Source of the DNA: an uncultured Pelagibacteraceae bacterium
Lineage (GTDB): Bacteria; Pseudomonadota; Alphaproteobacteria; Pelagibacterales; Pelagibacteraceae
Reading direction: 5' to 3'
Length of the DNA stretch: 64,000 bases
NCBI GenBank assembly: GCA_902615435.1
Contig: CACMOZ010000006.1
Span: 1 to 64,000, forward strand
Below, piece after piece: positions 1-64,000 of the stretch (position 1 is the first letter of the stretch; every line of letters begins with the position of its first letter). The notes under the pieces are model-generated. The model did not search any database. It had not been told where the DNA came from and worked only from the letters and a program-made list of their open reading frames with translations. The translations under genes and the position numbers were made by a program.

Positions 1-2
1 CG

Positions 3-599
3 CTATTAGGACCTGATATATGCGCATTAGGCTATAATTCATTATGGATAAATAATCCTACAAATAAAAATCCAGTTTTAAAAAAAACACCACACGTTGA
101 TGCATGGACGGGCACAAGTGAAAATACAATATTTGTTAAACTGTTTCTCACTGACGTAGATAAATTTAATAGTGTTACTATGTACCCAGGAACTAATTTA
201 CAAGGGTTATTACCAGTAAAAAGTAGAACAGTTGATAAAAAATTAAATTTAAAATTTACAGGCATTAATTTAGATAATATTAAAAAAGGTGATTTATTAA
301 TTTGGCATGCATTGACACTTCATTCTACAACTGGTCATAGTGCTAAAAAACAAAGAGTTTCATTTACAACAAGATTTACTTCGACAGAAAGCAAATTTTC
401 ATCACAAGAAAGAGCACTTGGTTATGAAACAGTAACGGTTGGTCCTTTAAATCAAATAAAAAGAATAATTGGAAATGATAATTTACAACCACTTAGAACT
501 TATGGAGGCTATGTTGGTTCAGACAAGAGATTAAAAGATTTATACGATTTAAGTAATTATAATGATGATATTGAAAAATATATTTCATTATTAGAATAA
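3..599 (+). CDS. PhyH-like 2OG-Fe(II) dioxygenase, 5'-truncated by window edge
   Basis: The frame stays open to the left edge, so the start lies outside the window and the ORF-track Met at 180 is internal. The visible part has an HVD iron-binding pair just before the track start, a distal His in LIWHALTLHS and an Arg in QRVSFTTRF. This H-x-D...H...R layout fits the phytanoyl-CoA dioxygenase fold. Family members hydroxylate or otherwise oxidise small molecules with Fe(II) and 2-oxoglutarate; the substrate here is unknown. Its stop codon directly abuts the FkbM methyltransferase start, and a second oxygenase follows one gene later, so a sugar or lipid precursor of the surface polymer is a reasonable inferred substrate. 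Confidence 0.7.
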   Translation, partial: LLGPDICALGYNSLWINNPTNKNPVLKKTPHVDAWTGTSENTIFVKLFLTDVDKFNSVTMYPGTNLQGLLPVKSRTVDKKLNLKFTGINLDNIKKGDLLIWHALTLHSTTGHSAKKQRVSFTTRFTSTESKFSSQERALGYETVTVGPLNQIKRIIGNDNLQPLRTYGGYVGSDKRLKDLYDLSNYNDDIEKYISLLE

Positions 600-1376
600 A
601 TGTTTTTAAAAAAATTTCTTTATACTAATTTTCCAAAACAGTACGGTATGTTTTATGGCTATTTAGCTTTACCTATTAAACTTTTTTTATTTAAATTAAA
701 TATCGAAATTTTTTTTGGGAACAAAGATCAAGATAAGTGGGTAGTGAAAGAGGTGATGAATTATAAAAAAAAAGGGTATTTTATTGATCTCGCTGCAACT
801 GATGGAATACATGAAAATAATACTTACTTTCTTGAAAAAAAATTAAATTGGGATGGTATTTGTATTGAGCCAAATAAAGATTTTTTTAACAAATTAAAAA
901 AAAATAGAAATGTAAGTTGTTTTTGTGAGGTTATTGACAATAAAGTCAAAAAAATTAACTTTTTCCCAAATAAAGGCATCGGAGGTATTGTCGGAGAAGA
1001 ATTTGATAATAATTTTAATAAAAGGGAAAAACTTTTAAAAAGAGCTTTTGAGAATAATAGAATTGAGAAAAGAGAAACAAAGACAATAAGGGATATTTTA
1101 TTGATAAGCAAAGCTCCTAAAGTAATCGATTATTTTAGCTTGGATGTTGAAGGAGCTGAAGAAAATATAATTAAAAACTTCCCTTTCAATGAATATAAAA
1201 TATTGAGCATGACAATTGAAAGACCTACTCCAAAAATAAATGAAATTTTGAAGAGCAATGATATGTTATTTGTAAAAAACTATAAAGTTGATAGTTTTTA
1301 TATAAATAAAATTCTTAAAGATAAAATTGATATTGAGTTTGAAAAATTTTCGCAACTGGATAAAAAAAAATGGTAG
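600..1376 (+). CDS. FkbM family SAM-dependent methyltransferase
   Basis: The 258-residue protein has the FkbM pattern: a SAM-binding motif I near residues 60-70 (YFIDLAATDG), an acidic CIEPN turn near 88-92 and the family hallmark YFSLDVEGAE near 178-187. FkbM enzymes usually O-methylate sugars or polyketides, and copies are common in surface polysaccharide loci. The ATG directly follows the stop of the upstream oxygenase and its end overlaps the next gene by 7 bp, so it is translated within the same transcript. The acceptor is not predictable from sequence. Confidence 0.85.
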   Translation: MFLKKFLYTNFPKQYGMFYGYLALPIKLFLFKLNIEIFFGNKDQDKWVVKEVMNYKKKGYFIDLAATDGIHENNTYFLEKKLNWDGICIEPNKDFFNKLKKNRNVSCFCEVIDNKVKKINFFPNKGIGGIVGEEFDNNFNKREKLLKRAFENNRIEKRETKTIRDILLISKAPKVIDYFSLDVEGAEENIIKNFPFNEYKILSMTIERPTPKINEILKSNDMLFVKNYKVDSFYINKILKDKIDIEFEKFSQLDKKKW

Positions 1377-2155
1377 AAAAAAATATTAAATCTTTACTTA
1401 AAAATGGATACTTTATTTATAACGTTAAAGATAAAAAAAAACTTAATTTCTTAAAAGATGATATCTTTAAAGAGTCAAAGAAAATTTTAAAAGGGAAGAT
1501 CAAAAAAAATTTTTTCAATGAATTTCATAATATAAATATTTCTAATCAAAAATTAAATGAATATAGACTTAAATTAATGAAAAAAGTAAACGTTGGAGAA
1601 AAATTTTCGAAAAAAGGCTATGAAATCTTCCAAGAAATAATTCAAAAAATTTTTGGTCTAGATATCGTCGCTCAAAAAAATGTAAATCTCGTTATACAAA
1701 AGCCAAACGACCCTTCTCAAATTTCTGTTCACCGAGACGCCCCACCTAATTCAGACTATGAGTTAGTAGTTTGGGTACCATTAGTAAATACTTTCAAATC
1801 AAAAAATATGTATATTTTAGATAAAAATAACACTTCTAAACTTATAAAAAAAATTAAAAAATTTTCAAATAACAATAAAAAAAGTGAAAAAATAATGGAT
1901 TTTTATTATTCATTTGCATTTAACAAATCTAAAAAACATAAACTTAGATTTGGGCAGGCCTTAATTTTTTGGACAGGTTTAATTCATTGTGTACCTGAAA
2001 ATCAAGAAAAAGAAACTCGATGGTCTCTTAACTTTAGATTTAAAAATACATTTTCACCCTATGGCACAAAAGGTTTTCCAGACTATTTTGCTGTAGCTAA
2101 TTCATCTCCAATTACTAAACTAGCTTTAGAGAAGAAAGGTTCCGACTTTAATTGA
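1370..2155 (+). CDS. 2OG-Fe(II) oxygenase of the sporadic carbohydrate cluster type
   Basis: The 261-residue protein carries HRD at about residues 121-123, a distal His near 206 (WTGLIHCVPE) and an Arg in TRWSLNFRF, which is the Fe(II)/2-oxoglutarate facial triad plus co-substrate Arg. The pairing with the next gene matches, from memory, the TIGR04324/TIGR04323 (LIC12192) pair called sporadic carbohydrate cluster proteins. Its chemistry has not been described to my knowledge; hydroxylation or desaturation of a sugar intermediate is an inference. It overlaps both neighbours by a few bases. It is distinct from the truncated oxygenase at the window start. Confidence 0.7.
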   Translation: MVEKNIKSLLKNGYFIYNVKDKKKLNFLKDDIFKESKKILKGKIKKNFFNEFHNINISNQKLNEYRLKLMKKVNVGEKFSKKGYEIFQEIIQKIFGLDIVAQKNVNLVIQKPNDPSQISVHRDAPPNSDYELVVWVPLVNTFKSKNMYILDKNNTSKLIKKIKKFSNNNKKSEKIMDFYYSFAFNKSKKHKLRFGQALIFWTGLIHCVPENQEKETRWSLNFRFKNTFSPYGTKGFPDYFAVANSSPITKLALEKKGSDFN

Positions 2156-2538
2156 TGAAAAGCTATCATGCTTGGTTAGATATTGGAGCAGGTAAAGTAA
2201 TTACACAGCCTATGCAAAGAGTCCTATGTCAAAATTTTGCATCTAAATTGAATGGAAAAATAATATTTGAGTTAGGTGAAGATGTAGAGTTTAGTAAAGC
2301 AAAAATACAATTTAAAAAAATGTATACTACAGATTTAAAAGTTGATGGTTTTATTTTTTTAGGTCTTGAACAATTTATAAACCAAAAAAAACTTGAAATT
2401 AATTTAATAAAAGATGTTTTAAAAAAAGGATACGAACTTCACTATATCAGACAAAATTTATCTTTTTTTTCAATTACTGACTTCAAAAAAAGTGTAAATG
2501 ATTTGATTTTGTTCAGCGATTTGAATAAAAGTAACTAA
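2152..2538 (+). CDS. Sporadic carbohydrate cluster protein, LIC12192-like
   Basis: This 128-residue soluble protein starts inside the stop region of the 2OG oxygenase. Its features (an opening with QPMQRVLCQNF, a middle VDGFIFLGLEQF segment and a closing GYELHYIRQNLSF) resemble my recollection of the LIC12192 family, which sits beside 2OG oxygenases in scattered carbohydrate clusters. No catalytic motif or membrane segment is evident. The family has no known reaction. The overlapping start with the oxygenase suggests the two proteins act together. Family assignment is moderate. Confidence 0.6.
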   Translation: MMKSYHAWLDIGAGKVITQPMQRVLCQNFASKLNGKIIFELGEDVEFSKAKIQFKKMYTTDLKVDGFIFLGLEQFINQKKLEINLIKDVLKKGYELHYIRQNLSFFSITDFKKSVNDLILFSDLNKSN

Positions 2539-2549
2539 GAAAAATTGAA

Positions 2550-3674
2550 ATGAAAGAACACACAGATTTAATTCTTGATGGAACAAAAATAGCTTGGCAT
2601 AAAGATCGAATTGCTTCCTGGCAAAGAGGTGAAAAAATTGCCCCTATAACTATTGATATGGCTTTAACTAGAGCATGTAATTATTCCTGCTCGTTTTGTT
2701 ATGCAATGTTTCAAGAAAACGATAGAAAGATTATTACAAAAGATATAATTTATGGCTTTTTAGACGACTGTGCTGAAATTGGCGTAAAAGGTATAAGCTT
2801 TGTGTCAGATGGTGAGAGCACAATATCCCCAGTTTTTGCTGATGCTTGTAAAAGAGGTCATGAGCTTGGACTTTCAATGGCAGTTGGCACTAATGCCTTT
2901 GTTTTAACTAAATCCAAAGCTGAAGAAGTTTTACCATATTTAACTTATTTAAGAGTAAATTTTTCAGCTGGAGAAAAAAAAAGGTATTCAGAAATTATGG
3001 GAGTTAAAGAAAATCATTTTGAAAGAGTATGTCAAAACATCGAAGACATGATTGCAATTAAAAAAAGAGATAATTTAAAAGTTACTATTGGAATGCAAAT
3101 GGTATTAATGCCAGAAGATGAAGATCAAATTATACCATTAGCAAAACTTGGAAAAAAATTAAGGCCAGATTATTTAATAATAAAACATTGTACAGATAAT
3201 GAAGATGGTGATCTAGGAATAGATTATAATAAGTATGAGAAATTTTATGATAAACTTCGTGAAGCTGAGAAATATTCTGATGAAGACTATAAAGTTGTAG
3301 TCAAATGGTCTAAGATAAAAGACAAAGGTAATTCTGGAAGAAAATATCAAAGATGTTATGGAGCTCCATTTATGTTGCAAATGTCTGGCTCTGGTTTAGT
3401 AGCGCCTTGCGGAGCATTATTTAATGAAAAATATAAAAAATTTCACATTGGAAATATATGTGAAACAAGGTTTAAAGATATTTGGAACTCAGAAAGATAC
3501 TGGTCTGTAATGAATTACTTGTCATCAGAAAAGTTTAATGCTCAAAAAATGTGTGCCTCTTTATGTTTGCAACACAAAGTTAATGAAGCGCTAGACTCTC
3601 ATGTAAAAGGCGACATTGATTTATTAAATCAAGAGCTTCCGAAAAAAATACCTAAACATATTAATTTTATTTAA
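2550..3674 (+). CDS. Radical SAM/SPASM domain protein
   Basis: The 374-residue protein has the radical SAM cluster motif CX3CX2C at residues 43, 47 and 50 (ACNYSCSFC) and a C-terminal Cys-rich SPASM region (RCYGAP, VAPCGALF, MCASLCLQH) that should hold one or two further Fe-S clusters. SPASM enzymes modify peptides or oxidise sugars and alcohols by radical chemistry. The context of oxygenases and a nonulosonic acid synthase favours a carbohydrate substrate, but that is inference. A gap of 11 bp separates it from the LIC12192-like gene. It is one of three radical SAM proteins in this locus. Confidence 0.85.
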   Translation: MKEHTDLILDGTKIAWHKDRIASWQRGEKIAPITIDMALTRACNYSCSFCYAMFQENDRKIITKDIIYGFLDDCAEIGVKGISFVSDGESTISPVFADACKRGHELGLSMAVGTNAFVLTKSKAEEVLPYLTYLRVNFSAGEKKRYSEIMGVKENHFERVCQNIEDMIAIKKRDNLKVTIGMQMVLMPEDEDQIIPLAKLGKKLRPDYLIIKHCTDNEDGDLGIDYNKYEKFYDKLREAEKYSDEDYKVVVKWSKIKDKGNSGRKYQRCYGAPFMLQMSGSGLVAPCGALFNEKYKKFHIGNICETRFKDIWNSERYWSVMNYLSSEKFNAQKMCASLCLQHKVNEALDSHVKGDIDLLNQELPKKIPKHINFI

Positions 3675-3691
3675 CTCTAGTTAATAAAAAA

Positions 3692-4573
3692 CTGAAAAAG
3701 AAATACAACAAAATCGTTTTGCTAGGGGCATCAGGCTTTCTTGGAAGCTATATCTTTAAAAGACTTTATTTGCAGGAAAAAAATATAATAAGACAAAGTA
3801 GAAAAAAAAGAAAAAATTTTATAAAAATTGATTTATTAAATAAACGAGAAGTTTTTAAAAAACTAAAAAAAATTAATCCTAAAATTATAATAAATACATC
3901 CGGTATGACTGATGTAGAAAAATGCGAAAATAGTTTTCACTTGGCTTTTAAGTCAAATGTAGTTTCAATTCAGAATGTTTGTGAATATGTTAAGACTTAC
4001 AATAAAAATTGTTATTTTATAAATATTTCTACAGATCATTTATATAACGGAAAAGGTCCTCACAAAGAAGAAAATATAAATTTAATTAATAATTACGCAC
4101 TCACAAAGTATTTAGGTGAGGTAATGTCCTCAAAGATAGATTCGATAAATCTTAGAGTAAATTTTTTTGGTAATAACTTTATTAAAAAAACAGGTTTAGT
4201 AAATTGGTTTATAAATGCATGTAAAAGAAAAAAAAAAATATTTTTATACAAAGATATATTATTTTCACCTCTTGAAATAAATTCCCTTACAGAAATAATT
4301 TCAAAAATAATTAATAAAAGGATTAGTGGTACTTATAATTTAGGATCAAATAATGGAATATCTAAAGCAGAATTTCTTAATTTGATTGGTAAAAATTTAA
4401 AACTTAATTTGAAATTTGCAAAGATCACAAGCTCCAGTAATATTAAGAACAGGGCAAAAAGACCTAATGATATGAGACTCAATAATAAGAAGTTTGAAAA
4501 AAAATTTAAGATTAAATTACCAAATATATATCAAGAAATTCAAAAATTTTGTATAAATTATAATAATTACTAA
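3692..4573 (+). CDS. RfbD-like SDR sugar-nucleotide reductase, probable non-ATG start
   Basis: This extended-SDR protein is similar to dTDP-4-dehydrorhamnose reductase: a glycine-rich GASGFLGS nucleotide-binding motif, INTSGMTDVEKCE, a STDHLY serine segment and NYALTKYLGE containing the YxxxK pair. The tracked start at 3719 (TTG) would cut into the first beta strand. Extending to CTG at 3692 restores KKKYNKIVLLGASG; no in-frame ATG or GTG lies between the upstream stop and the motif. It probably reduces a 4-keto sugar nucleotide. The gene ends with its stop overlapping the next ATG. Confidence 0.72.
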   Translation: MKKKYNKIVLLGASGFLGSYIFKRLYLQEKNIIRQSRKKRKNFIKIDLLNKREVFKKLKKINPKIIINTSGMTDVEKCENSFHLAFKSNVVSIQNVCEYVKTYNKNCYFINISTDHLYNGKGPHKEENINLINNYALTKYLGEVMSSKIDSINLRVNFFGNNFIKKTGLVNWFINACKRKKKIFLYKDILFSPLEINSLTEIISKIINKRISGTYNLGSNNGISKAEFLNLIGKNLKLNLKFAKITSSSNIKNRAKRPNDMRLNNKKFEKKFKIKLPNIYQEIQKFCINYNNY

Positions 4574-5640
4574 TGATAACATTTAAGATTAATAAAAAAA
4601 GAATTGGAGAAAACTATCCGACATATTTTATTGCTGATATAGCAGCAAATCATGACGGGTCATTAACGAGAGCAAAAAAACTTATAAAGCTCTCTGCTTT
4701 AGCGGGCGCCGATGCAGTCAAATTTCAACATTTTAAAGCTGAGACAATTGTTAGTGATTATGGCTTTAAAAAATTGGGTAAATTTTCTCACCAAAAAAAG
4801 TGGAAAAAGTCAGTTTTTGAGATTTATAAAGCTGCGAGTATAAATAATAAATGGAATTCAGAGTTATATAAAACTTGTAAAAAATACAAAATAGACTTTT
4901 TAACTGCACCCTATGATCTTGAATATATAGATCAAGTTTCAAAATTTATATGTGCCTATAAAATAGGATCTGGAGATATAACATGGCATGAGGCAGTGAA
5001 AAAAATCTCAAAAAAAAGAAAACCAGTTATATTAGCATCGGGTGCATCTAATATTGAAGATGTAAAAAAAGCAATCTCCTTAATATATAAGTACAATAAA
5101 AAAATTGTTTTAATGCAATGCAATACCAACTACACAGCAAGTGAAGAAAATTATAAATTTATTAATTTGAATGCCTTAAACACTTTTAAAAAGATATTTA
5201 AAAATAAAATAGTTTTAGGTCTAAGCGATCATACTTTTGGAAGTGAAACTGTTTTGGGCGCAATATCTTTAGGTGCTAGAGTTGTTGAAAAACACTTTAC
5301 AGATGACAACAATAGAAATGGTCCTGACCACAAATTTTCAATGAACCCAAATACTTGGAGGGAAATGATTGATTCATCAAGAAGATTAGAAAAATCTTTT
5401 GGAAATGGAAAAAAAATAGTTGAAAAAAATGAGATGGATACTGTAATAATTCAAAGAAGATCTTTAAGAGCATCAAAAAAAATCGCTAAAAATACAGTTT
5501 TGAAACATAAACACATAATAGCGTTAAGACCGTGCCCAAAAAATGCAATTTCTCCTGATCAGATTGAAAAAGTTTTAGGAAAAAAAACTCTTAAAAATAT
5601 AAATTTTCATGAACATTTTACATGGAAAAAAATAAGATAA
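4573..5640 (+). CDS. NeuB-family nonulosonic acid synthase
   Basis: The 355-residue protein has the NeuB TIM-barrel motifs near the N-terminus (IADIAANHDGSLTRAK, GADAVKFQ), the YKIGSGDI and SDHTFG segments, VEKHFT, and a C-terminal SAF domain (QRRSLRASKKIAKN). NeuB-type enzymes condense phosphoenolpyruvate with a six-carbon N-acylated sugar to give a nine-carbon sialic, legionaminic or pseudaminic-type acid. It differs considerably from the second NeuB at 12861, so the two probably use different sugars. Which acid is made cannot be told from sequence. Confidence 0.85.
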   Translation: MITFKINKKRIGENYPTYFIADIAANHDGSLTRAKKLIKLSALAGADAVKFQHFKAETIVSDYGFKKLGKFSHQKKWKKSVFEIYKAASINNKWNSELYKTCKKYKIDFLTAPYDLEYIDQVSKFICAYKIGSGDITWHEAVKKISKKRKPVILASGASNIEDVKKAISLIYKYNKKIVLMQCNTNYTASEENYKFINLNALNTFKKIFKNKIVLGLSDHTFGSETVLGAISLGARVVEKHFTDDNNRNGPDHKFSMNPNTWREMIDSSRRLEKSFGNGKKIVEKNEMDTVIIQRRSLRASKKIAKNTVLKHKHIIALRPCPKNAISPDQIEKVLGKKTLKNINFHEHFTWKKIR

Positions 5641-6263
5641 TAATTATACCAACTTTTAATGAACTTAGATCTATTAAAAGAGTCATTAGAGATTGCCCAA
5701 ATAGTTGGAACATATTAGTAGTAGATGATGCAAGCAGTGACGGTACTAATTTATGGTTAAGAAAAAAAAAAATTTCTTTTTTATTAAATAAAAAAAATCA
5801 AGGTTATGAAAGATCTTTAATTAGAGGTTTTAAGCAAGTTATTAAAAATAAAAAAATAAGATATTTAGCAACTATGGACGCAGATGGAGAACATAATCCA
5901 AAATACTTAAAAAAAATGATAAACCATATATCAAAAAAAAATTTAGATATGGTAATTTCTGAGAGAAATAGCTACAACAGATTGAGCGAGGCTTTAGTGG
6001 GAAAAATATTTAAATTAAAGTATGGTATAAAAGATCCTTTATCTGGATATAAAGTTTATAAAGTTTCTGCACTTAAAAAAATTATAAAAAATATTAAAAC
6101 AAATTCTTTTTTAGTAGATATAATTTGTAAATTTAACTCTTTGTCAAAAAAATTAGGAGTGATAAATTCTCAAAGTAGACAGAGAATTTTTGGCCGTCCT
6201 AAAGTAGGTTTTAATCTTTTCGTCAATATAAAGATTATTCTTTTACTAAGATTAATATTTTAA
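5622..6263 (+). CDS. Glycosyltransferase family 2, DPM1-like
   Basis: The 213-residue GT-A protein has IIIPTFNELRSIKRV at the N-terminus, VVDDASSDGT near residues 33-42 and the metal-binding TMDADGEH near 85-92. This matches the short dolichyl-phosphate-mannose-synthase-like branch of GT2, which transfers a sugar from a nucleotide carrier to a polyprenyl phosphate. No C-terminal membrane domain is present apart from a short hydrophobic tail (IKIILLLRLIF). It overlaps the NeuB gene by 19 bp in another frame. Donor and acceptor are unknown. Confidence 0.8.
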   Translation: MEKNKIIIIPTFNELRSIKRVIRDCPNSWNILVVDDASSDGTNLWLRKKKISFLLNKKNQGYERSLIRGFKQVIKNKKIRYLATMDADGEHNPKYLKKMINHISKKNLDMVISERNSYNRLSEALVGKIFKLKYGIKDPLSGYKVYKVSALKKIIKNIKTNSFLVDIICKFNSLSKKLGVINSQSRQRIFGRPKVGFNLFVNIKIILLLRLIF

Positions 6264-6279
6264 AATTAAAAAAAACTAT

Positions 6280-7284
6280 ATGTTTGATAAAAAAACTATA
6301 TTTATTACCGGGGGCACGGGCTCTTTTGGAAAAGCATTTACCAGAAAAATTTTAGAAGATTTCAACCCACTAAGAATTGTTATATTCAGCCGAGACGAGT
6401 TCAAACAACATTTGATGATGAAAGACCCATTTTTTAGCAAGCACCAAGATAAGATAAGGTATTTGATAGGAGATGTAAGGGATAAAGAAAGATTAAAATT
6501 AGCTTTTCAAATGGAAATAGACATCTTAATTCATGCTGCAGCTTTAAAACAAGTAGAGACATCTGAGTACAACCCTTTTGAAACTGTAAAAACAAATGTT
6601 TTAGGAGCTCAAAATTTAATTGAATTAGCAATACAAAAAAAAATTAAAAAAATAATTGCTCTAAGTACTGACAAAGCTGCATCTCCAACAAACTTATACG
6701 GAGCAACAAAATTGGTTTCAGATAAATTATTTGTAAATGCAAATAATTATGGCTCTATTTCAAAATTTGCAGTTGTTAGATATGGTAATGTATTCAATAG
6801 CAGAGGATCTGTGGTTGAAGTTTTTAGATCAATGAAGGAAAAAAACATTTTCAAAGTTACAGATAAAAAAATGACCAGATTCAACATTACTTTGGACCAG
6901 AGCATTGAGTTCGTCATAAAGTCCCTAAAAAATATGTTTGGAGGTGAAATATTTGTTCCAAAAATACCATCTTATAAATTAACTGATCTAGTGAAGGCAA
7001 TTTCAAACAATGGAAAAATTAAAATTGTAGGAATAAGGCCTGGAGAAAAACTTCATGAAGAAATGGTAACCTCTTCTGACTCCCTTAATTGCTATGAACT
7101 AAATGACCAATTCATCATATTGCCCTTATCTTTTAAATTTTTAAAATGGAACATTAAAAATTTTTTAAATAAATACAAAACCTCAAAACCAAAAAAATGT
7201 AGAGAAGGCTTCTCTTACAATAGTGTAGAAAATAAAAATTTCCTTAGAATAAAAGAAATTCAAAAATTACTTAAAAAATACTAA
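6280..7284 (+). CDS. pseB: UDP-GlcNAc 4,6-dehydratase, PseB/FlaA1-like
   Basis: The 334-residue SDR has TGGTGSFGKAFTRKIL at the N-terminus, FSRDEFKQ, a VRDKERL stretch, HAAALKQV and STDKAASPTNLYGATK, all characteristic of PseB/CapD-type dehydratases. PseB converts UDP-GlcNAc to the UDP-4-keto-6-deoxy-L-arabino sugar that starts pseudaminic acid; close relatives start other dideoxy-amino sugars. PseC, PseG and PseH are not recognisable nearby, so a pseudaminate end product is unproven. The cytidylyltransferase that follows could serve the same route. Confidence 0.8.
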   Translation: MFDKKTIFITGGTGSFGKAFTRKILEDFNPLRIVIFSRDEFKQHLMMKDPFFSKHQDKIRYLIGDVRDKERLKLAFQMEIDILIHAAALKQVETSEYNPFETVKTNVLGAQNLIELAIQKKIKKIIALSTDKAASPTNLYGATKLVSDKLFVNANNYGSISKFAVVRYGNVFNSRGSVVEVFRSMKEKNIFKVTDKKMTRFNITLDQSIEFVIKSLKNMFGGEIFVPKIPSYKLTDLVKAISNNGKIKIVGIRPGEKLHEEMVTSSDSLNCYELNDQFIILPLSFKFLKWNIKNFLNKYKTSKPKKCREGFSYNSVENKNFLRIKEIQKLLKKY

Positions 7285-7302
7285 TCAAAAAATTATATTC
7301 TA

Positions 7303-7965
7303 ATGATCAGCAAAAATGATATAGGAATTTTTTCTATTGCAAGACTTTCAAGCAAAAGACTAAAAAAAAAAATGATTAGAAAATTTTCTAATACAACTTT
7401 AACTGATATAATTTTATCTAAACTATCTAAACTTGGTAACAATGCATTTTTTGCAGGGCATGAGAACATCTTTAAAAAAAAAAGCATTAAACATAAAGTT
7501 AGATTTGTACAAAGAAGCAAGTTATCTTCTATTTCCAATAATTCTTACGCACAAATATTCTCTTTTTTAAAAAAAGAAAAATTTAATTATTTACTTTTAA
7601 TTAATCCATGCATGCCTAACCTTAGAATATCTACTATAAAAAAATTTATTAAAAAAGTTCAAAAACTGAATGGCCCTGCTTTTACAGTTTTTGAAGAAAA
7701 AAATTATTTTTTAAACAAAAAAAATATTCCGCTTAATTTCAAAAAATTAAAAAAAAATGAAACATTAGATACTAAAAAAGTAAAATCGATAAAATCATTT
7801 GCTCATGTTTTTTATTTTTTTGAAAAAAAATATTTTTTAAAGAATGGGCACTATTGGAATTGGAGTAAGCTAAATTACGTTGAACTACAAAAAACGAACG
7901 AATTTTTAGATATAGATAATCTTAAAGATTTTAAAGAAGCTGAATTAGTTTGGAAAAAATTCTAA
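7303..7965 (+). CDS. Diverged CMP-sugar cytidylyltransferase (NeuA/SpsF-like)
   Basis: The 220-residue protein opens with IFSIARLSSKRLKKK, resembling the nucleotide-binding ARxxSxRL loop of NeuA/SpsF enzymes, continues with YLLLINPCMPNLR in the place of the usual LLQPTSPLR and ends with FLDIDNLKDFKEAE, similar to the DIDxxxDFxxAE ending of CMP-sialate synthetases. The overall match is weak and the sequence is lysine-rich, so activity is less certain than for the two other cytidylyltransferases. It lies between PseB and a glycosyltransferase, consistent with activating a nonulosonic acid. Confidence 0.62.
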   Translation: MISKNDIGIFSIARLSSKRLKKKMIRKFSNTTLTDIILSKLSKLGNNAFFAGHENIFKKKSIKHKVRFVQRSKLSSISNNSYAQIFSFLKKEKFNYLLLINPCMPNLRISTIKKFIKKVQKLNGPAFTVFEEKNYFLNKKNIPLNFKKLKKNETLDTKKVKSIKSFAHVFYFFEKKYFLKNGHYWNWSKLNYVELQKTNEFLDIDNLKDFKEAELVWKKF

Positions 7966-9224
7966 CTAAAATGTTTAGGAAAATAAATTTATTTTTTTTA
8001 AATATTATTTTATTACCTGTAAGTTTAATAATAATATTATTACGACCATTTGTTTTATTAAGATTTAAGGAACTTTCATCGGAACTTTTTGGTGGTTTTA
8101 TTGCTTTCCCTGAGATTTACCTATGTGAAAAAAAAGAAAAAATAAATTTGCCCAACAAGACACATCTTGATATTTTTTATCCTCATCATTTGGGTTTAAT
8201 TTGTAATTCAGCTCTAATGAAAATGTGGAAGAGAAAATTATTAATTTTACCTTCTGTAATATGCCATCCAATTAACATTCAGCTTTCGACTATAAGTAAA
8301 TTTTTTAATATGAAAAATATTCACGATGTCGGTGATAATACTTCTATGGACAGGGATGTTCACAATCTGTTTAATAAACATAGTATAAATATTTCATTTA
8401 ATTCTGAAGAGAAAATTAATGGAATAAAATTTTTGAGAAAGATTGGTCTTAAAGAAAACGAAAAGTTTGTGTGTGTTGCAGTTAGAGACGGTCAATATAA
8501 TAAAGATTTTTATAAAGATTCTTATGATAATTTGAAACTCAACAGACATGATTACAGAAATTGGAATATTCAAAATTTTATACCTGCAATAGAATATTTA
8601 TTAGAAAAAGGTTATTTTGTTATAAGAGTTGGTAAAAATTCAAAAGAAAAATTAAATATTCAAAATGAAAAATTTTTTGATTATACATTTTCTAATATTA
8701 AAAATGATTTTATTGATATATTTTTAGGAGCTAATTGTCATTTTTGTATAAGCACGGGTTTTGGATACGATATGATACCCCATGTCTTTAGAAGACCAGT
8801 AATTTTTTTGGGTGTACCAATTGGTTTGCTTAATACTTATAGCTCAAAATACATTTTACTTACTAAACATCATGTAGATAAAAAAACACAAAAAAAGCTT
8901 ACCTTAAGCGAAATATTTCAGAAAAATTTGGCTTTTGCACAGGACATTAATGAATTTGAAAATATGAATGTAAAATTAATTGATTGTTCATCTGATGAAA
9001 TAAAGTCAGCTACAATTGAAATGATCGAGCTTATTAAAAATAATTTTAAACAAGATAATAAAAATTCTGAACAAATAAAAAAATTTTGGAGTCTTTACCT
9101 TTCATTTTGTCAGGATAAAAAATACTCAGATAGGCCGCTAGTCAAATACTCGAAAATTCACGGGAAGATCCTAGCTAAGATAAGCCCAAATTTTCTTCTT
9201 AAAAATCAAAATTTATTAAATTAA
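7950..9224 (+). CDS. TIGR04372-like putative glycosyltransferase
   Basis: The 424-residue protein starts with a hydrophobic segment (about residues 8-32) and then has features I associate with the TIGR04372 family: FVCVAVRDGQYNKDFY, HDYRNWNIQNFIPAIEYL, GYFVIRVGKN and an ISTGFGYDMIPHVFRRP segment resembling the sugar-nucleotide site of GT-B enzymes. The family is found in surface polysaccharide loci. The start overlaps the cytidylyltransferase by 16 bp. The N-terminal hydrophobic stretch suggests membrane association. Donor and acceptor are unknown. Confidence 0.7.
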   Translation: MEKILTKMFRKINLFFLNIILLPVSLIIILLRPFVLLRFKELSSELFGGFIAFPEIYLCEKKEKINLPNKTHLDIFYPHHLGLICNSALMKMWKRKLLILPSVICHPINIQLSTISKFFNMKNIHDVGDNTSMDRDVHNLFNKHSINISFNSEEKINGIKFLRKIGLKENEKFVCVAVRDGQYNKDFYKDSYDNLKLNRHDYRNWNIQNFIPAIEYLLEKGYFVIRVGKNSKEKLNIQNEKFFDYTFSNIKNDFIDIFLGANCHFCISTGFGYDMIPHVFRRPVIFLGVPIGLLNTYSSKYILLTKHHVDKKTQKKLTLSEIFQKNLAFAQDINEFENMNVKLIDCSSDEIKSATIEMIELIKNNFKQDNKNSEQIKKFWSLYLSFCQDKKYSDRPLVKYSKIHGKILAKISPNFLLKNQNLLN

Positions 9225-9237
9225 TCAAAATTTTTAT

Positions 9238-10953
9238 ATGTTAGAGAAAATTAGCATTTTTTTAAGTAAAAAGCAGCGAACACTTTATTGTATACTTATA
9301 CTTGGTTCTTTTATTGGAGCTTTGTTAGAATTTATTGGTATTGGATCTATACCAATATTTATTGATTATTTAGTAAATGAAAATCAAGAGAGAATTTTTA
9401 ATATTAGATTTGAAGAATTAATAAATTTTAATTTTGATGTTAATAACAAAATATTATTTGCCTCAGTAGTTCTTTCAATGATTTTTATTTTTAAAAATGT
9501 ATATTTTTCATTACTTTTTTATTTTCAAGGAAATTTATTTAGAGAAATTAAAAAAAATAATTCTTTAAAATTATATAAAAAATATATTAATTCATCCTAC
9601 GAAACACATTTGAATATTAACCCTGCTTTAATAAATAGAAATTTACTATCTGAAATAATAGTTTCTGCGAATTATTTAGAAAATTTATTAATGATAATTA
9701 GAGAGTCATTAATAGCTATTTTAATAGTGTTTCTTTTATTGCTTGTAAATACATATATCTCGCTTACATCAATTTTACTTATTATCATTGTTTCAGTGTT
9801 TTTTTATTTATCAATAAGAAAAATTATCAAAAGATTGTCTTCAACAACTCAAAAATTTCGTGCTGATCAAATAAAAAATATTAATCAGGTTTTTGGATCA
9901 ATAAAAGAAAGTAAAATTTTAAATGCTGATGATTTTTTTGAAAGCGAGTTTGAAAATTTCACTGACACTATTGAAAAAAATAATTTTTATATAAATTTTG
10001 TTCAGAAACTACCAAAACTTATAATCGAAGTTTTAGTTATTATTAGCTTAACATTAATTATTACAATTTTTGTTGCTGATGGAAAAAAAGTAATAGATTT
10101 TTTACCTATAATTGGATTATTTGCCGTAGGAACTATAAGGTTATTGCCTTCTTTTAATTTAATTACTTCTAATTTAACTAGGCTGAAATCAGAGTCAATA
10201 TCTTTTAATTATATTGTGAATGAATTTAAAAAACTTAACAATAGTTTTAATGAAAAAAAAAAAGAAGATTTTTCTTTTAAAAAATTTGAAAGTGATATTA
10301 TTTTAAAAAATATTTCTTATAAATATAAAGATAAAGAAGAATTTGTATTAAAAGATTTAAATTTACAAATTAAAAAAGGACAAATGATTGGTCTTATAGG
10401 CGAAAGTGGACAAGGTAAAACCACTCTTATAAATTTAATTATAGGTTTACTCAATCCTCTTAAAGGCGAAATATTATTTGACGGAAAAAATATTAAGAAC
10501 CATATTGCCAACTGGAGATCTTTTATTGGGTTTATTCCACAAGATATTTATCTTTTAGATGACACAATAAAAAAAAATATAGCGTTTGGAATTAGTGAAA
10601 AAAAAATTGAGGTAGAAAAAGTCAATGAAGCTATTGAAAAATCTGAGCTTTCTGATTTTATCAAAAATTTACCAGAAGGTTTAGATACAATTGTAGGTGA
10701 TAGAGGTATAAAAATTTCAGGCGGACAGCGTCAACGAATAGGTATTGCTAGGTCTTTGTATAGAAATCCAGATATTTTAATTTTAGATGAAGCTACAAGT
10801 TCACTAGATAGTGAAACAGAAGGAAATTTTATAAATAATATTAATAAATTTAAGAGGAGTAAAACAGTAATTATTTCTACTCATAAATTTGAAATACTTA
10901 AGGAATGTGACATTATCTATGAAATTAAGAACAAAAATATAAATAAAAAATAA
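9238..10953 (+). CDS. ABC transporter, fused permease/ATPase (MsbA/PglK-like flippase)
   Basis: The 571-residue half-transporter has about six hydrophobic segments in its first 310 residues and then a nucleotide-binding domain with Walker A GESGQGKTT near 387-395, Q-loop GFIPQDIYLL, signature ISGGQRQRIGIAR near 492-504, Walker B ILILDEATSSLDS near 512 and a switch His in STHKF. Fused exporters of this type flip lipid-linked oligosaccharides or lipids. In this polysaccharide locus, flipping an undecaprenyl-linked glycan is the likely role. It is the only transporter recognised in the 38-kb region. Confidence 0.85.
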   Translation: MLEKISIFLSKKQRTLYCILILGSFIGALLEFIGIGSIPIFIDYLVNENQERIFNIRFEELINFNFDVNNKILFASVVLSMIFIFKNVYFSLLFYFQGNLFREIKKNNSLKLYKKYINSSYETHLNINPALINRNLLSEIIVSANYLENLLMIIRESLIAILIVFLLLLVNTYISLTSILLIIIVSVFFYLSIRKIIKRLSSTTQKFRADQIKNINQVFGSIKESKILNADDFFESEFENFTDTIEKNNFYINFVQKLPKLIIEVLVIISLTLIITIFVADGKKVIDFLPIIGLFAVGTIRLLPSFNLITSNLTRLKSESISFNYIVNEFKKLNNSFNEKKKEDFSFKKFESDIILKNISYKYKDKEEFVLKDLNLQIKKGQMIGLIGESGQGKTTLINLIIGLLNPLKGEILFDGKNIKNHIANWRSFIGFIPQDIYLLDDTIKKNIAFGISEKKIEVEKVNEAIEKSELSDFIKNLPEGLDTIVGDRGIKISGGQRQRIGIARSLYRNPDILILDEATSSLDSETEGNFINNINKFKRSKTVIISTHKFEILKECDIIYEIKNKNINKK

Positions 10954-10958
10954 ATTTT

Positions 10959-11954
10959 ATGAAAAAAATTTTAGTTACTGGATCTGAAGGGTTTATAGGA
11001 TCACACTTAGTTGAAACATTATTGAAAAAAAAATACAAAGTAAAAGCCTTAGTTCAATATAATTCATTTAATTCTATCGGATGGATTAATGACTTAATTA
11101 ATAAGGATAGTAAAAACTTGCAGATTTTTTTTGGCGATATAAGAGATATGTCTTTTATAGATAAAATTATGCAAGATTGTGATGCTGTTTTTAATTTAGC
11201 AGCGTTGATTGGTATTCCTTACTCATATCATGCACCAACTTCTTATTTTGAAACCAATGTTAAAGGGACTTTAAATATATTAGAAGCAGCAAAAAAAAAT
11301 AAAATTAAAAAAGTAATTATTACATCAACTAGTGAGGTTTATGGGACAGGACAGTATTTGCCAATTGATGAAAAACATCCTTTAGTAGGTCAATCACCAT
11401 ATTCGGCTTCAAAAATTTCAGCAGATCAATTAGCAATGTCTTATTATTATTCGTTTGATCTACCAGTTACAATTATACGACCTTTTAATACTTATGGGCC
11501 CAGACAGTCATTAAGAGCAATAATACCTACGATTATACAACAAATGTTAATAAACAAAAAAAGAGAGATAAATTTAGGCAATGTAAAAACTACACGAGAT
11601 TTTAGTTACGTGTCCGATACCGTCGATGGCTTTGTTAAATCTATAAATTCAAAATCTGATGGTGAAATTATTAATCTTGGTTCAGGTTTCGAAATTAGTA
11701 TTGAAGAACTTGTAAGAGAGATCGGACACATATTAGGAGAAAAAGTAATCATAAAAAAAGATAAAAAAAGATTTAGACCAAAAAATAGCGAGGTAGAACG
11801 ATTAAAATCTTCTAATATAAAAGCTAAAAAAATATTAAACTGGAGTCCTAAATTTACTGGAAAAAAAGGTTTAAGAGAGGGAATCAAAAAAACATTAACT
11901 TGGTTTTTAAAAAATAAACAATTTTTACCTAAAAAAAACTCTTATAATATTTAA
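10959..11954 (+). CDS. legB: NAD-dependent 4,6-dehydratase LegB
   Basis: The 331-residue extended SDR matches LegB closely as I remember it: GSEGFIGSHLVETLL at the N-terminus, the diagnostic YNSFNSIGWINDL, NLAALIGIPYSYHAPTSYF, TSTSEVYGT, SPYSASKISADQLA and RPFNTYGPRQS. LegB makes the 4-keto-6-deoxy intermediate from GDP- or UDP-GlcNAc in legionaminic acid synthesis. It opens a run of legionaminate-type genes (LegI, LegG, PtmE-like, LegF) that follow without gaps; LegC lies further downstream at 23907. Confidence 0.85.
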   Translation: MKKILVTGSEGFIGSHLVETLLKKKYKVKALVQYNSFNSIGWINDLINKDSKNLQIFFGDIRDMSFIDKIMQDCDAVFNLAALIGIPYSYHAPTSYFETNVKGTLNILEAAKKNKIKKVIITSTSEVYGTGQYLPIDEKHPLVGQSPYSASKISADQLAMSYYYSFDLPVTIIRPFNTYGPRQSLRAIIPTIIQQMLINKKREINLGNVKTTRDFSYVSDTVDGFVKSINSKSDGEIINLGSGFEISIEELVREIGHILGEKVIIKKDKKRFRPKNSEVERLKSSNIKAKKILNWSPKFTGKKGLREGIKKTLTWFLKNKQFLPKKNSYNI

Positions 11955-11958
11955 TTAA

Positions 11959-12864
11959 GTGAAGTCCCAAAAAAATTTTTTTTTAAGCATTGGTTATTTT
12001 GCAGATGGTAATTGGGCTTATCAAAATTTAATAAAAATATTTAATGATAAGTCAATTAATATAAAGTTTATTTGTTTAAGAAAAAAACCTGATAAAAAAA
12101 TTAAAATTTTATCAAAAAAAAAAAATATACCGTGCTTCAAATTTGAGAATGTAAATGACGGAAATTCAATAGAAAAAATTAAAAGTTACAAATGTGATTA
12201 TCTTATCTCAATGTCATACGATCAAATTTTTGGAAAAAAAATATTATATTTAATGAAAAATAAGATTATTAATTGTCATGCTGGCTTATTACCATTTTAT
12301 AGGGGAAGAAATATTTTAAATTGGGCTTTAGTCAATGGAGAAAAATACTTTGGTGTAACAACACATTTAATTAACGATAAGATTGATGAAGGTAATATAA
12401 TTAAACAAATAAGAATCAAAATTAATAAATTTGACACTTATGAAACTTTATTAAAAAAAGCAGAAATAAACTGCTCAAATTTACTTTATTCGACTATAAA
12501 AATAATTCAGAAAGGAAAATTTTCTACATTTTCTCAAAAAAAAATTTGTCGAAAAGGGTCATATTTTAGAAAAAGAAATTCAGAAGATGAAAAAATAATT
12601 TGGTCAAAAAGTGCTAAAGAAATTTATAATTTGATAAGAGGAATATCTTATCCTGGACCAAACAGTAAAACAATTATAAATAAAAGAGTACTTAGAATAA
12701 AAAAATCAAAAATCATTAAATTCAAAAATACAAAAAAATTTAAAGTTGGAGAAATTATTAAAAAAACAAAAAATCACTTTATAGTTAACACTGGTTCTGG
12801 AAAAATAAAAATATTAGATTGGTCTCCAAAATTGAAATTAAAAACAGGTCAAGTTTTTTTATGA
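11959..12864 (+). CDS. Sugar N-formyltransferase (formyl_transf_N domain), GTG start
   Basis: The 301-residue protein shares the N10-formyl-tetrahydrofolate fold with methionyl-tRNA formyltransferase and ArnA: IINCHAGLLPFYRGRN holds the catalytic Asn and His, and GVTTHLINDKIDEGNI supplies the conserved Asp. A C-terminal FMT-like segment follows. Sugar formyltransferases act on amino sugars such as Qui4N or Fuc4N. Sitting between LegB and LegI, where an N-acyltransferase (LegH) would be expected, it may formylate the 4-amino group before chain extension. The GTG at 11959 follows the legB stop by 4 bp. A run of 12 As lies at 12114-12125. Confidence 0.8.
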   Translation: MKSQKNFFLSIGYFADGNWAYQNLIKIFNDKSINIKFICLRKKPDKKIKILSKKKNIPCFKFENVNDGNSIEKIKSYKCDYLISMSYDQIFGKKILYLMKNKIINCHAGLLPFYRGRNILNWALVNGEKYFGVTTHLINDKIDEGNIIKQIRIKINKFDTYETLLKKAEINCSNLLYSTIKIIQKGKFSTFSQKKICRKGSYFRKRNSEDEKIIWSKSAKEIYNLIRGISYPGPNSKTIINKRVLRIKKSKIIKFKNTKKFKVGEIIKKTKNHFIVNTGSGKIKILDWSPKLKLKTGQVFL

Positions 12865-13859
12865 AAACAATCATCATAGCTGAGGCAGGCGTTAATCATA
12901 ATGGAAATTTTAGAAATGCTAAAAAATTAATTTTAGAGGCTAAAAAAAGTGGAGCTGATATTGTAAAATTTCAAAAATTTAAAGCTGAAAAATTAGTAAC
13001 AAAAAAAGCTAAATTAGCTAATTATCAAAGAAAAAATTACAAAAATATTTCACAATATCAAATGCTTAAGAAGCTTGAACTAAAAGACTCTGACTATAAA
13101 AAACTTTATCAATATTCAAAAAAAATAAAAATTAAGTTTCTCTGCTCATGTTTTGACAAAGAATCGCTTGCTTTTCTTCAGTTTTACAAAAATGATTTTA
13201 TTAAAATTCCATCAGGCGAAATAAATAATTTTCCACTTTTAAAGTATGCAGGGAATTTAAAAAATAAAGTCATATTATCCTCTGGTATGTCAACAATTGA
13301 TGAAATAACTTTAGCAATTAATACAATTATAAAATCTGGGACCCCAAAAAAAAATATATATTTATTGCACTGTAATTCTGATTATCCGACAAATATTAAG
13401 GATGTAAATTTAAGAGCATTTGATCAATTAAAAGAAAAGTTTGGTTTAAAACTAGGTTATTCTGATCACACAACAAGTCAAGAAGTTCCAATAATTGCGG
13501 TAGCTATGGGAGCTAAAATTATAGAAAAACATTTTACATTAAACAAAAACTTGAAAGGTCCAGATCATGCGGCAAGCTTCAATCCAAGAGAATTTAAAAC
13601 CCTAGTTGAGAATATCCGAAAAACAGAAATCATTTTAGGAAAAAATAAAAAAATAGTTACTGCTAGCGAAAAGAGAAATAAATTATCAGTGCGTAAATCT
13701 ATAGTTGCTAAAAGAGCTATAAAGAAGGGGGATAAGTTCAGTACTAATAATATTACCATAAAAAGACCAGGCAACGGTATTTCCCCGTTAAAATTTTTTA
13801 AAATAATTGGTAAAAAGTCTAAATATTCATTTAAACAAGACGATCTAATTAAAGTATGA
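12861..13859 (+). CDS. legI: Legionaminic/N-acetylneuraminic acid synthase family protein (NeuB/LegI)
   Basis: The track start at 12819 lies inside the formyltransferase; ATG at 12861 gives MKTIIIAEAGVNHNG, the canonical NeuB start, and overlaps the previous stop by 4 bp. The 332-residue enzyme has DIVKFQKFKAE, IKIPSGEINNFP, ILSSGMSTIDE, LLHCNSDYPT, LGYSDHT and KHFTLNKNLKGPDH, then a SAF domain (VRKSIVAKRAI). It condenses phosphoenolpyruvate with a 2,4-diamino-type or N-acetylated hexose. The adjacent LegG and LegF favour a legionaminic-type product over sialic acid. Confidence 0.87.
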   Translation: MKTIIIAEAGVNHNGNFRNAKKLILEAKKSGADIVKFQKFKAEKLVTKKAKLANYQRKNYKNISQYQMLKKLELKDSDYKKLYQYSKKIKIKFLCSCFDKESLAFLQFYKNDFIKIPSGEINNFPLLKYAGNLKNKVILSSGMSTIDEITLAINTIIKSGTPKKNIYLLHCNSDYPTNIKDVNLRAFDQLKEKFGLKLGYSDHTTSQEVPIIAVAMGAKIIEKHFTLNKNLKGPDHAASFNPREFKTLVENIRKTEIILGKNKKIVTASEKRNKLSVRKSIVAKRAIKKGDKFSTNNITIKRPGNGISPLKFFKIIGKKSKYSFKQDDLIKV

Positions 13860-14995
13860 AAAAAATTGCAATAGTAACTAGTACTAGAGCAGATTATTCA
13901 ATCTTAAAAAATTTAATCTCGCATCTTAGAGAAAATAAAAAAATGAATTTGAAGTTAATAATCAGTGGAACCCATTTAAACAAAAAATATGGATATACAA
14001 TTAAAGAAATAGATAATCTAAATGCTATAAATCATAAAAAAATTGACATTAATATAAAAACCTCATCAGAGGAAAATATCTCAAAAAGTTTTAGTTTAGG
14101 TGTAAAAAAATTTTCAAGTTATCTAAAAAAAAACAAAACTGATCTTGTCATCTTACTAGGTGATAGATATGAAATATTAGCTTTTGCAATATCTTGTTTA
14201 ATTTCAAGAATTCCTATTGCCCACATTCATGGAGGTGAAATAACACAAAGTGTAATTGACGATTCAATTAGACACTCAATTACAAAAATGTCTCAAATTC
14301 ACTTTGTAGCAAATAAAATTTACAAAAAAAGAGTAGCTCAACTTGGAGAAGAAGACTCACGTATATTTATAGTTGGAGGTCTTGGTGCTTATAATTTGTC
14401 TATAGAGAAATTTCAATCTAAAAAGAAAATTTTAAAAAAAATAGGTTTACCATATTTAAAAAAGTATATTTTAATTTGCTTCCACCCCGAAACATTAAAT
14501 AAAAATTCAAATTTAAAAAATTTTAAAAAAATTTTGAATGCTCTTAAGTCTTTTAAAGACCAATTTTTTTTATTTACAATGCCTAATTCTGACCAAGAAA
14601 GTGATTATATTTATCAAGAAATTAAAAAATTTATTTCGAATTCTCCAAATTCAAAATTAATTAAATCTCTTGGAAATAAATATTACAGTTTTCTAAAACA
14701 CTCAGAATTAATTATAGGTAATTCTTCGAGCGGAGTTCTTGAAGCTCCATCCGCTAAAGTACCTTCGTTAAATATTGGCAATAGGCAAACCGGTAGAGTA
14801 ATGGCTAATTCTGTTCTCAATTGTGATTTTAATGAAAAAAACATAAAGAAAAAAATTAGCTATCTATTAAAAATGAAAAAAAAATTCTCCTACAAAAACC
14901 CTTATTATAATGGAAAAACACCATTAAAGATTGTAAAAATTTTAGAAAATTTAAATTTTAATAATTTAATCAATAAAAAGTTTAGGGACATCTGA
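13856..14995 (+). CDS. legG: UDP/GDP-N-acetylglucosamine 2-epimerase, hydrolysing (NeuC/LegG)
   Basis: The 379-residue GT-B-fold hydrolase has VTSTRADYSILKNL at the N-terminus, LLGDRYEILAFA, HIHGGEITQSVIDDSIRHSITK and ELIIGNSSSGVLEAPS, all typical of hydrolysing 2-epimerases. It removes the nucleotide while inverting C2, giving the six-carbon substrate of the NeuB-type synthase encoded just upstream. Its ATG overlaps the legI stop by 4 bp. Sequence alone does not separate NeuC from LegG; LegB and the PtmE-like gene tip it to LegG. Confidence 0.85.
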   Translation: MKKIAIVTSTRADYSILKNLISHLRENKKMNLKLIISGTHLNKKYGYTIKEIDNLNAINHKKIDINIKTSSEENISKSFSLGVKKFSSYLKKNKTDLVILLGDRYEILAFAISCLISRIPIAHIHGGEITQSVIDDSIRHSITKMSQIHFVANKIYKKRVAQLGEEDSRIFIVGGLGAYNLSIEKFQSKKKILKKIGLPYLKKYILICFHPETLNKNSNLKNFKKILNALKSFKDQFFLFTMPNSDQESDYIYQEIKKFISNSPNSKLIKSLGNKYYSFLKHSELIIGNSSSGVLEAPSAKVPSLNIGNRQTGRVMANSVLNCDFNEKNIKKKISYLLKMKKKFSYKNPYYNGKTPLKIVKILENLNFNNLINKKFRDI

Positions 14996-14997
14996 CC

Positions 14998-16053
14998 ATG
15001 AAAAATCCATTAATTTCATCCAATATTTCAATATCTCAATCAATGAAAAAACTCAGTGAAACTGGACAAAGATGTTTAGTAATAGTTGATATTAAGAAGA
15101 AATTGTTAGGAACCCTTACTGATGGGGATATAAGAAGAAACATTTTATCTGGATATGAATTATCTGATAGTATTAAAAAAATTTATAATAAAAAACCAAT
15201 TTACTTCTTCGAAAAAAATTTTTCTGTTGAAAATGCTAAAAAAATTTTTATTAGTAAGAATATAAATCTAATTCCTATTATCAATTCTCAGAGGAAAGTA
15301 GTTAATTGCCTTACCTGGGATGATGTATTCGAAAAACCCTCCAAAAAAAGTATTATGCCTACTTTAAGCACCGTTATTATGGCAGGCGGGAAGGGCATAA
15401 GAATGAAACCTTTCACAGATGTTCTTCCAAAACCTTTAGTACCAATTAATAATAAACCAATCATAGAACATATAATAGAAAATTTTCTTAACTTTAATCA
15501 AAATAAGTTTTTTTTAACAATTAGTCAAAAAAGCAAAATTTTAAAATATTATTTTAAAGATAAAAATACGAAAAGTTACAAAATTAATTTTGTTACAGAA
15601 AAAAAACCTTTAGGGACAATTGGAGGTTTAAAACTGCTTGAACAGAAACTTACAAGTAATTTCTTTTTAGCTAATTGCGATATTTTGGTTGATGCAAACT
15701 ATCAAGATATCTTTGAACTTCATAAATCTAGGAATAATGATGTAACAATTGTAGCCTCTATAAAAGAGTTTAATATTCCTTATGGAGTATGTGAAATTGG
15801 AAAAAAAGGTTTACTTAAAAATATTAAAGAAAAACCTAATTTTCAATATCTAGTAAATACAGGTTTGTATTTGGTTAATAAGAAAATAATTAATTTGATA
15901 CCAAAAAACAAATACTTTGATTTTACAGATTTGATTAATGTACTTCTAAAAAAGAAGAAAAAAATTGGGGTTTTTCCAATCGCCGATCAAAAATGGATAG
16001 ATGTTGGTCAATGGGACATTTTTGAAAAAAATTTAAAAAAAATTAAAAATTAA
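14998..16053 (+). CDS. ptmE: CBS-domain nucleotidyltransferase, PtmE-like (GlcN-1-P guanylyltransferase type)
   Basis: The 351-residue protein joins two N-terminal CBS motifs (about residues 5-115, including GTLTDGDIRRNIL) to a nucleotidyltransferase domain starting near 121 with VIMAGGKGIRMKPFTDVLPKPL. The same architecture occurs in Campylobacter PtmE, which makes GDP-glucosamine for legionaminic acid. The partners PtmF and PtmA are not seen in the window, so the feeding route is incomplete. Placed 2 bp after legG and abutting legF. The exact nucleotide used is inferred. Confidence 0.78.
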   Translation: MKNPLISSNISISQSMKKLSETGQRCLVIVDIKKKLLGTLTDGDIRRNILSGYELSDSIKKIYNKKPIYFFEKNFSVENAKKIFISKNINLIPIINSQRKVVNCLTWDDVFEKPSKKSIMPTLSTVIMAGGKGIRMKPFTDVLPKPLVPINNKPIIEHIIENFLNFNQNKFFLTISQKSKILKYYFKDKNTKSYKINFVTEKKPLGTIGGLKLLEQKLTSNFFLANCDILVDANYQDIFELHKSRNNDVTIVASIKEFNIPYGVCEIGKKGLLKNIKEKPNFQYLVNTGLYLVNKKIINLIPKNKYFDFTDLINVLLKKKKKIGVFPIADQKWIDVGQWDIFEKNLKKIKN

Positions 16054-16754
16054 TGTACCGTGGTAAAAAAATAGTAGCATTAATTCCAGCAAGAGCCGGA
16101 TCGAAAGGGTTAAAAAATAAAAATATAAAAATTTTTAAAAAAAAACCACTTATATACTGGACAATTAAAGCAGCGCAAACTTCCAAATATATTGATGATA
16201 TTATTGTAACTACTGACTCTGAAAAAATATTAAATTTATCTAAAAAATTTAAAATTAAAAATTTAATCAAAAGGCCAAAAAAATTAGCTTTAGATAATAC
16301 TGCAATCAAAGAAGTAATTTTTCACAGTTTTAAATGGATAAAAAAAAAACTAACAAATAATTATGAGTATTTTATTTTGTTGCAACCTACCTCTCCATTA
16401 AGAAACAAAGACCATATTAACAAATTTGTAAGAACTTTTTTTTCAAAAAAAACAAAAAATAGTGAAACCATGATTTCCGTTGCTGCTGCTCCGGTAAAAG
16501 CTAGTTGGTTAATGAGAAAGAGAGGAAAATATTTAAATTTTCTTAAAAAAAATAAGAAAAATTATTTAAGACAAGATTTAGAAAAATTTTATTTACCAAA
16601 CGGAGCTATCTATTTTTCAAAAATTACAACCTTCAAAGGATCTTTTTATGGTAATAAAACAATGTTTTATGAAATGGATATCAAGAGCTCAATTGATATT
16701 GACAATTTACATGATTTTAAAAAAGGTGTAAAAATAAAAAATATTTTGGAGTAA
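16053..16754 (+). CDS. legF: CMP-nonulosonate cytidylyltransferase (NeuA/LegF)
   Basis: The 233-residue enzyme has the complete CMP-sialate synthetase start LIPARAGSKGLKNKN (about residues 9-23), IIVTTDSEKI, LLQPTSPLRNKDHI and a DIDNLHDFK end. It couples the nine-carbon acid to CMP, the activated form used by transferases. As the last enzyme after LegI, LegG and PtmE it is the best candidate for CMP-legionaminate formation. It shares a single base with the preceding stop. Confidence 0.87.
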   Translation: MYRGKKIVALIPARAGSKGLKNKNIKIFKKKPLIYWTIKAAQTSKYIDDIIVTTDSEKILNLSKKFKIKNLIKRPKKLALDNTAIKEVIFHSFKWIKKKLTNNYEYFILLQPTSPLRNKDHINKFVRTFFSKKTKNSETMISVAAAPVKASWLMRKRGKYLNFLKKNKKNYLRQDLEKFYLPNGAIYFSKITTFKGSFYGNKTMFYEMDIKSSIDIDNLHDFKKGVKIKNILE

Positions 16755-16757
16755 TTT

Positions 16758-16922
16758 ATGTCTTTATTAAAAGGAAACTTTAAATCAAAAAAAATTAACA
16801 AAAAAAAACTTTCCCAGGAGGAAGAATTGGAGAAAAAGTTTGAGGAAGAAGCTTCAAAGAGAATTGGTGGAAGTATGGTTTATGTTAAAAAAAAGAAGAT
16901 CAATTGGGATTTAAAAGATTAA
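16758..16922 (+). CDS. Small 54-aa hypothetical protein
   Basis: This ORF is too short for the track. It runs ATG to TAA between legF (3 bp upstream) and the DUF115 gene (12 bp downstream) and fills otherwise empty space, which is unusual in this gapless locus and supports a real gene. The product is highly charged with an acidic helix-prone middle (QEEELEKKFEEEA), then KRIGGSMVYVKKK and a C-terminal INWDLKD. I see no signal peptide, membrane segment or known motif. Function unknown. Confidence 0.5.
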   Translation: MSLLKGNFKSKKINKKKLSQEEELEKKFEEEASKRIGGSMVYVKKKKINWDLKD

Positions 16923-16934
16923 AGCATATCTTTT

Positions 16935-17948
16935 TTGAAAAATAACTTAATAGATAAACTTCATAAAAAACTTAATAGTGTAACTTTTAAAAGCCTCTCA
17001 AAGGAAGTTTACACCAATGCTAAATATAATTTTAAATTTATAGATTTTGGTAAGTCTCTAAAGGATTTATTAAAAGTTAATAAAGAAAATAAAAATGCTA
17101 TAATAGTTGGTGGCGGCCCAAGTTTAAGAAAAATTAATCAAATTAAAGTATTAAAAACGTATAAAAAAAAATTTATTATAATTGCTTGTGATGGAGCATT
17201 GTATTATCTTTTAAGTAACAACATAATTCCAGATTTAGTTGTTACTTTTGATCCTCATCCCACAAGAATTATTCGATGGTTTGGCAACACTAATTTAAAA
17301 AAAAAAGATTTAAAAAAAGATGATTATTTTTCAAGGCAAGATATTGAAAAAAAATTTAATAATGAAATTGAATCTAATAAGAAAATAATTTCTTTATTCA
17401 ACAAAAATGCTAGAAAATTAAAAATAGCTTTGTGCACTTCATCTTCTAAATTAGTAGTAAGAAGATTGATTGAGTCTAAAACAAATATTTATTGGTGGAA
17501 TGCTTTTTTAGATGATCCTAATAAAAAGAATAGTCTCACAAAAAAAATATTTAAATTAAACAAATTGCCAATAGTGAACACTGGTGGAAATGTGGGTTCC
17601 GCTGCCTGGATGATGGCTGAAAATGTCTTTAATTGTAAAAATATTGCACTTTTGGGTATGGATTTTGGATACTATAAAGAGACACCTATCCGTGCTACAC
17701 AATATTACGATGTATTACTTAAAATTTGTAAAGATAAATCAAAAATCAGAAACTTTTATTCAACGATATATAATAAAAAACTTAAAAAAAAATTTTACTC
17801 TGATTATGTCTATATGTGGTACAAAAAATGTTTAGTTGAAATGATAAATAATTCAAAAAGTAACACTTATAATTGTACTATGGGCGGTATATTGCTTGAT
17901 AAAAAAATAAAATGGTCTACGTTGGAACAGTTTTGTAAAAAGAATTAA
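16935..17948 (+). CDS. DUF115 / Maf-like protein, TTG start
   Basis: The 337-residue protein has the DUF115 core: IIVGGGPSLRKIN near residues 56-68, IIACDGALYYLL, IIPDLVVTFDPHP, and later NTGGNVGSAAWMMAENVF and IALLGMDFGY. DUF115 proteins include Maf flagellin nonulosonic acid transferases and MptE-like pterin kinases. Adjacent to LegF, transfer of an activated nonulosonic acid is the better guess. The gene starts with TTG at 16935; no ATG is available before the conserved region. It ends directly against the radical SAM gene. Confidence 0.72.
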   Translation: MKNNLIDKLHKKLNSVTFKSLSKEVYTNAKYNFKFIDFGKSLKDLLKVNKENKNAIIVGGGPSLRKINQIKVLKTYKKKFIIIACDGALYYLLSNNIIPDLVVTFDPHPTRIIRWFGNTNLKKKDLKKDDYFSRQDIEKKFNNEIESNKKIISLFNKNARKLKIALCTSSSKLVVRRLIESKTNIYWWNAFLDDPNKKNSLTKKIFKLNKLPIVNTGGNVGSAAWMMAENVFNCKNIALLGMDFGYYKETPIRATQYYDVLLKICKDKSKIRNFYSTIYNKKLKKKFYSDYVYMWYKKCLVEMINNSKSNTYNCTMGGILLDKKIKWSTLEQFCKKN

Positions 17949-19544
17949 ATGGCTAAAGTACTGTTTATAAACCCTATCGTTAGAGAAGAGGAAGCTCCTA
18001 AACATGTTCCTATGGGAATGGCTCAGTTGTCGGCAATCGCAATTAATTTAGGACATAAAATTCAAGTTTATGATCATAATGCTTGGAGAGCTGATGAAGA
18101 GCAAGTAATCGAGGTAATTAAGGCTGAGAACTGGGATTTAATTGGAATTGGTGGAATTACTACCGCTTATGCATCAATAAAAAAATTAGTAAAATTAATA
18201 AAAAAAATTAAACCAGATCAATTAATTTCATTAGGAGGTGGAGTTCTTACATCGTTACCACAAGAGATGATGAACTGGCTTCCTGAAGTTTCTTTTGGAT
18301 TTATTGGGGAATCATACAAAACATTTCCTGAAGTTTTGTCTATGATAGATAATAAAAAAAATGATTGGTATAAAATAAATGGAACCATATCAAGAAAAGA
18401 AGATGGCGAACTTTACATTTCTCCAAAAAGAGATTTAATCGAAAATTTAGATGAACTTCCATTTCCGGCTTATGATTTATTTCCATTGGAGGAAGTTTAC
18501 TTTAAAAACAGTGCCTTAATGTATTCCGAAGAAGGTATGATGGCTACTCGCAGACTAGATATAAATGCGAGCATAGGATGCTCTTTAATTTGTAAATTTT
18601 GTTACCATTTAGGCATTGCCGGAGATATGCGGTATAAACAAGACGAGACTGGAAAAGTTATAAATATAGAGTTTGATCAACCAAAAAATTACTCGAGAAC
18701 GATTAGATACAATAGCCCAGAGTATGTGGTAAAATTAGCTAAACACATTAAAGATAAATACGATGCTAATTTTGCTTACTTCCTTGATGAAAATTTGATG
18801 ACTATGGATGTCTATTCAAGGAGAGTCTGGATGAAAGAAATATGCAGATTGTGGAAAGAAAATGGCTTGGTTCCAAAAAAGAGAAAAGATGGAACATGGA
18901 CTGGCTTACATTGGTCAGGCACTAGTCACGCAACTTTGTGTGAGCCTAATGTTTTAAAAATGATGAGAGATCATGGTTGTTCTCATTTAGTTTATGGTTA
19001 TGAGCATTTTGATGACAGAATTTTAAAAACAATGGGAAAAGGGTCTACCAGAAAAACAAACTTAAGAAGTTTTTTTTGGACTATTGAATCTGGAATTAGA
19101 CCTATACCTAACCAAATAATTGGTTTTCCAGAAGAAGATTTTGAATCACTTAGAAATCAGATGAAAGCATGGGATGACCTTGGCATGATGGTCAAACCCC
19201 ATTTTGCTACACCGTACCCAGGATCTGAATGGTTTACAATTTACAGAAAGGATATTGAGAAACAATATGCTGGAAGAGGTAAAGCTTTAGGATTAAAAGA
19301 TGATTTAGAGGCTTACATTTTAGATTTGGGTGATGCGAGTAGAATTTCAGCAGTTATTTCAAAAAATTTCAATGCAATCGAATTAGCTGGATTAAGAGAA
19401 ATGATGCTTCATAGACAGTATGATAAAATTGATGCTTATGAAAAAGAGTGGAGGATGAAACATAATATTAAACCAGGTGAACCTTCAACTCTTTGTAAAG
19501 ACAAAAGTAATTTCAAACCAGAAAATCTCAAGACAGTTTCTTAA
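17949..19544 (+). CDS. B12-binding-domain radical SAM protein
   Basis: The 531-residue protein begins with a cobalamin-binding-like Rossmann domain (residues about 1-130: VLFINPIV, MGMAQLSAIAI, LIGIGGITTAY, LISLGGGVLTS) without the DxHxxG motif. A radical SAM core follows, with CSLICKFCYH (CX3CX2C) near residue 210. A motif resembling class B radical methylases and BchE-like enzymes continues through HLVYGYEHFDD. Such proteins methylate or rearrange unactivated carbons. It is less AT-extreme and less lysine-rich than its neighbours. The substrate is unknown. Confidence 0.83.
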   Translation: MAKVLFINPIVREEEAPKHVPMGMAQLSAIAINLGHKIQVYDHNAWRADEEQVIEVIKAENWDLIGIGGITTAYASIKKLVKLIKKIKPDQLISLGGGVLTSLPQEMMNWLPEVSFGFIGESYKTFPEVLSMIDNKKNDWYKINGTISRKEDGELYISPKRDLIENLDELPFPAYDLFPLEEVYFKNSALMYSEEGMMATRRLDINASIGCSLICKFCYHLGIAGDMRYKQDETGKVINIEFDQPKNYSRTIRYNSPEYVVKLAKHIKDKYDANFAYFLDENLMTMDVYSRRVWMKEICRLWKENGLVPKKRKDGTWTGLHWSGTSHATLCEPNVLKMMRDHGCSHLVYGYEHFDDRILKTMGKGSTRKTNLRSFFWTIESGIRPIPNQIIGFPEEDFESLRNQMKAWDDLGMMVKPHFATPYPGSEWFTIYRKDIEKQYAGRGKALGLKDDLEAYILDLGDASRISAVISKNFNAIELAGLREMMLHRQYDKIDAYEKEWRMKHNIKPGEPSTLCKDKSNFKPENLKTVS

Positions 19545-19562
19545 TAATTTTTTTACTAAATA

Positions 19563-21350
19563 ATGTATTTTTTAGATAAAAGATCTAAAAATGAAGAACT
19601 TTTGATTTGTAAAAGTTTTTTATTATCGAGAAAAATAACTGAAAAATACGCAAAAAATTTTAATAAGAGTAAATTTTATTCATTTCTCACAAAAAATTTT
19701 TCAAACAAACTTGTTATATCTTATTTTAAGAAAAAATTTTTTTATGAGAACATTAATGTTTTTAATCAAATTATAATAAATGAACATGATAAAAAATATA
19801 ATCGTAAAATAGTTTATAATAGCTCAGAACAAAAAAAGATTTTAAAAACTTTAAACAATAATTTACTTAGTAAGTATAAAATAGATACAATTAATCAAAA
19901 TAAAAATATCAAAAAATTTTTTTTTGGGTTAAAGCCATCATATTATAAATTTTTAAAACTAATTAATTTCAAAAAAAGAAAAATAAATTTTAAAAGACCA
20001 AAAATAGCTATTTCTTTAGTTGAGGGCTTAGACCCACGTTTTAAATCAGATGTATTTTGGGATCCTCAGATTAAAAATAAAAAAGATATTTTAATCTATA
20101 TAGAATCACCATATTTACTAAGAAAATTTAAACAACATATTCCATATATTGAAAAATTAAAAAAAAAAGATGTTGTTATTATTAATCTCTGGGAAGAAGA
20201 GTCTTATAAAAATAACTTTGAAGATCTTTTACAGAAATTAAAAAATATAAAAACCAAAACCTTTTTTGATTATCACCTAAAAAATATTTCAATAGAACTT
20301 ATTGAAAGAGTAAATTTTTGGATAAATTTTTTTAATAAGTACCATGTAAAAATTCATATAGACTCTGACGATCTGAAATTTGATAATATCGCCAAACAAA
20401 TAGCATTAGAACAAGTTGATGGATGTTCAGTAGGTAAAATTAAATCTTATATCACACATAGTTGCCCATTATTTTTTGAGTACTATCATAATGATATTTT
20501 TTTTTGTTGGGGAAAAAGATTAGTGAAAAATATAAAAAAAATGAAAAAGAATGGGATGATGACTAATATTAAAAATCTTGTTATCAGTGGCAATCTTAAT
20601 CAAATAGTTAATGAAGAAATCATAGAAAAAATTTCAAAAATTAAAAGAAATTTTAAGCGATGTGGAGTTACAAAAAAAATTTTAATTTTAGATACTTCAC
20701 ATGATGATAATAAAAATCATAATGAACAATTGATGATGACAAAAAAGGTTAATTACTTTTATAGTAAGATTGTTGATTTTGCCTTAAATAATAAAAAGAT
20801 AGGTCTAATTATAAAACCAAAAAAAAGTCTCGAGTATTTAGACAACGATACAAAGAAAAAGATGCATAGCTTAATTAAAATGAAACAAATCTATGTTGAG
20901 AACAATTTTAAAGTTCCAGTAAAAAACTTTGCTAAAATAAGTGATTTTTCAATATCACTTACTGTAGATAGTTTACCATCGGCAATGTTAGAAGCTTTAT
21001 GTGAAAATAAGAAGCTTAGATGTATCTTTTACGACTATCCAAGATGTTCTAAAAAAGAAAAAATTTTTAGCTGGGGAAACAAAAAAGTTTTTTTTAACAA
21101 TTTAGATGAAATGATAGAAACAGTAGAAAAAGAGATATTTATACCGAGATCAAAAATTGGTATTTTGCCTAAAACTTTTGTGAGTTCTTTAAACCCTTTT
21201 AAACCAATTTTAATTAATGATAAAGCTAAGTTCTACATACAAAATTTGTTGAAACAATTTAAAAAACTCAAGAAAAAAGATAAATCTATTAAAAAAGTAA
21301 ATCATTTGTTTAAAAAAAAATATGGAAACAATTTTATTGTAAAAATCTAA
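19563..21350 (+). CDS. Large hypothetical protein, possible GT-B-type surface carbohydrate protein
   Basis: I do not recognise this 595-residue protein as a named family. The N-terminal 150 residues are lysine/asparagine-rich. The middle has PKIAISLVEGLDPRF and ILIYIESPYLL, and the C-terminal third resembles GT-B or CDP-glycerol-transferase-like folds (IGLIIKPKKSLEYL, ISDFSISLTVDSLPSAMLEAL), where a Ser-rich loop precedes a helix that binds sugar nucleotide. No signal peptide or transmembrane helix is seen. Located between a radical SAM protein and the amidotransferase, it is probably a transferase, but that is inference. Confidence 0.5.
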   Translation: MYFLDKRSKNEELLICKSFLLSRKITEKYAKNFNKSKFYSFLTKNFSNKLVISYFKKKFFYENINVFNQIIINEHDKKYNRKIVYNSSEQKKILKTLNNNLLSKYKIDTINQNKNIKKFFFGLKPSYYKFLKLINFKKRKINFKRPKIAISLVEGLDPRFKSDVFWDPQIKNKKDILIYIESPYLLRKFKQHIPYIEKLKKKDVVIINLWEEESYKNNFEDLLQKLKNIKTKTFFDYHLKNISIELIERVNFWINFFNKYHVKIHIDSDDLKFDNIAKQIALEQVDGCSVGKIKSYITHSCPLFFEYYHNDIFFCWGKRLVKNIKKMKKNGMMTNIKNLVISGNLNQIVNEEIIEKISKIKRNFKRCGVTKKILILDTSHDDNKNHNEQLMMTKKVNYFYSKIVDFALNNKKIGLIIKPKKSLEYLDNDTKKKMHSLIKMKQIYVENNFKVPVKNFAKISDFSISLTVDSLPSAMLEALCENKKLRCIFYDYPRCSKKEKIFSWGNKKVFFNNLDEMIETVEKEIFIPRSKIGILPKTFVSSLNPFKPILINDKAKFYIQNLLKQFKKLKKKDKSIKKVNHLFKKKYGNNFIVKI

Positions 21351-22537
21351 TGAATTTTGAAAAAAAAAATTTAATCAAACTTTATAATTTACCTAAAGAA
21401 ATAAAATTTTGTAAAAATTGCACTATCTCAAATCAAAGACCGAGAATAACTTTTGATAAAAACGGGATTTGTTCTGCATGCAATTTTAGTAAAATTAAAA
21501 AAAAAATTAACTGGGAAGAAAGAAAATTGAAATTTAAAAAACTTTTAGATAGATTTAGAAAAAAGGATGGAAATTTTGACGTTTTAGTGCCATGCAGCGG
21601 AGGTAAAGATGGCAGTATGGTCGCTCACAAACTAAAGTATGAGTATGGTATGAATCCCTTGTGCGTTACTTGGGCTCCACTCAAATATACTGAAATTGGG
21701 AAAAAAAACTTGGATAATTTCATTAATAGTGGATTCGATCATATACTAGGAACTCCCAATCCAACCGTAACAAGAAAATTAACAGAGGCATCATTTAAAG
21801 AAGTTGGAGATCCTTTTCAGCCGTTTATTTATGGCCAAGTTAATTTTCCACTCAATATGGCAGTAAAATACAATATTCCTCTGATAATGTATGGTGAAAA
21901 CCAAGAGGCTGAGTATGGAGGAGATACAACCAAAGCAGAAAAGCCTACAAGAGATGTAGAAGATTTTGCCAAATATTATTTTTCAGGAAAACAGCTAGAC
22001 TCGTGGAAAAAATATGGAATTTCAAATAACGACTTAAAGTTTTTTTCTGGTCCTGAGATCGAAAGTATAAAATCCTCCAAAATTGAAATTCATTTTTTTG
22101 GTTTTTATCATTTTTGGGATCCACAAGAAAATTACTACTATTGTCAAAAAAATACTGGTCTTTCACCAAACGAAGAAAGAACTGAAGGAACTTATTCTAA
22201 ATATGCAAGTTTAGATGATAAGCTTGACGGTTTTCACTTTTACTTGGCTTATATAAAATTTGGAATTGGAAGAGCGACATCTGATAGCGCTCATGAAATA
22301 AGAGATAACAAAATAGATAGAGACGAAGGCATCAGTCTTGTAAAAAAATATGATCATGAATTCCCTAAAAAATACTATAAGGAATTCTTAGAATATTGCT
22401 CTATTACATCCGAAGAATTCGATAAAATCATAGACAGTTGGAGATCAGACCATCTTTGGAGAAAAGGAAATGACGATAAGTGGGTATTAAAGAATCCTAT
22501 TTGGATAAACAATGAGAAAAGTTCGAATAATTCCTAG
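21350..22537 (+). CDS. wbpG: N-acetyl sugar amidotransferase (WbpG/PseA-like)
   Basis: The 395-residue PP-loop ATPase has an N-terminal zinc-type Cys set (CKNCTISNQRP, GICSACNF), an ATP pyrophosphatase loop PCSGGKDGSM near residues 80-90 and the family hallmark YGENQEAEYGG. WbpG/PseA enzymes convert an acetamido group to an acetamidino group using ammonia. The next two genes encode the HisF2/HisH2 ammonia-supplying pair, reproducing the known WbpG-HisH2-HisF2 trio. The target here is probably a nonulosonic acid or its precursor. Confidence 0.87.
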   Translation: MNFEKKNLIKLYNLPKEIKFCKNCTISNQRPRITFDKNGICSACNFSKIKKKINWEERKLKFKKLLDRFRKKDGNFDVLVPCSGGKDGSMVAHKLKYEYGMNPLCVTWAPLKYTEIGKKNLDNFINSGFDHILGTPNPTVTRKLTEASFKEVGDPFQPFIYGQVNFPLNMAVKYNIPLIMYGENQEAEYGGDTTKAEKPTRDVEDFAKYYFSGKQLDSWKKYGISNNDLKFFSGPEIESIKSSKIEIHFFGFYHFWDPQENYYYCQKNTGLSPNEERTEGTYSKYASLDDKLDGFHFYLAYIKFGIGRATSDSAHEIRDNKIDRDEGISLVKKYDHEFPKKYYKEFLEYCSITSEEFDKIIDSWRSDHLWRKGNDDKWVLKNPIWINNEKSSNNS

Positions 22538-23282
22538 ATTAGATATTAAAGGTCCAAATTTAATAAAATCCGTCCAATTTGAAGGGCTTAGAGTTTTAGG
22601 GTCACCAAATGATTTTGCAAAAAGGTATTACGATGAAGGCGCGGATGAATTACTATATATGGATGTGGTTGCCAGCCTTTATGGTAGAAACAGTTTAAAC
22701 GACTTAATATCCAAAGCAGCTAAAAATGTATTTATTCCAATTACTGTAGGAGGGGGAATAAGAACAGTTGAAGATGCAATTCAAATTTTCAAATCTGGCG
22801 CTGATAAAGTAGCAATTAATACCGCTGCAGTAAAAAATCCTAATTTAATATCTGACTTAGTACAACGTTTTGGATCTCAAAGTATAGTAGTTTCTATTGA
22901 GGCAAAAAAAATAAAAGATAGATGTTGGAGGGTTTATACAGATTATGGCAGAGAAAAAAGTGAGCTTGATTTATTTAAATGGATAAAGATTTGCGTTGAA
23001 AAAGGAGCTGGTGAAATAATAATTACATCGATTGACAGAGAGGGAACTGGAAAAGGCTTTGAAACCGAAATACTTGAGAGTCTTGGTAATATAGAAATAC
23101 CAATAATATTTTGTGGTGGAATGGGAAAGTTAAATGATATTATTGAAGTCTTAAAGTTTGGTAATGTTGATGCCATATCAATGGCAGACTCAATTCATTA
23201 TGGCAAATTAAATATTTCACAGATAAGAGAATTTGCATTGTCAAAAAATTTAAACTTAAGGAATTTTTCAAATGAAAACTAA
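22512..23282 (+). CDS. hisF2: HisF-like amidotransferase partner (HisF2)
   Basis: The 256-residue (beta/alpha)8 protein aligns with the imidazole glycerol phosphate synthase cyclase: IIPRLDIKG keeps the first catalytic Asp, GGGIRTVEDA and TSIDREGTGKGFETE follow, and FCGGMGKLND replaces the usual ASGGAGK. The position of the second catalytic Asp (VVVAIDAKR in histidine HisF) reads VVSIEAKK, a Glu. Together with its place between WbpG and a HisH-like gene, this supports ammonia channelling for sugar amidination rather than histidine synthesis. It overlaps wbpG by 26 bp. Confidence 0.83.
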   Translation: MRKVRIIPRLDIKGPNLIKSVQFEGLRVLGSPNDFAKRYYDEGADELLYMDVVASLYGRNSLNDLISKAAKNVFIPITVGGGIRTVEDAIQIFKSGADKVAINTAAVKNPNLISDLVQRFGSQSIVVSIEAKKIKDRCWRVYTDYGREKSELDLFKWIKICVEKGAGEIIITSIDREGTGKGFETEILESLGNIEIPIIFCGGMGKLNDIIEVLKFGNVDAISMADSIHYGKLNISQIREFALSKNLNLRNFSNEN

Positions 23283-23910
23283 AACTTTGATAATTGATTA
23301 CGGTATAGGAAACCTTTTAAGTTTAACCAGGGCGTTGGAATATGTAGGTTCCGAAGTAATTATCTCAGATGATCATAGAAAAATCTTTGACGCATCACAT
23401 ATTATATTACCTGGTGTGGGTGCATTCAAAAAAGCTGTAGAGGTGTTGAAAGAAAAAAAATTAGACGAGATAATTCAAAAAACTTTAGAAAAAAAAAGAA
23501 ATTTTTTAGGAATTTGTCTAGGAATGCAAATTTTGTTAAAAAAAAGTTACGAACATGGAGAAACCAAAGGGCTTGGAATTTTTGATGGTGAAGTGAAATC
23601 TATAAAAACTTTCAAAAATCCAATTGATATAAAAATTCCAAATATTGGCTGGTACAATTTGATTCCCGAATATGAAAAGAAGGAATTTAATATTTTTAAA
23701 AATTTAAATGATAAAGACAATTTTTATTTTGTTCATTCTTTTCTCACAGATATTAAAAATAGTAATGAAAAAAATTTTTCAATTCAATATTCTAATATAA
23801 AAATACCAGCAATAATTTCTAAAAATAATATATTTGGTTTTCAATTTCATCCTGAAAAAAGTGGAAAAGCAGGATTAAAACTTTTAAAAAACTTTACTAA
23901 TTTGGAGTGA
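23272..23910 (+). CDS. hisH2: HisH-like glutamine amidotransferase (HisH2)
   Basis: The 212-residue class I glutaminase carries the nucleophile Cys82 in GICLGMQ, an N-terminal YGIGNLLSL, a PGVGAF oxyanion-type motif and the His-Glu pair in FQFHPEKSG. It would hydrolyse glutamine and pass ammonia through the HisF-like partner to WbpG. The start overlaps hisF2 by 11 bp and the end overlaps legC. No other histidine gene is in the window, consistent with a sugar role. Confidence 0.85.
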   Translation: MKTKTLIIDYGIGNLLSLTRALEYVGSEVIISDDHRKIFDASHIILPGVGAFKKAVEVLKEKKLDEIIQKTLEKKRNFLGICLGMQILLKKSYEHGETKGLGIFDGEVKSIKTFKNPIDIKIPNIGWYNLIPEYEKKEFNIFKNLNDKDNFYFVHSFLTDIKNSNEKNFSIQYSNIKIPAIISKNNIFGFQFHPEKSGKAGLKLLKNFTNLE

Positions 23911-25070
23911 AAAATACTTTGATAATAAAAAAAATACAAAAGTTGTTTTCTAAAAATCACAGACCAATATTTCTTCATGAGCCTGATATTGATGCAAAAG
24001 ATATTGAAAATGTCTCTTTAGCACTAAAACAAAAAAAAATTTCTTCACATGCTAGTATTACTCTCGATTTTGAAAAAAAATTGAAAAGATTTACAAAATC
24101 AAAGTATGTTGTTTCTACAATGAATGGAACATCTGCTCTTCATCTAGCTTTGCTATCGTTAAAAGTAAAATCGAATGAAGAAATTTTAATGCCGTCTTTA
24201 AATTATATAGCAAGTGCAAATGTATGTTTATATATTAATGCAGTTCCACATTTTATTGAAACAAAAAAAAATAATTTAAATATTGATACCGAGTCTTTAG
24301 AAAAATACTTAAATCTAATCACAAAACAAAAAAATAAGAAATGTTATAATCTTAAGACAAAAAGATACATAAGAGCAATTATAGTCCCACATCTTTTTGG
24401 GCATATATACGAAATTGAAAAAATAAAAAAAATTTCAAAAAAATTTAATTTACTTTTCATAGAGGATGCTGCAGAAGCATTAGGTAGTTTTTATAAAAAA
24501 AAGCACGCAGGAACTTTTGGAGATATCGGAATATTAAGTTTTAATGGAAATAAAATTATCAGTTCTGGATCAGGTGGAGCAGTTATAACAAACAATAAGA
24601 AGTTTGCTTTAAAAGCTTTGAAACTTTCTACAATCGCGAAAAAAAAACATTCATGGAAATATGAGTATGATGAAGTAGGTTTTAATTATAGGTTACCAAG
24701 TATAAACGCAGCACTAGGAATTTCTCAACTTAAAAAGATAAACAATTTTATTAAGTTAAAGCGAGATTTATTTAAAAAATATAAAAGTTTTTTTAAAAAG
24801 GAAAATATTTTTGAATTATTAGCAGAGCCAAAAAATTGCAGAAGTAATTATTGGTTACAAACAATTATAATGAAGAATAATAACAAAATTAGTGACAAAA
24901 TATTTAAAAGTTTGTTTTTACTTAAAATATTTGTGAGACCAATATGGAGACCTTTACATTTATCAAATCATTTAAAGAGATTTCCAAAGATGAAATTAAA
25001 AAACACAGAAAATATTGCAAAAAGAATAATTAATCTTCCGAGTAGTTCCTTTTTAATTAAAAAAAAATAA
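23907..25070 (+). CDS. legC: LegC family PLP aminotransferase, GTG start
   Basis: The 387-residue DegT/DnrJ/EryC1 aminotransferase shows LegC-type signatures: FLHEPDIDAKDIENV, ISSHASITLDFE, STMNGTSALHLAL, IEDAAEALGS, FNGNKIISSGSGGA with PLP Lys216, and KKKHSWKYEYDEVGFNYRLPS. It would aminate C4 of the LegB product before acylation and LegG action. The gene starts at a GTG overlapping the hisH2 stop and lies 12 kb from legB, separated by the amidotransferase module. No frameshift is seen. Confidence 0.83.
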   Translation: MKNTLIIKKIQKLFSKNHRPIFLHEPDIDAKDIENVSLALKQKKISSHASITLDFEKKLKRFTKSKYVVSTMNGTSALHLALLSLKVKSNEEILMPSLNYIASANVCLYINAVPHFIETKKNNLNIDTESLEKYLNLITKQKNKKCYNLKTKRYIRAIIVPHLFGHIYEIEKIKKISKKFNLLFIEDAAEALGSFYKKKHAGTFGDIGILSFNGNKIISSGSGGAVITNNKKFALKALKLSTIAKKKHSWKYEYDEVGFNYRLPSINAALGISQLKKINNFIKLKRDLFKKYKSFFKKENIFELLAEPKNCRSNYWLQTIIMKNNNKISDKIFKSLFLLKIFVRPIWRPLHLSNHLKRFPKMKLKNTENIAKRIINLPSSSFLIKKK

Positions 25071-25099
25071 TTATTAAAAATCTATAAAATCTTTATTAT

Positions 25100-26743
25100 A
25101 TGTTCAGAAGTATTTGTGTATTACAATCCAAAAAAGATTTTGAAATTATTTCACAAACAAATAATTTTGAAACATCTATTTTTTTACCGCTAAATCTAGA
25201 AACTTATCTAATTTGTAAAAAAAGTCGTTTAGAAACAGTAAATTTTGATTTATTATTAGATAATAAATTTCATAAAGATGCTTTAGTAACATCTTTAAAC
25301 TTTTCAAAACTTATAAAATTTAACAGTAAATTAAATTTTAGTTTCAAATATGAAATAATTTCATTTTTAAGACATCGACTTTACTGTGTTATTTTTTTAA
25401 TAGAAGTTTTAGAAAGAGCAAAAAAATTTTACAATTTTAAAGATATTATTGTATCTGGTGTTGAAGGTGGAAATAATATTGCTTCAAAAATTATTGAAAA
25501 TATCTTTAAAAAACAAACAATAAAAATATCATCTAACCCTAAAAATAAAACAAAAAATAAAATTTATACTTATATTTTAAAAAAAAAATTTAAAACAAAA
25601 GAAAAAAATATTTTACTAAGTAACCTAGGCTATAATTTTGATCGAATATCGAAAAATTTTTTAAAAAGAAAATATAACATTTATGTTCCATATTTTGAAA
25701 ACATAAGTTTTTTTAGAAAATTATTATTTTTAAAAAGAAAAATAAATATTTTGAATTTTATTAAAAATAAAAAATTACAAGTAAAAAAAAAGAGTTTTAT
25801 CAAAAAAATTAACTTTAGATATAAAAATAAATTTAATATTTCAAAGTTAATGAATTTATTTTTTTCAGATTATGAATTCTACTTTAATGACCTTTATCAG
25901 AAAATCTTATCTTTAAAAAAAACTATATCGCAAAACAATTTTGATTTATTAGTTTCAAACATTTGTAGAGGTCTTGAGGGCTCTATTTTAGATAACAACA
26001 TTAATACAAAGTCTTTATGCATCTCTCATGGAATAATTTCAAAGTCATGTAACAAATATGATAAAATATATAAAAAATATATTGCTGAGGCTGTATTTAG
26101 CGGAGAGAGTAATTTTTTTTCTATACAATCAAAAATAATGAAAGATTCGTTAAAGACACATAAAATTTCAGGAAAAAAATTATTCACCGGAAATTTAATA
26201 TTTTCAACAAAAGGGAGATTAAACAAAAAAAAATATTTTTTATTTGCTCCCACAGTTAAAAATTTTTACAATATTCAATATTTAGGTGTCGAAACTTTTT
26301 ACGAGTTCTGGGATAATCTAAAAATATTGAATGAAATAGCAAATAATCAAAAAATTAAAATTGTTGTTAAATTACATCCTAATATCCATAATTGTATTAG
26401 CGATATAAAAAGATATTTTAAATATTTAACTTTTTCAAATACCAAAATTCAAAATCTCTTAAGTGACTCGATAGCGCTACTAAGCTATTCTTCAGCTGCT
26501 ATCGAAGATGCATTAAATTCTGAGGTCCCTGTAATTCTTCTAGATTTAAAAAAACGATACAAGCAAATCAATATTTCAAGTAAATCAAAGATTAAAAATG
26601 AAGCTATTTATTATACTTCTGATAAAAACAAACTTGTAGTTCTAATGAAAACAATTCCTAAAATTAAAAATTTCAATTTTTCTAAGTATGTTTACAATCA
26701 AAATATTGAAAAAAACTTTAAAAAAGTATTATCAATCATTTAA
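25100..26743 (+). CDS. Large hypothetical protein, probable GT-B-fold glycosyltransferase
   Basis: The 547-residue protein is not assignable to a named family. Its C-terminal half has GT-B or CDP-glycerol/capsule-transferase features: LCISHGII (a His-Gly loop), YFLFAPTVKNFY, IKIVVKLHPNIH and the loop LLSYSSAAIEDALNSEVPVILLD, which matches the Ser-Ser-Glu sugar-nucleotide site of that superfamily. The N-terminal half is lysine- and phenylalanine-rich without clear motif. It follows legC after 29 bp, the largest gap in the 38-kb region. Donor and acceptor unknown. Confidence 0.58.
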   Translation: MFRSICVLQSKKDFEIISQTNNFETSIFLPLNLETYLICKKSRLETVNFDLLLDNKFHKDALVTSLNFSKLIKFNSKLNFSFKYEIISFLRHRLYCVIFLIEVLERAKKFYNFKDIIVSGVEGGNNIASKIIENIFKKQTIKISSNPKNKTKNKIYTYILKKKFKTKEKNILLSNLGYNFDRISKNFLKRKYNIYVPYFENISFFRKLLFLKRKINILNFIKNKKLQVKKKSFIKKINFRYKNKFNISKLMNLFFSDYEFYFNDLYQKILSLKKTISQNNFDLLVSNICRGLEGSILDNNINTKSLCISHGIISKSCNKYDKIYKKYIAEAVFSGESNFFSIQSKIMKDSLKTHKISGKKLFTGNLIFSTKGRLNKKKYFLFAPTVKNFYNIQYLGVETFYEFWDNLKILNEIANNQKIKIVVKLHPNIHNCISDIKRYFKYLTFSNTKIQNLLSDSIALLSYSSAAIEDALNSEVPVILLDLKKRYKQINISSKSKIKNEAIYYTSDKNKLVVLMKTIPKIKNFNFSKYVYNQNIEKNFKKVLSII

Positions 26744-26745
26744 AA

Positions 26746-27627
26746 ATGAATAGAATGAAACAAATAACTATTTTAGGCGGCAGTGGGTTTTTAGGATCAG
26801 TTTTAAGTGATCTTTTAGTAGAAAAAAAAAAATATAAAGTTGTTATTTTAGATACAAAAATTAAAAGGCCACTTTTAAAAAATCAAAAATTTATCAAAGG
26901 CAGTATTTTGAACGATAGAAAGCTTCAAAAAGCCATTAAAGGCTCTGATTATGTTTTTAATTTTGCAGCACTGGCAGACCTAGATTTAGCTAAAAATCTA
27001 CCTTTAGAGACAGCTAATATAAATATTATTGGAACCATTAAAGCGCTTATTATGTCTAAAAAAAATAAAATTAAAAAATTTATTCATGCGAGTTCTATAT
27101 ACGCAAATAGTGAACAAGGTGGATTTTATGGTTCAAGTAAAAAAGCAGCAGAGGATTTTATTGAAAAATTTTGGAAAAAATACAAAATTAAATTTTCTAT
27201 TCTAAGATTTGGATCGCTTTATGGTTTAAACGCGGGAAAGAATAATGGAATTAATTTTATTATCGATACGTATCTAAAAAAAAATATCTTAAGCTATAAC
27301 GGTAAAAAAAATGCTGCTAGAAAATATATTCACGTTGAAGATGCTTGTTTAGCATGTATACAAACTATGAATAAAGCTTATGATAATAAGTATTTAAATA
27401 TTACCGGTAAAAAGAAAATAAAAGTAATGAGTTTAATGAGATATATTTCTAAATTATTTGAATATAAAAAAAATATTAATTTTAAAAATTTAGAGATAGA
27501 AGGTCACTATGTAAATGAACCTAGAGTATTTAAACCAAGGCAAGGTACAAACCTATATCTAAAAAAATATAAAAATTTTAATCAAGAACTTATAAATTTA
27601 ATAAAAGAGAGAAAGAGCAAAATATGA
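26746..27627 (+). CDS. NAD-dependent epimerase/dehydratase (extended SDR)
   Basis: The 293-residue SDR has ITILGGSGFLGSVLSDLL, FNFAALADLD, a SIYANSEQGGFYGSSKKAAED segment with the YxxxK motif, and a YIHVEDACLACI substrate-domain stretch. It acts on a nucleotide sugar; the exact reaction is not deducible. The gene begins 2 bp after the previous stop and overlaps the next cytidylyltransferase by 4 bp, so it probably works on the precursor of that activated sugar. Confidence 0.75.
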   Translation: MNRMKQITILGGSGFLGSVLSDLLVEKKKYKVVILDTKIKRPLLKNQKFIKGSILNDRKLQKAIKGSDYVFNFAALADLDLAKNLPLETANINIIGTIKALIMSKKNKIKKFIHASSIYANSEQGGFYGSSKKAAEDFIEKFWKKYKIKFSILRFGSLYGLNAGKNNGINFIIDTYLKKNILSYNGKKNAARKYIHVEDACLACIQTMNKAYDNKYLNITGKKKIKVMSLMRYISKLFEYKKNINFKNLEIEGHYVNEPRVFKPRQGTNLYLKKYKNFNQELINLIKERKSKI

Positions 27628-28364
27628 TTATCGCATTGATGATGGGAAGAGCAGGGAGCAAAGGTTTTAAAAATAAAAATTTAATTAGGATTAATGGAAA
27701 ACGATTATTTGAATATCCTTTAATAGCCGCCAAAAAATCAAAATTAGTTCAAGATATTTATATTACAACCGATTGCCCTGTAATCAAAAAAGTCTCAAAG
27801 TCTTATAACGCAAAAATAATCGATAGGCCAAAAAATCTTAAAGGAGATAAGGCTCTTGGTGACAAAGTATTTGAACATGGATATTTTGAGATTAAGAAAA
27901 GATTAAAGAAAAAAAATAAAAAAATTAAGTACATCGTATTGCTTTTAGCCAATTGCGCAACTGTTAATACAAATATGATAAATAAAGGAATACAGATATT
28001 GAAAAAAAATAAAAAATTTGACTCTGCCGTATCAACTTCAATTTATAATATGTGGAGTCCTTTAAGGGCTAGAAAACTGGCAGGTGATGGTACATTAAAA
28101 CCTTTTGTTCCATTTAAAGCTTTTGGTAATGTTAAAAAACTTAATTGTGATAGAGACTCACAAGGAAATGTTTTCTTCGCTGATATGGGCGTATCAGTTA
28201 TAAGGCCAAAATGTTTAGAAAATTTAGAGAGCGGTCTCTTACCACAAAAATGGATGGGTAAAAAAATTGCTCCAATATATTCAGATGCTGGCTTTGATTT
28301 AGATTTTGATTGGCAGCTCCCTTTGCTAAAGTTTTGGATAAAAAAATATGCAAGAAAAAAATAA
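27624..28364 (+). CDS. Acylneuraminate-type cytidylyltransferase (third in locus)
   Basis: The 246-residue enzyme has ALMMGRAGSKGFKNKNL, a close variant of the NeuA nucleotide-binding loop (Met-Gly in place of Pro-Ala), IYITTDCPVIKKV, and VLLLANCATVN where others have LLQPTSPLR. The C-terminus (SDAGFDLDFDWQLPL) has the Asp-rich metal site. It should form a CMP-sugar, but the replaced motifs suggest a substrate different from that of LegF. It overlaps the SDR by 4 bp and the radical SAM gene by 17 bp. Confidence 0.8.
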   Translation: MIIALMMGRAGSKGFKNKNLIRINGKRLFEYPLIAAKKSKLVQDIYITTDCPVIKKVSKSYNAKIIDRPKNLKGDKALGDKVFEHGYFEIKKRLKKKNKKIKYIVLLLANCATVNTNMINKGIQILKKNKKFDSAVSTSIYNMWSPLRARKLAGDGTLKPFVPFKAFGNVKKLNCDRDSQGNVFFADMGVSVIRPKCLENLESGLLPQKWMGKKIAPIYSDAGFDLDFDWQLPLLKFWIKKYARKK

Positions 28365-29508
28365 TATTTATAAAAAATTTCAAAGTTTTGATAATTTTAA
28401 AAATATTAATAACTTTAATATTAACAATATTGAAAAAAAAATTTTTAGCACTTATCAAAAATTAAAACCTAAGTTATCTAACTATTTTGACACTAAAAAT
28501 TTAGATTTATTAGAAAAAATTATTTCAGATTTAAAATCATCAAATAAAGCAAAGACGGATTTTTCTTTAAAGCCTAATTCTATCGCTGAGATTAATACTT
28601 TTGATAATATTGAAATTCTAAAATATTTAATTAGTAGATATAAATATGAAATCTATCCTTTAGTTAAAAAATTAGATAGCTACCCGCCATTAGTTCAAAT
28701 CGAACCATCATCAATATGTAATTTTAGATGTGTGTTTTGTTTCGAAACAGACAAATCATTTACTAATAAAAAAAATGGTTTTATGGGAACCATGGATTTA
28801 GATATTTTTAAAAAAATAGTTGACGAAATTGAAGGAAATGTAGATTTCGTAACTTTAGCATCTAGAGGGGAACCCTTGGTGGCAAAAAACTTTTCTAAAA
28901 TGCTAGATTATTGTTCCGAAAAATTTTTAATTTTGAAAATTAATACTAATGCATCTTTATTAACCAAGGACAAATGTCACGCAATCTTGTCAAGTGGTGT
29001 GAAAACCATAGTTTTTTCAGCAGATGCTGCAGATGAAAAACTTTATAGCAAGTTAAGAGTGAATGGAGATTTAAAAAAAACTTTAGCAAATATTAGAATG
29101 TTTAAAATGATTAAAGATAAGAATTATAAAACTAATAAGATCATTACTAGAGTATCCGGCGTAAAATTTAATAATGAACAAAAATTTACTGATATGGAGA
29201 ATTTGTGGGGAGAGTTAGTAGATCAAGTTGCTTTTGTAGATTACAATCCTTGGGAAAATTGTTATGAGAAAGAAGAAAATGATATTCAAGAAGCTTGTAG
29301 CGATCTGTGGAGAAGGATGTTCATTTGGTGGGATGGTAAAATTAATCCTTGCGATGTTGATTATAAGTCGCATTTAAGTCCAGGAAAATTTCCAGAAATT
29401 TCAATAAAAGACTCATGGAATTCAGACTTATATAACAAATTACGAAATTATCATTTAAATAAAAAACGAAATAATTTTACTCCATGCAAAGCATGTTCTG
29501 TAGTCTAA
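28348..29508 (+). CDS. Radical SAM/SPASM protein
   Basis: The 386-residue protein has an N-terminal extension of about 115 residues rich in Asn/Lys, then the radical SAM motif CNFRCVFC (CX3CX2C) near residues 126-133, TLASRGEPLV, TNASLLTK and a C-terminal SPASM-like Cys set (INPCDVDY, TPCKACSVV). It is distinct from the SPASM protein at 2550. It sits between a CMP-sugar synthetase and a HisC-like aminotransferase, so a radical step on a sugar or amino-acid-like intermediate is inferred. Confidence 0.82.
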   Translation: MQEKNNIYKKFQSFDNFKNINNFNINNIEKKIFSTYQKLKPKLSNYFDTKNLDLLEKIISDLKSSNKAKTDFSLKPNSIAEINTFDNIEILKYLISRYKYEIYPLVKKLDSYPPLVQIEPSSICNFRCVFCFETDKSFTNKKNGFMGTMDLDIFKKIVDEIEGNVDFVTLASRGEPLVAKNFSKMLDYCSEKFLILKINTNASLLTKDKCHAILSSGVKTIVFSADAADEKLYSKLRVNGDLKKTLANIRMFKMIKDKNYKTNKIITRVSGVKFNNEQKFTDMENLWGELVDQVAFVDYNPWENCYEKEENDIQEACSDLWRRMFIWWDGKINPCDVDYKSHLSPGKFPEISIKDSWNSDLYNKLRNYHLNKKRNNFTPCKACSVV

Positions 29509-30555
29509 ATGAAATTTAAAAGTCATATAAAAAAAATCAAAAGGGTTAATTATGTAAATTTTTCAAGATTAAATTTTACTAGATTAGATAAAAATGAAAA
29601 AATCGATAATTTTAGAAAAAAAATAATTAGTAACTTAAAAGATAAAATTAATTCTAATCTCCTAGCATCATACCCTGAAGTTTCTAAGTTAATTAACTTA
29701 ATATCAAAAAATTTTAATTTGAGTGTTAAAAATATTCTTTTGACAGCTGGTATTGATGGAGCATTAAAGATCATAATTGATGCATTGACAGAAGAAAAAG
29801 ATAAAGTTGTAATTCTTGATCCGACCTTTGCTATGACAAAAATTTATTGTAACTTAGCCAACCTGACGATTTTAAAGGTTAACTATGATAAAAATTTAAG
29901 ATTAAATAATGTTAAATTAATCCAAAATTTAAAAAAAAGACCCAAATTAGTAATTTTATCGAATCCAAACAGTCCAACCGGAACAGTCATAGAAAAAAAC
30001 TATATCTCTGAAATAATAAAAATCACAAAAAAAAGAAATATTCCTTTAGTAATCGATGAAGCTTACTATGAGTTTCATGGGAAAAGTTTAATTAATTATT
30101 TAAAAAAAAATAAAAATTTATTTATCTTAAGAACTTTTTCAAAAGCATTTGGCATTGCCGGTGTAAGAGTTGGATATATAATTTCATCAAAACAAAATAT
30201 CCAATATTTGTCGAAATTTAAGCCGATGTATGAAGTAAATTCAATAGGAATAGAGATAGCAAAGCTTATTTTAAAAAATAAAAAAATCGTCAAAGAGTAT
30301 GTAAGGAATACACTATTATCAAAAAAAAAATTATTGAATTTTCTCAAACAAAAAAATGTTGATTACAAAGATACAAGAGCAAATTTTGTATTAATCGATA
30401 AAAATAAAATAAATAAAAAAATTTTTAACGATTGTAAAAAAAAAAATATTTTAATTTCAAGTAAGATATTTTTTAATAAATTCATTAGAGTCACTGTTGG
30501 CCCACAAAATGAAATGAGGGTTTTTTTTAATATTCTTAAAAAAAATATCAATTAA
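29509..30555 (+). CDS. HisC-like PLP aminotransferase (class I/II)
   Basis: The 348-residue fold-type I PLP enzyme resembles histidinol-phosphate aminotransferase or CobD: LTAGIDGALKIIIDAL, LSNPNSPTGTVI, VIDEAYYEFHG, and TFSKAFGIAGVRVGY with PLP Lys212. It abuts the radical SAM gene. In this locus it is more likely to transaminate or decarboxylate an alpha-amino acid or keto acid attached to the glycan than to make histidine; sequence alone cannot exclude a HisC role. Confidence 0.8.
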   Translation: MKFKSHIKKIKRVNYVNFSRLNFTRLDKNEKIDNFRKKIISNLKDKINSNLLASYPEVSKLINLISKNFNLSVKNILLTAGIDGALKIIIDALTEEKDKVVILDPTFAMTKIYCNLANLTILKVNYDKNLRLNNVKLIQNLKKRPKLVILSNPNSPTGTVIEKNYISEIIKITKKRNIPLVIDEAYYEFHGKSLINYLKKNKNLFILRTFSKAFGIAGVRVGYIISSKQNIQYLSKFKPMYEVNSIGIEIAKLILKNKKIVKEYVRNTLLSKKKLLNFLKQKNVDYKDTRANFVLIDKNKINKKIFNDCKKKNILISSKIFFNKFIRVTVGPQNEMRVFFNILKKNIN

Positions 30556-30565
30556 TTTTTGCTCA

Positions 30566-31873
30566 ATGAAATTCTTTGAAAAAAAAATAAATAAAGAAAA
30601 AAATTATTTATTAAAAAAGGCATCACAATATTTAAAAAATAATAATGATGCTTTAAGCAGTCTCAATTATTTATATACTAATGGAGGATCTGCAGGATAC
30701 TACAAATTAAAAACTTTAGAATTAAATGTTAATCGCTTAAAATATTTAAGTGAATACATGAAAGAAGTAGGAGCGAATTTTTTTAAAAGTTTTGACTTAA
30801 AGATAATAACCAATGGGTACTTTAAAAATTCTTATAAAAACATTTACCTGACATGGGGAAATAAAACTAATTTTAGTAAAAATGGTATCTTTAATGATAA
30901 ATATTTTGGGAAAAGCTCTAATGATATAGAAAATTTATGGATTATTATTTATGAAGATCATCTTATACCAAAAACAATTACTAATAATATAATACTTGTT
31001 TTACCTAAAAAAAATAATTTCAGTATTTTTTGTTTTATAAAAAATATTTTATCAATATTTAAAAGTTCTACTTTTTCAAGTTTTAATTTTTTTCGCTACT
31101 TGCCTTTTTCATCAGTTTTCGCAAGTTCTGTAAGTAAAAATCTATTACCTTTGATTAATCATATAAATTTTAAAAATATTTACATACCTTACGAGTCTCA
31201 GCCATTTCAGCAATATTTTATTCAAAATATAAAATTAAATTTAAAAAAAAATATTAAAGTGATAGGTTATATACATTCCTTTTTACCGGCATTGCCTACA
31301 TATTACATTTTTAGAAAATTTAGTCCTGATCAAATACTAGTCCATGGTAGTTTTCAAAAAAGGATACTCGTCAAATATTTGGGATGGAAAAAAAAACAAA
31401 TCCAAGTCATAAAATCATTAAGATTTAAAAAAAAAGATCATCTAACAAAAAATTATTTTTTTATTAGTTATAATTTATCTAAAAATTTTAATAAAAACTT
31501 AATTAACTTTGAATTATTTTTAAAAAAAGTTGAAAATTTTAAATATAAAAATTGTGATATAAAAATTCATCCTGCAAAAAAAGATGATGTAAAACATATA
31601 AATTTAGAACTGAAAATAAAAAAAATTATCTCTAAATTTTCTAAAAAGTTTTCAAGGAACAAATTTTCAAAAAAAATAAATTTTTGTTTTGGCGAAAGCT
31701 CAGTAATTATAGAGTCATTAGAACGCGGGGTTGAAGTAATACATTTTTCGCAGGACCCAGTGTTAGAGGTTTTTGTTGGTGATTTGTGGCAAAATATAGT
31801 AGTAAAGGAAATTAGTAAAAATGTTTACCACTATAAATTGAAAAAAAAGGGTTTATATTTAAAATTTAAATGA
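30566..31873 (+). CDS. Hypothetical protein, possible GT-B-type surface glycan protein
   Basis: The 435-residue protein is of no recognised family. Features include FKNIYIPYESQPFQQYF, VIGYIHSFLPALPTYY, FSPDQILVHGSFQKRIL and a C-terminal FCFGESSVIIESLERGVEVIHF loop similar to the Ser-Ser-Glu site of GT-B transferases and to the loops in the two other large unknowns in this locus. No signal peptide is seen. It overlaps the GmhA-like gene by 4 bp. Confidence 0.52.
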   Translation: MKFFEKKINKEKNYLLKKASQYLKNNNDALSSLNYLYTNGGSAGYYKLKTLELNVNRLKYLSEYMKEVGANFFKSFDLKIITNGYFKNSYKNIYLTWGNKTNFSKNGIFNDKYFGKSSNDIENLWIIIYEDHLIPKTITNNIILVLPKKNNFSIFCFIKNILSIFKSSTFSSFNFFRYLPFSSVFASSVSKNLLPLINHINFKNIYIPYESQPFQQYFIQNIKLNLKKNIKVIGYIHSFLPALPTYYIFRKFSPDQILVHGSFQKRILVKYLGWKKKQIQVIKSLRFKKKDHLTKNYFFISYNLSKNFNKNLINFELFLKKVENFKYKNCDIKIHPAKKDDVKHINLELKIKKIISKFSKKFSRNKFSKKINFCFGESSVIIESLERGVEVIHFSQDPVLEVFVGDLWQNIVVKEISKNVYHYKLKKKGLYLKFK

Positions 31874-32439
31874 AAGAAAAAAGCTTTCTAAAAAATTATT
31901 TCAGCAATCAAAAAAATTTGATCTCTTTTGATGAAGAAGAACTTGAAAAACTTCAAGAGACAAAAAAAGTACTAATTGAAACAAATAAAAATAAGAAAAA
32001 AACTCTCATATTTGGCAACGGTGGAAGTGCAGCTATTGCGAGTCACTTTAGCGTGGACCTAACTAAAAATGCAAAAATAAGATGTGTAAATTATAATGAG
32101 TCTGATTTACTTACCTGTTTCTCTAATGATTTTGGATACGAGAAATGGGTAGAGAAGGCAATTGAATTTTATAGCGATGAAGGAGACGCACTAATTTTAA
32201 TTTCAGCAGGAGGGAACTCTCCTAATATGGTTAATGCAGCTAATTATGCAAAGAAAAAAAACATTTCTAAGATAATTACATTTACCGGGAATGACAAAAA
32301 TAATAAGCTTTCTAAATTGGGAGATATTAATTTCTGGGTAAACAGCAAAGCTTATAATTTAATAGAGAATACTCACCAAATACTTCTGTTGTCACTTGTT
32401 GATTTGATAATAGGAAAAACAGAGTATCCACCAAATTAA
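31870..32439 (+). CDS. SIS-domain sugar-phosphate isomerase (GmhA-like)
   Basis: The 189-residue SIS protein has LIFGNGGSAAIASHFSVDL, the phosphosugar-binding loop of phosphoheptose isomerase, followed by DALILISAGGNSPNMV, TFTGNDKNNKL and NLIENTHQILLLSLVD. GmhA converts sedoheptulose-7-phosphate to heptose-7-phosphate; relatives act on other ketoses. No other ADP- or GDP-heptose genes (hldE, gmhB, gmhD) are seen in the window. It is joined to the CDP-sugar genes that follow. Confidence 0.75.
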   Translation: MKEKSFLKNYFSNQKNLISFDEEELEKLQETKKVLIETNKNKKKTLIFGNGGSAAIASHFSVDLTKNAKIRCVNYNESDLLTCFSNDFGYEKWVEKAIEFYSDEGDALILISAGGNSPNMVNAANYAKKKNISKIITFTGNDKNNKLSKLGDINFWVNSKAYNLIENTHQILLLSLVDLIIGKTEYPPN

Positions 32440-32444
32440 GACCA

Positions 32445-33521
32445 TTGAAAAATAAAAATTCTTTTTTAAAAAGTTATAAAAACCTTAAAGTGCTTGTGAC
32501 AGGCACCACAGGTTTCAAAGGTTCGTGGTTAGCTTTTTGGTTGCAACAGTTAGGAGCAAAAGTTATTGGTGTTTCACTTAAGCCTGAAAGGGATGCAATA
32601 TTATTCAATAACTTAGAATTAAAAAAAAGAATAAAACAATATTTTTTGGATATTCGTAATTTCAAAAAATTAAATTATATCGTAAAAAAAGAAAAACCAG
32701 ATATTATTTTTCATTTAGCAGCTCAATCAATAGTTTCTGAAAGTTTTAAAAATCCTTTAAGCACATTCCAGACTAATGTTTTAGGAAGCACAAATATTTT
32801 AGAATGTTATAGAATTAACAATATTTCTAAATTAGTATTTATTACATCTGATAAATGTTATCTCAATTTAGATAAAAATAAAAATTACAAAGAGACAGAT
32901 ATATTAGGAGGATTGGATAATTATTCCTCATCTAAAGCTAGCGCTGAATTAATTTTTTCATCATACTTTAATAGTTATTTTAAAAATAAAGATTATCTTT
33001 CTACAGTAAGTGCACGAGCTGGGAATGTGATAGGTGGTGGAGATATGAAAATTAACAGGATTGTTCCAGATATCATCAAATCATTATTTAATAACGAAAG
33101 CTTGATCTTGAGAAATCCAAAAGCTACTAGACCTTGGCAACATGTGCTCGAGCCATTAAGTGGATATTTATTGTTAGGTCACAAAATTTTACATAAAAAA
33201 TTAAATAATAGATTATTACCCAGCTGGAATTTTGGACCGGAAACAAAAAATTGTAAAAGTGTAGGAGAAATTTCTAGAAAGGTAATTAATAGTTGGGGAA
33301 AAATAAATCATAGAATTAAGATTGATAAAAAAAATTTGTATCATGAGTCAAAACTTTTATCTTTGAACATCCAAAAAGCGAAAAAGGAACTTAAATGGCA
33401 ACCAAGATTAGATTTAAAAGATACGGTTAAATTTACAGTGGACTGGTATAAAAATTATTTAAATGATCAAGATATGGTAAAATTCACAAAAGAACAAATT
33501 CAAGAGTATTTAGATAATTAG
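32445..33521 (+). CDS. rfbG: CDP-glucose 4,6-dehydratase, TTG start
   Basis: The 358-residue SDR matches RfbG: VLVTGTTGFKGSWLAFWLQQLG, VIGVSLKP, FHLAAQSIVSESFKNPLSTF, TSDKCYLN, NYSSSKASAELIFSSY, and SARAGNVIGGGD. It dehydrates CDP-glucose to CDP-4-keto-6-deoxyglucose, the start of CDP-3,6-dideoxy and branched sugars. It begins with TTG at 32445, 5 bp after the isomerase stop. Its partner cytidylyltransferase RfbF is two genes downstream. Confidence 0.87.
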   Translation: MKNKNSFLKSYKNLKVLVTGTTGFKGSWLAFWLQQLGAKVIGVSLKPERDAILFNNLELKKRIKQYFLDIRNFKKLNYIVKKEKPDIIFHLAAQSIVSESFKNPLSTFQTNVLGSTNILECYRINNISKLVFITSDKCYLNLDKNKNYKETDILGGLDNYSSSKASAELIFSSYFNSYFKNKDYLSTVSARAGNVIGGGDMKINRIVPDIIKSLFNNESLILRNPKATRPWQHVLEPLSGYLLLGHKILHKKLNNRLLPSWNFGPETKNCKSVGEISRKVINSWGKINHRIKIDKKNLYHESKLLSLNIQKAKKELKWQPRLDLKDTVKFTVDWYKNYLNDQDMVKFTKEQIQEYLDN

Positions 33522-33525
33522 TTTT

Positions 33526-34740
33526 ATGTCGCGTTGTAGAATTTGTAGAGGCAAATTAATCAAGATAATTGATTTTGGAAAAATAGCTTTGGTTGGTGAT
33601 TTCCCTAAAAAAAAAATAAAACAAAAAAAATATAAAATTTCTCTTAATTATTGTAAAATTTGTAAACATGTTCAAATAGCTGAAATTTTAAATCCAAACC
33701 TTCTATTTAAAGAATATTTCTGGGAAACAGGTATATCTAAAAGCAATATTTATTTGATGGAAGGAATTATTAAAAAAATAAAAAGATTTAAAATAAATGC
33801 TAAATCTAAAGTTTTGGAAATAGCAAGTAATGATGGTTCATTTTTAGAATTAATAAAAAAAAAATTTAAATGTTTTGTTCTTGGTATTGATCCAGCGAAA
33901 AATTTAAAAAAAATTTCAGATAAAAAAAAGGTACTCAGTATTAGCGATTATTTTAACTCAAAATTATCAAGAAAATTATTATCAAGATTTGGTTATTTCG
34001 ATTTTATCTTTGCAAGAAATGTAATAGCACACGTTTCAAATCCTAATGAGATTTTTAATGGAGTAAAAAACTTATTGACAGATGAAGGTACATTTATCTT
34101 AGAAGTTCCTCACTTAGGAAATATTTTTCAATTTAATCAATACGATAATATATTTCATGAACATGTAGGTTTTCATAGTCTTAAATCGATAATAGATTTA
34201 TCTCAAAACAATTCTTTAAAAATTTTTGATGTTGAAAAAATAGATTCTCAAGGTGGATCTCTAAGATGTTATATTTGTAAAAAAAGTTCTAAAAAGACAG
34301 TTTCAAAAAAAGTGTTTCAAATTTTTGATAAAGAGAAAAAACTTGGATTATTTTATCCAAAAGAATTAAAAAAGTTTAAACTGAAAATATTGAGCCATAT
34401 AAATAGTATGAAAAATTTAATTCAAAGTTTAAAATTGAAAAATAAAAAAATTTCTGTGTACGGTGCATCTGGAAAAGGTCAAGCTTTGTTACAATTTTGT
34501 AACTTAAGATATAACAATATAGATTGCGCTTATGATAAAAGCAAACTTAAACAAGGAAGATATACACCTGGAACTTTTATCAAGATAAAAAAACCCTCAA
34601 AATTAAAGAGACAAAATACAGATTACTTGCTTATTTTATCTTGGAATATTAAAAATGAAATAATTAAACAAGAAAAAAAATTTAAACATAAGGGAGGAAA
34701 ATTTATTGTCCCTTTTCCCTCTCCTAGAATAATAAGTTAA
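33526..34740 (+). CDS. Zinc-binding class I SAM C-methyltransferase (TylCIII/NovU-like)
   Basis: The 404-residue protein has the three-part layout of sugar C-methyltransferases: an N-terminal zinc-binding Cys set (CRICRG, YCKICKHVQ; residues about 4-50), a SAM-binding Rossmann domain (VLEIASNDGSFLELI near residue 105, FARNVIAHVSNP) and a C-terminal third with VYGASGKGQALLQF. Known members methylate C3 or C5 of 4-keto-6-deoxy sugar nucleotides. Between rfbG and rfbF it probably methylates CDP-4-keto-6-deoxyglucose to a branched sugar. Confidence 0.8.
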   Translation: MSRCRICRGKLIKIIDFGKIALVGDFPKKKIKQKKYKISLNYCKICKHVQIAEILNPNLLFKEYFWETGISKSNIYLMEGIIKKIKRFKINAKSKVLEIASNDGSFLELIKKKFKCFVLGIDPAKNLKKISDKKKVLSISDYFNSKLSRKLLSRFGYFDFIFARNVIAHVSNPNEIFNGVKNLLTDEGTFILEVPHLGNIFQFNQYDNIFHEHVGFHSLKSIIDLSQNNSLKIFDVEKIDSQGGSLRCYICKKSSKKTVSKKVFQIFDKEKKLGLFYPKELKKFKLKILSHINSMKNLIQSLKLKNKKISVYGASGKGQALLQFCNLRYNNIDCAYDKSKLKQGRYTPGTFIKIKKPSKLKRQNTDYLLILSWNIKNEIIKQEKKFKHKGGKFIVPFPSPRIIS

Positions 34741-35442
34741 ATGAAAGTAGTAATACTAGCTGGTGGATATGGTACTCGATTATCTGAATATACCGACACA
34801 ATACCTAAACCTATGGTACCTATTGGTGGTAAACCAATCTTAGAACATATTATGGATATCTATTCAAATTTTGGACATAAAGATTTCTATATTGCTTTAG
34901 GATACAAAGGAGATGTAATTAAAAGTCATTTTCAAAATTTTAAAAAAAAAGACTGGAAGATAAATCTTATAGAGACCGGATCAGATACATTAACTGGTGG
35001 AAGATTAAAAAGATTAGAGAATTTTTTGTCAAAAGAAACTTTTTTACTAACCTACGGTGATGGTATATCTAACATTGATATAAATAAATTAATTGAATTT
35101 CACAAAAGCCACAAGCAAATGGTTACGATTTCTGCAGTTAGACCTCCAGCAAGATTTGGCTCTTTAAGTTTAAAAGGAAATAACGTAATCAAATTTCAAG
35201 AAAAAAAACAATTAGGAGAAAGTTGGATAAATGGAGGATTTTTCGTAGTCAATCCTGAATTTTTTAAGTTTTTAAAAGATGATAAGACTGTTCTTGAAAA
35301 AGAACCTTTAGAGAGTATTACAAATCTTAAAAAATTAAAAGCATACAAACACGAAGGCTTTTGGCAGTGTATGGACCATAAGCTAGATAAGGATTATCTA
35401 GAACAATTAATAGTTGAAAAAAAAGCACCCTGGATCATATGA
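34741..35442 (+). CDS. rfbF: Glucose-1-phosphate cytidylyltransferase
   Basis: The 233-residue nucleotidyltransferase begins VVILAGGYGTRLSEYTDTIPKPM, has YIALGYKGDVIKSHF, TYGDGISNID, WINGGFFVVNPEFF and GFWQCMDHKLDKDYLEQL, which fit RfbF specifically. It is slightly shorter than the usual RfbF of about 257 residues. It forms CDP-glucose from glucose-1-phosphate and CTP, supplying RfbG. It starts directly after the methyltransferase stop and overlaps the following SDR by 4 bp. Confidence 0.87.
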   Translation: MKVVILAGGYGTRLSEYTDTIPKPMVPIGGKPILEHIMDIYSNFGHKDFYIALGYKGDVIKSHFQNFKKKDWKINLIETGSDTLTGGRLKRLENFLSKETFLLTYGDGISNIDINKLIEFHKSHKQMVTISAVRPPARFGSLSLKGNNVIKFQEKKQLGESWINGGFFVVNPEFFKFLKDDKTVLEKEPLESITNLKKLKAYKHEGFWQCMDHKLDKDYLEQLIVEKKAPWII

Positions 35443-36341
35443 AGCGTTTACTAGTTGTCGGTGGAACAGGTTTTATCGGCTATCATATTATAAAAGAGGC
35501 TAAAAAAAAAAATTTTTTAGTTACAAGTTTGTCTTTGAATAGGGCAAAAAAAAAAAGATTTCATAAAGATGTAGAATATATTAAGGCAGATATTTCCAAA
35601 CTTTCAAATTTAAGAAAAAAAATTAAAAAAAAATTCAATTATGTGATAAATGCTGGGGGTTATGGATTGCAACCAAATTATGGTAAAGAAGGAGATAAAT
35701 TAATTAAAGTTCATTTTAACGGATTAATTAATCTTCTAAAAGTTTTACATATTTCAGAAATTAAAAAATTTATTCAAATTGGAAGTTCCTCAGAATACGG
35801 CAAAGCAAATTCTCCATATAAAGAAACACATTTTTGCAGGTCAAATTCCCCTTATTCTTATGCTAAATTATCAAGTACCCGTTTTTTAATAAATCTTTTT
35901 AAAAAAAAAAAATTTCCAGTTACTGTATTAAGACTTTTTCAAGTTTATGGTCCTAAGCAAGACAATAATAGAATTTTGCCCTTTTTAATTGATAATTGTT
36001 TAAAAAATAAAGAGTTTTTAACTACTAAAGGAAATCAATTGTGTGACTTTTGTCATATTGATGATGTTGTAAAAGCAATTTTTAAAAGTTTATCATCAAA
36101 AAAAGTAGACGGTGAAATAATTAATATAGGAACAGGCAAGCCAATAAAAATAAAATTTCTTATAAAATTAGTAAAAAAATTGATTGGTAAAGGTAAACCT
36201 AAATTTGGTGGATTGAAATATAAAACAGGCACTAACATGAAAAATTTTCCAAATGTTCTGAAAGCTAAAAGAACAATAAATTGGAGCCCAAAAATAACTC
36301 TTTTAAACGGACTTAAAAGAACAATAAAAAGCTATCAATGA
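35439..36341 (+). CDS. SDR reductase/epimerase of the CDP-sugar set
   Basis: The 300-residue SDR has LLVVGGTGFIGYHIIKEA, NYVINAGGYGLQPNYG, IGSSSEYGKANS, SPYSYAKLSSTRFLI (YxxxK) and FCHIDDVVKAIF. Its length and position after rfbG-methyltransferase-rfbF are like those of abequose or paratose synthases, which reduce the C4 ketone. No RfbH homologue is present, so a 3,6-dideoxy product is unlikely and reduction of a C-methylated 4-keto-6-deoxy CDP-sugar is favoured. Two 11-A runs occur within it. Confidence 0.72.
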   Translation: MKRLLVVGGTGFIGYHIIKEAKKKNFLVTSLSLNRAKKKRFHKDVEYIKADISKLSNLRKKIKKKFNYVINAGGYGLQPNYGKEGDKLIKVHFNGLINLLKVLHISEIKKFIQIGSSSEYGKANSPYKETHFCRSNSPYSYAKLSSTRFLINLFKKKKFPVTVLRLFQVYGPKQDNNRILPFLIDNCLKNKEFLTTKGNQLCDFCHIDDVVKAIFKSLSSKKVDGEIINIGTGKPIKIKFLIKLVKKLIGKGKPKFGGLKYKTGTNMKNFPNVLKAKRTINWSPKITLLNGLKRTIKSYQ

Positions 36342-37225
36342 AAAAACAACCTTTAGTAAGTATTATTATGAATTGTTTAAATGGCGAAAAATATCTAAGC
36401 AATGCAATAGATAGTGTAATAAAACAAACTTATAAAAACTGGGAGTTGATTTTTTGGGACAATCAGTCAACGGACAATTCAGCAAGTATTCTAAAGAGAT
36501 ACAAAGATAAAAGAATTAAGTATTTTTATTCAAAAAAAAAAACTGTTTTATATAAAGCTAGAAATGAGGCTATTAAAAAATCGAAAGGTGAATTCTTAGC
36601 ATTTTTGGATGTTGATGATATATGGACAAGAAATAAATTATCTTTACAAATTCCAAAGTTTGAAAATAAAAAAATAGGTTTAGTTTATAGTAATTTTTAT
36701 AAGTATAAAAATTTCAAAAAAGATTTAGCATACAAAACGAAATTACCAAGCGGCAAGATAACAAATTCTATTATAAACAATTATCAAGTTCCATTTTTAA
36801 CCGTTGTTTTAAGAAAAAAATTTATCAATAAAAATAAAGTGTTTGATTATAAGTATGATCTTCTCTCTGACTATGATTTTGTACTAAATTTTTCTCTAAA
36901 ACATTATTTTCAAAGTATAAATAAACCATTAGCATTGTACAGAATACACGATAATCAATTACAAAAAATCATGATGTTTTCCCAAGCTGATCAGTTTTGT
37001 AATTGGTTCAAAAATAAAAAAATTAAAATAAAATTTAAAAAATATAATTTATCTTCAATATACAAAAAGTATGAATACTACGATTTGTTAAGAAACTTAA
37101 ATAAATCGAGAGTCAAGTTTTTTTTAAAGATTATCAAAAAATTTGACTTTAAAAATATTATAAAAATTAGCATATTGATTTTTTTTCCAAAAAAAATTGC
37201 CTTTAAATTTTTTGAAAATGTTTAG
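36338..37225 (+). CDS. Glycosyltransferase family 2
   Basis: The 295-residue GT-A transferase begins VSIIMNCLNGEKYLSNAID, with WELIFWDNQSTDNSASIL, KSKGEFLAFLDVDDIWT (DxD at about residue 88) and a C-terminal segment with a weakly hydrophobic end. It transfers a sugar from a nucleotide donor during surface glycan assembly. It is a clear paralog of the next gene, matching it through the first 60 residues. It overlaps the preceding SDR by 4 bp. Confidence 0.83.
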   Translation: MKKQPLVSIIMNCLNGEKYLSNAIDSVIKQTYKNWELIFWDNQSTDNSASILKRYKDKRIKYFYSKKKTVLYKARNEAIKKSKGEFLAFLDVDDIWTRNKLSLQIPKFENKKIGLVYSNFYKYKNFKKDLAYKTKLPSGKITNSIINNYQVPFLTVVLRKKFINKNKVFDYKYDLLSDYDFVLNFSLKHYFQSINKPLALYRIHDNQLQKIMMFSQADQFCNWFKNKKIKIKFKKYNLSSIYKKYEYYDLLRNLNKSRVKFFLKIIKKFDFKNIIKISILIFFPKKIAFKFFENV

Positions 37226-37985
37226 CTCAAATAAAAATATCGATATAATTATGCCCAATTTTAATAAAGAAAAATATATTGGAAAAGCAATCCAGTCTGT
37301 ATTGAAACAGTCTTATAAAAATTGGAAGCTATTTATTATAGATGATAATTCTTCTGATAATTCTAGAGAAGTAATATTAAATTATAAAAAAGACAAAAGA
37401 ATTAAATTTTTTTTTCTAAAAAAAAATAAAGGCCCCTCTTATTGTAGAAATTTAGCTATTAAAAAGTCTAAATCAAAATTTGTCGCATTTCTAGACTCCG
37501 ATGATTATTGGATGACCAATAAGCTAAAAACTCAAATTAAATACATGATTAAAAATAAATACTCTTTTACATTTACAGATTATGTTCCAATTTTATATTA
37601 CAAAAATATCAAAAAACTTAAAAAAACAATAATTACGAGTAAATTGAATTTTGAAAATTTTATTAACAATTCTTCAATAAATACATCAACAATGATTTTA
37701 GAGAGAAAATATATTAAAGGAGTGAAATTTAGGAATCTTAAGTTAATGGAGGATTATATTTATAAATGTGAATTAATGAAAAAAACCAAAATACCTTTTG
37801 TAAAATTTCCAAAGGCAACAGCAATCTACAGAATTATTAATAAATCTAGAAGTTCAAAAAAATTAATTAATATTGTTAATCTTTGGAGATTGAACAAAAA
37901 ATATAATAAGCTTAGTTTTTTTAAAAATTTAATTTCGATATTTTTTATAAGCTTAAATTCAATTAAAAAATATGGATTAAAATAA
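37218..37985 (+). CDS. Glycosyltransferase family 2 (tandem paralog)
   Basis: ATG at 37218 is preferred over the tracked TTG at 37197: it sits 8 bp inside the previous gene's end and places the GT2 start NIDIIMPNFNKEKYIGKAI near the N-terminus. The protein of about 255 residues then has WKLFIIDDNSSDNSREV, FVAFLDSDDYWM (metal-binding DSDD) and a C-terminal hydrophobic stretch. Its stop codon directly abuts the tRNA-Val gene, so it is the last gene of the variable region. Confidence 0.82.
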   Translation: MFSSNKNIDIIMPNFNKEKYIGKAIQSVLKQSYKNWKLFIIDDNSSDNSREVILNYKKDKRIKFFFLKKNKGPSYCRNLAIKKSKSKFVAFLDSDDYWMTNKLKTQIKYMIKNKYSFTFTDYVPILYYKNIKKLKKTIITSKLNFENFINNSSINTSTMILERKYIKGVKFRNLKLMEDYIYKCELMKKTKIPFVKFPKATAIYRIINKSRSSKKLINIVNLWRLNKKYNKLSFFKNLISIFFISLNSIKKYGLK

Positions 37986-38060
37986 GGGCGTGTAGTTCAG
38001 TGGTAGAACGCTACGTTGACATCGTAGAGGTCATAAGTTCAATTCTTATCACGCCCACCA
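37986..38060 (+). tRNA. tRNA-Val (anticodon GAC), CCA encoded
   Basis: The 75-nt cloverleaf has a 7-bp acceptor stem (GGGCGTG/CACGCCC), an anticodon stem CTACG/CGTAG around loop TTGACAT giving anticodon GAC, a T loop TTCAATT and an encoded 3' ACCA. It begins at the base after the stop of the last glycosyltransferase, so there is no spacer. It may be processed from the same long transcript or from a promoter within that gene. Confidence 0.93.
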
Positions 38061-38092
38061 TTAATTCAGTAAAAAAGCTTATTTCTTAACTA

Positions 38093-38121
38093 TTTACTTC
38101 CTATTTTAAAAATAATATAAG
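38093..38121 (+). promoter_or_regulatory. Candidate promoter for 5S rRNA
   Basis: A TTTACT hexamer (38093-38098), a 17-bp spacer and TATAAG (38116-38121) sit just upstream of the 5S 5' end, placing the expected transcription start about at the mature 5S start. In such AT-rich DNA chance matches are common, so this is only a candidate. A separate promoter would make sense because 5S is at least 38 kb from any 23S gene. Confidence 0.35.
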
Positions 38122-38124
38122 TCT

Positions 38125-38244
38125 TTGCCTGGTAATTTTTGCGAAGGGGCCACACCCGATCCCATTCCGAACTCGGAAGTTAAGTCCTTCAGCGCCGATG
38201 GTACTTTGTCTTAAGATATGGGAGAGTAGGACGTTGCCAGGCTT
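38125..38244 (+). rRNA. rrf: 5S ribosomal RNA, isolated from 16S/23S
   Basis: The roughly 119-nt sequence has terminal helix TGCCTGG/CCAGGC, the conserved CCACACCCGATCCCATTCCG segment, CGGAAGTTAAGTCCTTCAGCGCCGATGGTACT and GGGAGAGTAGGACGTTGCCAGG, all typical of bacterial 5S. No 23S is seen within the 38 kb to its left in this window. In SAR11, HVR2 is known to separate 23S and 5S. The rpmJ start is only about 8 bp after the 5S end, with no terminator between. Confidence 0.93.
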
Positions 38245-38252
38245 TAAAAATT

Positions 38253-38378
38253 ATGAAAATAGCTAGCTCATTAAAATCACTTAAAAAAAGAGACCTTAAC
38301 TCCAAACTAGTTAAGCGCAGAGGAAAGCTATACGTAATAAATAAAAAAAATCCAAAGTTTAAAGCTCGTCAAGGTTAA
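38253..38378 (+). CDS. rpmJ: Ribosomal protein L36
   Basis: This 41-codon ORF is absent from the track. The product opens [14 protein letters not shown] and ends [14 protein letters not shown], matching the alternative L36 type (MKVLSSLKSAKNR...RFKARQG) that lacks the zinc-binding cysteines. It belongs to the large ribosomal subunit. It follows 5S by 8 bp and is followed 2 bp later by a small oxidase subunit gene. Confidence 0.9.
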
Positions 38379-38380
38379 AG

Positions 38381-38491
38381 ATGAGTGATAACGATTTTAA
38401 AAAAACTTACAATGGTTTCACCAAGTTTGTTTTATGGGGAACTATAGCAGTTATAGCAATATTAGTGATATTAGCAATTACGTTACTTTAA
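38381..38491 (+). CDS. aa3-type cytochrome c oxidase subunit IV, small membrane protein
   Basis: This 36-residue ORF is missing from the track. It has a charged N-terminus with FKKTYNGFTKF and a single hydrophobic helix (VLWGTIAVIAILVILAITLL), fitting the bacterial aa3-type oxidase subunit IV family of tiny proteins. In many Alphaproteobacteria this gene precedes pntAA, as here (17 bp upstream). It would lie in the inner membrane associated with the terminal oxidase. Confidence 0.72.
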   Translation: MSDNDFKKTYNGFTKFVLWGTIAVIAILVILAITLL

Positions 38492-38508
38492 AATCAAAAA
38501 AATTAAAA

Positions 38509-39603
38509 ATGATAGTCGGCTCAATTAAAGAAAATACAGTATTAGAAAAAAGAATTTCCTTAACTCCTGAGTCAGCAAAAAATATCATTGGACTTGGGTT
38601 AAAAGTTTGTATCGAAAAAGGATACGCACTTCACCTTGGAATTGATGACAATGAATATAAAAATATCGGAGTTGAGATAAAAGCATCGTCTAAAGAAGTA
38701 TTTAATTCAAGCGACTTAATAACGAAAGTAAATTGTCCTTCGGAGGATGAAATTGGAATTTTAAAAGATAATTCCATTTTAATTGGGATGCTTAATCCAT
38801 CAAAAAATAGAAACCAAATTGATAAAATTATTAAAAAAAAGATAAAGCTTTTTTCTTTAGAATTATTACCTAGAATTACTAGAGCTCAATCAATGGACGT
38901 TTTATCTTCCCAATCTAATTTAGCTGGATATAGAGCCGTAATTGAAAGTGTTGCAGAATTTGAAAAAGCTGTACCTATGATGATGACAGCTGCGGGCACA
39001 GTGCCAGCAGCTAAAGTTTTAGTTATTGGAGCAGGTGTAGCAGGATTACAAGCTATCGCCACTGCTAAAAGGTTAGGTGCAATTGTTTCAGCAACAGATG
39101 TAAGAGTTGCATCAAAAGAGCAAGTAGAAAGTTTAGGTGGAAAATTTTTAACAGTGGAACAAAATGAAGATATGGAAACTACTGGTGGATACGCAAAAGA
39201 AGCATCAGATGAATATAAAAAGAAACAAGCTGAAATGATGAGAGATGCTCTTAAAAAAAATGATATAGTAATATGTACGGCATTAATTCCTGGAAAGCCT
39301 GCTCCAAGAATTTTAACAGAGGATTTAGTTAAACTTATGAAACCCGGGTCTATCGTTTATGACTTAGCAGCAGAGCAAGGAGGAAATTCTGCGTTTTCAG
39401 AAGCTGGTAAGATTAATTCAGTCGATGGGATAAAGATAATAGGTGTTAAAAATTTAATGAATAATTTACCACTCACTGCCTCAAATTTATATGCTAAAAA
39501 CTTGTTTAGTTTTATACGTAACTTGTATAGTAAAGAGAAGAAAGATTTTAATATTAATTTAGAAGATGAAATAATAGAAAAATCTTTAATCAAAAGCTTT
39601 TAA
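38509..39603 (+). CDS. pntAA: NAD(P) transhydrogenase subunit alpha part 1
   Basis: The tracked start at 38434 overlaps the upstream small gene. ATG at 38509 yields MIVGSIKENTVLEKRISLTPES, the usual N-terminus, giving 364 residues. It carries the NAD(H)-binding domain I (VLVIGAGVAGLQAIATAKRLGA, ATDVR) and KPAPRILTEDLV. With PntAB and PntB it forms the proton-translocating transhydrogenase that exchanges hydride between NADH and NADP+ at the inner membrane. The split alpha form is usual in Alphaproteobacteria. Confidence 0.93.
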   Translation: MIVGSIKENTVLEKRISLTPESAKNIIGLGLKVCIEKGYALHLGIDDNEYKNIGVEIKASSKEVFNSSDLITKVNCPSEDEIGILKDNSILIGMLNPSKNRNQIDKIIKKKIKLFSLELLPRITRAQSMDVLSSQSNLAGYRAVIESVAEFEKAVPMMMTAAGTVPAAKVLVIGAGVAGLQAIATAKRLGAIVSATDVRVASKEQVESLGGKFLTVEQNEDMETTGGYAKEASDEYKKKQAEMMRDALKKNDIVICTALIPGKPAPRILTEDLVKLMKPGSIVYDLAAEQGGNSAFSEAGKINSVDGIKIIGVKNLMNNLPLTASNLYAKNLFSFIRNLYSKEKKDFNINLEDEIIEKSLIKSF

Positions 39604-39605
39604 TC

Positions 39606-39917
39606 ATGGAAATAGATCCGTTTATATTTAGATTAAGTATTTTTATTTTATCAATTTTTATTGGTTACTATGTGGTATGGAGTGTTACACCATCTCTTCA
39701 CACTCCGCTGATGTCAGTTACCAATGCTATTTCATCGGTTATTATTGTAGGTGCTATCATTTCAGCTTTAGCTGGAACTTCCGATAGTATTTTTAATACG
39801 TCAAGTATTTTTGGATTTATAGCTATTATTTTAGCAGCGATAAATATTTTTGGAGGGTTCTTAGTGACCCAAAGAATGCTTCAAATGTACAAAAAAAAGA
39901 AAGATAAAAAGAAATGA
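39606..39917 (+). CDS. pntAB: NAD(P) transhydrogenase subunit alpha part 2
   Basis: The 103-residue membrane protein has three hydrophobic helices (IFILSIFIGYYVVW, VIIVGAIISALAG, IFGFIAIILAAINIFGGF) and the conserved HTPLMSVTNAISS loop of the PntA membrane domain, with a lysine-rich C-terminal tail. It begins 2 bp after pntAA and overlaps pntB by 4 bp. The three genes form one unit. Confidence 0.93.
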   Translation: MEIDPFIFRLSIFILSIFIGYYVVWSVTPSLHTPLMSVTNAISSVIIVGAIISALAGTSDSIFNTSSIFGFIAIILAAINIFGGFLVTQRMLQMYKKKKDKKK

Positions 39918-41317
39918 TCTCGGCAAATCTTGCAGCAATTTTTTATTTAGTATCTGGAATATTATTCATTCTCGCTCTAAGGGGATTATCTTCACCGGAT
40001 ACATCTAGACAAGGAAATTACTTTGGAATTGCTGGAATGATAATCGCAATTGTTGTGACATTCCTATCAATTGGTAATTTTTCTACATCATTAGTTTATG
40101 TAATTATATTTTTAGTTATTGGAGGAGCAATCGGTGCTTATATAGCTTTTAAAATTCCAATGACTGCAATGCCAGAATTGGTTGCTGGTTTTCATAGTTT
40201 AGTTGGTTTAGCAGCTGTTTTTGTAGCTATCGCAGCTTTTTTAAATCCTGCAGCTTTTAATCTAGGAAATGTTGGTAATATTAAATTAGCCAGCCTAATC
40301 GAAATGTCCATCGGAGCAGCAGTAGGAGCAATAACTTTTTCAGGTTCTATTATAGCTTTTTTAAAGTTAAGAGGAATAATGTCTGGTGCTCCTATTACTT
40401 TTAGTGGCCAGCACATTTTAAATTTGATCCTAGGAATAAGTATTTTTGTTTTAATTTTTTATTTATGTAAAACTCAGTCCACAAATATTTTTTGGACAGT
40501 AATTGTTATCTCTTTTCTTGTAGGTGTTTTATTAATCATACCTATTGGTGGAGCAGATATGCCTGTAGTAATTTCAATGCTCAATTCTTACTCTGGATGG
40601 GCTGCAGCAGGTATAGGTTTTACATTAGAAAATACTGCTTTGATTATTACAGGTGCACTTGTCGGATCCTCTGGAGCGATACTTTCATATATAATGTGCA
40701 AAGCTATGAACAGATCTTTTGTAAGTGTAATTCTTGGAGGTTTTGGAGCAGACAATTCTGCTGAAGACAAAAAAGAAAAGAAGGATCAAAAACCAGTTAA
40801 AAGTGGTAATGCAGAGGATGCAGCTTTTCTGATGAAAAATGCTTCCTCAGTAATAATAGTTCCAGGTTATGGTATGGCTGTTGCTCAAGCTCAACATGCT
40901 CTAAGAGAAATGGTAGATAAATTAAAAAAGAACGATATTAAAGTTACCTATGCAATCCATCCAGTAGCAGGTAGAATGCCTGGTCATATGAATGTATTGT
41001 TAGCTGAGGCTAATGTCCCTTATGACGAAGTTTTTGAATTAGAGGATATAAACAATGATTTTGCTAATTCTGATGTTGCATTTGTAATTGGAGCAAATGA
41101 CGTAACTAATCCTGTAGCGAAAACAGATCCCAAAAGCCCAATATTTGGTATGCCAGTACTTGATGTTGAAAAATGTAAATCTGTTTTATTTGTTAAAAGA
41201 AGTTTGTCACCTGGTTACGCTGGAATAGATAATGAACTTTTTTATAAAGATAATACTCTTATGTTATTTGCCGATGCTAAAAAGATGACAGAAGATATTG
41301 TTAAAAATTTGGATTAA
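39914..41317 (+). CDS. pntB: NAD(P) transhydrogenase subunit beta
   Basis: The 467-residue protein has an N-terminal membrane domain with multiple helices (from YLVSGILFILAL to YIMCKAMNRSF, about residues 1-270) including the conserved AGFHSLVGLAAV, and a C-terminal NADP(H)-binding domain III with IVPGYGMAVAQAQHALREM, YAIHPVAGRMPGHMNVLLAEA and GANDVTNPVAKTD. It completes the transhydrogenase complex. It shares one base with the transaldolase start. Confidence 0.94.
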   Translation: MISANLAAIFYLVSGILFILALRGLSSPDTSRQGNYFGIAGMIIAIVVTFLSIGNFSTSLVYVIIFLVIGGAIGAYIAFKIPMTAMPELVAGFHSLVGLAAVFVAIAAFLNPAAFNLGNVGNIKLASLIEMSIGAAVGAITFSGSIIAFLKLRGIMSGAPITFSGQHILNLILGISIFVLIFYLCKTQSTNIFWTVIVISFLVGVLLIIPIGGADMPVVISMLNSYSGWAAAGIGFTLENTALIITGALVGSSGAILSYIMCKAMNRSFVSVILGGFGADNSAEDKKEKKDQKPVKSGNAEDAAFLMKNASSVIIVPGYGMAVAQAQHALREMVDKLKKNDIKVTYAIHPVAGRMPGHMNVLLAEANVPYDEVFELEDINNDFANSDVAFVIGANDVTNPVAKTDPKSPIFGMPVLDVEKCKSVLFVKRSLSPGYAGIDNELFYKDNTLMLFADAKKMTEDIVKNLD

Positions 41318-42015
41318 TGAAAACAAAAATATTCTGTGATATAGCTGATTATAAGACAATAAAATTTTACAACAGTAAATCTTTTGTTGATGGTTTTACT
41401 ACCAATCCAAGTCTTATGAGATTAGCAGGAGCAAAAAATTATAGAGATTATTCTTTAGAAATTTTGAAGATTTGTAAAAAAAAACCAATTTCTTTCGAGG
41501 TATTTGCTGATAATTTTCAAGATATGCTTAAGCAAGCTTATGAAATAAATTCTTGGGGAAAAAATGTTTATGTCAAAATTCCAGTTGTCAATTCCAAAGG
41601 GGTTTTTACCGGATCTGTTATCAAAGAACTAAGTCAAAAAGGAATAAAGCTTAATATAACTGCAGTTTACACATTCGAGCAAACTAAAAAGATTTACAAA
41701 AAATTGAACAAAAAAACTAAATCTATTATCTCAATATTTGCTGGCAGGATGTCAGATAAAGGAAAAGATCCTCTTCCTATTTTTAAAAAGAGTATATCTT
41801 TAACGAAAAATAATAAAAACATTGAAATTCTTTGGGCGAGCACAAGAGAAGCTTATAACTACACGCAAGCTAGACAAATAAATTGTAATATAATTACTAT
41901 GCCACCAAAGGTAATAAATCAAATTAATGGATTTGGTAAAAGTTTTAAATCAATGACTATTGATACAGTTAAAGGTTTTCTTACTGATAGTAAAAAATCT
42001 AGATTCAGTCTTTAA
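41317..42015 (+). CDS. Transaldolase (small TalC/fructose-6-phosphate aldolase-like)
   Basis: The 232-residue TIM-barrel protein has FVDGFTTNPSLMR, the Schiff-base Lys87 in VYVKIPV, LNITAVYTFEQ and SIFAGRMSDKG, which place it in the short transaldolase family. It moves dihydroxyacetone units between sugar phosphates in the non-oxidative pentose phosphate pathway. It is translated with pntB. Its stop overlaps the typA stop on the other strand by four bases. SsFSA-type versus transaldolase activity is not resolvable. Confidence 0.85.
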   Translation: MKTKIFCDIADYKTIKFYNSKSFVDGFTTNPSLMRLAGAKNYRDYSLEILKICKKKPISFEVFADNFQDMLKQAYEINSWGKNVYVKIPVVNSKGVFTGSVIKELSQKGIKLNITAVYTFEQTKKIYKKLNKKTKSIISIFAGRMSDKGKDPLPIFKKSISLTKNNKNIEILWASTREAYNYTQARQINCNIITMPPKVINQINGFGKSFKSMTIDTVKGFLTDSKKSRFSL

Positions 42016-43835
42016 GAGGCTTTAGCTCTTGATTGTCTTTTTCTTTCATGAGGATCTAATATAAGTTTTCTAAGTCTACAAGATTTAGGTGTTATTTCTA
42101 AGGCCTCATCCGTGTTTAGCATACTTAATTGTTCTGCAATAGCCATTTTTCTAACGGGAGTTAAAACAACATTTTCATCTGTGCCTTGTGTTCTCATATT
42201 TGTTAACTTTTTTCCTTTTAAAACATTAATTTCAAGGTCACCACTTTTCGAGGAAAGCCCAACTATCATACCTTCATAAACTGGGTCATTATGTGTTACA
42301 AACATCTCACCACGAGCTTGCAAGTTAAAAATTGCAAATGCAACAGCTTTACCATTTTCTATTGAAATTAAAGCACCATTCCTTCTTCCTTCCATATCTC
42401 CAGTATAATCCCCATAAGAATGAAAAATTCTGTTTATTACTCCACTACCTTTTGTAAGAGTTAAAAAACGACTTGTGTAACCCATTAATCCTCTTGTCGG
42501 AGCATGAAAAATTAATCTTTTTTTGTTTTTTCCAGTATCTTTTAAATCAATTAATTTACCTTTCCTTCTGTTCATTGAGTCAATAACTTTTGATGAAAAT
42601 TCTTCATCTAAATCCATTGTTATTTCTTCAAATGGTTCAAGTTTATTTCCTTTATCATCTTTTTTAATTAATACTTTTGGCGGGCTTACGGTCATTTCAA
42701 ATCCCTCTCGTCTCATTTGTGTCAAAAGAATTTCCAACATTAGTTCACCTCTTCCACTTATTACAAAAGCATCTTTATCGTCGTTCTCCTCAAAATTTAT
42801 ACCTACGTTATTTTCTGCTTCTAGTATAAGACGGTCCCTTATCTGAGTACTCGTTAATTTTTTTCCCTCTGTTCCAGCTAAAGGAGAGCTATTTACTGTA
42901 ATGGTAATTGACATAGTAGGGGGATCTATAGGTGTTGCATCGATAGGTTCTTTAATTTCCAGGTCACAAATAGTATCAGCAACATTTGCTTTTTCTAATC
43001 CTGCAACAATCACTATATCTCCAGCTTCACCTTCATCAATAGGAACTTTTTTCGTACCTTCATATCTAAAAATTTTTGTTAACCTGCCTTCATCAACTTT
43101 TTCTCCTTTTAAATTTATCGCCTTTATTTGCTGATTTGCTCTTGCAGTACCTTGCGCAATCCTACCAACTAGACTTCTGCCAAGAAAACTATCAGCATAC
43201 AAAAGAGTGGAAAGCATTGCGAAAGGTTTTGTTTTATCAAAAGCGGTTGGTTTGACATGTTCATTTATAAGGTTTAATAACGGTTGTAAATTTTCTCTTG
43301 GTCCATTTATTTCTTTAGATGCCCAACCAGATCTCCCGCTTGCATATAAAACAGGAAAATCTAATTGCTCTTCGTTGGCATCAAGACTTACAAATAAATC
43401 GAATGTTTCATTTAGAACTTCATTTGCTCTTTGATCAGGTTTATCTAATTTGTTAATTATAACTATTGGTCTTAAGCCTTGCTTTAAGGCTTTAGAGAGA
43501 ACAAATTTTGTTTGAGGCATAACACCTTCTGCAGAATCTATCAGCAACAAAGCTCCATCAGCCATATGCAAAACCCTTTCAACCTCAGCTGCAAAATCTC
43601 TATGGCCTGGAGTATCAATAATATTTATTCTGGAGTTTTTCCAATTTATTGAGGTAGGTTTTGCTAGAATTGTAATTCCTCTTTCTTTTTCTAACTCACC
43701 TGAGTCCATCACCCGTTCTTCAACATTTTCGTTTTCTCTAAATGTCCCGCTTTGTTTCATTAGACTATCTATTAAAGTTGTTTTGCCATGATCAACATGT
43801 GCAATAATAGTTATATTTCTGATCGTATTATTCAT
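42012..43835 (-). CDS. typA: Translational GTPase TypA/BipA
   Basis: The 607-residue GTPase has IIAHVDHGKTTLIDSL (G1) at residues 9-24, RGITI (G2), DTPGH (G3), NKLDKPDQR (G4), two central beta domains and the C-terminal BipA region ending in LRKLILDPHERKRQSRAKAS. TypA binds ribosomes and helps large-subunit assembly under stress. The coding strand lies opposite to tal, with overlapping stops. Upstream lies tRNA-fMet on the same strand, 2 bp away. Confidence 0.94.
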   Translation of the reverse strand: MNNTIRNITIIAHVDHGKTTLIDSLMKQSGTFRENENVEERVMDSGELEKERGITILAKPTSINWKNSRINIIDTPGHRDFAAEVERVLHMADGALLLIDSAEGVMPQTKFVLSKALKQGLRPIVIINKLDKPDQRANEVLNETFDLFVSLDANEEQLDFPVLYASGRSGWASKEINGPRENLQPLLNLINEHVKPTAFDKTKPFAMLSTLLYADSFLGRSLVGRIAQGTARANQQIKAINLKGEKVDEGRLTKIFRYEGTKKVPIDEGEAGDIVIVAGLEKANVADTICDLEIKEPIDATPIDPPTMSITITVNSSPLAGTEGKKLTSTQIRDRLILEAENNVGINFEENDDKDAFVISGRGELMLEILLTQMRREGFEMTVSPPKVLIKKDDKGNKLEPFEEITMDLDEEFSSKVIDSMNRRKGKLIDLKDTGKNKKRLIFHAPTRGLMGYTSRFLTLTKGSGVINRIFHSYGDYTGDMEGRRNGALISIENGKAVAFAIFNLQARGEMFVTHNDPVYEGMIVGLSSKSGDLEINVLKGKKLTNMRTQGTDENVVLTPVRKMAIAEQLSMLNTDEALEITPKSCRLRKLILDPHERKRQSRAKAS

Positions 43836-43837
43836 TT

Positions 43838-43914
<77 letters not shown>

Positions 43915-43919
43915 ATTAA

Positions 43920-44123
43920 TTATTTTTTTTTTATGTTAATAGCTTGAAGTTTATCTTTTTCTTCTTTTATGTCGTAAACGATTTTTTGCTCCTCTTTCAA
44001 AACTCTTAACTTTGAATTTTCTAATGCTGATACATGAAGGAAAATATCTTTTTTTGTTTCATCATCAGTAATAAATCCATAACCTTTTTTGGCGTTAAAC
44101 CATTTCACTTTACCAGATGGCAT
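43920..44123 (-). CDS. cspA: Cold-shock domain protein
   Basis: The protein has the RNP motifs of the cold-shock fold: GKVKWFNAKKGYGFI and DIFLHVSAL. The start is chosen at ATG 44123 (MPSGKVKWFN), the usual position, not the track start at 44138 which adds five residues. CSPs bind single-stranded RNA or DNA and act as RNA chaperones. It lies 26 bp downstream of rpsU and just upstream of tRNA-fMet. Confidence 0.92.
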   Translation of the reverse strand: MPSGKVKWFNAKKGYGFITDDETKKDIFLHVSALENSKLRVLKEEQKIVYDIKEEKDKLQAINIKKK

Positions 44124-44149
44124 TGTTAATCCTCTCATTTTAAATAAAT

Positions 44150-44344
44150 TTAGTACCTATTCTTTAGTTTTTGTAGTTTTTTTATTCTTTTAAGATTTTC
44201 TGTTTGTACTCTTTTTTTCTTTTCAGAGGGTTTTTCGTAAGTGCTTTTCATTTTCATTACTTTAAAAAAACCTTCTTTTTGAAGTTTTCTTTTTAGAACT
44301 CTTATTGCTTGTTCTACATTATTATCTTTAACATCTATTTTAAT
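44150..44344 (-). CDS. rpsU: Ribosomal protein S21, probable ATT start
   Basis: This gene is absent from the track because no standard start exists. The 64-residue product reads (M)KIDVKDNNVEQAIRVLKRKL, then KEGFFKVMKMKSTYEKPSEKKKR and ends LQKLKNRY, clearly S21. In frame, the only codon placed 5 nt after a strong GGAGG (44350-44354) is ATT; a TAA lies a few codons further upstream. An ATT start is known for infC. It is followed by the cold-shock gene on the same strand. Confidence 0.85.
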   Translation of the reverse strand: MKIDVKDNNVEQAIRVLKRKLQKEGFFKVMKMKSTYEKPSEKKKRVQTENLKRIKKLQKLKNRY

Positions 44345-44395
44345 AAAAACCTCCAGTTAATTTTCATGCTAGTTATCATTAGAAAATCTATTTGT

Positions 44396-44980
44396 CTATA
44401 GAGAAGCGGCTTGAGCTTTTTTTTCCTCTCTAATTTTGGCTTTTTTTTCTCTTTCTACTCTTCTTTTAGCCTTCTCTAAGCTTTTTTGAAAAGCTTCCTG
44501 AGTACAAAGCGCCAAAATTACAGGATCTCTTGGTTTTAAATTAGAAAAATTCCAATAGCTTCTTTTTCTAATTAAAGAAACTGTACCCTTAGTACTTCCA
44601 ACTAGTTTAGAAATTTGACCATCTGTTAATTCAGAAGCATTTTTACATAACCATAAAATTGCGTCAGGTCTATCTTGTCTTTTTGATAGCGGCGTATATT
44701 TTGGTCTTTTTCTCTCTTTTACTTCAACCTCTTCAATCTTTTTTAATAATTTTAATTTTTTTTCTGGATCTTTAGAACAAGTTTCTATCTCATCTCTTGA
44801 AAGTTGCCCTGCCAGAATAGGATTATAAGCTTTAATACCTTTAGCAACGTCTCCATCAGCAATTCCTTTTATTTCTAGTTCATGAAGATTACAAAATTCA
44901 GCTATTTGTTTAAAAGTCAATGTCGTGTTTTCTACTAACCAAACAGCTGTGGCTTTTGGCATAAATGGAATATCTGTCAT
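44396..44980 (-). CDS. trcR: DUF1013 cell-cycle transcriptional regulator TrcR
   Basis: The 194-residue protein starts MTDIPFMPKATAVWLVENT and contains LTFKQIAEFCNLHELEIKGIADG and RPDAILWLCKNASELTDGQISKLVGSTKGTVSLIRKRSYWN, the DUF1013 core with helix-turn-helix features. DUF1013/TrcR is restricted to Alphaproteobacteria and in Caulobacter influences cell-cycle transcription. A basic Lys/Arg/Glu-rich tail follows. It lies 3 bp after rpmE on the same strand. Confidence 0.88.
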   Translation of the reverse strand: MTDIPFMPKATAVWLVENTTLTFKQIAEFCNLHELEIKGIADGDVAKGIKAYNPILAGQLSRDEIETCSKDPEKKLKLLKKIEEVEVKERKRPKYTPLSKRQDRPDAILWLCKNASELTDGQISKLVGSTKGTVSLIRKRSYWNFSNLKPRDPVILALCTQEAFQKSLEKAKRRVEREKKAKIREEKKAQAASL

Positions 44981-44983
44981 AAA

Positions 44984-45208
44984 TTATTTTTTTGATCTAA
45001 GATTACTAAATTTTTTATTGTATTTACTCACTCTACCTTTATCTAAAACTTTCTGTGTTCCACCTGTCCAAGCGAAATGAGATTTTGGATCAATGTCCAA
45101 TTTTAAAACATCATTTTCTTTGCCCCAAGTCGATCTAGTTTCAAACTCAGTACCATCGGTCATTACAACTTTTATTTTGTGATAATTTGGGTGTATGTTT
45201 TTTTTCAT
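44984..45208 (-). CDS. rpmE: Ribosomal protein L31 (C- form)
   Basis: The 74-residue protein has [37 protein letters not shown] and [21 protein letters not shown], typical of L31. It has no cysteine, so it is the zinc-independent type. It binds the large subunit at the intersubunit bridge. A 41-bp gap separates it from suhB. Confidence 0.93.
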
Positions 45209-45249
45209 GAGCGGAGTTTTATATTAATAATTGTTTACACTCAATATCT

Positions 45250-46038
45250 TTATTTTTTAATTAATCCCCTTAATTCTTCATGAATAAAGGAGTTAGATGC
45301 CAAAATGTTCTTTTTTAAAGGCAACTTTTCATCCTCCTCAAAAAAATCTACATAACCTCCAGCTTCTTTTAAAATTATAATACCTGCAGCTATGTCCCAA
45401 TAGTTAAGTTCTCTTTGCCAATATCCATCAAACCTTCCACAAGCTACATAAGCTATATCTAAGGCAGCGCTTCCAAACTTTCTAACATTAGAAACATTTT
45501 TTGAGACATTAATATATTCAGAAAAAATTTTATCTTTAATTTTACTAGCTCCTTTAGGGCCGCCAGTTACTATGAGAGCATTATTGATTTTCTTTTTATT
45601 GGAAACTCTTATTCTTGAATTATTGAGGTAAGATCCATTACCCTTTTCAGCACAAAACATTTCATTCATAATAGGATTAAATATAGCACCACATTTAATT
45701 TCACTATTTTCTTCATAAGCAATTGATATTGCAAATTGAGGTATGCCATTTAAAAAGTTCATTGTTCCATCTATTGGATCAATTATCCATCTATTTTTCA
45801 AATTAGATTTATTTATTATTCCCGTTTCTTCAGTTACTATCCCGTAATCCGGGTGAGCTTTTTGTAATTCGTCTATTATAATTTTTTCAGTTCTTTTATC
45901 TGCTGATGTTACGAAATCTCCAGGACCTTTAGTTGAAACTTGTAAATTTTCTATTTCTCCAAAATCTCGTATAAGCGATCTCGATGCTTTCATACATGCT
46001 CTTACTATTAAATTAATTTGAGGAGAATTTAATCTCAT
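45250..46038 (-). CDS. suhB: Inositol monophosphatase family protein
   Basis: The 262-residue phosphatase carries EETG, the metal-binding WIDPIDGTMNFLNGIP and YWDIAAGIIILKEAGG, defining the IMPase family. SuhB dephosphorylates inositol or related phosphates and in many bacteria helps rRNA antitermination; which role applies here is not shown. The ATG abuts the efp stop by one base. It is one of a compact minus-strand run. Confidence 0.85.
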   Translation of the reverse strand: MRLNSPQINLIVRACMKASRSLIRDFGEIENLQVSTKGPGDFVTSADKRTEKIIIDELQKAHPDYGIVTEETGIINKSNLKNRWIIDPIDGTMNFLNGIPQFAISIAYEENSEIKCGAIFNPIMNEMFCAEKGNGSYLNNSRIRVSNKKKINNALIVTGGPKGASKIKDKIFSEYINVSKNVSNVRKFGSAALDIAYVACGRFDGYWQRELNYWDIAAGIIILKEAGGYVDFFEEDEKLPLKKNILASNSFIHEELRGLIKK

Positions 46039-46601
46039 TAATTGACTCTTTTTACATATTCAAGTGTTCGAGTATCAATAATTATCTTTTCTCCACTTTC
46101 TATAAATGGCGGGACATTAATTTTAATACCACAATCAAGAAGAGCAGGTTTATAAGATGATGAAGCTGTTTGGTTTTTAATGGCAGCATCCGTAGTTTCA
46201 ATTGTACATTCAATATTTTTTGGTAACTCAATTGATATCGGCTTATCTTCCATAAAAGAAATTGTAACTTCTAAATTTTCTTTCAATAATTTATATTGTT
46301 CTCCAGCTATAGATTTCGATATTTCTACTTGCTCATAAGTATTGTTATCCATAAAATGGCAACTATCTCCATCTAAATACAAAAAATTAAATTTTTTTTC
46401 ATCAACTTCCGCTTTTTCTACTGTTTCGCTTGATCTAAATCTTTCATTCAGCTTTGTACCCTTGATAACACTTTTTAATTCTACCTGATTAAAGGCCCCG
46501 CCTTTACCAGGCTTAACATGTTGAGTTTTAAGAACATTCCAATAATCATTTTTATGTTCAATTATCATTCCAGGTTTTATTTCAATAGCAGTTATTTTCA
46601 T
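46038..46601 (-). CDS. efp: Elongation factor P
   Basis: The 187-residue EF-P has the KOW-like N-terminal domain with the loop VKPGKGGAFNQV (Lys33 at the usual modification site), two OB domains (FLYLDGDSCHFMDNNTYEQVEI) and a C-terminal VPPFIESGEKIIIDTRTLEYVKRV. EF-P relieves ribosome stalling at polyproline. No modification enzymes (EpmA, EarP) were seen in the window. Its stop overlaps suhB by one base and its start overlaps thiE by 4 bp. Confidence 0.94.
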   Translation of the reverse strand: MKITAIEIKPGMIIEHKNDYWNVLKTQHVKPGKGGAFNQVELKSVIKGTKLNERFRSSETVEKAEVDEKKFNFLYLDGDSCHFMDNNTYEQVEISKSIAGEQYKLLKENLEVTISFMEDKPISIELPKNIECTIETTDAAIKNQTASSSYKPALLDCGIKINVPPFIESGEKIIIDTRTLEYVKRVN

Positions 46602-47200
46602 TTGAATTTTCTAATCGCAAGTTCCGGTTTTAATTTGGGGTTATCCCAAATAAAACTTGATATTGCAATATATTTTGCCCCTGCTCTTATTAATTTTTTG
46701 TAATTTTTATTATTTATTCCACCTATTGCTACAATAGGTTTTTTTACGTTCTTTTTTGCCCATCTCAAAATATTAATATTAGCTTTTATCGTATTATGCT
46801 TAAGTTTGGATTTAAAAAAAGATCCAAAAGCAATATAACTTGCGTTATTTTTAATTGCATAATTTGCAAGTTTTTTTGAGTTATGACATGTGATACCAAA
46901 TATTTTGTTTTTTAGTTTTTTTCTAGCTTTTGAAAACGATCCATCGTGTTGACCCATATGACATCCATCAGCGTTTATTTTCGATGCTAAAATAAAATTA
47001 TCATTAATGATAAACTTTACTTTATGCTTAGTGGTAATTTTTATAATTTTATTTGAGAAATGAAGAAGTTTTTTTTGACTCAAATTTTTTAATCTTAATT
47101 GAAAAAACTTCACATTCTTAAAAGACAATACTTTATCTAAACTAGTTAAGAAATTCTGATCAATTTTATCAGGTGAAATTAAGTATACTAATTTCTTCAA
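46598..47200 (-). CDS. thiE: Thiamine phosphate synthase-like protein
   Basis: The 200-residue TIM-barrel protein retains ThiE motifs: FFQLRLKNLSQKKLL, FIINDNFILASKINADGCHMGQHD, FGITCHNSKK, a degenerate GSFFKSKLKHNT in place of GPxFxTxTK, and IVAIGGINNKNYKKLIRAGAKYIAISS. ThiE couples hydroxymethylpyrimidine pyrophosphate with thiazole phosphate. The altered phosphate loop lowers certainty. It lies between fba and efp on the minus strand. Confidence 0.75.
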   Translation of the reverse strand: MKKLVYLISPDKIDQNFLTSLDKVLSFKNVKFFQLRLKNLSQKKLLHFSNKIIKITTKHKVKFIINDNFILASKINADGCHMGQHDGSFSKARKKLKNKIFGITCHNSKKLANYAIKNNASYIAFGSFFKSKLKHNTIKANINILRWAKKNVKKPIVAIGGINNKNYKKLIRAGAKYIAISSFIWDNPKLKPELAIRKFK

Positions 47201-47205
47201 ATGTT

Positions 47206-48222
47206 TTAGGCCGCAAATTCTTTCTCTAATTCTTCAGACCACTCCCCTTTAGATGACAGACCATTCATTTTAGCTCTATGGTTAAAGGCTTTTTGAATAT
47301 TTTCTGTATTTTCTTGATTTTTTCCAAATTCCTTTAGTGCACTTGCTTGCAACCCTCTTCCATAAGAAAAAGTAATTAAAAAATTACTATCATTTATTTT
47401 GTTTATTTCATTAAGATTTTTACTAGACTCAATTTCAGACTGTCCACCCGATAAAAAGGCAATTCCAGGAACATCACTTGGAACATTTTTCTTTAAGCAG
47501 TCCAAAGTTTTTTTTGCAATTTCTTCTGCATTAGATTTATCTTTGCACTCCGAACCAGGTATAACCATATTAGGTTTAAGAACTGTTCCTTTCAAATCAA
47601 CTTTATGTATTTCTAGTTCGTTATAACACTCATTAAGTACATTTGTTGTAACCTGATAGCATTTATCAATGTTATGTGAACCATCCATCAAAACTTCTGG
47701 TTCTACTATCGGTACCATTTTAGCTTCTTGAACTAAAGCAGCGTATCTTGCTAATGCGTGGGCGTTAGACTTAATAGATTGGGCAGATGGAAATTTATCT
47801 GAAATTTTATAGACAGCTCTCCATTTAGTAAATCTCGCACCTAAATCATAATACTCTTTTAATCTTTCGCGTAAACCATCTAAACCCTCTGTTACAGTTT
47901 CATCACTAGATCCTGCAAGAGGTTTAGCACCTTTATCCACTTTTATTCCTGGTACAGCCCCATGTCTAGATATTAATTCTGGAATTGATGGACCCAAGGT
48001 AGTTTTCTGTCTTATTGTTTCATCAAATAAAATTACTCCACCAATAAAATCTTTCATAGCACTTGAATTAAAAAGAGTTTGTCTAAAATTTAGTCTATTT
48101 TTTTCTATGTTTTCAACATTTATACTTTTAAATCTTTTAGCTATTGTTCCAGTGCTTTCATCTGCAGCAAGGATACCTTTTCCTTTAGCGCACATTTTTT
48201 TAGCTATTTCATTTAAAGTCAT
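47206..48222 (-). CDS. fba: Class I fructose-bisphosphate aldolase
   Basis: The 338-residue aldolase has KGILAADESTGTIAKRF at the N-terminus, FTKWRAVYKI, VPIVEPEVLMDG, VLKPNMVIPGSE (the Schiff-base Lys) and IAFLSGGQSEIESS, which identify the class I enzyme of the plant/animal type. It cleaves fructose-1,6-bisphosphate or condenses triose phosphates. It is in an operon-like order with pgk (9 bp) and tkt upstream and thiE downstream. Confidence 0.92.
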   Translation of the reverse strand: MTLNEIAKKMCAKGKGILAADESTGTIAKRFKSINVENIEKNRLNFRQTLFNSSAMKDFIGGVILFDETIRQKTTLGPSIPELISRHGAVPGIKVDKGAKPLAGSSDETVTEGLDGLRERLKEYYDLGARFTKWRAVYKISDKFPSAQSIKSNAHALARYAALVQEAKMVPIVEPEVLMDGSHNIDKCYQVTTNVLNECYNELEIHKVDLKGTVLKPNMVIPGSECKDKSNAEEIAKKTLDCLKKNVPSDVPGIAFLSGGQSEIESSKNLNEINKINDSNFLITFSYGRGLQASALKEFGKNQENTENIQKAFNHRAKMNGLSSKGEWSEELEKEFAA

Positions 48223-48231
48223 AGCGATTAT

Positions 48232-49422
48232 TTATTTTAAAACACTTATACCAGGCAAGTCTTTTCCTTCTAGGTACTCTAAAAATGCTCCTCCTGCTGT
48301 TGATAAGTGAGAGAAAGTAAGTTTGTCACTACTTTTATTTATTGCTGCGAGAGTGTCTCCACCTCCAAGAATAGATATTAAAGATTTTTCAATAGTATTT
48401 TTAGAGATATTTTCTGCAATCGATAATGTGCCTTTTAAGAAGTTCTCATTTTCAAAATACCCGGCTGGTCCATTCCACAGAACAGTATTTGACTCGTTAA
48501 TTTTTTTTTGAATTTTTTTGATTGTATTGGAGCCGATATCTAAAATTATTTCATTTTCTTGAACTTCATCAAGATTTTTATTTTTACCGGTTCCTTCAAA
48601 GTCTGTTCCTACCATGCAATCTTCAGGTACTAATATTTTACAATTATATTCCTCTGCTTTTTTATAAATATTAGTTATTATTTCTTTTGTATTTTTTTCA
48701 ATTAAAGATTTACCAACTTTTAAATTCTTATAAACGAAGAAATTATTAGCCATTGCCCCAACAATCACTATATTGTTTACTTTTTTTATAAGATTAGTAA
48801 TAACATTAATCTTTGTAGAAATTTTTGATCCTCCGATAATACAAGTGACTGGTTCTTTTTTATTTTTTATAACAAGATTTATTGCCGTTATTTCTTTTTT
48901 TAATAATGGACCAGCATAATTTTTTTTAACAAATTTTGTTATACTGTGCACTGAAGCTTGTTTCCTATGGGAGCATGAAAATGCATCATTAATATAAATG
49001 TCCCCAAGTTCACCTAACTTTTTTGAAAAATCTTTGCAATCTTCTGTTTCTTCTTTAAAAAATCTTATATTCTCAATTAATATTACCTCGCCCCCTTTTA
49101 GGTGAGAAAATTTTTCTTTAGTTTCACCATCAAAAGTTCCTCTAAAAAAATAAACATTGGTTTTAAGCGCATCTTTGAGATATTTGTAGATGGGCACTAA
49201 AGATAGGTCAGGGACATTAATTCCTTTTGGTCGACCTAAATGACTAATAATTATAATTTTTGCTTTTTTTTCAATTAGTCTATTTATAAAAGGTAAACAT
49301 AAAGTTATTCTTGTATCATCTTTTATAACTTTGTCTTTAATTGGAACATTTAAATCTAATCTAAGAATTATCTTTTGATCTTTGATTTCTAAATCGTCAG
49401 GAAAGAAATTTATTTCATCCAT
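48232..49422 (-). CDS. pgk: Phosphoglycerate kinase
   Basis: The 396-residue kinase has LRLDLNVPIKDKVIKDDTRI, IIISHLGRPKG, NDAFSCSHRKQASV, IIGGSKISTKI, and the C-terminal WNGPAGYFE and ILGGGDTLAAI nucleotide loop. It converts 1,3-bisphosphoglycerate to 3-phosphoglycerate. It is flanked by tkt and fba, but glyceraldehyde-3-phosphate dehydrogenase, common between tkt and pgk in this order, is missing at this site. Confidence 0.94.
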   Translation of the reverse strand: MDEINFFPDDLEIKDQKIILRLDLNVPIKDKVIKDDTRITLCLPFINRLIEKKAKIIIISHLGRPKGINVPDLSLVPIYKYLKDALKTNVYFFRGTFDGETKEKFSHLKGGEVILIENIRFFKEETEDCKDFSKKLGELGDIYINDAFSCSHRKQASVHSITKFVKKNYAGPLLKKEITAINLVIKNKKEPVTCIIGGSKISTKINVITNLIKKVNNIVIVGAMANNFFVYKNLKVGKSLIEKNTKEIITNIYKKAEEYNCKILVPEDCMVGTDFEGTGKNKNLDEVQENEIILDIGSNTIKKIQKKINESNTVLWNGPAGYFENENFLKGTLSIAENISKNTIEKSLISILGGGDTLAAINKSSDKLTFSHLSTAGGAFLEYLEGKDLPGISVLK

Positions 49423-49431
49423 CGACTTCTA

Positions 49432-51414
49432 TCACTCTCTCAATTTTTTTTGAATAAAATTTGTTATATCTTCTTCTGATAATTTAAAATGGTTGTAAAT
49501 TTCTTTATAAGGAGCACTTTCACCAAATTTATCTATACCTAAATTGGCACCTTTATTTTTAATATATTTTTGCCAAGACATTATACTTCCAGCTTCTAAT
49601 GTGATGATCAATGAGTTTTCTTCTAAAATATCTTTCCGGTAATTTTCAGGTTGTTTATCAAAAAGCTCCATACATGGCATTGAAACTACTTTTGAGTGGA
49701 TATTGTTTTCTTTAAGTTTAGTTTGAACTTTTAAGGCAAGTTCTACCTCAGTACCTGAAGCAATTAATGTTACATTGCTCTCATGCGAAGTTAAATTAAC
49801 TACATAGGCTCCTTTTTCACATTTATTCTCTTTAGATTTGCTTGGATTGATGTAAGGAACTTTTTGTCTCGATAAAGCAATAGCACTTGGGGTATTTTTA
49901 CTTTTTAAAGCTATTTCCCAACATTCAAACGTTTCGTTAATATCTGCTGGCCTGAAGACATTTAAATTCGGAATTGCTCTCAATCCAGTAAGTTGTTCTA
50001 TAGGTTGGTGAGTAGGACCATCTTCACCAAGACCAATCGAGTCGTGTGAAAAAACATAAATTACCTTAAGACCCATCAAAGCAGAGAGTCTTATAGAGGG
50101 TTTACAATAATCTGAGAAAATTAAAAATGTTCCACCATAAGGTACTATACCTCCATAAAGCGCTAAACCATTCATAACTGCTGCCATACCATGTTCTCTA
50201 ACTCCGTAATGAATATAATTTCCGTTAAAATTTTTAGAATTAATAATTTTTGAATTATTTGTTTTTGTATTATTAGAACCACTTAAATCTGCAGAACCAC
50301 CTATTAATTCAGGAAGAAAAGCAGAAATTTTTTCTATAGCAGCCATCGAGCATTGTCGTGTAGCTAAACTTGGCTTAGTTTCAAAATGTTTATCTTTTTC
50401 TTGACGAATTAAATTTTCTAAACCGTTCAAATCCAATTTCTCATTAGCGCCGCTAAGTTCATTTTTTATTTTAGGATTTTTTTTATTTACTATTTCAAGC
50501 CATTCGTTTTCCAGTTGCACACCCTTGTTACCTATATTTCTCCATTCATCTAGTATTTCTTGAGGCACTTCAAATGGCTGGTTGTTCCATCTTAGTTTTT
50601 TTCTTACTAAAGCTATTTCTTCATCCCCTAAAGGAGAGCCATGAGAGGAAGCTTTACCAGATTTATTAGGTGATCCAAATCCTATTATAGTTTTACAAGA
50701 TATTATTGTAGGTTTTTTTGATTTTGATGCTTTTGTAATCGCTTTTGAAATTTGTTTTTCATTGTGACCGTCTACCTCTAGGAAGTTCCAGCCGTACGAC
50801 TCAAATCTTTTTTTATAATTATCTGAAACACTAAGCGATGTTGAACCGTCAATTGAAATTTTATTATTGTCAAAAAAAACTATTAAATTCTTTAATTTTA
50901 GGTGACCAGCTAGACTCATTGCTTCATGACTAATTCCCTCCATTAAGTCTCCATCACTTGCAATAACATAAGTTTTATTATTGATTACTGTGGAACCAAA
51001 CTTTTTTCTAAATATTTCCTCAGCTATTGCCATTCCAACCGCATTAGCTAATCCTTGTCCTAAAGGTCCGGTAGTTGTTTCTATCCCAGTTCCTTTTTTA
51101 TATTCTGGGTGTCCAGCACAAATAGAGTTTAATTGTCTAAAATTTTTTATGTCCTCTATGGTTATGCTTTTGTAACCACAGAGATAAAGTAAAGAGTAAA
51201 GTAACATTGAACCATGACCTGCAGACAATATAAATCGATCTCTATTAATCCATTGGGGATTTTTGGGATTAAACCTCAGGTGGTATTTAAATAATACAGT
51301 TACGACATCGGACATTCCCATTGGCATTCCTGGGTGACCCGAGTTTGCTTTTTGCACAGCGTCAATTGATAAAAATCTAATTGCGTTGGATAATTGATTA
51401 AATTTAACAGTCAC
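49432..51414 (-). CDS. tkt: Transketolase, GTG start
   Basis: The 660-residue thiamine-pyrophosphate enzyme has [66 protein letters not shown], the central [10 protein letters not shown] and [14 protein letters not shown]. It moves two-carbon units between sugar phosphates. The ORF starts with GTG at 51414. A short divergent gap (51415-51471) separates it from the plus-strand coiled-coil gene; only 9 bp lies between tkt and pgk. Confidence 0.94.
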
Positions 51415-51460
51415 TTTTTACTACCTATATAGACTTAAACTAACTATATCAATATTATGG

Positions 51461-51466
51461 TATAAT
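51461..51466 (+). promoter_or_regulatory. Candidate -10 element for the coiled-coil/zapA operon
   Basis: A perfect TATAAT lies in the divergent gap, 5 bp before the ATG at 51472. No good -35 hexamer is seen at the right distance. If used, transcription would start at or next to the ATG, giving a leaderless mRNA. Chance occurrence in AT-rich DNA is possible. Confidence 0.3.
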
Positions 51467-51471
51467 TCTTT

Positions 51472-51795
51472 ATGAGTAATTTTGAAAAGAAAGAACAAAA
51501 TTTAAACCAACTTATTGATAAATTAAATTCATTATCTTTAAGTTATTCACAGCCAAATTATGAGTTAGAAAAAATTAGAACTGAAAAAAATGAATTAAAC
51601 AACCAAAAAAAAGAAATTGAAAAAAAAAATGACGAATTGATGAGAGAACATAAATATTTAAAAGAAAAAATAAAAAAATTACAATTAGAGGTAAATAAAA
51701 GATCTGAACTAGAAGATAAGTTTAATCAGGACATCGAAGAATTAAGCAAAGAAACTGAAAATTTAGTTAGTGAGATAGATAAATGGCAAATGTAA
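51472..51795 (+). CDS. Coiled-coil protein of unknown function
   Basis: The 107-residue protein is nearly all heptad-like: Glu/Lys/Asn-rich helices such as EKIRTEKNELNNQKKEIEKK and LKEKIKKLQLEVNKRSELED. It has no signal peptide or membrane segment. It precedes zapA and overlaps it by 13 bp, like the small coiled-coil (DUF4164-type) genes next to zapA in Alphaproteobacteria, so a role with ZapA at the division ring is inferred. The family itself is not certain. Confidence 0.6.
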   Translation: MSNFEKKEQNLNQLIDKLNSLSLSYSQPNYELEKIRTEKNELNNQKKEIEKKNDELMREHKYLKEKIKKLQLEVNKRSELEDKFNQDIEELSKETENLVSEIDKWQM

Positions 51796-52229
51796 ATATA
51801 AAATTTAATAACAAAGATTATTTGCTTTCATGTGATGATGGTCAAGAAGAGTCGCTGAAAAAACTAGCAAAATTTTTAGATAAAAAGTATACCGAATTAA
51901 AAGATAGACTTGGGAATATAGGAGAAAATAAGCTTTTATTGATCACAACGATTCAATTAATTGATGAATACTTTGATTTAAAGCAAAAAATCACAGACCA
52001 GAAAAAAAAATTAGACGAAATTTCAAACAAATTTAAGGAAATCAGGTCTCTTGCAATTAAATATAAAGAAGGAAAGGATATAGAGATTAAAAATCTTACG
52101 AAAGAATTAGACAGTTTTAAAAGAACTATAGAAAAAAATAATTCTTTATATGAGTCAATGCTTGATAAAACTACTCAATCACTGGAAAAAATAATCTCAA
52201 ATACAGAGTCGCTGTCTAAAATACAGTAG
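51783..52229 (+). CDS. zapA: Cell division protein ZapA
   Basis: The 148-residue protein has the ZapA N-terminal domain (NVNIKFNNKDYLLSCDDGQEESLKKLAKFLDKKYTEL, interrupted here for length as one motif region) and a long coiled-coil C-terminus. ZapA crosslinks FtsZ filaments at midcell. The stop TAG is directly followed by the 5-FTHF cyclo-ligase ATG, so the 6S RNA gene often found between them elsewhere cannot be located here. Confidence 0.82.
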   Translation: MANVNIKFNNKDYLLSCDDGQEESLKKLAKFLDKKYTELKDRLGNIGENKLLLITTIQLIDEYFDLKQKITDQKKKLDEISNKFKEIRSLAIKYKEGKDIEIKNLTKELDSFKRTIEKNNSLYESMLDKTTQSLEKIISNTESLSKIQ

Positions 52230-52781
52230 ATGCAGCAAAAAATTCAATTAAGAAAAAAATATTTTCTACTAAGAAAGAAAAAATACTTCAAAATTGAAAA
52301 AAGTTTTTTTTTACCTTTATTGAAATTAATTAATTTAAGATTTAAAAAAAGGCGGTTTAAAATTGGCTTATATTATCCATCAAATTTTGAGTTGAACGTT
52401 CTAGAAATTCTTAAATTTGATAATATTTTGTCTCAGGATACTTTACTTCCAGTCACTGATAAAAAGAGTTTTATGAATTTTTTTTCTTGGAAAAAAAATG
52501 ATGTTTTATTTGTAAATAAATTTGGAATTTTGGAACCGGCAAAAGATCAATTAAAAGTTCCTGATATTATACTTGTTCCAATATTAGCGTTTGATAAAAA
52601 AAAATATAGATTAGGATACGGTAAAGGGTTTTATGATCGCTATCTAAATAAATATTTAAAAAAATTTAAAAATATTTTGACTGTTGGTGTTGCTTTTTCA
52701 TTTCAAAGGCATCATAAACTTCCGATAAATCGAAATGATGTTAAATTAGACTTTATTCTAACCGAAAAAGGAATTTATTAA
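52230..52781 (+). CDS. 5-formyltetrahydrofolate cyclo-ligase
   Basis: The 183-residue protein has the family motifs: N-terminal LRKKYFLLRKKKYF, IGLYYPSNFELNV, VPDIILVPILAFDKKKYRLGYGKGFYDRYL and the phosphate-binding GKGFYDRY loop. It converts 5-formyl-THF to methenyl-THF with ATP, returning folate to the one-carbon pool that also feeds the formyltransferase at 11959. It lies between zapA and the metallophosphoesterase gene. Confidence 0.87.
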   Translation: MQQKIQLRKKYFLLRKKKYFKIEKSFFLPLLKLINLRFKKRRFKIGLYYPSNFELNVLEILKFDNILSQDTLLPVTDKKSFMNFFSWKKNDVLFVNKFGILEPAKDQLKVPDIILVPILAFDKKKYRLGYGKGFYDRYLNKYLKKFKNILTVGVAFSFQRHHKLPINRNDVKLDFILTEKGIY

Positions 52782-53587
52782 TGAACTTACTAATTTTAGG
52801 AGATATTATGGGTGCTTCTGGTAGAAAAGTATTAACTGATAAATTACCCGATCTAATTAAAATTTATAATATTGATTTTGTTATTGTAAATGGCGAAAAT
52901 GCAGCTGATGATGGTAAAGGCATTACTCAAGAAATTACAGAAGAGTTTTTTAAAATCGGAGTTGATGTAATTACCTCAGGAAATCATATTTGGGATAAGA
53001 AAGAAACAATAGATTTAATAGAAAAAGAAAATAGACTTTTGAGGCCTGCAAATCTAGTTAATGGTTCTCCAGGAAGAGGGTATAAAATTTATTTTTCAAA
53101 AGATAAAAGATTTAAAGTTGGAGTGATTAATCTTATGGGAAATGTTTTTATGAGAAAAACAGATGATGTTTTTAAAACAGCTAAAGAAATTTCCAACAAA
53201 ATGAAATTGACAAAAGATGTAGATTTTTTAGTTGTAGATTTTCATGGTGAGATCACAAGTGAAAAAATGGCAGCTGGTCATTTTTTTGATGGTCGTGCAA
53301 CATGTGTTATAGGAACTCATACCCATGTTCCTACTGCTGATACTCGAATTTTAGAGGGAGGAACAGCTTACCAAACAGATATAGGTATGTGTGGAGACTA
53401 TAATTCTGTAATTGGAATGAATAAAGAAAATTCAATAAAAAGATTTTTAAAGGAAAAAGATGCAGTTAGTCATTACCCTGCAGAAGGAGAGGGAACTTTA
53501 TCTGGAGTAATTGTTGAAACAAATTCTGAAAATGGTTTAGCAAAAAAAATCACCAGATTAATATATGGAGGTAGTTTAGCTAATTAA
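52781..53587 (+). CDS. ymdB: YmdB-family metallophosphoesterase
   Basis: The 268-residue protein matches the TIGR00282/YmdB family: LGDIMGASGRKVL, VNGENAADDGKGI, TSGNHIWDKKE, VVDFHGEITSEK and IGTHTHVPTADTRIL, supplying the dinuclear metal residues. Bacillus YmdB acts on cyclic nucleotides; the substrate in Alphaproteobacteria is unknown. It starts at the last base of the upstream stop and is followed 2 bp later by yebC. Confidence 0.88.
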   Translation: MNLLILGDIMGASGRKVLTDKLPDLIKIYNIDFVIVNGENAADDGKGITQEITEEFFKIGVDVITSGNHIWDKKETIDLIEKENRLLRPANLVNGSPGRGYKIYFSKDKRFKVGVINLMGNVFMRKTDDVFKTAKEISNKMKLTKDVDFLVVDFHGEITSEKMAAGHFFDGRATCVIGTHTHVPTADTRILEGGTAYQTDIGMCGDYNSVIGMNKENSIKRFLKEKDAVSHYPAEGEGTLSGVIVETNSENGLAKKITRLIYGGSLAN

Positions 53588-53589
53588 TT

Positions 53590-54318
53590 ATGGCAGGACA
53601 CTCACATTGGGCTGGTATAAAACATAAAAAAGGTAGAGCTGACAAAGAAAGATCTAAAATTTTTTCTAAACTATCCAGAGAAATAACTGTTGCTGCAAAA
53701 CTTGGAGACAAAGATCCAAATATGAATGCTAGACTAAGAACAGCCATACAAGCAGCTAAGCAAGCCAACATGCCAAAAGATAATATTTCAAGAGCAATCA
53801 GCAAATCAGAAATAAGTGGCAACAAAAATTATGAGAGTTTAAGGTATGAGGGATTTGGACCATTTAATATTGCATTAATAATTGAAACGCTTACCGATAA
53901 TAAAAATAGATCAGCATCAGGTATAAGAACAGTTTTACAAAAAAATGGTGGAAGATTAGGAGAGTCAGGATCAACCGCCCATATGTTTTCTAATTGCGGT
54001 ATTATTCACATTGAAAAAGATAAAATCAAAGAAGAAGAAATATTCGAAATCGCAATAAATGCTGGTGCAAAAGACTGTGTTAACTTGGATAAAATTTTCG
54101 AGATAATTACTGAAAAAGAAGATTTTTATAAAATAAAAACTGAGCTAGAAAAAAAAATTGAAACATTCAATTATTCTTCTATAGAATGGAGACCTATTAA
54201 TTTAATAGATTTAGCTAAAGATGAGTGCGAGCAGCTACTGGAGGTTTTAAACACTTTAGAAGAATTAGATGATGTTCAAAACATCTTTACCAATGCCAAT
54301 ATGAAAAATTTACAATAA
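53590..54318 (+). CDS. yebC: YebC/PmpR family DNA-binding protein
   Basis: The 242-residue protein begins MAGHSHWAGIKHKKGRADKERSKIFSKL, the family signature, then has ANMPKDNISRAI and NGGRLGESGSTAHMF. YebC proteins were described as transcription regulators and more recently as ribosome-associated factors that relieve proline stalling. It heads the usual yebC-ruvC order here, with the ruvC-like ATG overlapping its stop. Confidence 0.93.
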   Translation: MAGHSHWAGIKHKKGRADKERSKIFSKLSREITVAAKLGDKDPNMNARLRTAIQAAKQANMPKDNISRAISKSEISGNKNYESLRYEGFGPFNIALIIETLTDNKNRSASGIRTVLQKNGGRLGESGSTAHMFSNCGIIHIEKDKIKEEEIFEIAINAGAKDCVNLDKIFEIITEKEDFYKIKTELEKKIETFNYSSIEWRPINLIDLAKDECEQLLEVLNTLEELDDVQNIFTNANMKNLQ

Positions 54319-54809
54319 TGAAAATTATAGGAATAGATCCTGGGTTGAGCGGAGCAATAGCAATATTAGAGGACAAAAAGGTCTTAAAAATATTTGATAT
54401 TCCTGTGATGTCTGAAGGAAAAAAAAATAAAAGACAATTAAATAGTGCTTTACTCGTAAACCTATTGAAAGAAAATATTAATAATAGTGAAGAGGTAGCT
54501 GTTGTTGTCGAACAAGTAAACGCTATGCCCGGACAGGGAGTAACTAGCATGTTTAATTTTGGCCAAACTTTTGGAGCTATTAAAGGTGTATGCGCTGCTT
54601 TAGAGTTGCCAATTTACTTTGTTAGACCCTCAAAGTGGAAAAAACATTTTGAACTGATTAATTCTTCAAAAGACTCAAGTAGAACAAAAGCTATAGAAAT
54701 GTACCCTAAACTCTCTAATCAGCTTACGAAAAAAAAAGACGTCAATAAATCCGACGCTATTTTGATTGCCAGATACTTTAGCGAAACCAGATTAACTGAA
54801 GAAAATTAA
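54318..54809 (+). CDS. ruvC: RuvC-like Holliday junction resolvase, non-canonical
   Basis: The 163-residue protein has the RNase H-like fold cues IIGIDPGLSGAIAIL (first Asp) and VVVEQVNAMPGQGVTSMFNFGQTFGAIKG (second acidic residue), KAIEMYP and a late DVNKSDAILIARYF acidic site. The middle differs from standard RuvC (EEVFFxxN and QARG replaced), resembling the phage and organelle-like branch. ruvA and ruvB, which normally follow, are absent; tolQ comes after a 57-bp gap. Confidence 0.7.
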   Translation: MKIIGIDPGLSGAIAILEDKKVLKIFDIPVMSEGKKNKRQLNSALLVNLLKENINNSEEVAVVVEQVNAMPGQGVTSMFNFGQTFGAIKGVCAALELPIYFVRPSKWKKHFELINSSKDSSRTKAIEMYPKLSNQLTKKKDVNKSDAILIARYFSETRLTEEN

Positions 54810-54866
54810 ACCCAAATTAATTAATAACGCCAAATTCATGACACAATCTAAAAGTAATCAATCTTA

Positions 54867-55547
54867 ATGGAACAAGATGTAGCAGCTCAAGTAGTAGGAT
54901 TAGGTGGCGCAACCGACTTCTCGTTGTGGAAACTTTTCTTAAGAGCTGATTTCGTAGTAAAATTTGTAATTATTTTATTAATTGCTTGCTCAATTTTTTC
55001 TTGGGCACTTATATTTGATAAATTTAAATTATTTAAGAATATTAATAAATCAATTGAAGATTTTGAAAAAAAGTTTTGGAAAGCAAAATCTGCTGAAAGT
55101 TTCAATAATAGTTTACCAGCTAATTCAAACGATCCTGCCGTATTGATATTTAAGTCTGCTATGGGTGAATTATTAAAGACAAAAAGACAGTCTTCAGCAG
55201 TTCAAGCGGCAAGAGTTGGAAGAGTTTTAGAAATTGCGACTGATACTGAAATGAAAAAAGTAGAGAAAAATTTTACTTTTTTAGCCACTGTGGGATCAAC
55301 AGCTCCTTTTATTGGTTTGTTCGGAACTGTTTGGGGGATAATGAACTCTTTCCAATCGATTGCAATATCACGAAATACTAGCTTAGCAATTGTTGCCCCT
55401 GGGATTGCAGAAGCTTTGTTTGCAACTGCTTTAGGGCTATTAGCTGCTATACCTGCAGTTGTGGCTTATAATAAATTTAATAACGACTCTCAAAAATATT
55501 TTTCTAGAATAGAAAATTTTTCTAAAAGATTTTTATCTATTATTTAA
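54867..55547 (+). CDS. tolQ: Tol-Pal system protein TolQ
   Basis: The 226-residue membrane protein has a first helix (FVVKFVIILLIACSIFSWALIF), the conserved FLATVGSTAPFIGLFGTVWGIMNSFQ and TALGLLAAIPAVVAYNKF of the TolQ/ExbB family. With TolR it forms the proton-driven motor that energises TolA at the division site and keeps the outer membrane tethered. It starts a contiguous tolQRAB set. Confidence 0.93.
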   Translation: MEQDVAAQVVGLGGATDFSLWKLFLRADFVVKFVIILLIACSIFSWALIFDKFKLFKNINKSIEDFEKKFWKAKSAESFNNSLPANSNDPAVLIFKSAMGELLKTKRQSSAVQAARVGRVLEIATDTEMKKVEKNFTFLATVGSTAPFIGLFGTVWGIMNSFQSIAISRNTSLAIVAPGIAEALFATALGLLAAIPAVVAYNKFNNDSQKYFSRIENFSKRFLSII

Positions 55548-55548
55548 A

Positions 55549-55962
55549 ATGGCATTTAAATTTAATCGCTCAAAAAAAGAACCAATGAGTGAAATAAATG
55601 TAACACCATTTGTAGATGTAATGTTGGTTCTTTTAATTATTTTTATGGTGACCGCTCCATTGTTGACTGTCGGTGTTCAAGTTGATTTACCAGAGTCAGC
55701 AGCAGACTCTCTTCCTGACGATCAAGAACCGCTAACTTTAAGTATTAATTCAAAGGGGGAAATTTATATTCAAGAACACCAAGTAACTTATCAGAAGATG
55801 ATCCCTAAATTATTAGCAATAGCAAAAAATAGGACTGATACAAGAATTTATGTGAGGGGCGATAAAAATATTAATTATGGAAGAGTATTAGAGGTTATGG
55901 GAACACTATCAGGAGCAGGATTTTCAAAAGTTGCTTTAATTTCTGAGCCTTATAAAAATTAG
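55549..55962 (+). CDS. tolR: Tol-Pal system protein TolR
   Basis: The 137-residue protein has one helix near the N-terminus with the conserved acidic residue (MSEINVTPFVDVMLVLLIIFMVTAP) and a periplasmic TolR/ExbD domain. The Asp in FVDVMLV is the expected proton-path residue. It lies 1 bp after tolQ and 8 bp before tolA. Confidence 0.93.
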   Translation: MAFKFNRSKKEPMSEINVTPFVDVMLVLLIIFMVTAPLLTVGVQVDLPESAADSLPDDQEPLTLSINSKGEIYIQEHQVTYQKMIPKLLAIAKNRTDTRIYVRGDKNINYGRVLEVMGTLSGAGFSKVALISEPYKN

Positions 55963-55970
55963 GATGATTT

Positions 55971-56780
55971 ATGGTAAGAAGTTTAATTTATTCCATTACT
56001 TTTCACTCTATACTAGTTTTACTTACAATTTTGAGCTTACCTTTTATGCTTAGAGAACCAGTAGATCTTCCTCCTATAGTCTCTGTTGAACTTATACAGA
56101 TTACAGACAAAACAAGTATTCCTTATGCACCAAAAGCCAGAAAAATAATTGAAGAAACCAAAAAAAAAGAGGAAGAAAGATTAGTTTCAGAACAAGCGCC
56201 GCCAGCTGCGAAAGCTAAAGAGAAACCAGATAGAATTCCACTGCCAAATGAAAAAAAAGAACAAAAACAAATTGTTAAAAAAAAACAAAATCCCGAGGAA
56301 GTAAAACCAGAAATAAGGCAAGTTTCAGAATTTGAAAAAAAAGAAATTATAGATACTAATCAAATAGCTGCTTTGATAGATAAGGCGAAAGAGGTAGAGG
56401 CAGTAAAAAAAAAAAAAATTGATAAAGTTACGCAAAGTAGCCAAAAAAATTCATTTGCTTCTGGCTTGACACTTTCACAAGAGGATGCGTTAAGAGCTCA
56501 AATTTTTGGTTGTTGGACTATACCTTTAGGGTTACCTTATGATGAAGATTTACTTGTTAGAATTAAACTTCAATTAAAAAAAGATGGAACAATAGTAAAA
56601 TCGGAAATTTTAGATCATCAAAGAATGAACAGACCAGGTCAAAAATTTTATAAAGTTTTAGCCGAAAGTGCTTTAAGAGCAGTTAGATTATGTCAACCTC
56701 TCAAAGTGCCACCAACGGGCTATGATAAATGGAAAGATTTACAATTAAACTTTAATCCAACAGAAATGTTAAAAGGTTAG
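55971..56780 (+). CDS. tolA: Tol-Pal system protein TolA
   Basis: The 269-residue protein has an N-terminal membrane anchor ([19 protein letters not shown]), a long Lys/Glu-rich helical linker (residues about 50-150) and a C-terminal domain with [33 protein letters not shown]. TolA links the inner-membrane motor to Pal and TolB. A run of 13 As (56405-56417) falls in the linker, at VKKKKIDKV, and could cause slippage. It is in line with tolR and tolB. Confidence 0.88.
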
Positions 56781-56781
56781 A

Positions 56782-58119
56782 ATGAAAAAAATTTTTACGG
56801 CTTTTTTATTTAATATTTTTGTAATCAGTCCTTCTTTTGCTTTAATTGAAATTGACATTACTCGAGGAAATTTAGATCCTTTACCAATAGCAATTTCTCC
56901 TTTACATGTAGACGTAAAATCTGAAAATTACGACGGTATAAAAATAAAAGATCTTGGTAATGAAATTTCGAAAATAATAGAAGATAATTTTAGAGCAACA
57001 GGTTTGTTTAATCCTCTTAAAAAAGAGGCTTTTGTTCAGAAACCTGACATTGCACATTTAAAACCAAGATTTGAAGACTGGAGATTAATAAAAGCACAAG
57101 CTCTTGTAACTGGTAAACTTCTTATTAAGGAGAGTAAATTAAAAGTAGAATTTAGACTTTGGGATCTAGCTGCTGCTAAAGAAATGACTGCTTTAGCCTT
57201 CACGACAACCCCATCTAATTGGAGAAGAGTAGCTCATATCATTTCTGATAAAATCTATGAAAGACTTACTGGTGAAGAAGGATATTTTGATACTAGAATA
57301 ATTTATGTTGCAGAAAGTGGCCCAAAAAATCAAAGAATTAAAAAATTAGCAATAATGGATCAAGATGGCGCTAACACGAAGTATTTAACTTTAGGCAATG
57401 AATTAGTTTTAACCCCAAGATTTAATCCAACAAATCAAATGGTAACTTACATGTCTTATTTTAGAAATATGCCAAGAGTTTACTTGCTTGATATTGAGAC
57501 TGGCACACAAGAGGTAGTTGGAAACTTTCCAGGCATGACATTTGCTCCTAGATTTTCACCCGATGGAAAGAAAATCGTTATGAGTTTTGCTAAAGATGGA
57601 AACTCTGATATTTATACTATGGATTTAGACTCAAGAGTAGTCGAGAGAATAACTGATCATTCTTCTATAGATACCTCACCTTCATTCTCACCCGATGGAA
57701 AGTTTATTGCATTTAATTCTGATAGAAGTGGTTTACAACAAATTTATGTAATGCGAAGCGATGGAAGCGGCGTTAAAAGAATTACTTTTGGTAAGGGCAT
57801 TTATGGAACACCAGTGTGGTCTCCAAGAGGAGATTTAATCGCATTCACAAAAATGCGTAAAGGTAGATTTTACATAGGCGTGATGAGAGTAGATGGTACT
57901 GGTGAAAGACTTTTAACAGAAAATTACTATCAAGAGGCGCCCTCTTGGTCACCCAATGGAAGGGTTTTGGTTTTTTATAGAGAAACTAAAGCTGGATCTA
58001 AGGGAGAGGGTTTTTCAGCTAAATTATGGTCAATTGATATTACAGGGTATAATGAAAGAAGGCTCAAAACAGAAACTGATGCCTCAGACCCATCTTGGTC
58101 CTCTCTTTTGTCAAAATAA
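56782..58119 (+). CDS. tolB: Tol-Pal system translocation protein TolB
   Basis: The 445-residue periplasmic protein has a signal peptide ([16 protein letters not shown]), an N-terminal TolB domain and a C-terminal beta-propeller with repeated units [36 protein letters not shown] and [12 protein letters not shown]. TolB binds Pal at the outer membrane. It begins 1 bp after tolA and is followed by a 79-bp gap before pal. Confidence 0.94.
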
Positions 58120-58198
58120 GCTATAATTTTATGCAAAATACACTTGAATAATATTAAATAATTTGAAATAAAATCACAGTAATAACCTAGGGGAAAAA

Positions 58199-58675
58199 AT
58201 GATGTTTAATAAGAGTTTAAAAAATATATTACTAGTAATCTTTGCTACTTTAATTTTAAGTGCATGTTCCACTGCTAAAAAATCTGGAAACATTGATGGC
58301 GACGTATATACTGGAAAAGAGACAGTTAAATACTTAGCTTCAGGTGTTCCTGACAGAGTATTTTTCGCAACGAACAAGTCTTCTTTAACAACAGCTTCAA
58401 GAGCCACTTTAAGAAAACAAGCTACTTTCTTGAGAAAAAATAAAAACCTTAATGTTACAATCGAAGGTCATGCCGATGAAAGAGGAACTCGAGAATATAA
58501 CTTGGCGTTAGGAGAAAGACGAGCGAACGCTGCTAGAGATTACTTAATGACTTACGGAATTTCTGGAAAAAGAATTTCTGTAATCAGTTACGGTAAAGAA
58601 AAACCTGTTAATCCTGCTTCAACACCATTAGCTTGGTCTCAAAACAGAAGATCTGTAACAGTAAAAGTAAATTAA
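58199..58675 (+). CDS. pal: Peptidoglycan-associated lipoprotein Pal
   Basis: The 158-residue lipoprotein has a signal peptide with lipobox LSAC (Cys23) and an OmpA-type C-terminal domain with VTIEGHADERGTREYNLALGERRA and GKEKPVNPASTPLAWSQNRRSVTV. It anchors the outer membrane to peptidoglycan. A good AGGGGA ribosome-binding site precedes the start at 58199. A clear intrinsic terminator follows. Confidence 0.94.
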   Translation: MMFNKSLKNILLVIFATLILSACSTAKKSGNIDGDVYTGKETVKYLASGVPDRVFFATNKSSLTTASRATLRKQATFLRKNKNLNVTIEGHADERGTREYNLALGERRANAARDYLMTYGISGKRISVISYGKEKPVNPASTPLAWSQNRRSVTVKVN

Positions 58676-58692
58676 TTTATATTTATATACTT

Positions 58693-58733
58693 AAAAGACC
58701 CTTTAATACTTTGTATTAAGGGGTCTTTTTTTT
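58693..58733 (+). terminator. Rho-independent terminator after pal
   Basis: AAAAGACCCTTTAATAC (58693-58709) pairs with GTATTAAGGGGTCTTTT (58713-58729) across a TTT loop, with one G-U pair, and is followed by a T run to 58733. It is the only strong stem-plus-U-tract terminator I saw in the window. It lies between pal and cpoB, so cpoB needs readthrough or another promoter. Confidence 0.9.
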
Positions 58734-58761
58734 GCCATTTTATGAAACTAAAAAAAGAATC

Positions 58762-59718
58762 ATGTTAACTAAGTTTAAATCAGGATTTGTTTTTTTATCG
58801 ATTGTATTTTTTGCTAATTTTGTATTGGCAGAAGAAGAGGAAATTTATTTAAAATCGATTTCAGATCAGATTCAAGTTATTACTAAAGATCTTAAAACTC
58901 TAGAAAAAGCTGTATATCAAAAATCTGATTTAGTCACAACAAAATCTTCCAACCTAAATAATTCTGATGGATTAAACGAAGATATAATGACAAAGCATCT
59001 TTTAAAATTAAATGAAATAGAAGATCAATTTAGAGAGCTTACCAATAAATTTGAGGAGGTAAATTTTAAATTAGATAAATTATCATCTCGAGTAACAAAA
59101 ATTCAGTCAGACACTCAATTAAGATTTACAGATTTAGAAAGTGGATCAATTAGTAATACTACAGAAAAAAATAAGACATTACCTGGATCAAGTAAACCTC
59201 AAGATTTTGGAGCAGCTCCTGGTTACCAAACTTCAAATCTACCAAAAGAACAATCCATTAGTTCAGTTGAAAGCGCTCAAACTGTTATTTCCGAAGAACC
59301 AGAAAAAAGAGAATCATTGTTACCAGATAAACCAGCGAACGAACAATATGAATTTGCAGTTAGTTTTATGAAAGTTGGAGATTACGAAACAGCTGAGTTT
59401 GCTTTAAGAGAATTTATAGATAAAAATAAAGATCACGATTTAGCAGGAAGCGCTCAGTATTGGTATGGAGAAACATTTAGAATAAGACAATTATATTCAG
59501 ACGCTGCAACAGCTTATTTAGACGGTTATCAGAACTATCCAAAAAGTAAAAAAGCACCTGACAATCTCTTAAAATTAGGAATTACGATGGTTCAGCTTGG
59601 TGAAAAAGATCAAGGCTGTAAAATGATTTCGGGAATCAAAAAAGAATATCCAAAAGCAAACAAGTCTGTGTTACAAAAAGCTCAATATGAGCAAAAAAAA
59701 TTCAAGTGTAAGTCTTAA
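58762..59718 (+). CDS. cpoB: Cell division coordinator CpoB / YbgF
   Basis: The tracked TTG start at 58732 lies in the terminator tail. ATG at 58762 gives a signal peptide (KSGFVFLSIVFFANFVLA) and a mature part with an N-terminal coiled coil (residues about 25-110) and C-terminal TPR-like repeats (YEFAVSFMKVGDYETAEFALREF, AQYWYGETFRIRQLYSDAATAYL). CpoB coordinates Tol-Pal with septal peptidoglycan synthesis. It overlaps tilS by 32 bp in another frame. Confidence 0.87.
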   Translation: MLTKFKSGFVFLSIVFFANFVLAEEEEIYLKSISDQIQVITKDLKTLEKAVYQKSDLVTTKSSNLNNSDGLNEDIMTKHLLKLNEIEDQFRELTNKFEEVNFKLDKLSSRVTKIQSDTQLRFTDLESGSISNTTEKNKTLPGSSKPQDFGAAPGYQTSNLPKEQSISSVESAQTVISEEPEKRESLLPDKPANEQYEFAVSFMKVGDYETAEFALREFIDKNKDHDLAGSAQYWYGETFRIRQLYSDAATAYLDGYQNYPKSKKAPDNLLKLGITMVQLGEKDQGCKMISGIKKEYPKANKSVLQKAQYEQKKFKCKS

Positions 59719-60703
59719 AAACGGATTTAAAGATTATAAAGACATATCAAATATTTTCTTAAATTTTAAAAAAAAATTAGATAGTTTAAATTGTAATAAC
59801 TTTTTAGTAGCAGTATCAGGTGGTCCTGACAGCTTGGCTTTGGTGGCTTTGACTAAAGCATACGCATATTATAAAAAAACTAAATTTTATTATGTGCTAG
59901 TTAATCATAATATTAGAAAAGGCTCTCTTCAAGAAGCAAAAAAAGTTAAAACTTTACTTAAAAAAGAAAAGATCAATCTAAAAATTTTCACTAATAAAAA
60001 AAAAATTTACAAGAATATTCAGTCTGAAGCTAGATCTATTAGGTACGATATACTTTTTAAATATTGTAAAAAAAATAAAATAAAAATACTTCTGACTGCC
60101 CATAACCTTGAAGATCAAGTCGAAACCTTTTTTATAAGACTTTCTAGAGGAAGTGGATTAAAAGGACTTTCTTCGATGAAATCACTTAGCACGGTGGATA
60201 GGCAGCTTAAATTATTTAGACCTTTACTAGATATTAAAAAAAATTTTTTGATAGAAATTTCCAAAAAAATTTTTGGGAAATATATTAAAGATCCATCAAA
60301 TAAAAATATGAAATATTTAAGAACAAAAATAAGAAATTTAAAAAAACCTCTAGAGAAAAGCGGCATTACATATGAGCAAATTTTCAGATCTATTCAAAAT
60401 TTATCATCAAGCAAAATTACACTAGAAGAGTACTTAAAAAAAATTTTTAAAGAATTAATTAAAAAAAAAAATAAAGTAGTTTATTTAAACTTTAATAAAT
60501 ATCATAATCTTGGCCATTATACTAAAATTGCTGTTTTGAATGAGTCGATCAAAAAAATTAAAAATAATTATTATGATCTTAGGTCTAAAAAAATTCAAAA
60601 TTTGATAATTAATCTTAAAAAAAGAGACTTTAAAAAATCAACCCTTGGGGGATGTATTTTTTTTAAAAAGGGTGAAAATTTATGTATAAAAGAGGAAAAA
60701 TAA
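59687..60703 (+). CDS. tilS: tRNA(Ile)-lysidine synthase
   Basis: The 338-residue PP-loop enzyme has [17 protein letters not shown] near residues 38-54, [38 protein letters not shown] and [17 protein letters not shown]. TilS modifies the wobble cytidine of tRNA-Ile(CAU) to lysidine so that it reads AUA, a codon heavily used in this AT-rich genome. The start is buried within cpoB. The protein is very lysine-rich and its C-terminal domain is short. Confidence 0.88.
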
Positions 60704-60737
60704 TAAAATTTTAAGTAATTGGAAGCATTTTGTCTTA

Positions 60738-60767
60738 TTTACAACTTATTTAACTCTAAAATATACT
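60738..60767 (+). promoter_or_regulatory. Candidate ftsH promoter
   Basis: TTTACA (60738-60743), an 18-bp spacer and TATACT (60762-60767) lie in the 97-bp gap between tilS and ftsH, which leaves a leader of about 27 nt. The hexamers match the sigma-70 consensus well, though AT-richness makes chance matches likely. Confidence 0.45.
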
Positions 60768-60800
60768 TGTTTAATATTAATTAATGATTATTTAAGAATT

Positions 60801-62696
60801 ATGAATATAAAGAATTTAATAATGTGGGTCATCATAGTCTTACTATCAGTAGGACTTTTCAACATGTTTCAAGATCCAAATAAAGTGGGAGCAGAAAAAA
60901 ATACGCTTCCTTTTTCAAATTTCTTGAATGAAGTAGATGCTGGTAGGGTAGTCGAAGTACAAATTCAAGGAAACAATATTTCAGGAATTTTAGCTAATGG
61001 AAAAACTTTTAAAACTTATTCTCCAAATTATCCAGAGTTAGTCGATAAGCTCTCGTCAAAAGGTGTAAGCATAGTAGCTTCACCTACGGAGGATAAAATG
61101 CCTTCACTCTTAGGAATATTATTATCTTGGTTTCCAATGCTTTTACTTATCGGAGTTTGGATATTTTTTATGCGTCAAATGCAAGGGGGCAAAGGCGGAG
61201 CCATGGGATTTGGAAGATCAAAAGCTAAATTACTAAATGAAGCTCAAGGTAAAGTTACATTCAACGATGTCGCTGGCGTAGAGGAGGCTAAAGAAGAAGT
61301 TGAAGAAATTGTTGAGTTTCTTAAAGACCCAAAAAAATTCAGCCGTCTTGGTGGTAAAATTCCTAAAGGTGCGCTTTTAATTGGCCCTCCAGGAACAGGA
61401 AAAACTTTATTAGCTAAAGCTATAGCAGGAGAAGCTAACGTACCTTTCTTTTCGATTTCAGGTTCTGACTTTGTAGAAATGTTTGTAGGTGTGGGAGCAT
61501 CAAGAGTTAGAGATATGTTCGAACAAGGAAAAAAACATTCACCTTGTATTATTTTTATAGATGAAATTGATGCGGTTGGAAGAAGTAGAGGGGCAGGTTT
61601 AGGCGGAGGAAATGATGAAAGAGAGCAAACTCTAAACCAACTATTGGTAGAGATGGATGGTTTTGATACTAACGAAGGAATTATTTTAATAGCTGCAACA
61701 AATAGACCAGATGTTTTAGATCCCGCTCTATTAAGACCTGGAAGATTTGACAGGCAAGTTGTTGTAGGTAATCCCGATATAATTGGAAGGGAGGCGATCT
61801 TAAAGGTTCATGTTAAAAAAATTAGTACTGGACCTGATGTAAAATTAAGAACAATAGCAAGAGGAACCCCTGGGTTTTCTGGAGCAGATTTAGCAAATCT
61901 AATAAACGAGTCTGCATTGTTAGCAGCTAGAAAAAATAAAAGAGTTGTAACTATGTCAGATATAGAAGAAGCTAAAGATAAAGTTATGATGGGTGCCGAG
62001 AGAAGATCCATGGTTATGTCAGAAGACGAAAAAAAACTTACTGCTTACCATGAAGGCGGTCACGCAATTGTGGCTTTAAATGAGAAAGCATCCGATCCAA
62101 TTCACAAAGCAACTATAATTCCAAGAGGTAGAGCTCTAGGTATGGTTATGAGATTACCAGAAAGAGATCAACTTTCAGTTACCAGAGAAAAAATGCACGC
62201 TGATATAGCGGTGGCAATGGGCGGAAGAATTGCAGAAGAAATAATTTTTGGACACGATAAAGTTACATCTGGAGCATCATCAGATATAGATATGGTAACT
62301 AAAATGGCAAAGAATATGGTTACAAAATATGGAATGAGCTTAGAACTAGGGACAATTGCATACGGGGAAAATGAGGAAGAAGTTTTTTTAGGAAGATCTG
62401 TAACAAAACAACAAAATATGTCAGAGGAAACAGCAAAAAAAATTGACGCTGAAGTAAAGAAAATCGTCGACAAGGGATATGAAAGAGCAAGAAAAGTGCT
62501 AACAGAAAAAATCGATGATTTACATAAGATAGCTAAGGCATTACTGATCTACGAAACGCTCTCAGGAGATGAAATTAGGGATTTAATTTTAAAAGATATT
62601 AAACCAACAAGATCGTTTAAAGATGATAAAGAGGATGACGGAAAAGCCTCTTCTGCTCTTGGGTCCTTAGGATTAAAACCAAAACCAGCTATTTAA
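60801..62696 (+). CDS. ftsH: ATP-dependent zinc metalloprotease FtsH
   Basis: The 631-residue membrane protease has two N-terminal helices (residues about 5-22 and 103-124), an AAA domain with Walker [13 protein letters not shown] near 195, [15 protein letters not shown] and RPGRFDRQV, then the zinc motif HEGGH near residue 417 with a downstream Asp region. It degrades unfolded membrane proteins and short-lived regulators. It is followed by folP, as in many Proteobacteria. Confidence 0.95.
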
Positions 62697-62700
62697 AAAC

Positions 62701-63759
62701 ATGAAAAAATATTACACTCGTGCGTGTAATTTTTTTTATGGTTCTGAGTCAAAAAAATTAATTAAAAAAAGATTATCATTACCACTTTGCGGGGAAAAAA
62801 ATATTTCGTTCAATCAAGTTGAAATTTTTACTAAAGAAAACAAGAAAATTGCCTCTAAAATCATAGATATTAAAAATATAAATAAATTACCTGATAATAT
62901 AAAAAAAAAAATATTAAAAGACTTAAAAAAAATTACAGCAAAAAGATATTTTTTGTCAAAGAAGAGTCATACTATCATGGGAGTTTTGAATATGACGCCA
63001 GATAGCTTTTCTGACGGAGGTAAATTCAATTCTTTCAAAACAGCCTTTCAAAGAATTGAAGAAATGAAAAAAGCTGGAGCTGATGTTATTGATATTGGGG
63101 GTGAGTCAACTAGGCCTGGATCGAAGATTATCTCTCAAAAAGATGAACTTAGGAGAGTGAGAAAAGTAGTAGAAAAATTTAAAAAAAAATTTCCTAAAGC
63201 TTTATTTTCAATTGATACAAGAAAATCTCTGGTAATGAATTTTTCATTAAAAAATGGTGTAGATATAATTAATGATGTTTCATGTTTTAAATTTGATCCC
63301 AATTCTTTCAAAATTATTAAAAATAAAAACCTTTGGAAAATAATTCATCACATGAAAGGAACTCCCCAAACCATGCAAATAAATCCAAAATATCGCCATG
63401 TCTTAATCGACATATATGATTTTTTTGAGAAGGAAATTAAAAAATTTAAAAAACAAAAATATAATAAAAAATTAATATTAGATCCCGGGATAGGTTTTGG
63501 AAAAAACTTGAAACATAATTTGATGATACTGAGTAAGATTTCTTTATTTCATTCACTAGGATTTCCTATATTAATTGGAACATCTAGAAAAAGATTTATA
63601 AGTCAAATTTCTAGAAAATATGATACGAAAGAAAGAATTGGCGGAACTTTGTCGTCAATAATTTTTTCTTTCTCACAAGGAATAAAAATGTTTAGGGTAC
63701 ATAACGTCGAAGAGGTTAAACAAGGACTTTTGGTATTTGAAACTTTATTAAATAAATGA
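62701..63759 (+). CDS. folP: Dihydropteroate synthase
   Basis: The 352-residue protein has an N-terminal extension of about 90 residues without clear motif, then the DHPS core: IMGVLNMTPDSFSDGGKF, VIDIGGESTRPGS, FSIDTRKS, IINDVSCF, IHHMKGTPQTMQ, LDPGIGFGKNLKHN and LIGTSRKRFI. It joins p-aminobenzoate to the pterin in folate synthesis. Extended N-termini occur in some alphaproteobacterial FolP proteins. Its stop overlaps the glmM start. Confidence 0.93.
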   Translation: MKKYYTRACNFFYGSESKKLIKKRLSLPLCGEKNISFNQVEIFTKENKKIASKIIDIKNINKLPDNIKKKILKDLKKITAKRYFLSKKSHTIMGVLNMTPDSFSDGGKFNSFKTAFQRIEEMKKAGADVIDIGGESTRPGSKIISQKDELRRVRKVVEKFKKKFPKALFSIDTRKSLVMNFSLKNGVDIINDVSCFKFDPNSFKIIKNKNLWKIIHHMKGTPQTMQINPKYRHVLIDIYDFFEKEIKKFKKQKYNKKLILDPGIGFGKNLKHNLMILSKISLFHSLGFPILIGTSRKRFISQISRKYDTKERIGGTLSSIIFSFSQGIKMFRVHNVEEVKQGLLVFETLLNK

Positions 63760-64000
63760 AAAAAAAATATTTTGGTACCGACGGAATAAGAGGAACAGTC
63801 AATATTGGTAATATTAATGGTGAAAAATTTTTTAAATTTGGTTTAGCAGCGGGTACCTATTTCAAAAATCTTAAAAAAAGGAAACAAGTTGCTATAATTG
63901 CAAAAGATACAAGGTTATCTGGCTATACACTTGAACCAGCTCTAGTATCAGGTTTAGCTTCAGCTGGTATGCATATTTTTACTCTAGGACCGTTACCAAC
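63756..64000 (+). CDS. glmM: Phosphoglucosamine mutase, 3'-truncated by window edge
   Basis: The frame starts ATG at 63756, four bases inside the folP stop, and runs to the window end. The visible 81 residues read KKKYFGTDGIRGTVNIGNI, then AIIAKDTRLSGYTLEPALVSGLASAGMHIFTLG. The RLSGY segment holds the expected position of the phosphoserine (RxSG) of the hexosephosphate mutase family. GlmM makes glucosamine-1-phosphate, the precursor for UDP-GlcNAc and, by PtmE-type enzymes, for GDP-glucosamine. The ftsH-folP-glmM order supports it. Confidence 0.9.
   Translation, partial: MKKKYFGTDGIRGTVNIGNINGEKFFKFGLAAGTYFKNLKKRKQVAIIAKDTRLSGYTLEPALVSGLASAGMHIFTLGPLP

Follow-up and report, generated by a model that had tools for sequence, protein, structure and literature searches.

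A conserved oxygenase–LIC12192 gene pair as the core of a putative sugar-tailoring cassette in an uncultured Pelagibacteraceae bacterium

The conserved core of the genes at the start of the analyzed contig is a pair, consisting of a SpoChoClust_2 oxygenase (SPO2) and a LIC12192-like protein (LIC). The window, i.e., the whole stretch of 64,000 nucleotides that was analyzed, opens with this pair among other putative sugar-modifying genes. The stretch around the pair is tentatively regarded as the remaining 3′ portion of a cassette for sugar tailoring within a SAR11 surface-polysaccharide island, with the SPO2-LIC unit as its core; the chances of this reading are considered close to even, though slightly below.

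Gene content at the contig start

The five genes named in the sequence-only reading of this DNA (oxygenase, FkbM, oxygenase, LIC12192-like and SPASM) were all confirmed on the plus strand, the first one being cut at the contig start. Likewise, an RmlD-like reductase and a NeuB family gene were found directly after the five-gene set (Table 1).

Table 1. Features identified at the start of the window
Feature	Position	Strand	Profile matches and remarks
OX1, PhyH-type 2OG-Fe(II) oxygenase, remote SpoChoClust_2	3-599	+	TIGR04324, PF05721
FkbM-family methyltransferase	600-1376	+	PF05050 41.1 bits (cut-off 22.7), TIGR01444 29.7 bits
SPO2, SpoChoClust_2 2OG-Fe(II) oxygenase	1370-2155	+	TIGR04324 193.1 bits (cut-off 150)
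LIC, LIC12192-like protein	2155-2538	+	TIGR04323 18.4 bits, E 0.0016 (cut-off 55)
rSAM-A, radical SAM/SPASM enzyme	2550-3674	+	PF04055 52.0, PF13186 31.9
RmlD-like gene	3719-4573	+	follows rSAM-A
NeuB family gene	4573-5640	+	PF03102 235.8

The N-terminus of OX1 is missing, since base 1 of the window is base 1 of the contig (G000:C6). Both oxygenases matched TIGR04324, OX1 weakly with 41.7 bits (cut-off 150, not reached), and OX1 reached 24.5 bits for PF05721 (cut-off 22). The HVD motif and the distal H/R motifs are present in its translation. Neither the thiamine-diphosphate (TPP) enzyme nor the LIC-linked methyltransferase (MT) of related loci was seen in the window, where the upstream part is missing; this speaks against the cassette reading, as does the LIC score below the TIGR04323 cut-off. 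Other TPP enzymes were sought in the same genome, and a third match was located on contig C4; it belongs to another sugar cluster, for which no tie to the contig start was established.

The SPO2-LIC pair

Relatives were collected with one peptide pattern in a contig scan, of which 80 out of 123 were kept. The 112 LIC matches comprised 65 distinct copies after removal of copies more than 85 percent alike. In 63 of these 65 copies SPO2 is encoded immediately upstream of LIC on the same strand, with a gap ranging between −7 and 34 bases; in the window, the stop codon of SPO2 and the start codon of LIC overlap as TGATG. The two exceptions are L054, where LIC lies at the edge of the stretch and a further locus of the same genome (L216) has SPO2 upstream, and L068, where SPO2 is located 1.7 kb upstream. 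In genome G046 SPO2 runs into an assembly gap, so LIC cannot be judged there.

For the 19 loci holding all five families, the distances of SPO2 and LIC were found to correlate at r 0.91, and those of SPO2 and TktC, MT or HldE at r 0.79–0.82. The SPO2 residues H121, D123, H206 and R217 match the 2-His-1-carboxylate iron site and the 2OG arginine; across 66 sequences, their alignment columns are conserved in 66, 63, 66 and 66, respectively. The LIC protein of the window is a remote member of TIGR04323 and belongs to a divergent branch together with those of L043, L054, L067 and L068.

The surrounding cassette and its shared slot

In related loci, the pair is surrounded by a sugar cassette containing a two-subunit TPP enzyme, a SAM methyltransferase (MT), HldE and SDRs. 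The TPP enzyme was identified in the stretch read of 54 of the 65 distinct LIC copies and is absent from that of the other 11, some of which are located on short contigs. MT was found within 9 kb of 50 of the 65 copies. As a control, TktC was detected in 2 of 14 NeuB-anchored loci. Since LIC itself was used to collect these sets, the TPP and MT frequencies hold for LIC loci and not for all such cassettes. A fusion of LIC with MT occurs in four loci (L049, L055, L058 and L061).

The MT contexts were read for 34 loci out of 40 MT matches. The slot between TktC (transketolase) and MT was analyzed in 42 distinct loci (from 90). The slot was occupied by SPO2-LIC alone in 21 loci, by SPO2-LIC together with a second type of radical SAM enzyme (rSAM-B) in 5, and by a radical SAM enzyme alone in 10 (rSAM-B in 9, rSAM-A in 1); none of these was present in 6. 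The pair and the radical SAM enzymes thus share one slot. The window contains the two next to each other, and the order of SPO2-LIC followed by a radical SAM gene recurs in other loci.

LIC cassettes are common in Bradyrhizobium. As of 2016, the bradyrhizose genes were described as not yet known, with an 11-gene candidate cluster in photosynthetic strains (PMC4743980). The Bradyrhizobium LIC cassette as a route to bradyrhizose is a lead only.

The radical SAM/SPASM enzyme

Radical_SAM and SPASM domains are both present in rSAM-A, together with a CNYSCSFC (CX3CX2C) motif, and the motif columns C43, C47 and C50 are invariant in 10 out of 10 sequences. A comparison with PDB sequences gave nothing at 0.001. 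Relatives of rSAM-A occur in 10 of the order's 297 genomes and in 44 of 398 genomes of the phylum. Of these 398 genomes, 35 have MT and 26 have both genes, compared to about 4 expected by chance when kinship is ignored. The TPP enzyme was found near the gene in 7 of 7 close relatives of the order and in 10 of the 20 phylum loci read (20 of the 44 genomes). LIC or SPO2 was found at none of these 20 loci, so the tie of the radical SAM enzyme to the pair is loose.

Within 9 kb and on the same strand, the window type was detected for 4, the second type for 6 and either type for 9 of the 65 LIC copies. The earlier suggestion that the SPASM enzyme co-occurs with the pair therefore stands in part: it is a real partner, whose gene order recurs, and it is an optional one. 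DesII and BlsE, the models of radical SAM/SPASM sugar enzymes, gave weak matches to relatives of rSAM-A and rSAM-B, far below the cut-offs.

Predicted fold of LIC

AlphaFold models of two LIC proteins, that of the window (pLDDT 87.2) and a canonical one, were compared with known structures using Foldseek and VIA-align. Both show the serine-recombinase catalytic fold, with best Z values of 13.8 (window) and 14.7 (canonical). The matches on ranks 1 to 30 are all serine recombinases or archaeal and IS607-type relatives, and the next unrelated structures followed at Z 7.7 and 7.3.

The predicted fold of the whole protein thus resembles the catalytic domain of resolvases and large serine integrases. 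In contrast to these enzymes, LIC has no DNA-binding part and no recombinase domain: the window protein has 128 residues, all of which are covered by the catalytic fold, and the length ranges between 127 and 135 residues in all members. Aligned by range and not by residue, S12 of phiC31 corresponds to the invariant Arg10 in the canonical protein and to Leu9 in the window protein, if strand 1 is ungapped. This register suggests that the catalytic serine is probably absent from LIC. A sequence signal is also lacking, as the LIC profile showed no significant similarity to 20 resolvases (HHalign probability 0.1 to 0.5 percent). The best match among PDB sequences had an E value of 0.012. No match was found in phages searched with one canonical SAR11 LIC protein or in plasmids searched with one Azospirillum LIC protein. 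We infer that LIC is a serine-recombinase-fold protein which is not a recombinase and is an obligate partner of SPO2.

Alternative explanations

The sequence-only reading had proposed one five-gene module tailoring the nonulosonic acid made by the adjoining NeuB. The five genes do lie close together on one strand, and a NeuB gene was found in the stretch read of 5 of the 65 distinct LIC copies (4 loci). However, among 297 genomes of the order, TIGR04323 was detected in 23 and the NeuB type of the window in 15, with no genome on both lists; both are encoded in the genome of the window itself, whose LIC falls short of the score needed for listing. NeuB has conserved neighbors of its own: a GT2 gene adjoins 11 of 14 NeuB relatives and PseB is near 10 of 14, whereas LIC or the oxygenase was found near none of the 14. 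The window NeuB and its neighbors are a separate module, and the postulated co-occurrence of NeuB with the pair was not borne out. The five genes as one unit were rejected as well, since the whole set is absent from every other locus read; the nearest is found in G117 (L043), with a PDH-like pair, RmlD-like, rSAM-A, SDR, SPO2 and LIC. Given the missing NeuB link and the optional SPASM enzyme, the tailoring of a nonulosonic acid is unsupported and very unlikely, while support exists for a gene set that tailors an unusual sugar and has the LIC-oxygenase pair as its core. Regarding the slot, SPO2-LIC and the radical SAM enzyme might carry out the same step in an oxygen-dependent and an oxygen-independent way, as do HemF and HemN. 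The shared TktC–MT slot is consistent with such a swap, which is nevertheless rated as unlikely: five loci keep both, and the six loci with neither indicate that the slot is not essential. Furthermore, a COX1-family (haem-copper) oxidase is encoded in all eight rSAM-B-only genomes tested, so these hosts are not strict anaerobes and the swap is unsupported.

Two further explanations concern LIC itself. It could be a catalyst in a resolvase fold, acting for example on a sugar phosphate, with SPO2 taking its product. The polar residues R10, Q19, Q22, N23, R27, E43, R81 and E100, all invariant in canonical members, would fit an active site; in the window type, however, Q22 is the single invariant column (56 sequences), which is odd for a conserved active site, and this role is considered doubtful. 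A true recombinase that has decayed, switching for instance the O-antigen locus, would account for the predicted fold of LIC. This is highly improbable in view of the missing DNA-binding domain, the apparent replacement of the catalytic serine by register, the methyltransferase fusions in four loci and the constant position behind the oxygenase.

Proposed function and comparison with known systems

For the preferred reading, with SPO2-LIC as the core of a sugar-tailoring cassette, the following course is conceivable. The two-subunit TPP enzyme (transketolase- or PDH-E1-like), present in related loci and not in the window, would build or extend a sugar. LIC, as a partner rather than an enzyme, would hold SPO2 or hand over its substrate, and SPO2 would oxidize one C–H position. 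A methyltransferase may cap the product, elsewhere the LIC-linked one and in the window perhaps FkbM, and the radical SAM/SPASM enzyme may carry out a second or alternative C–H reaction. In its most far-reaching form, the proposal is that LIC12192 is a serine-recombinase fold diverted from DNA to serve as an obligate sugar-oxygenase subunit, and that together with SPO2 it is interchangeable with the radical SAM/SPASM enzyme for one C–H oxidation in a surface sugar, higher-carbon or branched, that is widespread and built by a transketolase. This form is speculative and less likely to be right than wrong by a clear measure.

The NCBIfam families SpoChoClust_1 and SpoChoClust_2 (TIGR04323 and TIGR04324) are likewise described as neighbors in sporadic carbohydrate clusters. 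The window SPO2 lies above and the window LIC far below the curated cut-off (Table 1), and the family names come without a function, a fold or a transketolase/radical SAM context. In literature listings nothing was found on "sporadic carbohydrate cluster" or LIC12192, nor on the cassette or the fold.

The lincomycin octose route includes the transaldolase LmbR and the isomerase LmbN (PMC5854111). That route resembles the LIC cassette in its kinds of genes, namely a pentose-phosphate-type C–C bond-forming transferase beside a GmhA-like isomerase, a kinase/nucleotidyltransferase (HldE) and SDRs. Unlike in the described lincomycin route, a two-subunit transketolase/PDH-E1-like enzyme replaces the transaldolase in the LIC cassette, and the oxygenase-LIC pair or a radical SAM enzyme is located in the middle.

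With these results, a family known only as "sporadic carbohydrate cluster protein" gains a predicted fold and a cassette, along with an obligate partner and a role that can be tested. If the proposal is true, a DNA-recombinase fold would serve sugar chemistry, and one operon slot would be filled by either of two unrelated kinds of oxidation. The findings point to SAR11, cyanobacteria, Azospirillum and Bradyrhizobium as organisms in which such surface-sugar chemistry may be sought.

Conservation of the oxygenase-LIC pair

All five genes that the sequence-only reading had packed into one module were found in the window, the first of them, the PhyH-like oxygenase OX1, being truncated by the contig start (see table). 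The window covers the first 64 kb of contig C6 (70,690 bases), in a draft genome of 1.04 Mb with a completeness of 86.75 percent. By kinship searches and its named relatives, this genome falls within the SAR11 group (Pelagibacterales).

Loci of the LIC12192-like protein (LIC, TIGR04323) were collected from order genomes and with one peptide pattern across 84,980 species (80 of 123 relatives kept). The surroundings were read in six frames and near-copies were removed, resulting in 65 distinct LIC copies. The 2OG-Fe(II) oxygenase SPO2 (TIGR04324) was located immediately upstream in 63 of them; one exception lies at the edge of the stretch read, the other has SPO2 1.7 kb apart. Wherever the upstream region was readable, no LIC without a nearby SPO2 was read. 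According to the record titles, the hosts comprise SAR11, SAR116, Rhodospirillales, Azospirillum, Skermanella, Bradyrhizobium, beta- and gammaproteobacteria, cyanobacteria, Bdellovibrio and others. The correlation of SPO2 and LIC distances (r 0.91, 19 loci) was the highest among the tested pairs involving either protein (others 0.77 to 0.82). The conserved unit is the SPO2-LIC pair, with near-obligate adjacency, and the window pair is a divergent member of a gene pair that NCBIfam has already named. Within the order (297 genomes), TIGR04324 was found in 31 genomes at E 1e-10, 22 of them above the cut-off.

In L049, L055, L058 and L061 a single protein of approximately 350-385 residues combines the LIC domain with a SAM methyltransferase, and in unfused loci the same methyltransferase (MT) is a free gene downstream of LIC.

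Features of the window
Feature	Position	Remark
OX1	3-599	PhyH-like oxygenase
FkbM methyltransferase	600-1376	
SPO2	1370-2155	
LIC	2155-2538	
rSAM-A	2550-3674	radical SAM/SPASM enzyme
First NeuB group	3719-7965	RmlD-like, NeuB, GT2, PseB (above cut-off), weak CMP-transferase
Second NeuB set	10959-16754 and 23907-25070	LegB-like dehydratase, formyltransferase, NeuB (above cut-off), NeuC (above cut-off), nucleotidyltransferase, PseF-like, LegC-like aminotransferase
Further radical SAM genes	17949-19544 and 28348-29508	one B12-binding type, one SPASM-like type (by reading only)
tRNA	37986-38057	at end of sugar island
5S rRNA gene	38128-38242	at end of sugar island

Predicted fold of LIC

A resolvase-like arrangement was expected from the sequence pattern of LIC and was then tested by modeling. 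The window model, built on a 56-row alignment, reached a pLDDT of 87.2 and a pTM of 0.82. Its first 39 PDB rows in Foldseek were serine recombinases or related archaeal/IS607-type proteins (best E 1.3e-3); VIA-align gave Z 13.8 (rmsd 2.8, 123 aligned). Ranks 1-30 all fell into these groups, and the next value dropped to 7.7. For a canonical member (L073) the pLDDT was 93.5, the best Foldseek E 1.9e-5 and the VIA-align Z 14.7 (rmsd 2.6, 122 aligned); here, too, these groups filled ranks 1-30, ahead of a fall to 7.3. More weight goes to the canonical model, since the alignment behind the window model has 10-30 percent identity. LIC is thus predicted from these models to have a serine-recombinase-type fold. 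A sequence relationship between LIC and resolvases was not seen with HHalign. Going by aligned ranges alone, the phiC31 nucleophile S12 would coincide with an arginine that is invariant in canonical LIC.

Gene surroundings and the variable slot

Upstream of SPO2-LIC there is usually a two-subunit thiamine-diphosphate (TPP) enzyme, either a split transketolase or PDH-E1-like. A TPP enzyme lies within the stretch read of 54 of the 65 LIC copies and MT at most 9 kb away in 50; HldE-like, GmhA-like and SDR genes are frequent neighbours. As a control, the transketolase subunit TktC was found at 2 of 14 NeuB loci. A protein of about 543 residues without an NCBIfam match is encoded just upstream of the split transketolase (L073:5284-6912 and similar loci) and is divided in L094 (2455-3174 and 3146-4243). 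By eye, its start resembles a HAD phosphatase, and its second part may be a kinase.

MT, searched without reference to LIC, was present in 35 of 398 phylum genomes. The genes between TktC and MT on one strand were defined as a slot, and all loci read gave 42 distinct cases: SPO2-LIC in 21, SPO2-LIC followed by a second radical SAM type (rSAM-B) in 5, rSAM-B alone in 9, rSAM-A in 1 and none of these in 6. The subset found through MT, minus near-copies of the other set, contained rSAM-B in 7, rSAM-A in 1 and none in 3. Therefore, SPO2-LIC and a radical SAM enzyme can each occupy the slot singly or share it, the pair in that case preceding the radical SAM gene. A simple replacement of an oxygen-dependent by an oxygen-independent enzyme is unsupported, as haem-copper oxidase was present in 8 of 8 radical-SAM-only genomes checked; microaerobic use of the radical SAM version in these genomes is conceivable.

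rSAM-A was found in 44 of the 398 phylum genomes, 26 of which also carry MT. A TPP enzyme stands beside it at 10 of 20 phylum loci read and at 7 of 7 in close order relatives. The proposal that a SPASM enzyme is a partner of the pair held in part: the order of pair and then radical SAM gene recurs, with the A-type enzyme in the window and in the Methylophilaceae locus L080, but LIC or SPO2 was near rSAM-A at none of the 20 phylum loci. The rSAM-A, MT and TPP-enzyme data support a common pathway with a loose, optional link to SPO2-LIC.

A 383-residue protein without an NCBIfam match adjoins rSAM-A and an acetolactate-synthase-like enzyme (L039:6256-7407, L040). In genome G117, two short genes flanking the radical SAM gene (L043:9134-9775 and 11024-11320) resemble its halves by eye. 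The rSAM-A proteins of L044 and L045 keep CX3CX2C and lack the SPASM cysteines aligned to APCG and MC..LC of the window enzyme.

NeuB genes and the sugar island

A tailoring route for a nonulosonic acid, as suggested from the sequence alone, would join the pair to the neighbouring NeuB. In the order-wide search (297 genomes), TIGR04323 was found in 23 genomes, the window radical SAM enzyme in 10 and the window NeuB in 15. The LIC and NeuB lists had zero genomes in common, and the NeuB and radical SAM lists shared the window's own genome alone; two genomes, G117 and G125, stood on both the LIC and the radical SAM list, the two genes lying on separate contigs in G125. LIC or SPO2 was near NeuB relatives at 0 of 14 loci, and these relatives have neighbours of their own: an adjacent GT2 gene (11/14), PseB-like (10/14) and RmlD-like (4/14). 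Given the missing list overlap and these neighbours, the NeuB genes and the oxygenase-LIC genes of the region are separate units that stand next to each other. The nonulosonic acid interpretation did not hold.

PseC, PseH and PseG are not alongside the first NeuB group, whose product could possibly be a nonulosonate with a 7-hydroxyl in place of the 7-amino group. The second NeuB set is fuller and reads as legionaminate- or neuraminate-type, formyltransferase included. About 38 sugar genes in a row directly precede the tRNA and the 5S rRNA gene. The island is thereby closed like SAR11 hypervariable region 2, which PMC2217521 places between 5S and 23S rRNA, with mainly cell-surface genes. A second sugar cluster with acetolactate-synthase-like and PDH-E1-like enzymes lies on contig C4 of the same genome (approximately 63-80 kb, L154).

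Proposed function

Searches of the open-access literature yielded no account of the radical-SAM slot or the transketolase cassette, nor of the fold predicted for LIC or its near-obligate place beside SPO2. The iron and 2OG residues are in place in the window SPO2, from which hydroxylation or oxidation of a C-H bond is expected. For LIC, which was read near SPO2 wherever the upstream region was readable and is sometimes fused to MT, the likeliest role is substrate binding or the bridging of oxygenase and methyltransferase. In the window, FkbM may stand in for MT, and OX1 and rSAM-A may contribute additional oxidations.

In its kinds of enzyme, the LIC cassette resembles the lincomycin octose route, in which, according to PMC5854111, LmbR joins a C3 donor and ribose 5-phosphate into an octulose phosphate; the same source gives octulose 8-phosphate production as known for transketolases. 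The product of the cassette would be a higher-carbon or branched sugar.

Follow-up and report, generated by a model that had tools for sequence, protein, structure and literature searches.

A formyltransferase gene occupies the LegH position in a legionaminic acid-type gene cluster of an uncultured Pelagibacteraceae bacterium

A 64,000-nucleotide stretch of DNA from an uncultured Pelagibacteraceae bacterium (GCA_902615435.1, CACMOZ010000006.1:1-64000; referred to below as the window) contains a gene cluster which probably directs the synthesis of an activated legionaminic acid-type sugar with a formyl group on the C7 nitrogen. A sugar formyltransferase (FMT) would substitute for the acetyltransferase LegH in this pathway, N7 being the probable site of formylation. 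With FMT counted in place of LegH, the gene set for this bacterial relative of sialic acid is complete. The exchange of an acetylating for a formylating enzyme is not peculiar to SAR11 but represents a variant of a known pathway which is widespread and has been little documented. Open reading frames and profile matches revealed a single compact run of six genes between 10959 and 16754 (LegB, FMT, LegI, LegG, PtmE-like and LegF), with LegC about 7 kb away and three amidation genes directly upstream of LegC.

10959..11954, + strand, LegB-type NDP-GlcNAc 4,6-dehydratase (TIGR04180 456.9 bits, cut-off 475)
11959..12864, + strand, FMT, sugar N-formyltransferase in the LegH position (GTG start; PF00551 and PF02911; triad N105-H107-D143)
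12861..13859, + strand, LegI, NeuB-family legionaminic acid synthase (TIGR03569 430.6 bits, cut-off 399.65)
13856..14995, + strand, LegG, NeuC-family hydrolysing 2-epimerase (TIGR03568 418.7 bits, cut-off 235.9)
14998..16053, + strand, PtmE-like sugar-1-phosphate nucleotidyltransferase with CBS domain, GDP-route candidate (PF00571 and PF00483, NTP_transferase)
16053..16754, + strand, LegF, CMP-nonulosonate synthetase (PF02348; best NCBIfam match PseF 133.5 bits, cut-off 205.7)
21350..22537, + strand, WbuX/PseA-type N-acetyl sugar amidotransferase (TIGR03573 361.8 bits, cut-off 203.2)
22512..23282, + strand, HisF-type (WbuZ) amidation subunit (WbuZ 268 bits, cut-off 299.7)
23272..23910, + strand, HisH-type glutamine amidotransferase subunit (TIGR01855 217.8 bits)
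23907..25070, + strand, LegC-type aminotransferase (TIGR04181 409.6 bits, cut-off 420; PseC 240.5 bits)

A first-pass annotation had described LegB, LegI, LegG, a PtmE-like gene and LegF as contiguous, with a sugar formyltransferase between LegB and LegI and with LegC at 23907, and open frames matching the expected families were found at all these places. The scores of LegB and LegC were narrowly under the NCBI equivalog cut-offs but far over those obtained with the PseB and PseC models, and LegC was not assigned as PseC on this ground. LegF was also under its equivalog cut-off (PseF model), family support being given by PF02348 only. No second LegC-type aminotransferase was found in the genome; the two other full-length DegT aminotransferases were located on contig C4 in other sugar contexts, with other neighbours. 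The legionaminic set was represented by LegB, LegC, LegG, LegI and LegF, with no LegH found. Other sugar genes, among them a second NeuB, PseB and SDRs, were also present within the window.

The genes of the run are closely packed. The gap between LegB and FMT is 4 bases and the ATG start of LegI at 12861 shares the tetranucleotide ATGA (12861-12864) with the FMT stop codon, the mechanically called LegI start at 12819 being too early. According to the ORF coordinates, LegI/LegG and PtmE/LegF overlap as well. Such tight spacing and overlaps indicate an operon-like arrangement rather than a chance neighbourhood.

The FMT protein is 301 aa long and contains both Formyl_trans domains (PF00551 84.6 bits). 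Asn105, His107 and Asp143, corresponding to the Asn-His-Asp catalytic triad of the formyltransferase superfamily (ArnA/Fmt), were invariant in 81 out of 81 aligned homologues. The AlphaFold model (pLDDT 93.9) confidently predicts an ArnA-like fold, and the nearest solved folds identified with Foldseek were those of ArnA and Fmt (TM mostly 0.84-0.89, identity 20-26%). The domain pair and triad are shared with the N-terminal formyltransferase domain of ArnA, but at about 25% identity, and FMT lacks the fused dehydrogenase domain and differs in pathway context and position on the tree. FMT was not considered the tRNA-dedicated enzyme, as a separate, better-scoring Fmt (128 bits) is encoded on contig C2 and the two lie apart on the tree; PurU and PurN models scored much weaker. 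The Formyl_trans_N fold, the triad and the distinctness from methionyl-tRNA formyltransferase agree with a folate-dependent sugar N-formyltransferase, for which an NDP-4-amino sugar is the predicted substrate. In a quick tree the window FMT was grouped with FMTs of other Leg clusters and separated from ArnA, from Fmt and from another type of formyltransferase (FMT2), but the deep branching of this tree is weak and its outgroups sit on long branches. No assayed enzyme was found within this FMT clade, and a search of a plasmid collection with FMT gave matches at the ArnA/Fmt level only.

The first-pass annotation had seen no LegH-type N-acetyltransferase, and its absence from the genome is likely. 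Family searches across the whole assembly, which is 86.75% complete, gave no matches for PglD_N, PseH or Acetyltransf_3, so that the LegH homologue elsewhere in the genome, which would have spoken against an N-formylated product, was not encountered by family profiles. The NeuD model matched only hexapeptide proteins without a PglD_N domain, read from their sequence or size as GlmU-C-like, CysE-like, gamma-carbonic-anhydrase-like, LpxA/LpxD-like and DapD-like. The contig (C6) starts at window base 1, inside a gene that precedes the sugar genes; given this and the incompleteness of the assembly, LegH could lie off the contig.

A scan of GTDB genomes returned 166 FMT homologues, of which the best 80 were kept. 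These 80 span more than 10 phyla, the groups including Bacillota, Bacteroidota, Pseudomonadota, Campylobacterota, Planctomycetota, Verrucomicrobiota and a Heimdallarchaeota bin. In their neighbourhood, LegI was found in 69, PtmE in 66, LegG in 59, LegC in 57, LegF in 52, LegB in 42 and WbuX in 18 cases, as counted with our own bit-score thresholds and with several loci cut by contig ends. For the same best 80 of 166, the gene directly downstream of FMT was LegI in 52 and the gene directly upstream was LegC in 32. The recurrent order was LegB-LegC-FMT-LegI-LegG-PtmE-LegF; in several loci the place of LegB before LegC was taken by a PseB-like dehydratase about 400 aa long. Across phyla the FMT gene either separates LegC from LegI or follows LegI. 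It is uncommon in the family to which the window belongs, with matches at E<=1e-30 in 4 of 297 genomes. The SAR11 identity of the organism follows the first-pass annotation, and similar clusters were found in the other Pelagibacterales records L035 and L098.

As a control, Leg clusters were sampled through LegC, blind to FMT, and the gene orders of 20 of them were compared, together with those of G360 and G331 of the same sample. Among the 16 of these clusters with both LegC and LegI, 12 carried a PglD-type LegH only, two an FMT of the window family only, two neither and none both. Matched gene orders revealed a single swap: LegB-LegC-LegG-LegI-LegH-PtmE in L140 versus LegB-LegC-LegG-LegI-FMT-PtmE in the SAR86 locus L069. 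Similarly, LegB-LegC-LegH-LegI in L139 corresponds to LegB-LegC-FMT-LegI in many loci. This swap provides the strongest evidence that FMT would do the job of LegH, and it is the equivalence of the slot across phyla, together with the lack of a detected LegH in this genome, on which the substitution reading is based.

FMT could not be regarded as a strict replacement of LegH everywhere, as a PglD-type gene was present in 18 of the best 80 of 166 FMT loci, almost always adjoining FMT, and about five further loci showed weak PglD-type matches only. When loci of this best 80 containing FMT, LegC, LegI, LegG and PtmE were considered (n=46), a PglD-type LegH was present in eight and absent in 38. 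The FMT clusters of Marinoscillum furvescens, Acetobacterium wieringae and Labilibacter marinus are examples in which LegH gave no strong match. On the FMT tree the trait required 17 changes for 18 carriers, indicating that the PglD-type gene was gained or lost repeatedly within one FMT clade. Among the unknown neighbours in LegH-minus loci, about a dozen were inspected by eye, and no acetyltransferase that could represent a GNAT substitute was recognised in these. The PglD-type protein of the dual loci may be a NeuD-like O-acetyltransferase, or FMT may act elsewhere in them; the dual loci therefore cast some doubt on the position or the step at which FMT acts.

Upstream of LegC, WbuX, HisF, HisH and LegC itself are chained by overlapping frames; the WbuX-HisF-HisH trio was absent from the first-pass annotation. 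The HisF of the window scored 255 bits with the histidine model, in comparison with 354.8 bits for a full-scoring hisF gene on contig C8. It was thus rejected as the histidine enzyme and is most likely an amidation paralogue, the three adjacent genes matching the components of the WbuX/HisH/HisF acetamidino system. WbuX and HisF occur together in 10 of the best 80 of 166 FMT clusters. According to a title cited in PMC3210612, the building block of the Legionella pneumophila polysaccharide is a 5-acetamidino-7-acetamido acid. This precedent and the coupling of the trio to LegC suggest that the product is probably amidinated as well. The N-formylated legionaminic analogue proposed in the first-pass annotation is accordingly retained in part: the substitution is well backed by genomic context and by the lack of a detected LegH, but in the dual loci FMT does not replace a LegH-type gene, and the coupled amidation genes suggest a product which is not simply N-formylated.

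In the proposed pathway, PtmE would supply NDP-GlcNAc, the nucleotide being putatively GDP as for the PtmE of C. jejuni. This NDP-GlcNAc would be converted by LegB to the 4-keto-6-deoxy sugar, and LegC would then add an amino group at C4. This C4 amine would be formylated by FMT from N10-formyl-tetrahydrofolate, in place of the acetylation by LegH. LegG would release and invert the sugar, LegI would add PEP-derived pyruvate and LegF would activate the acid with CMP. WbuX, HisF and HisH would probably turn one N-acyl group into an amidine, most likely the C5 N-acetyl, and the resulting acid would be 5-acetamidino-7-formamido, with presumed legionaminic stereochemistry. The complete reading, in which 5-acetamidino-7-formamido legionaminic acid is made by a widespread unnamed FMT clade replacing the LegH step in a marine lineage not known for nonulosonic acids, is put forward as a tentative possibility.

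An unlikely alternative is that a LegH encoded off the contig acetylates C4 and that FMT formylates the C5 nitrogen (the C2 nitrogen of the sugar), giving a 5-N-formyl acid as in Halorubrum sp. PV6, in which the formyl was assigned to N5 and not N7 (PMC6137143). The start of the contig within a gene, the 86.75% completeness of the assembly and the 18 dual loci among the best 80 of 166 are in line with it, whereas the 38 of 46 complete clusters without LegH (same best 80) argue against it. Moreover, the N-acetyl group would first have to be removed, and the clusters capable of this carry a PIG-L deacetylase and a second formyltransferase, neither of which is present in the window.

It is very improbable that FMT acts on an unrelated amino sugar and stands in the operon by chance. 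The formyltransferase fold leaves the substrate unfixed and the window holds the further sugar genes mentioned above, but such an accident is difficult to reconcile with the steady association with LegC and LegI across phyla, the 4-base and ATGA junctions and the slot equivalence with LegH. The least probable of the alternatives is that the formyl group is itself amidated, the final sugar being formamidino instead of formamido and acetamidino. Such a product could be suggested by the frame coupling of the trio to LegC and by the 10 of the best 80 of 166 FMT clusters with WbuX and HisF. However, to our knowledge the known members of the WbuX/HisH/HisF system act on N-acetyl groups, as the name of the WbuX model also implies, and the same WbuX-HisF-HisH genes are present in the LegH clusters L140, L149 and L150 and so are not formyl-specific. 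Formylation at N7, with FMT acting at the LegH step, is the preferred reading. Besides the dual loci and the incomplete assembly, the distance of LegC from the run, the scores of LegB, LegC and LegF under the equivalog cut-offs and the N5 assignment in Halorubrum count against it.

The cluster resembles the GDP-route legionaminic pathway of Campylobacter jejuni (LegB/C/H/G/I/F and PtmE) in possessing LegB, LegC, LegG, LegI, LegF and a CBS-type PtmE, mostly in one run. It differs in that no LegH was found, the formyltransferase occupies the LegH slot and amidation genes are coupled to LegC. The formyl chemistry is not unprecedented, since N-formyl legionaminic acid is known from Halorubrum sp. 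PV6: the 5-N-formyl form was measured, LegH was assigned and a predicted formyltransferase gene, HrrPV6_1050, is located in the Leg region and transcribed along with the Leg genes (PMC6137143). Compared by gene region and product, the two systems share Leg genes and a predicted formyltransferase in one region, but Halorubrum has an assigned LegH and formyl at N5, whereas the searches for LegH gave nothing in the present genome and the predicted site is N7.

PseJ (PDB 6ci2/6ci4), a formyltransferase of solved structure named for the nonulosonic (pseudaminic) pathway, matched the FMT family profile with E 3.1e-16. It is only a distant match, belonging to the pseudaminic branch with chains of about 200 aa, whereas FMT has 301 aa with Formyl_trans_C and LegC, not PseC, as its partner, so the two share neither branch nor domain layout. 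PMC3210612 also cites a chemically characterised 5-acetamido-7-formamido nonulosonic acid of Pseudoalteromonas distincta, which is likewise a marine bacterial acid with a 7-formamido group but of L-glycero-L-manno (pseudaminic) and not legionaminic configuration. In Geobacillus PSS1 a formyltransferase gene occupies the position of the acetyltransferase gene fdtC of other bacteria (PMC5109656). With these precedents, the replacement of an acetyl- by a formyltransferase is a known theme. In the literature library searched, no description of a Leg version without LegH was found, nor any paper under specific abbreviations for N-formyl-Leg. The first-pass annotation knew of no such acid in SAR11, and no work on legionaminic acid in SAR11 was found in the open-access literature searched.

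Nonulosonic acids are exposed on the cell surface, where they are open to phages, grazers and lectins. The change from acetyl to formyl at C7 by the swap of one enzyme would alter this surface by one methylene group. As the swap is found in more than 10 phyla, the product of many Leg clusters is probably not the di-N-acetyl legionaminic acid for which they are annotated. FMT may serve as a sequence marker for predicting the swap, and the cluster offers a testable target for the surface chemistry of SAR11.

Among the gene clusters around the best 80 of 166 homologues of the sugar formyltransferase (FMT), the FMT gene was paired with a PglD-type acetyltransferase gene in 18 (L024, L051, L061, L099 and 14 further loci). 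At locus L017, from the same family as the genome under study, FMT adjoins LegC and LegI. LegB's place is taken there by a gene resembling UDP-sugar 6-dehydrogenase together with a divergent SDR, which suggests another sugar scaffold.

Further genes considered, in the window and at other loci:
window 4573-7965, second NeuB, PseB and a divergent cytidylyltransferase
window 16935-17948, MptE-like protein immediately 3' of LegF, partial match to the flagellin modification protein PseD
window 26746-28364, 3' of LegC, additional SDR and a third CTP_transf_3 protein with a weak PseF match
L003:1279-2088 (contig C1 of the same genome), third formyltransferase-fold protein of 269 aa, adjoining a deacetylase-like frame
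L098:8850-10409 (Pelagibacteraceae AG-457-K11), 3' of LegG, second formyltransferase type (~295 aa) with a PIG-L de-N-acetylase (~220 aa) next after it

The second NeuB scored under the cut-offs of both the NeuB and PseI models and PseB scored over its own; the window's genome yielded no PseC-type gene. Together these genes look like an incomplete second set for a nonulosonate or an amino sugar. The genome likewise yielded no flagellin, and the MptE-like protein may pass the acid to an acceptor other than flagella.

The third formyltransferase-fold protein formed a very long branch in the tree. The pair comprising the second formyltransferase type and PIG-L de-N-acetylase also followed LegG in L026, L031, L042, L044, L045 and L057. 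These two enzymes could take off the C5 acetyl group and put a formyl group in its place, in which case the product could be a di-N-formyl acid.
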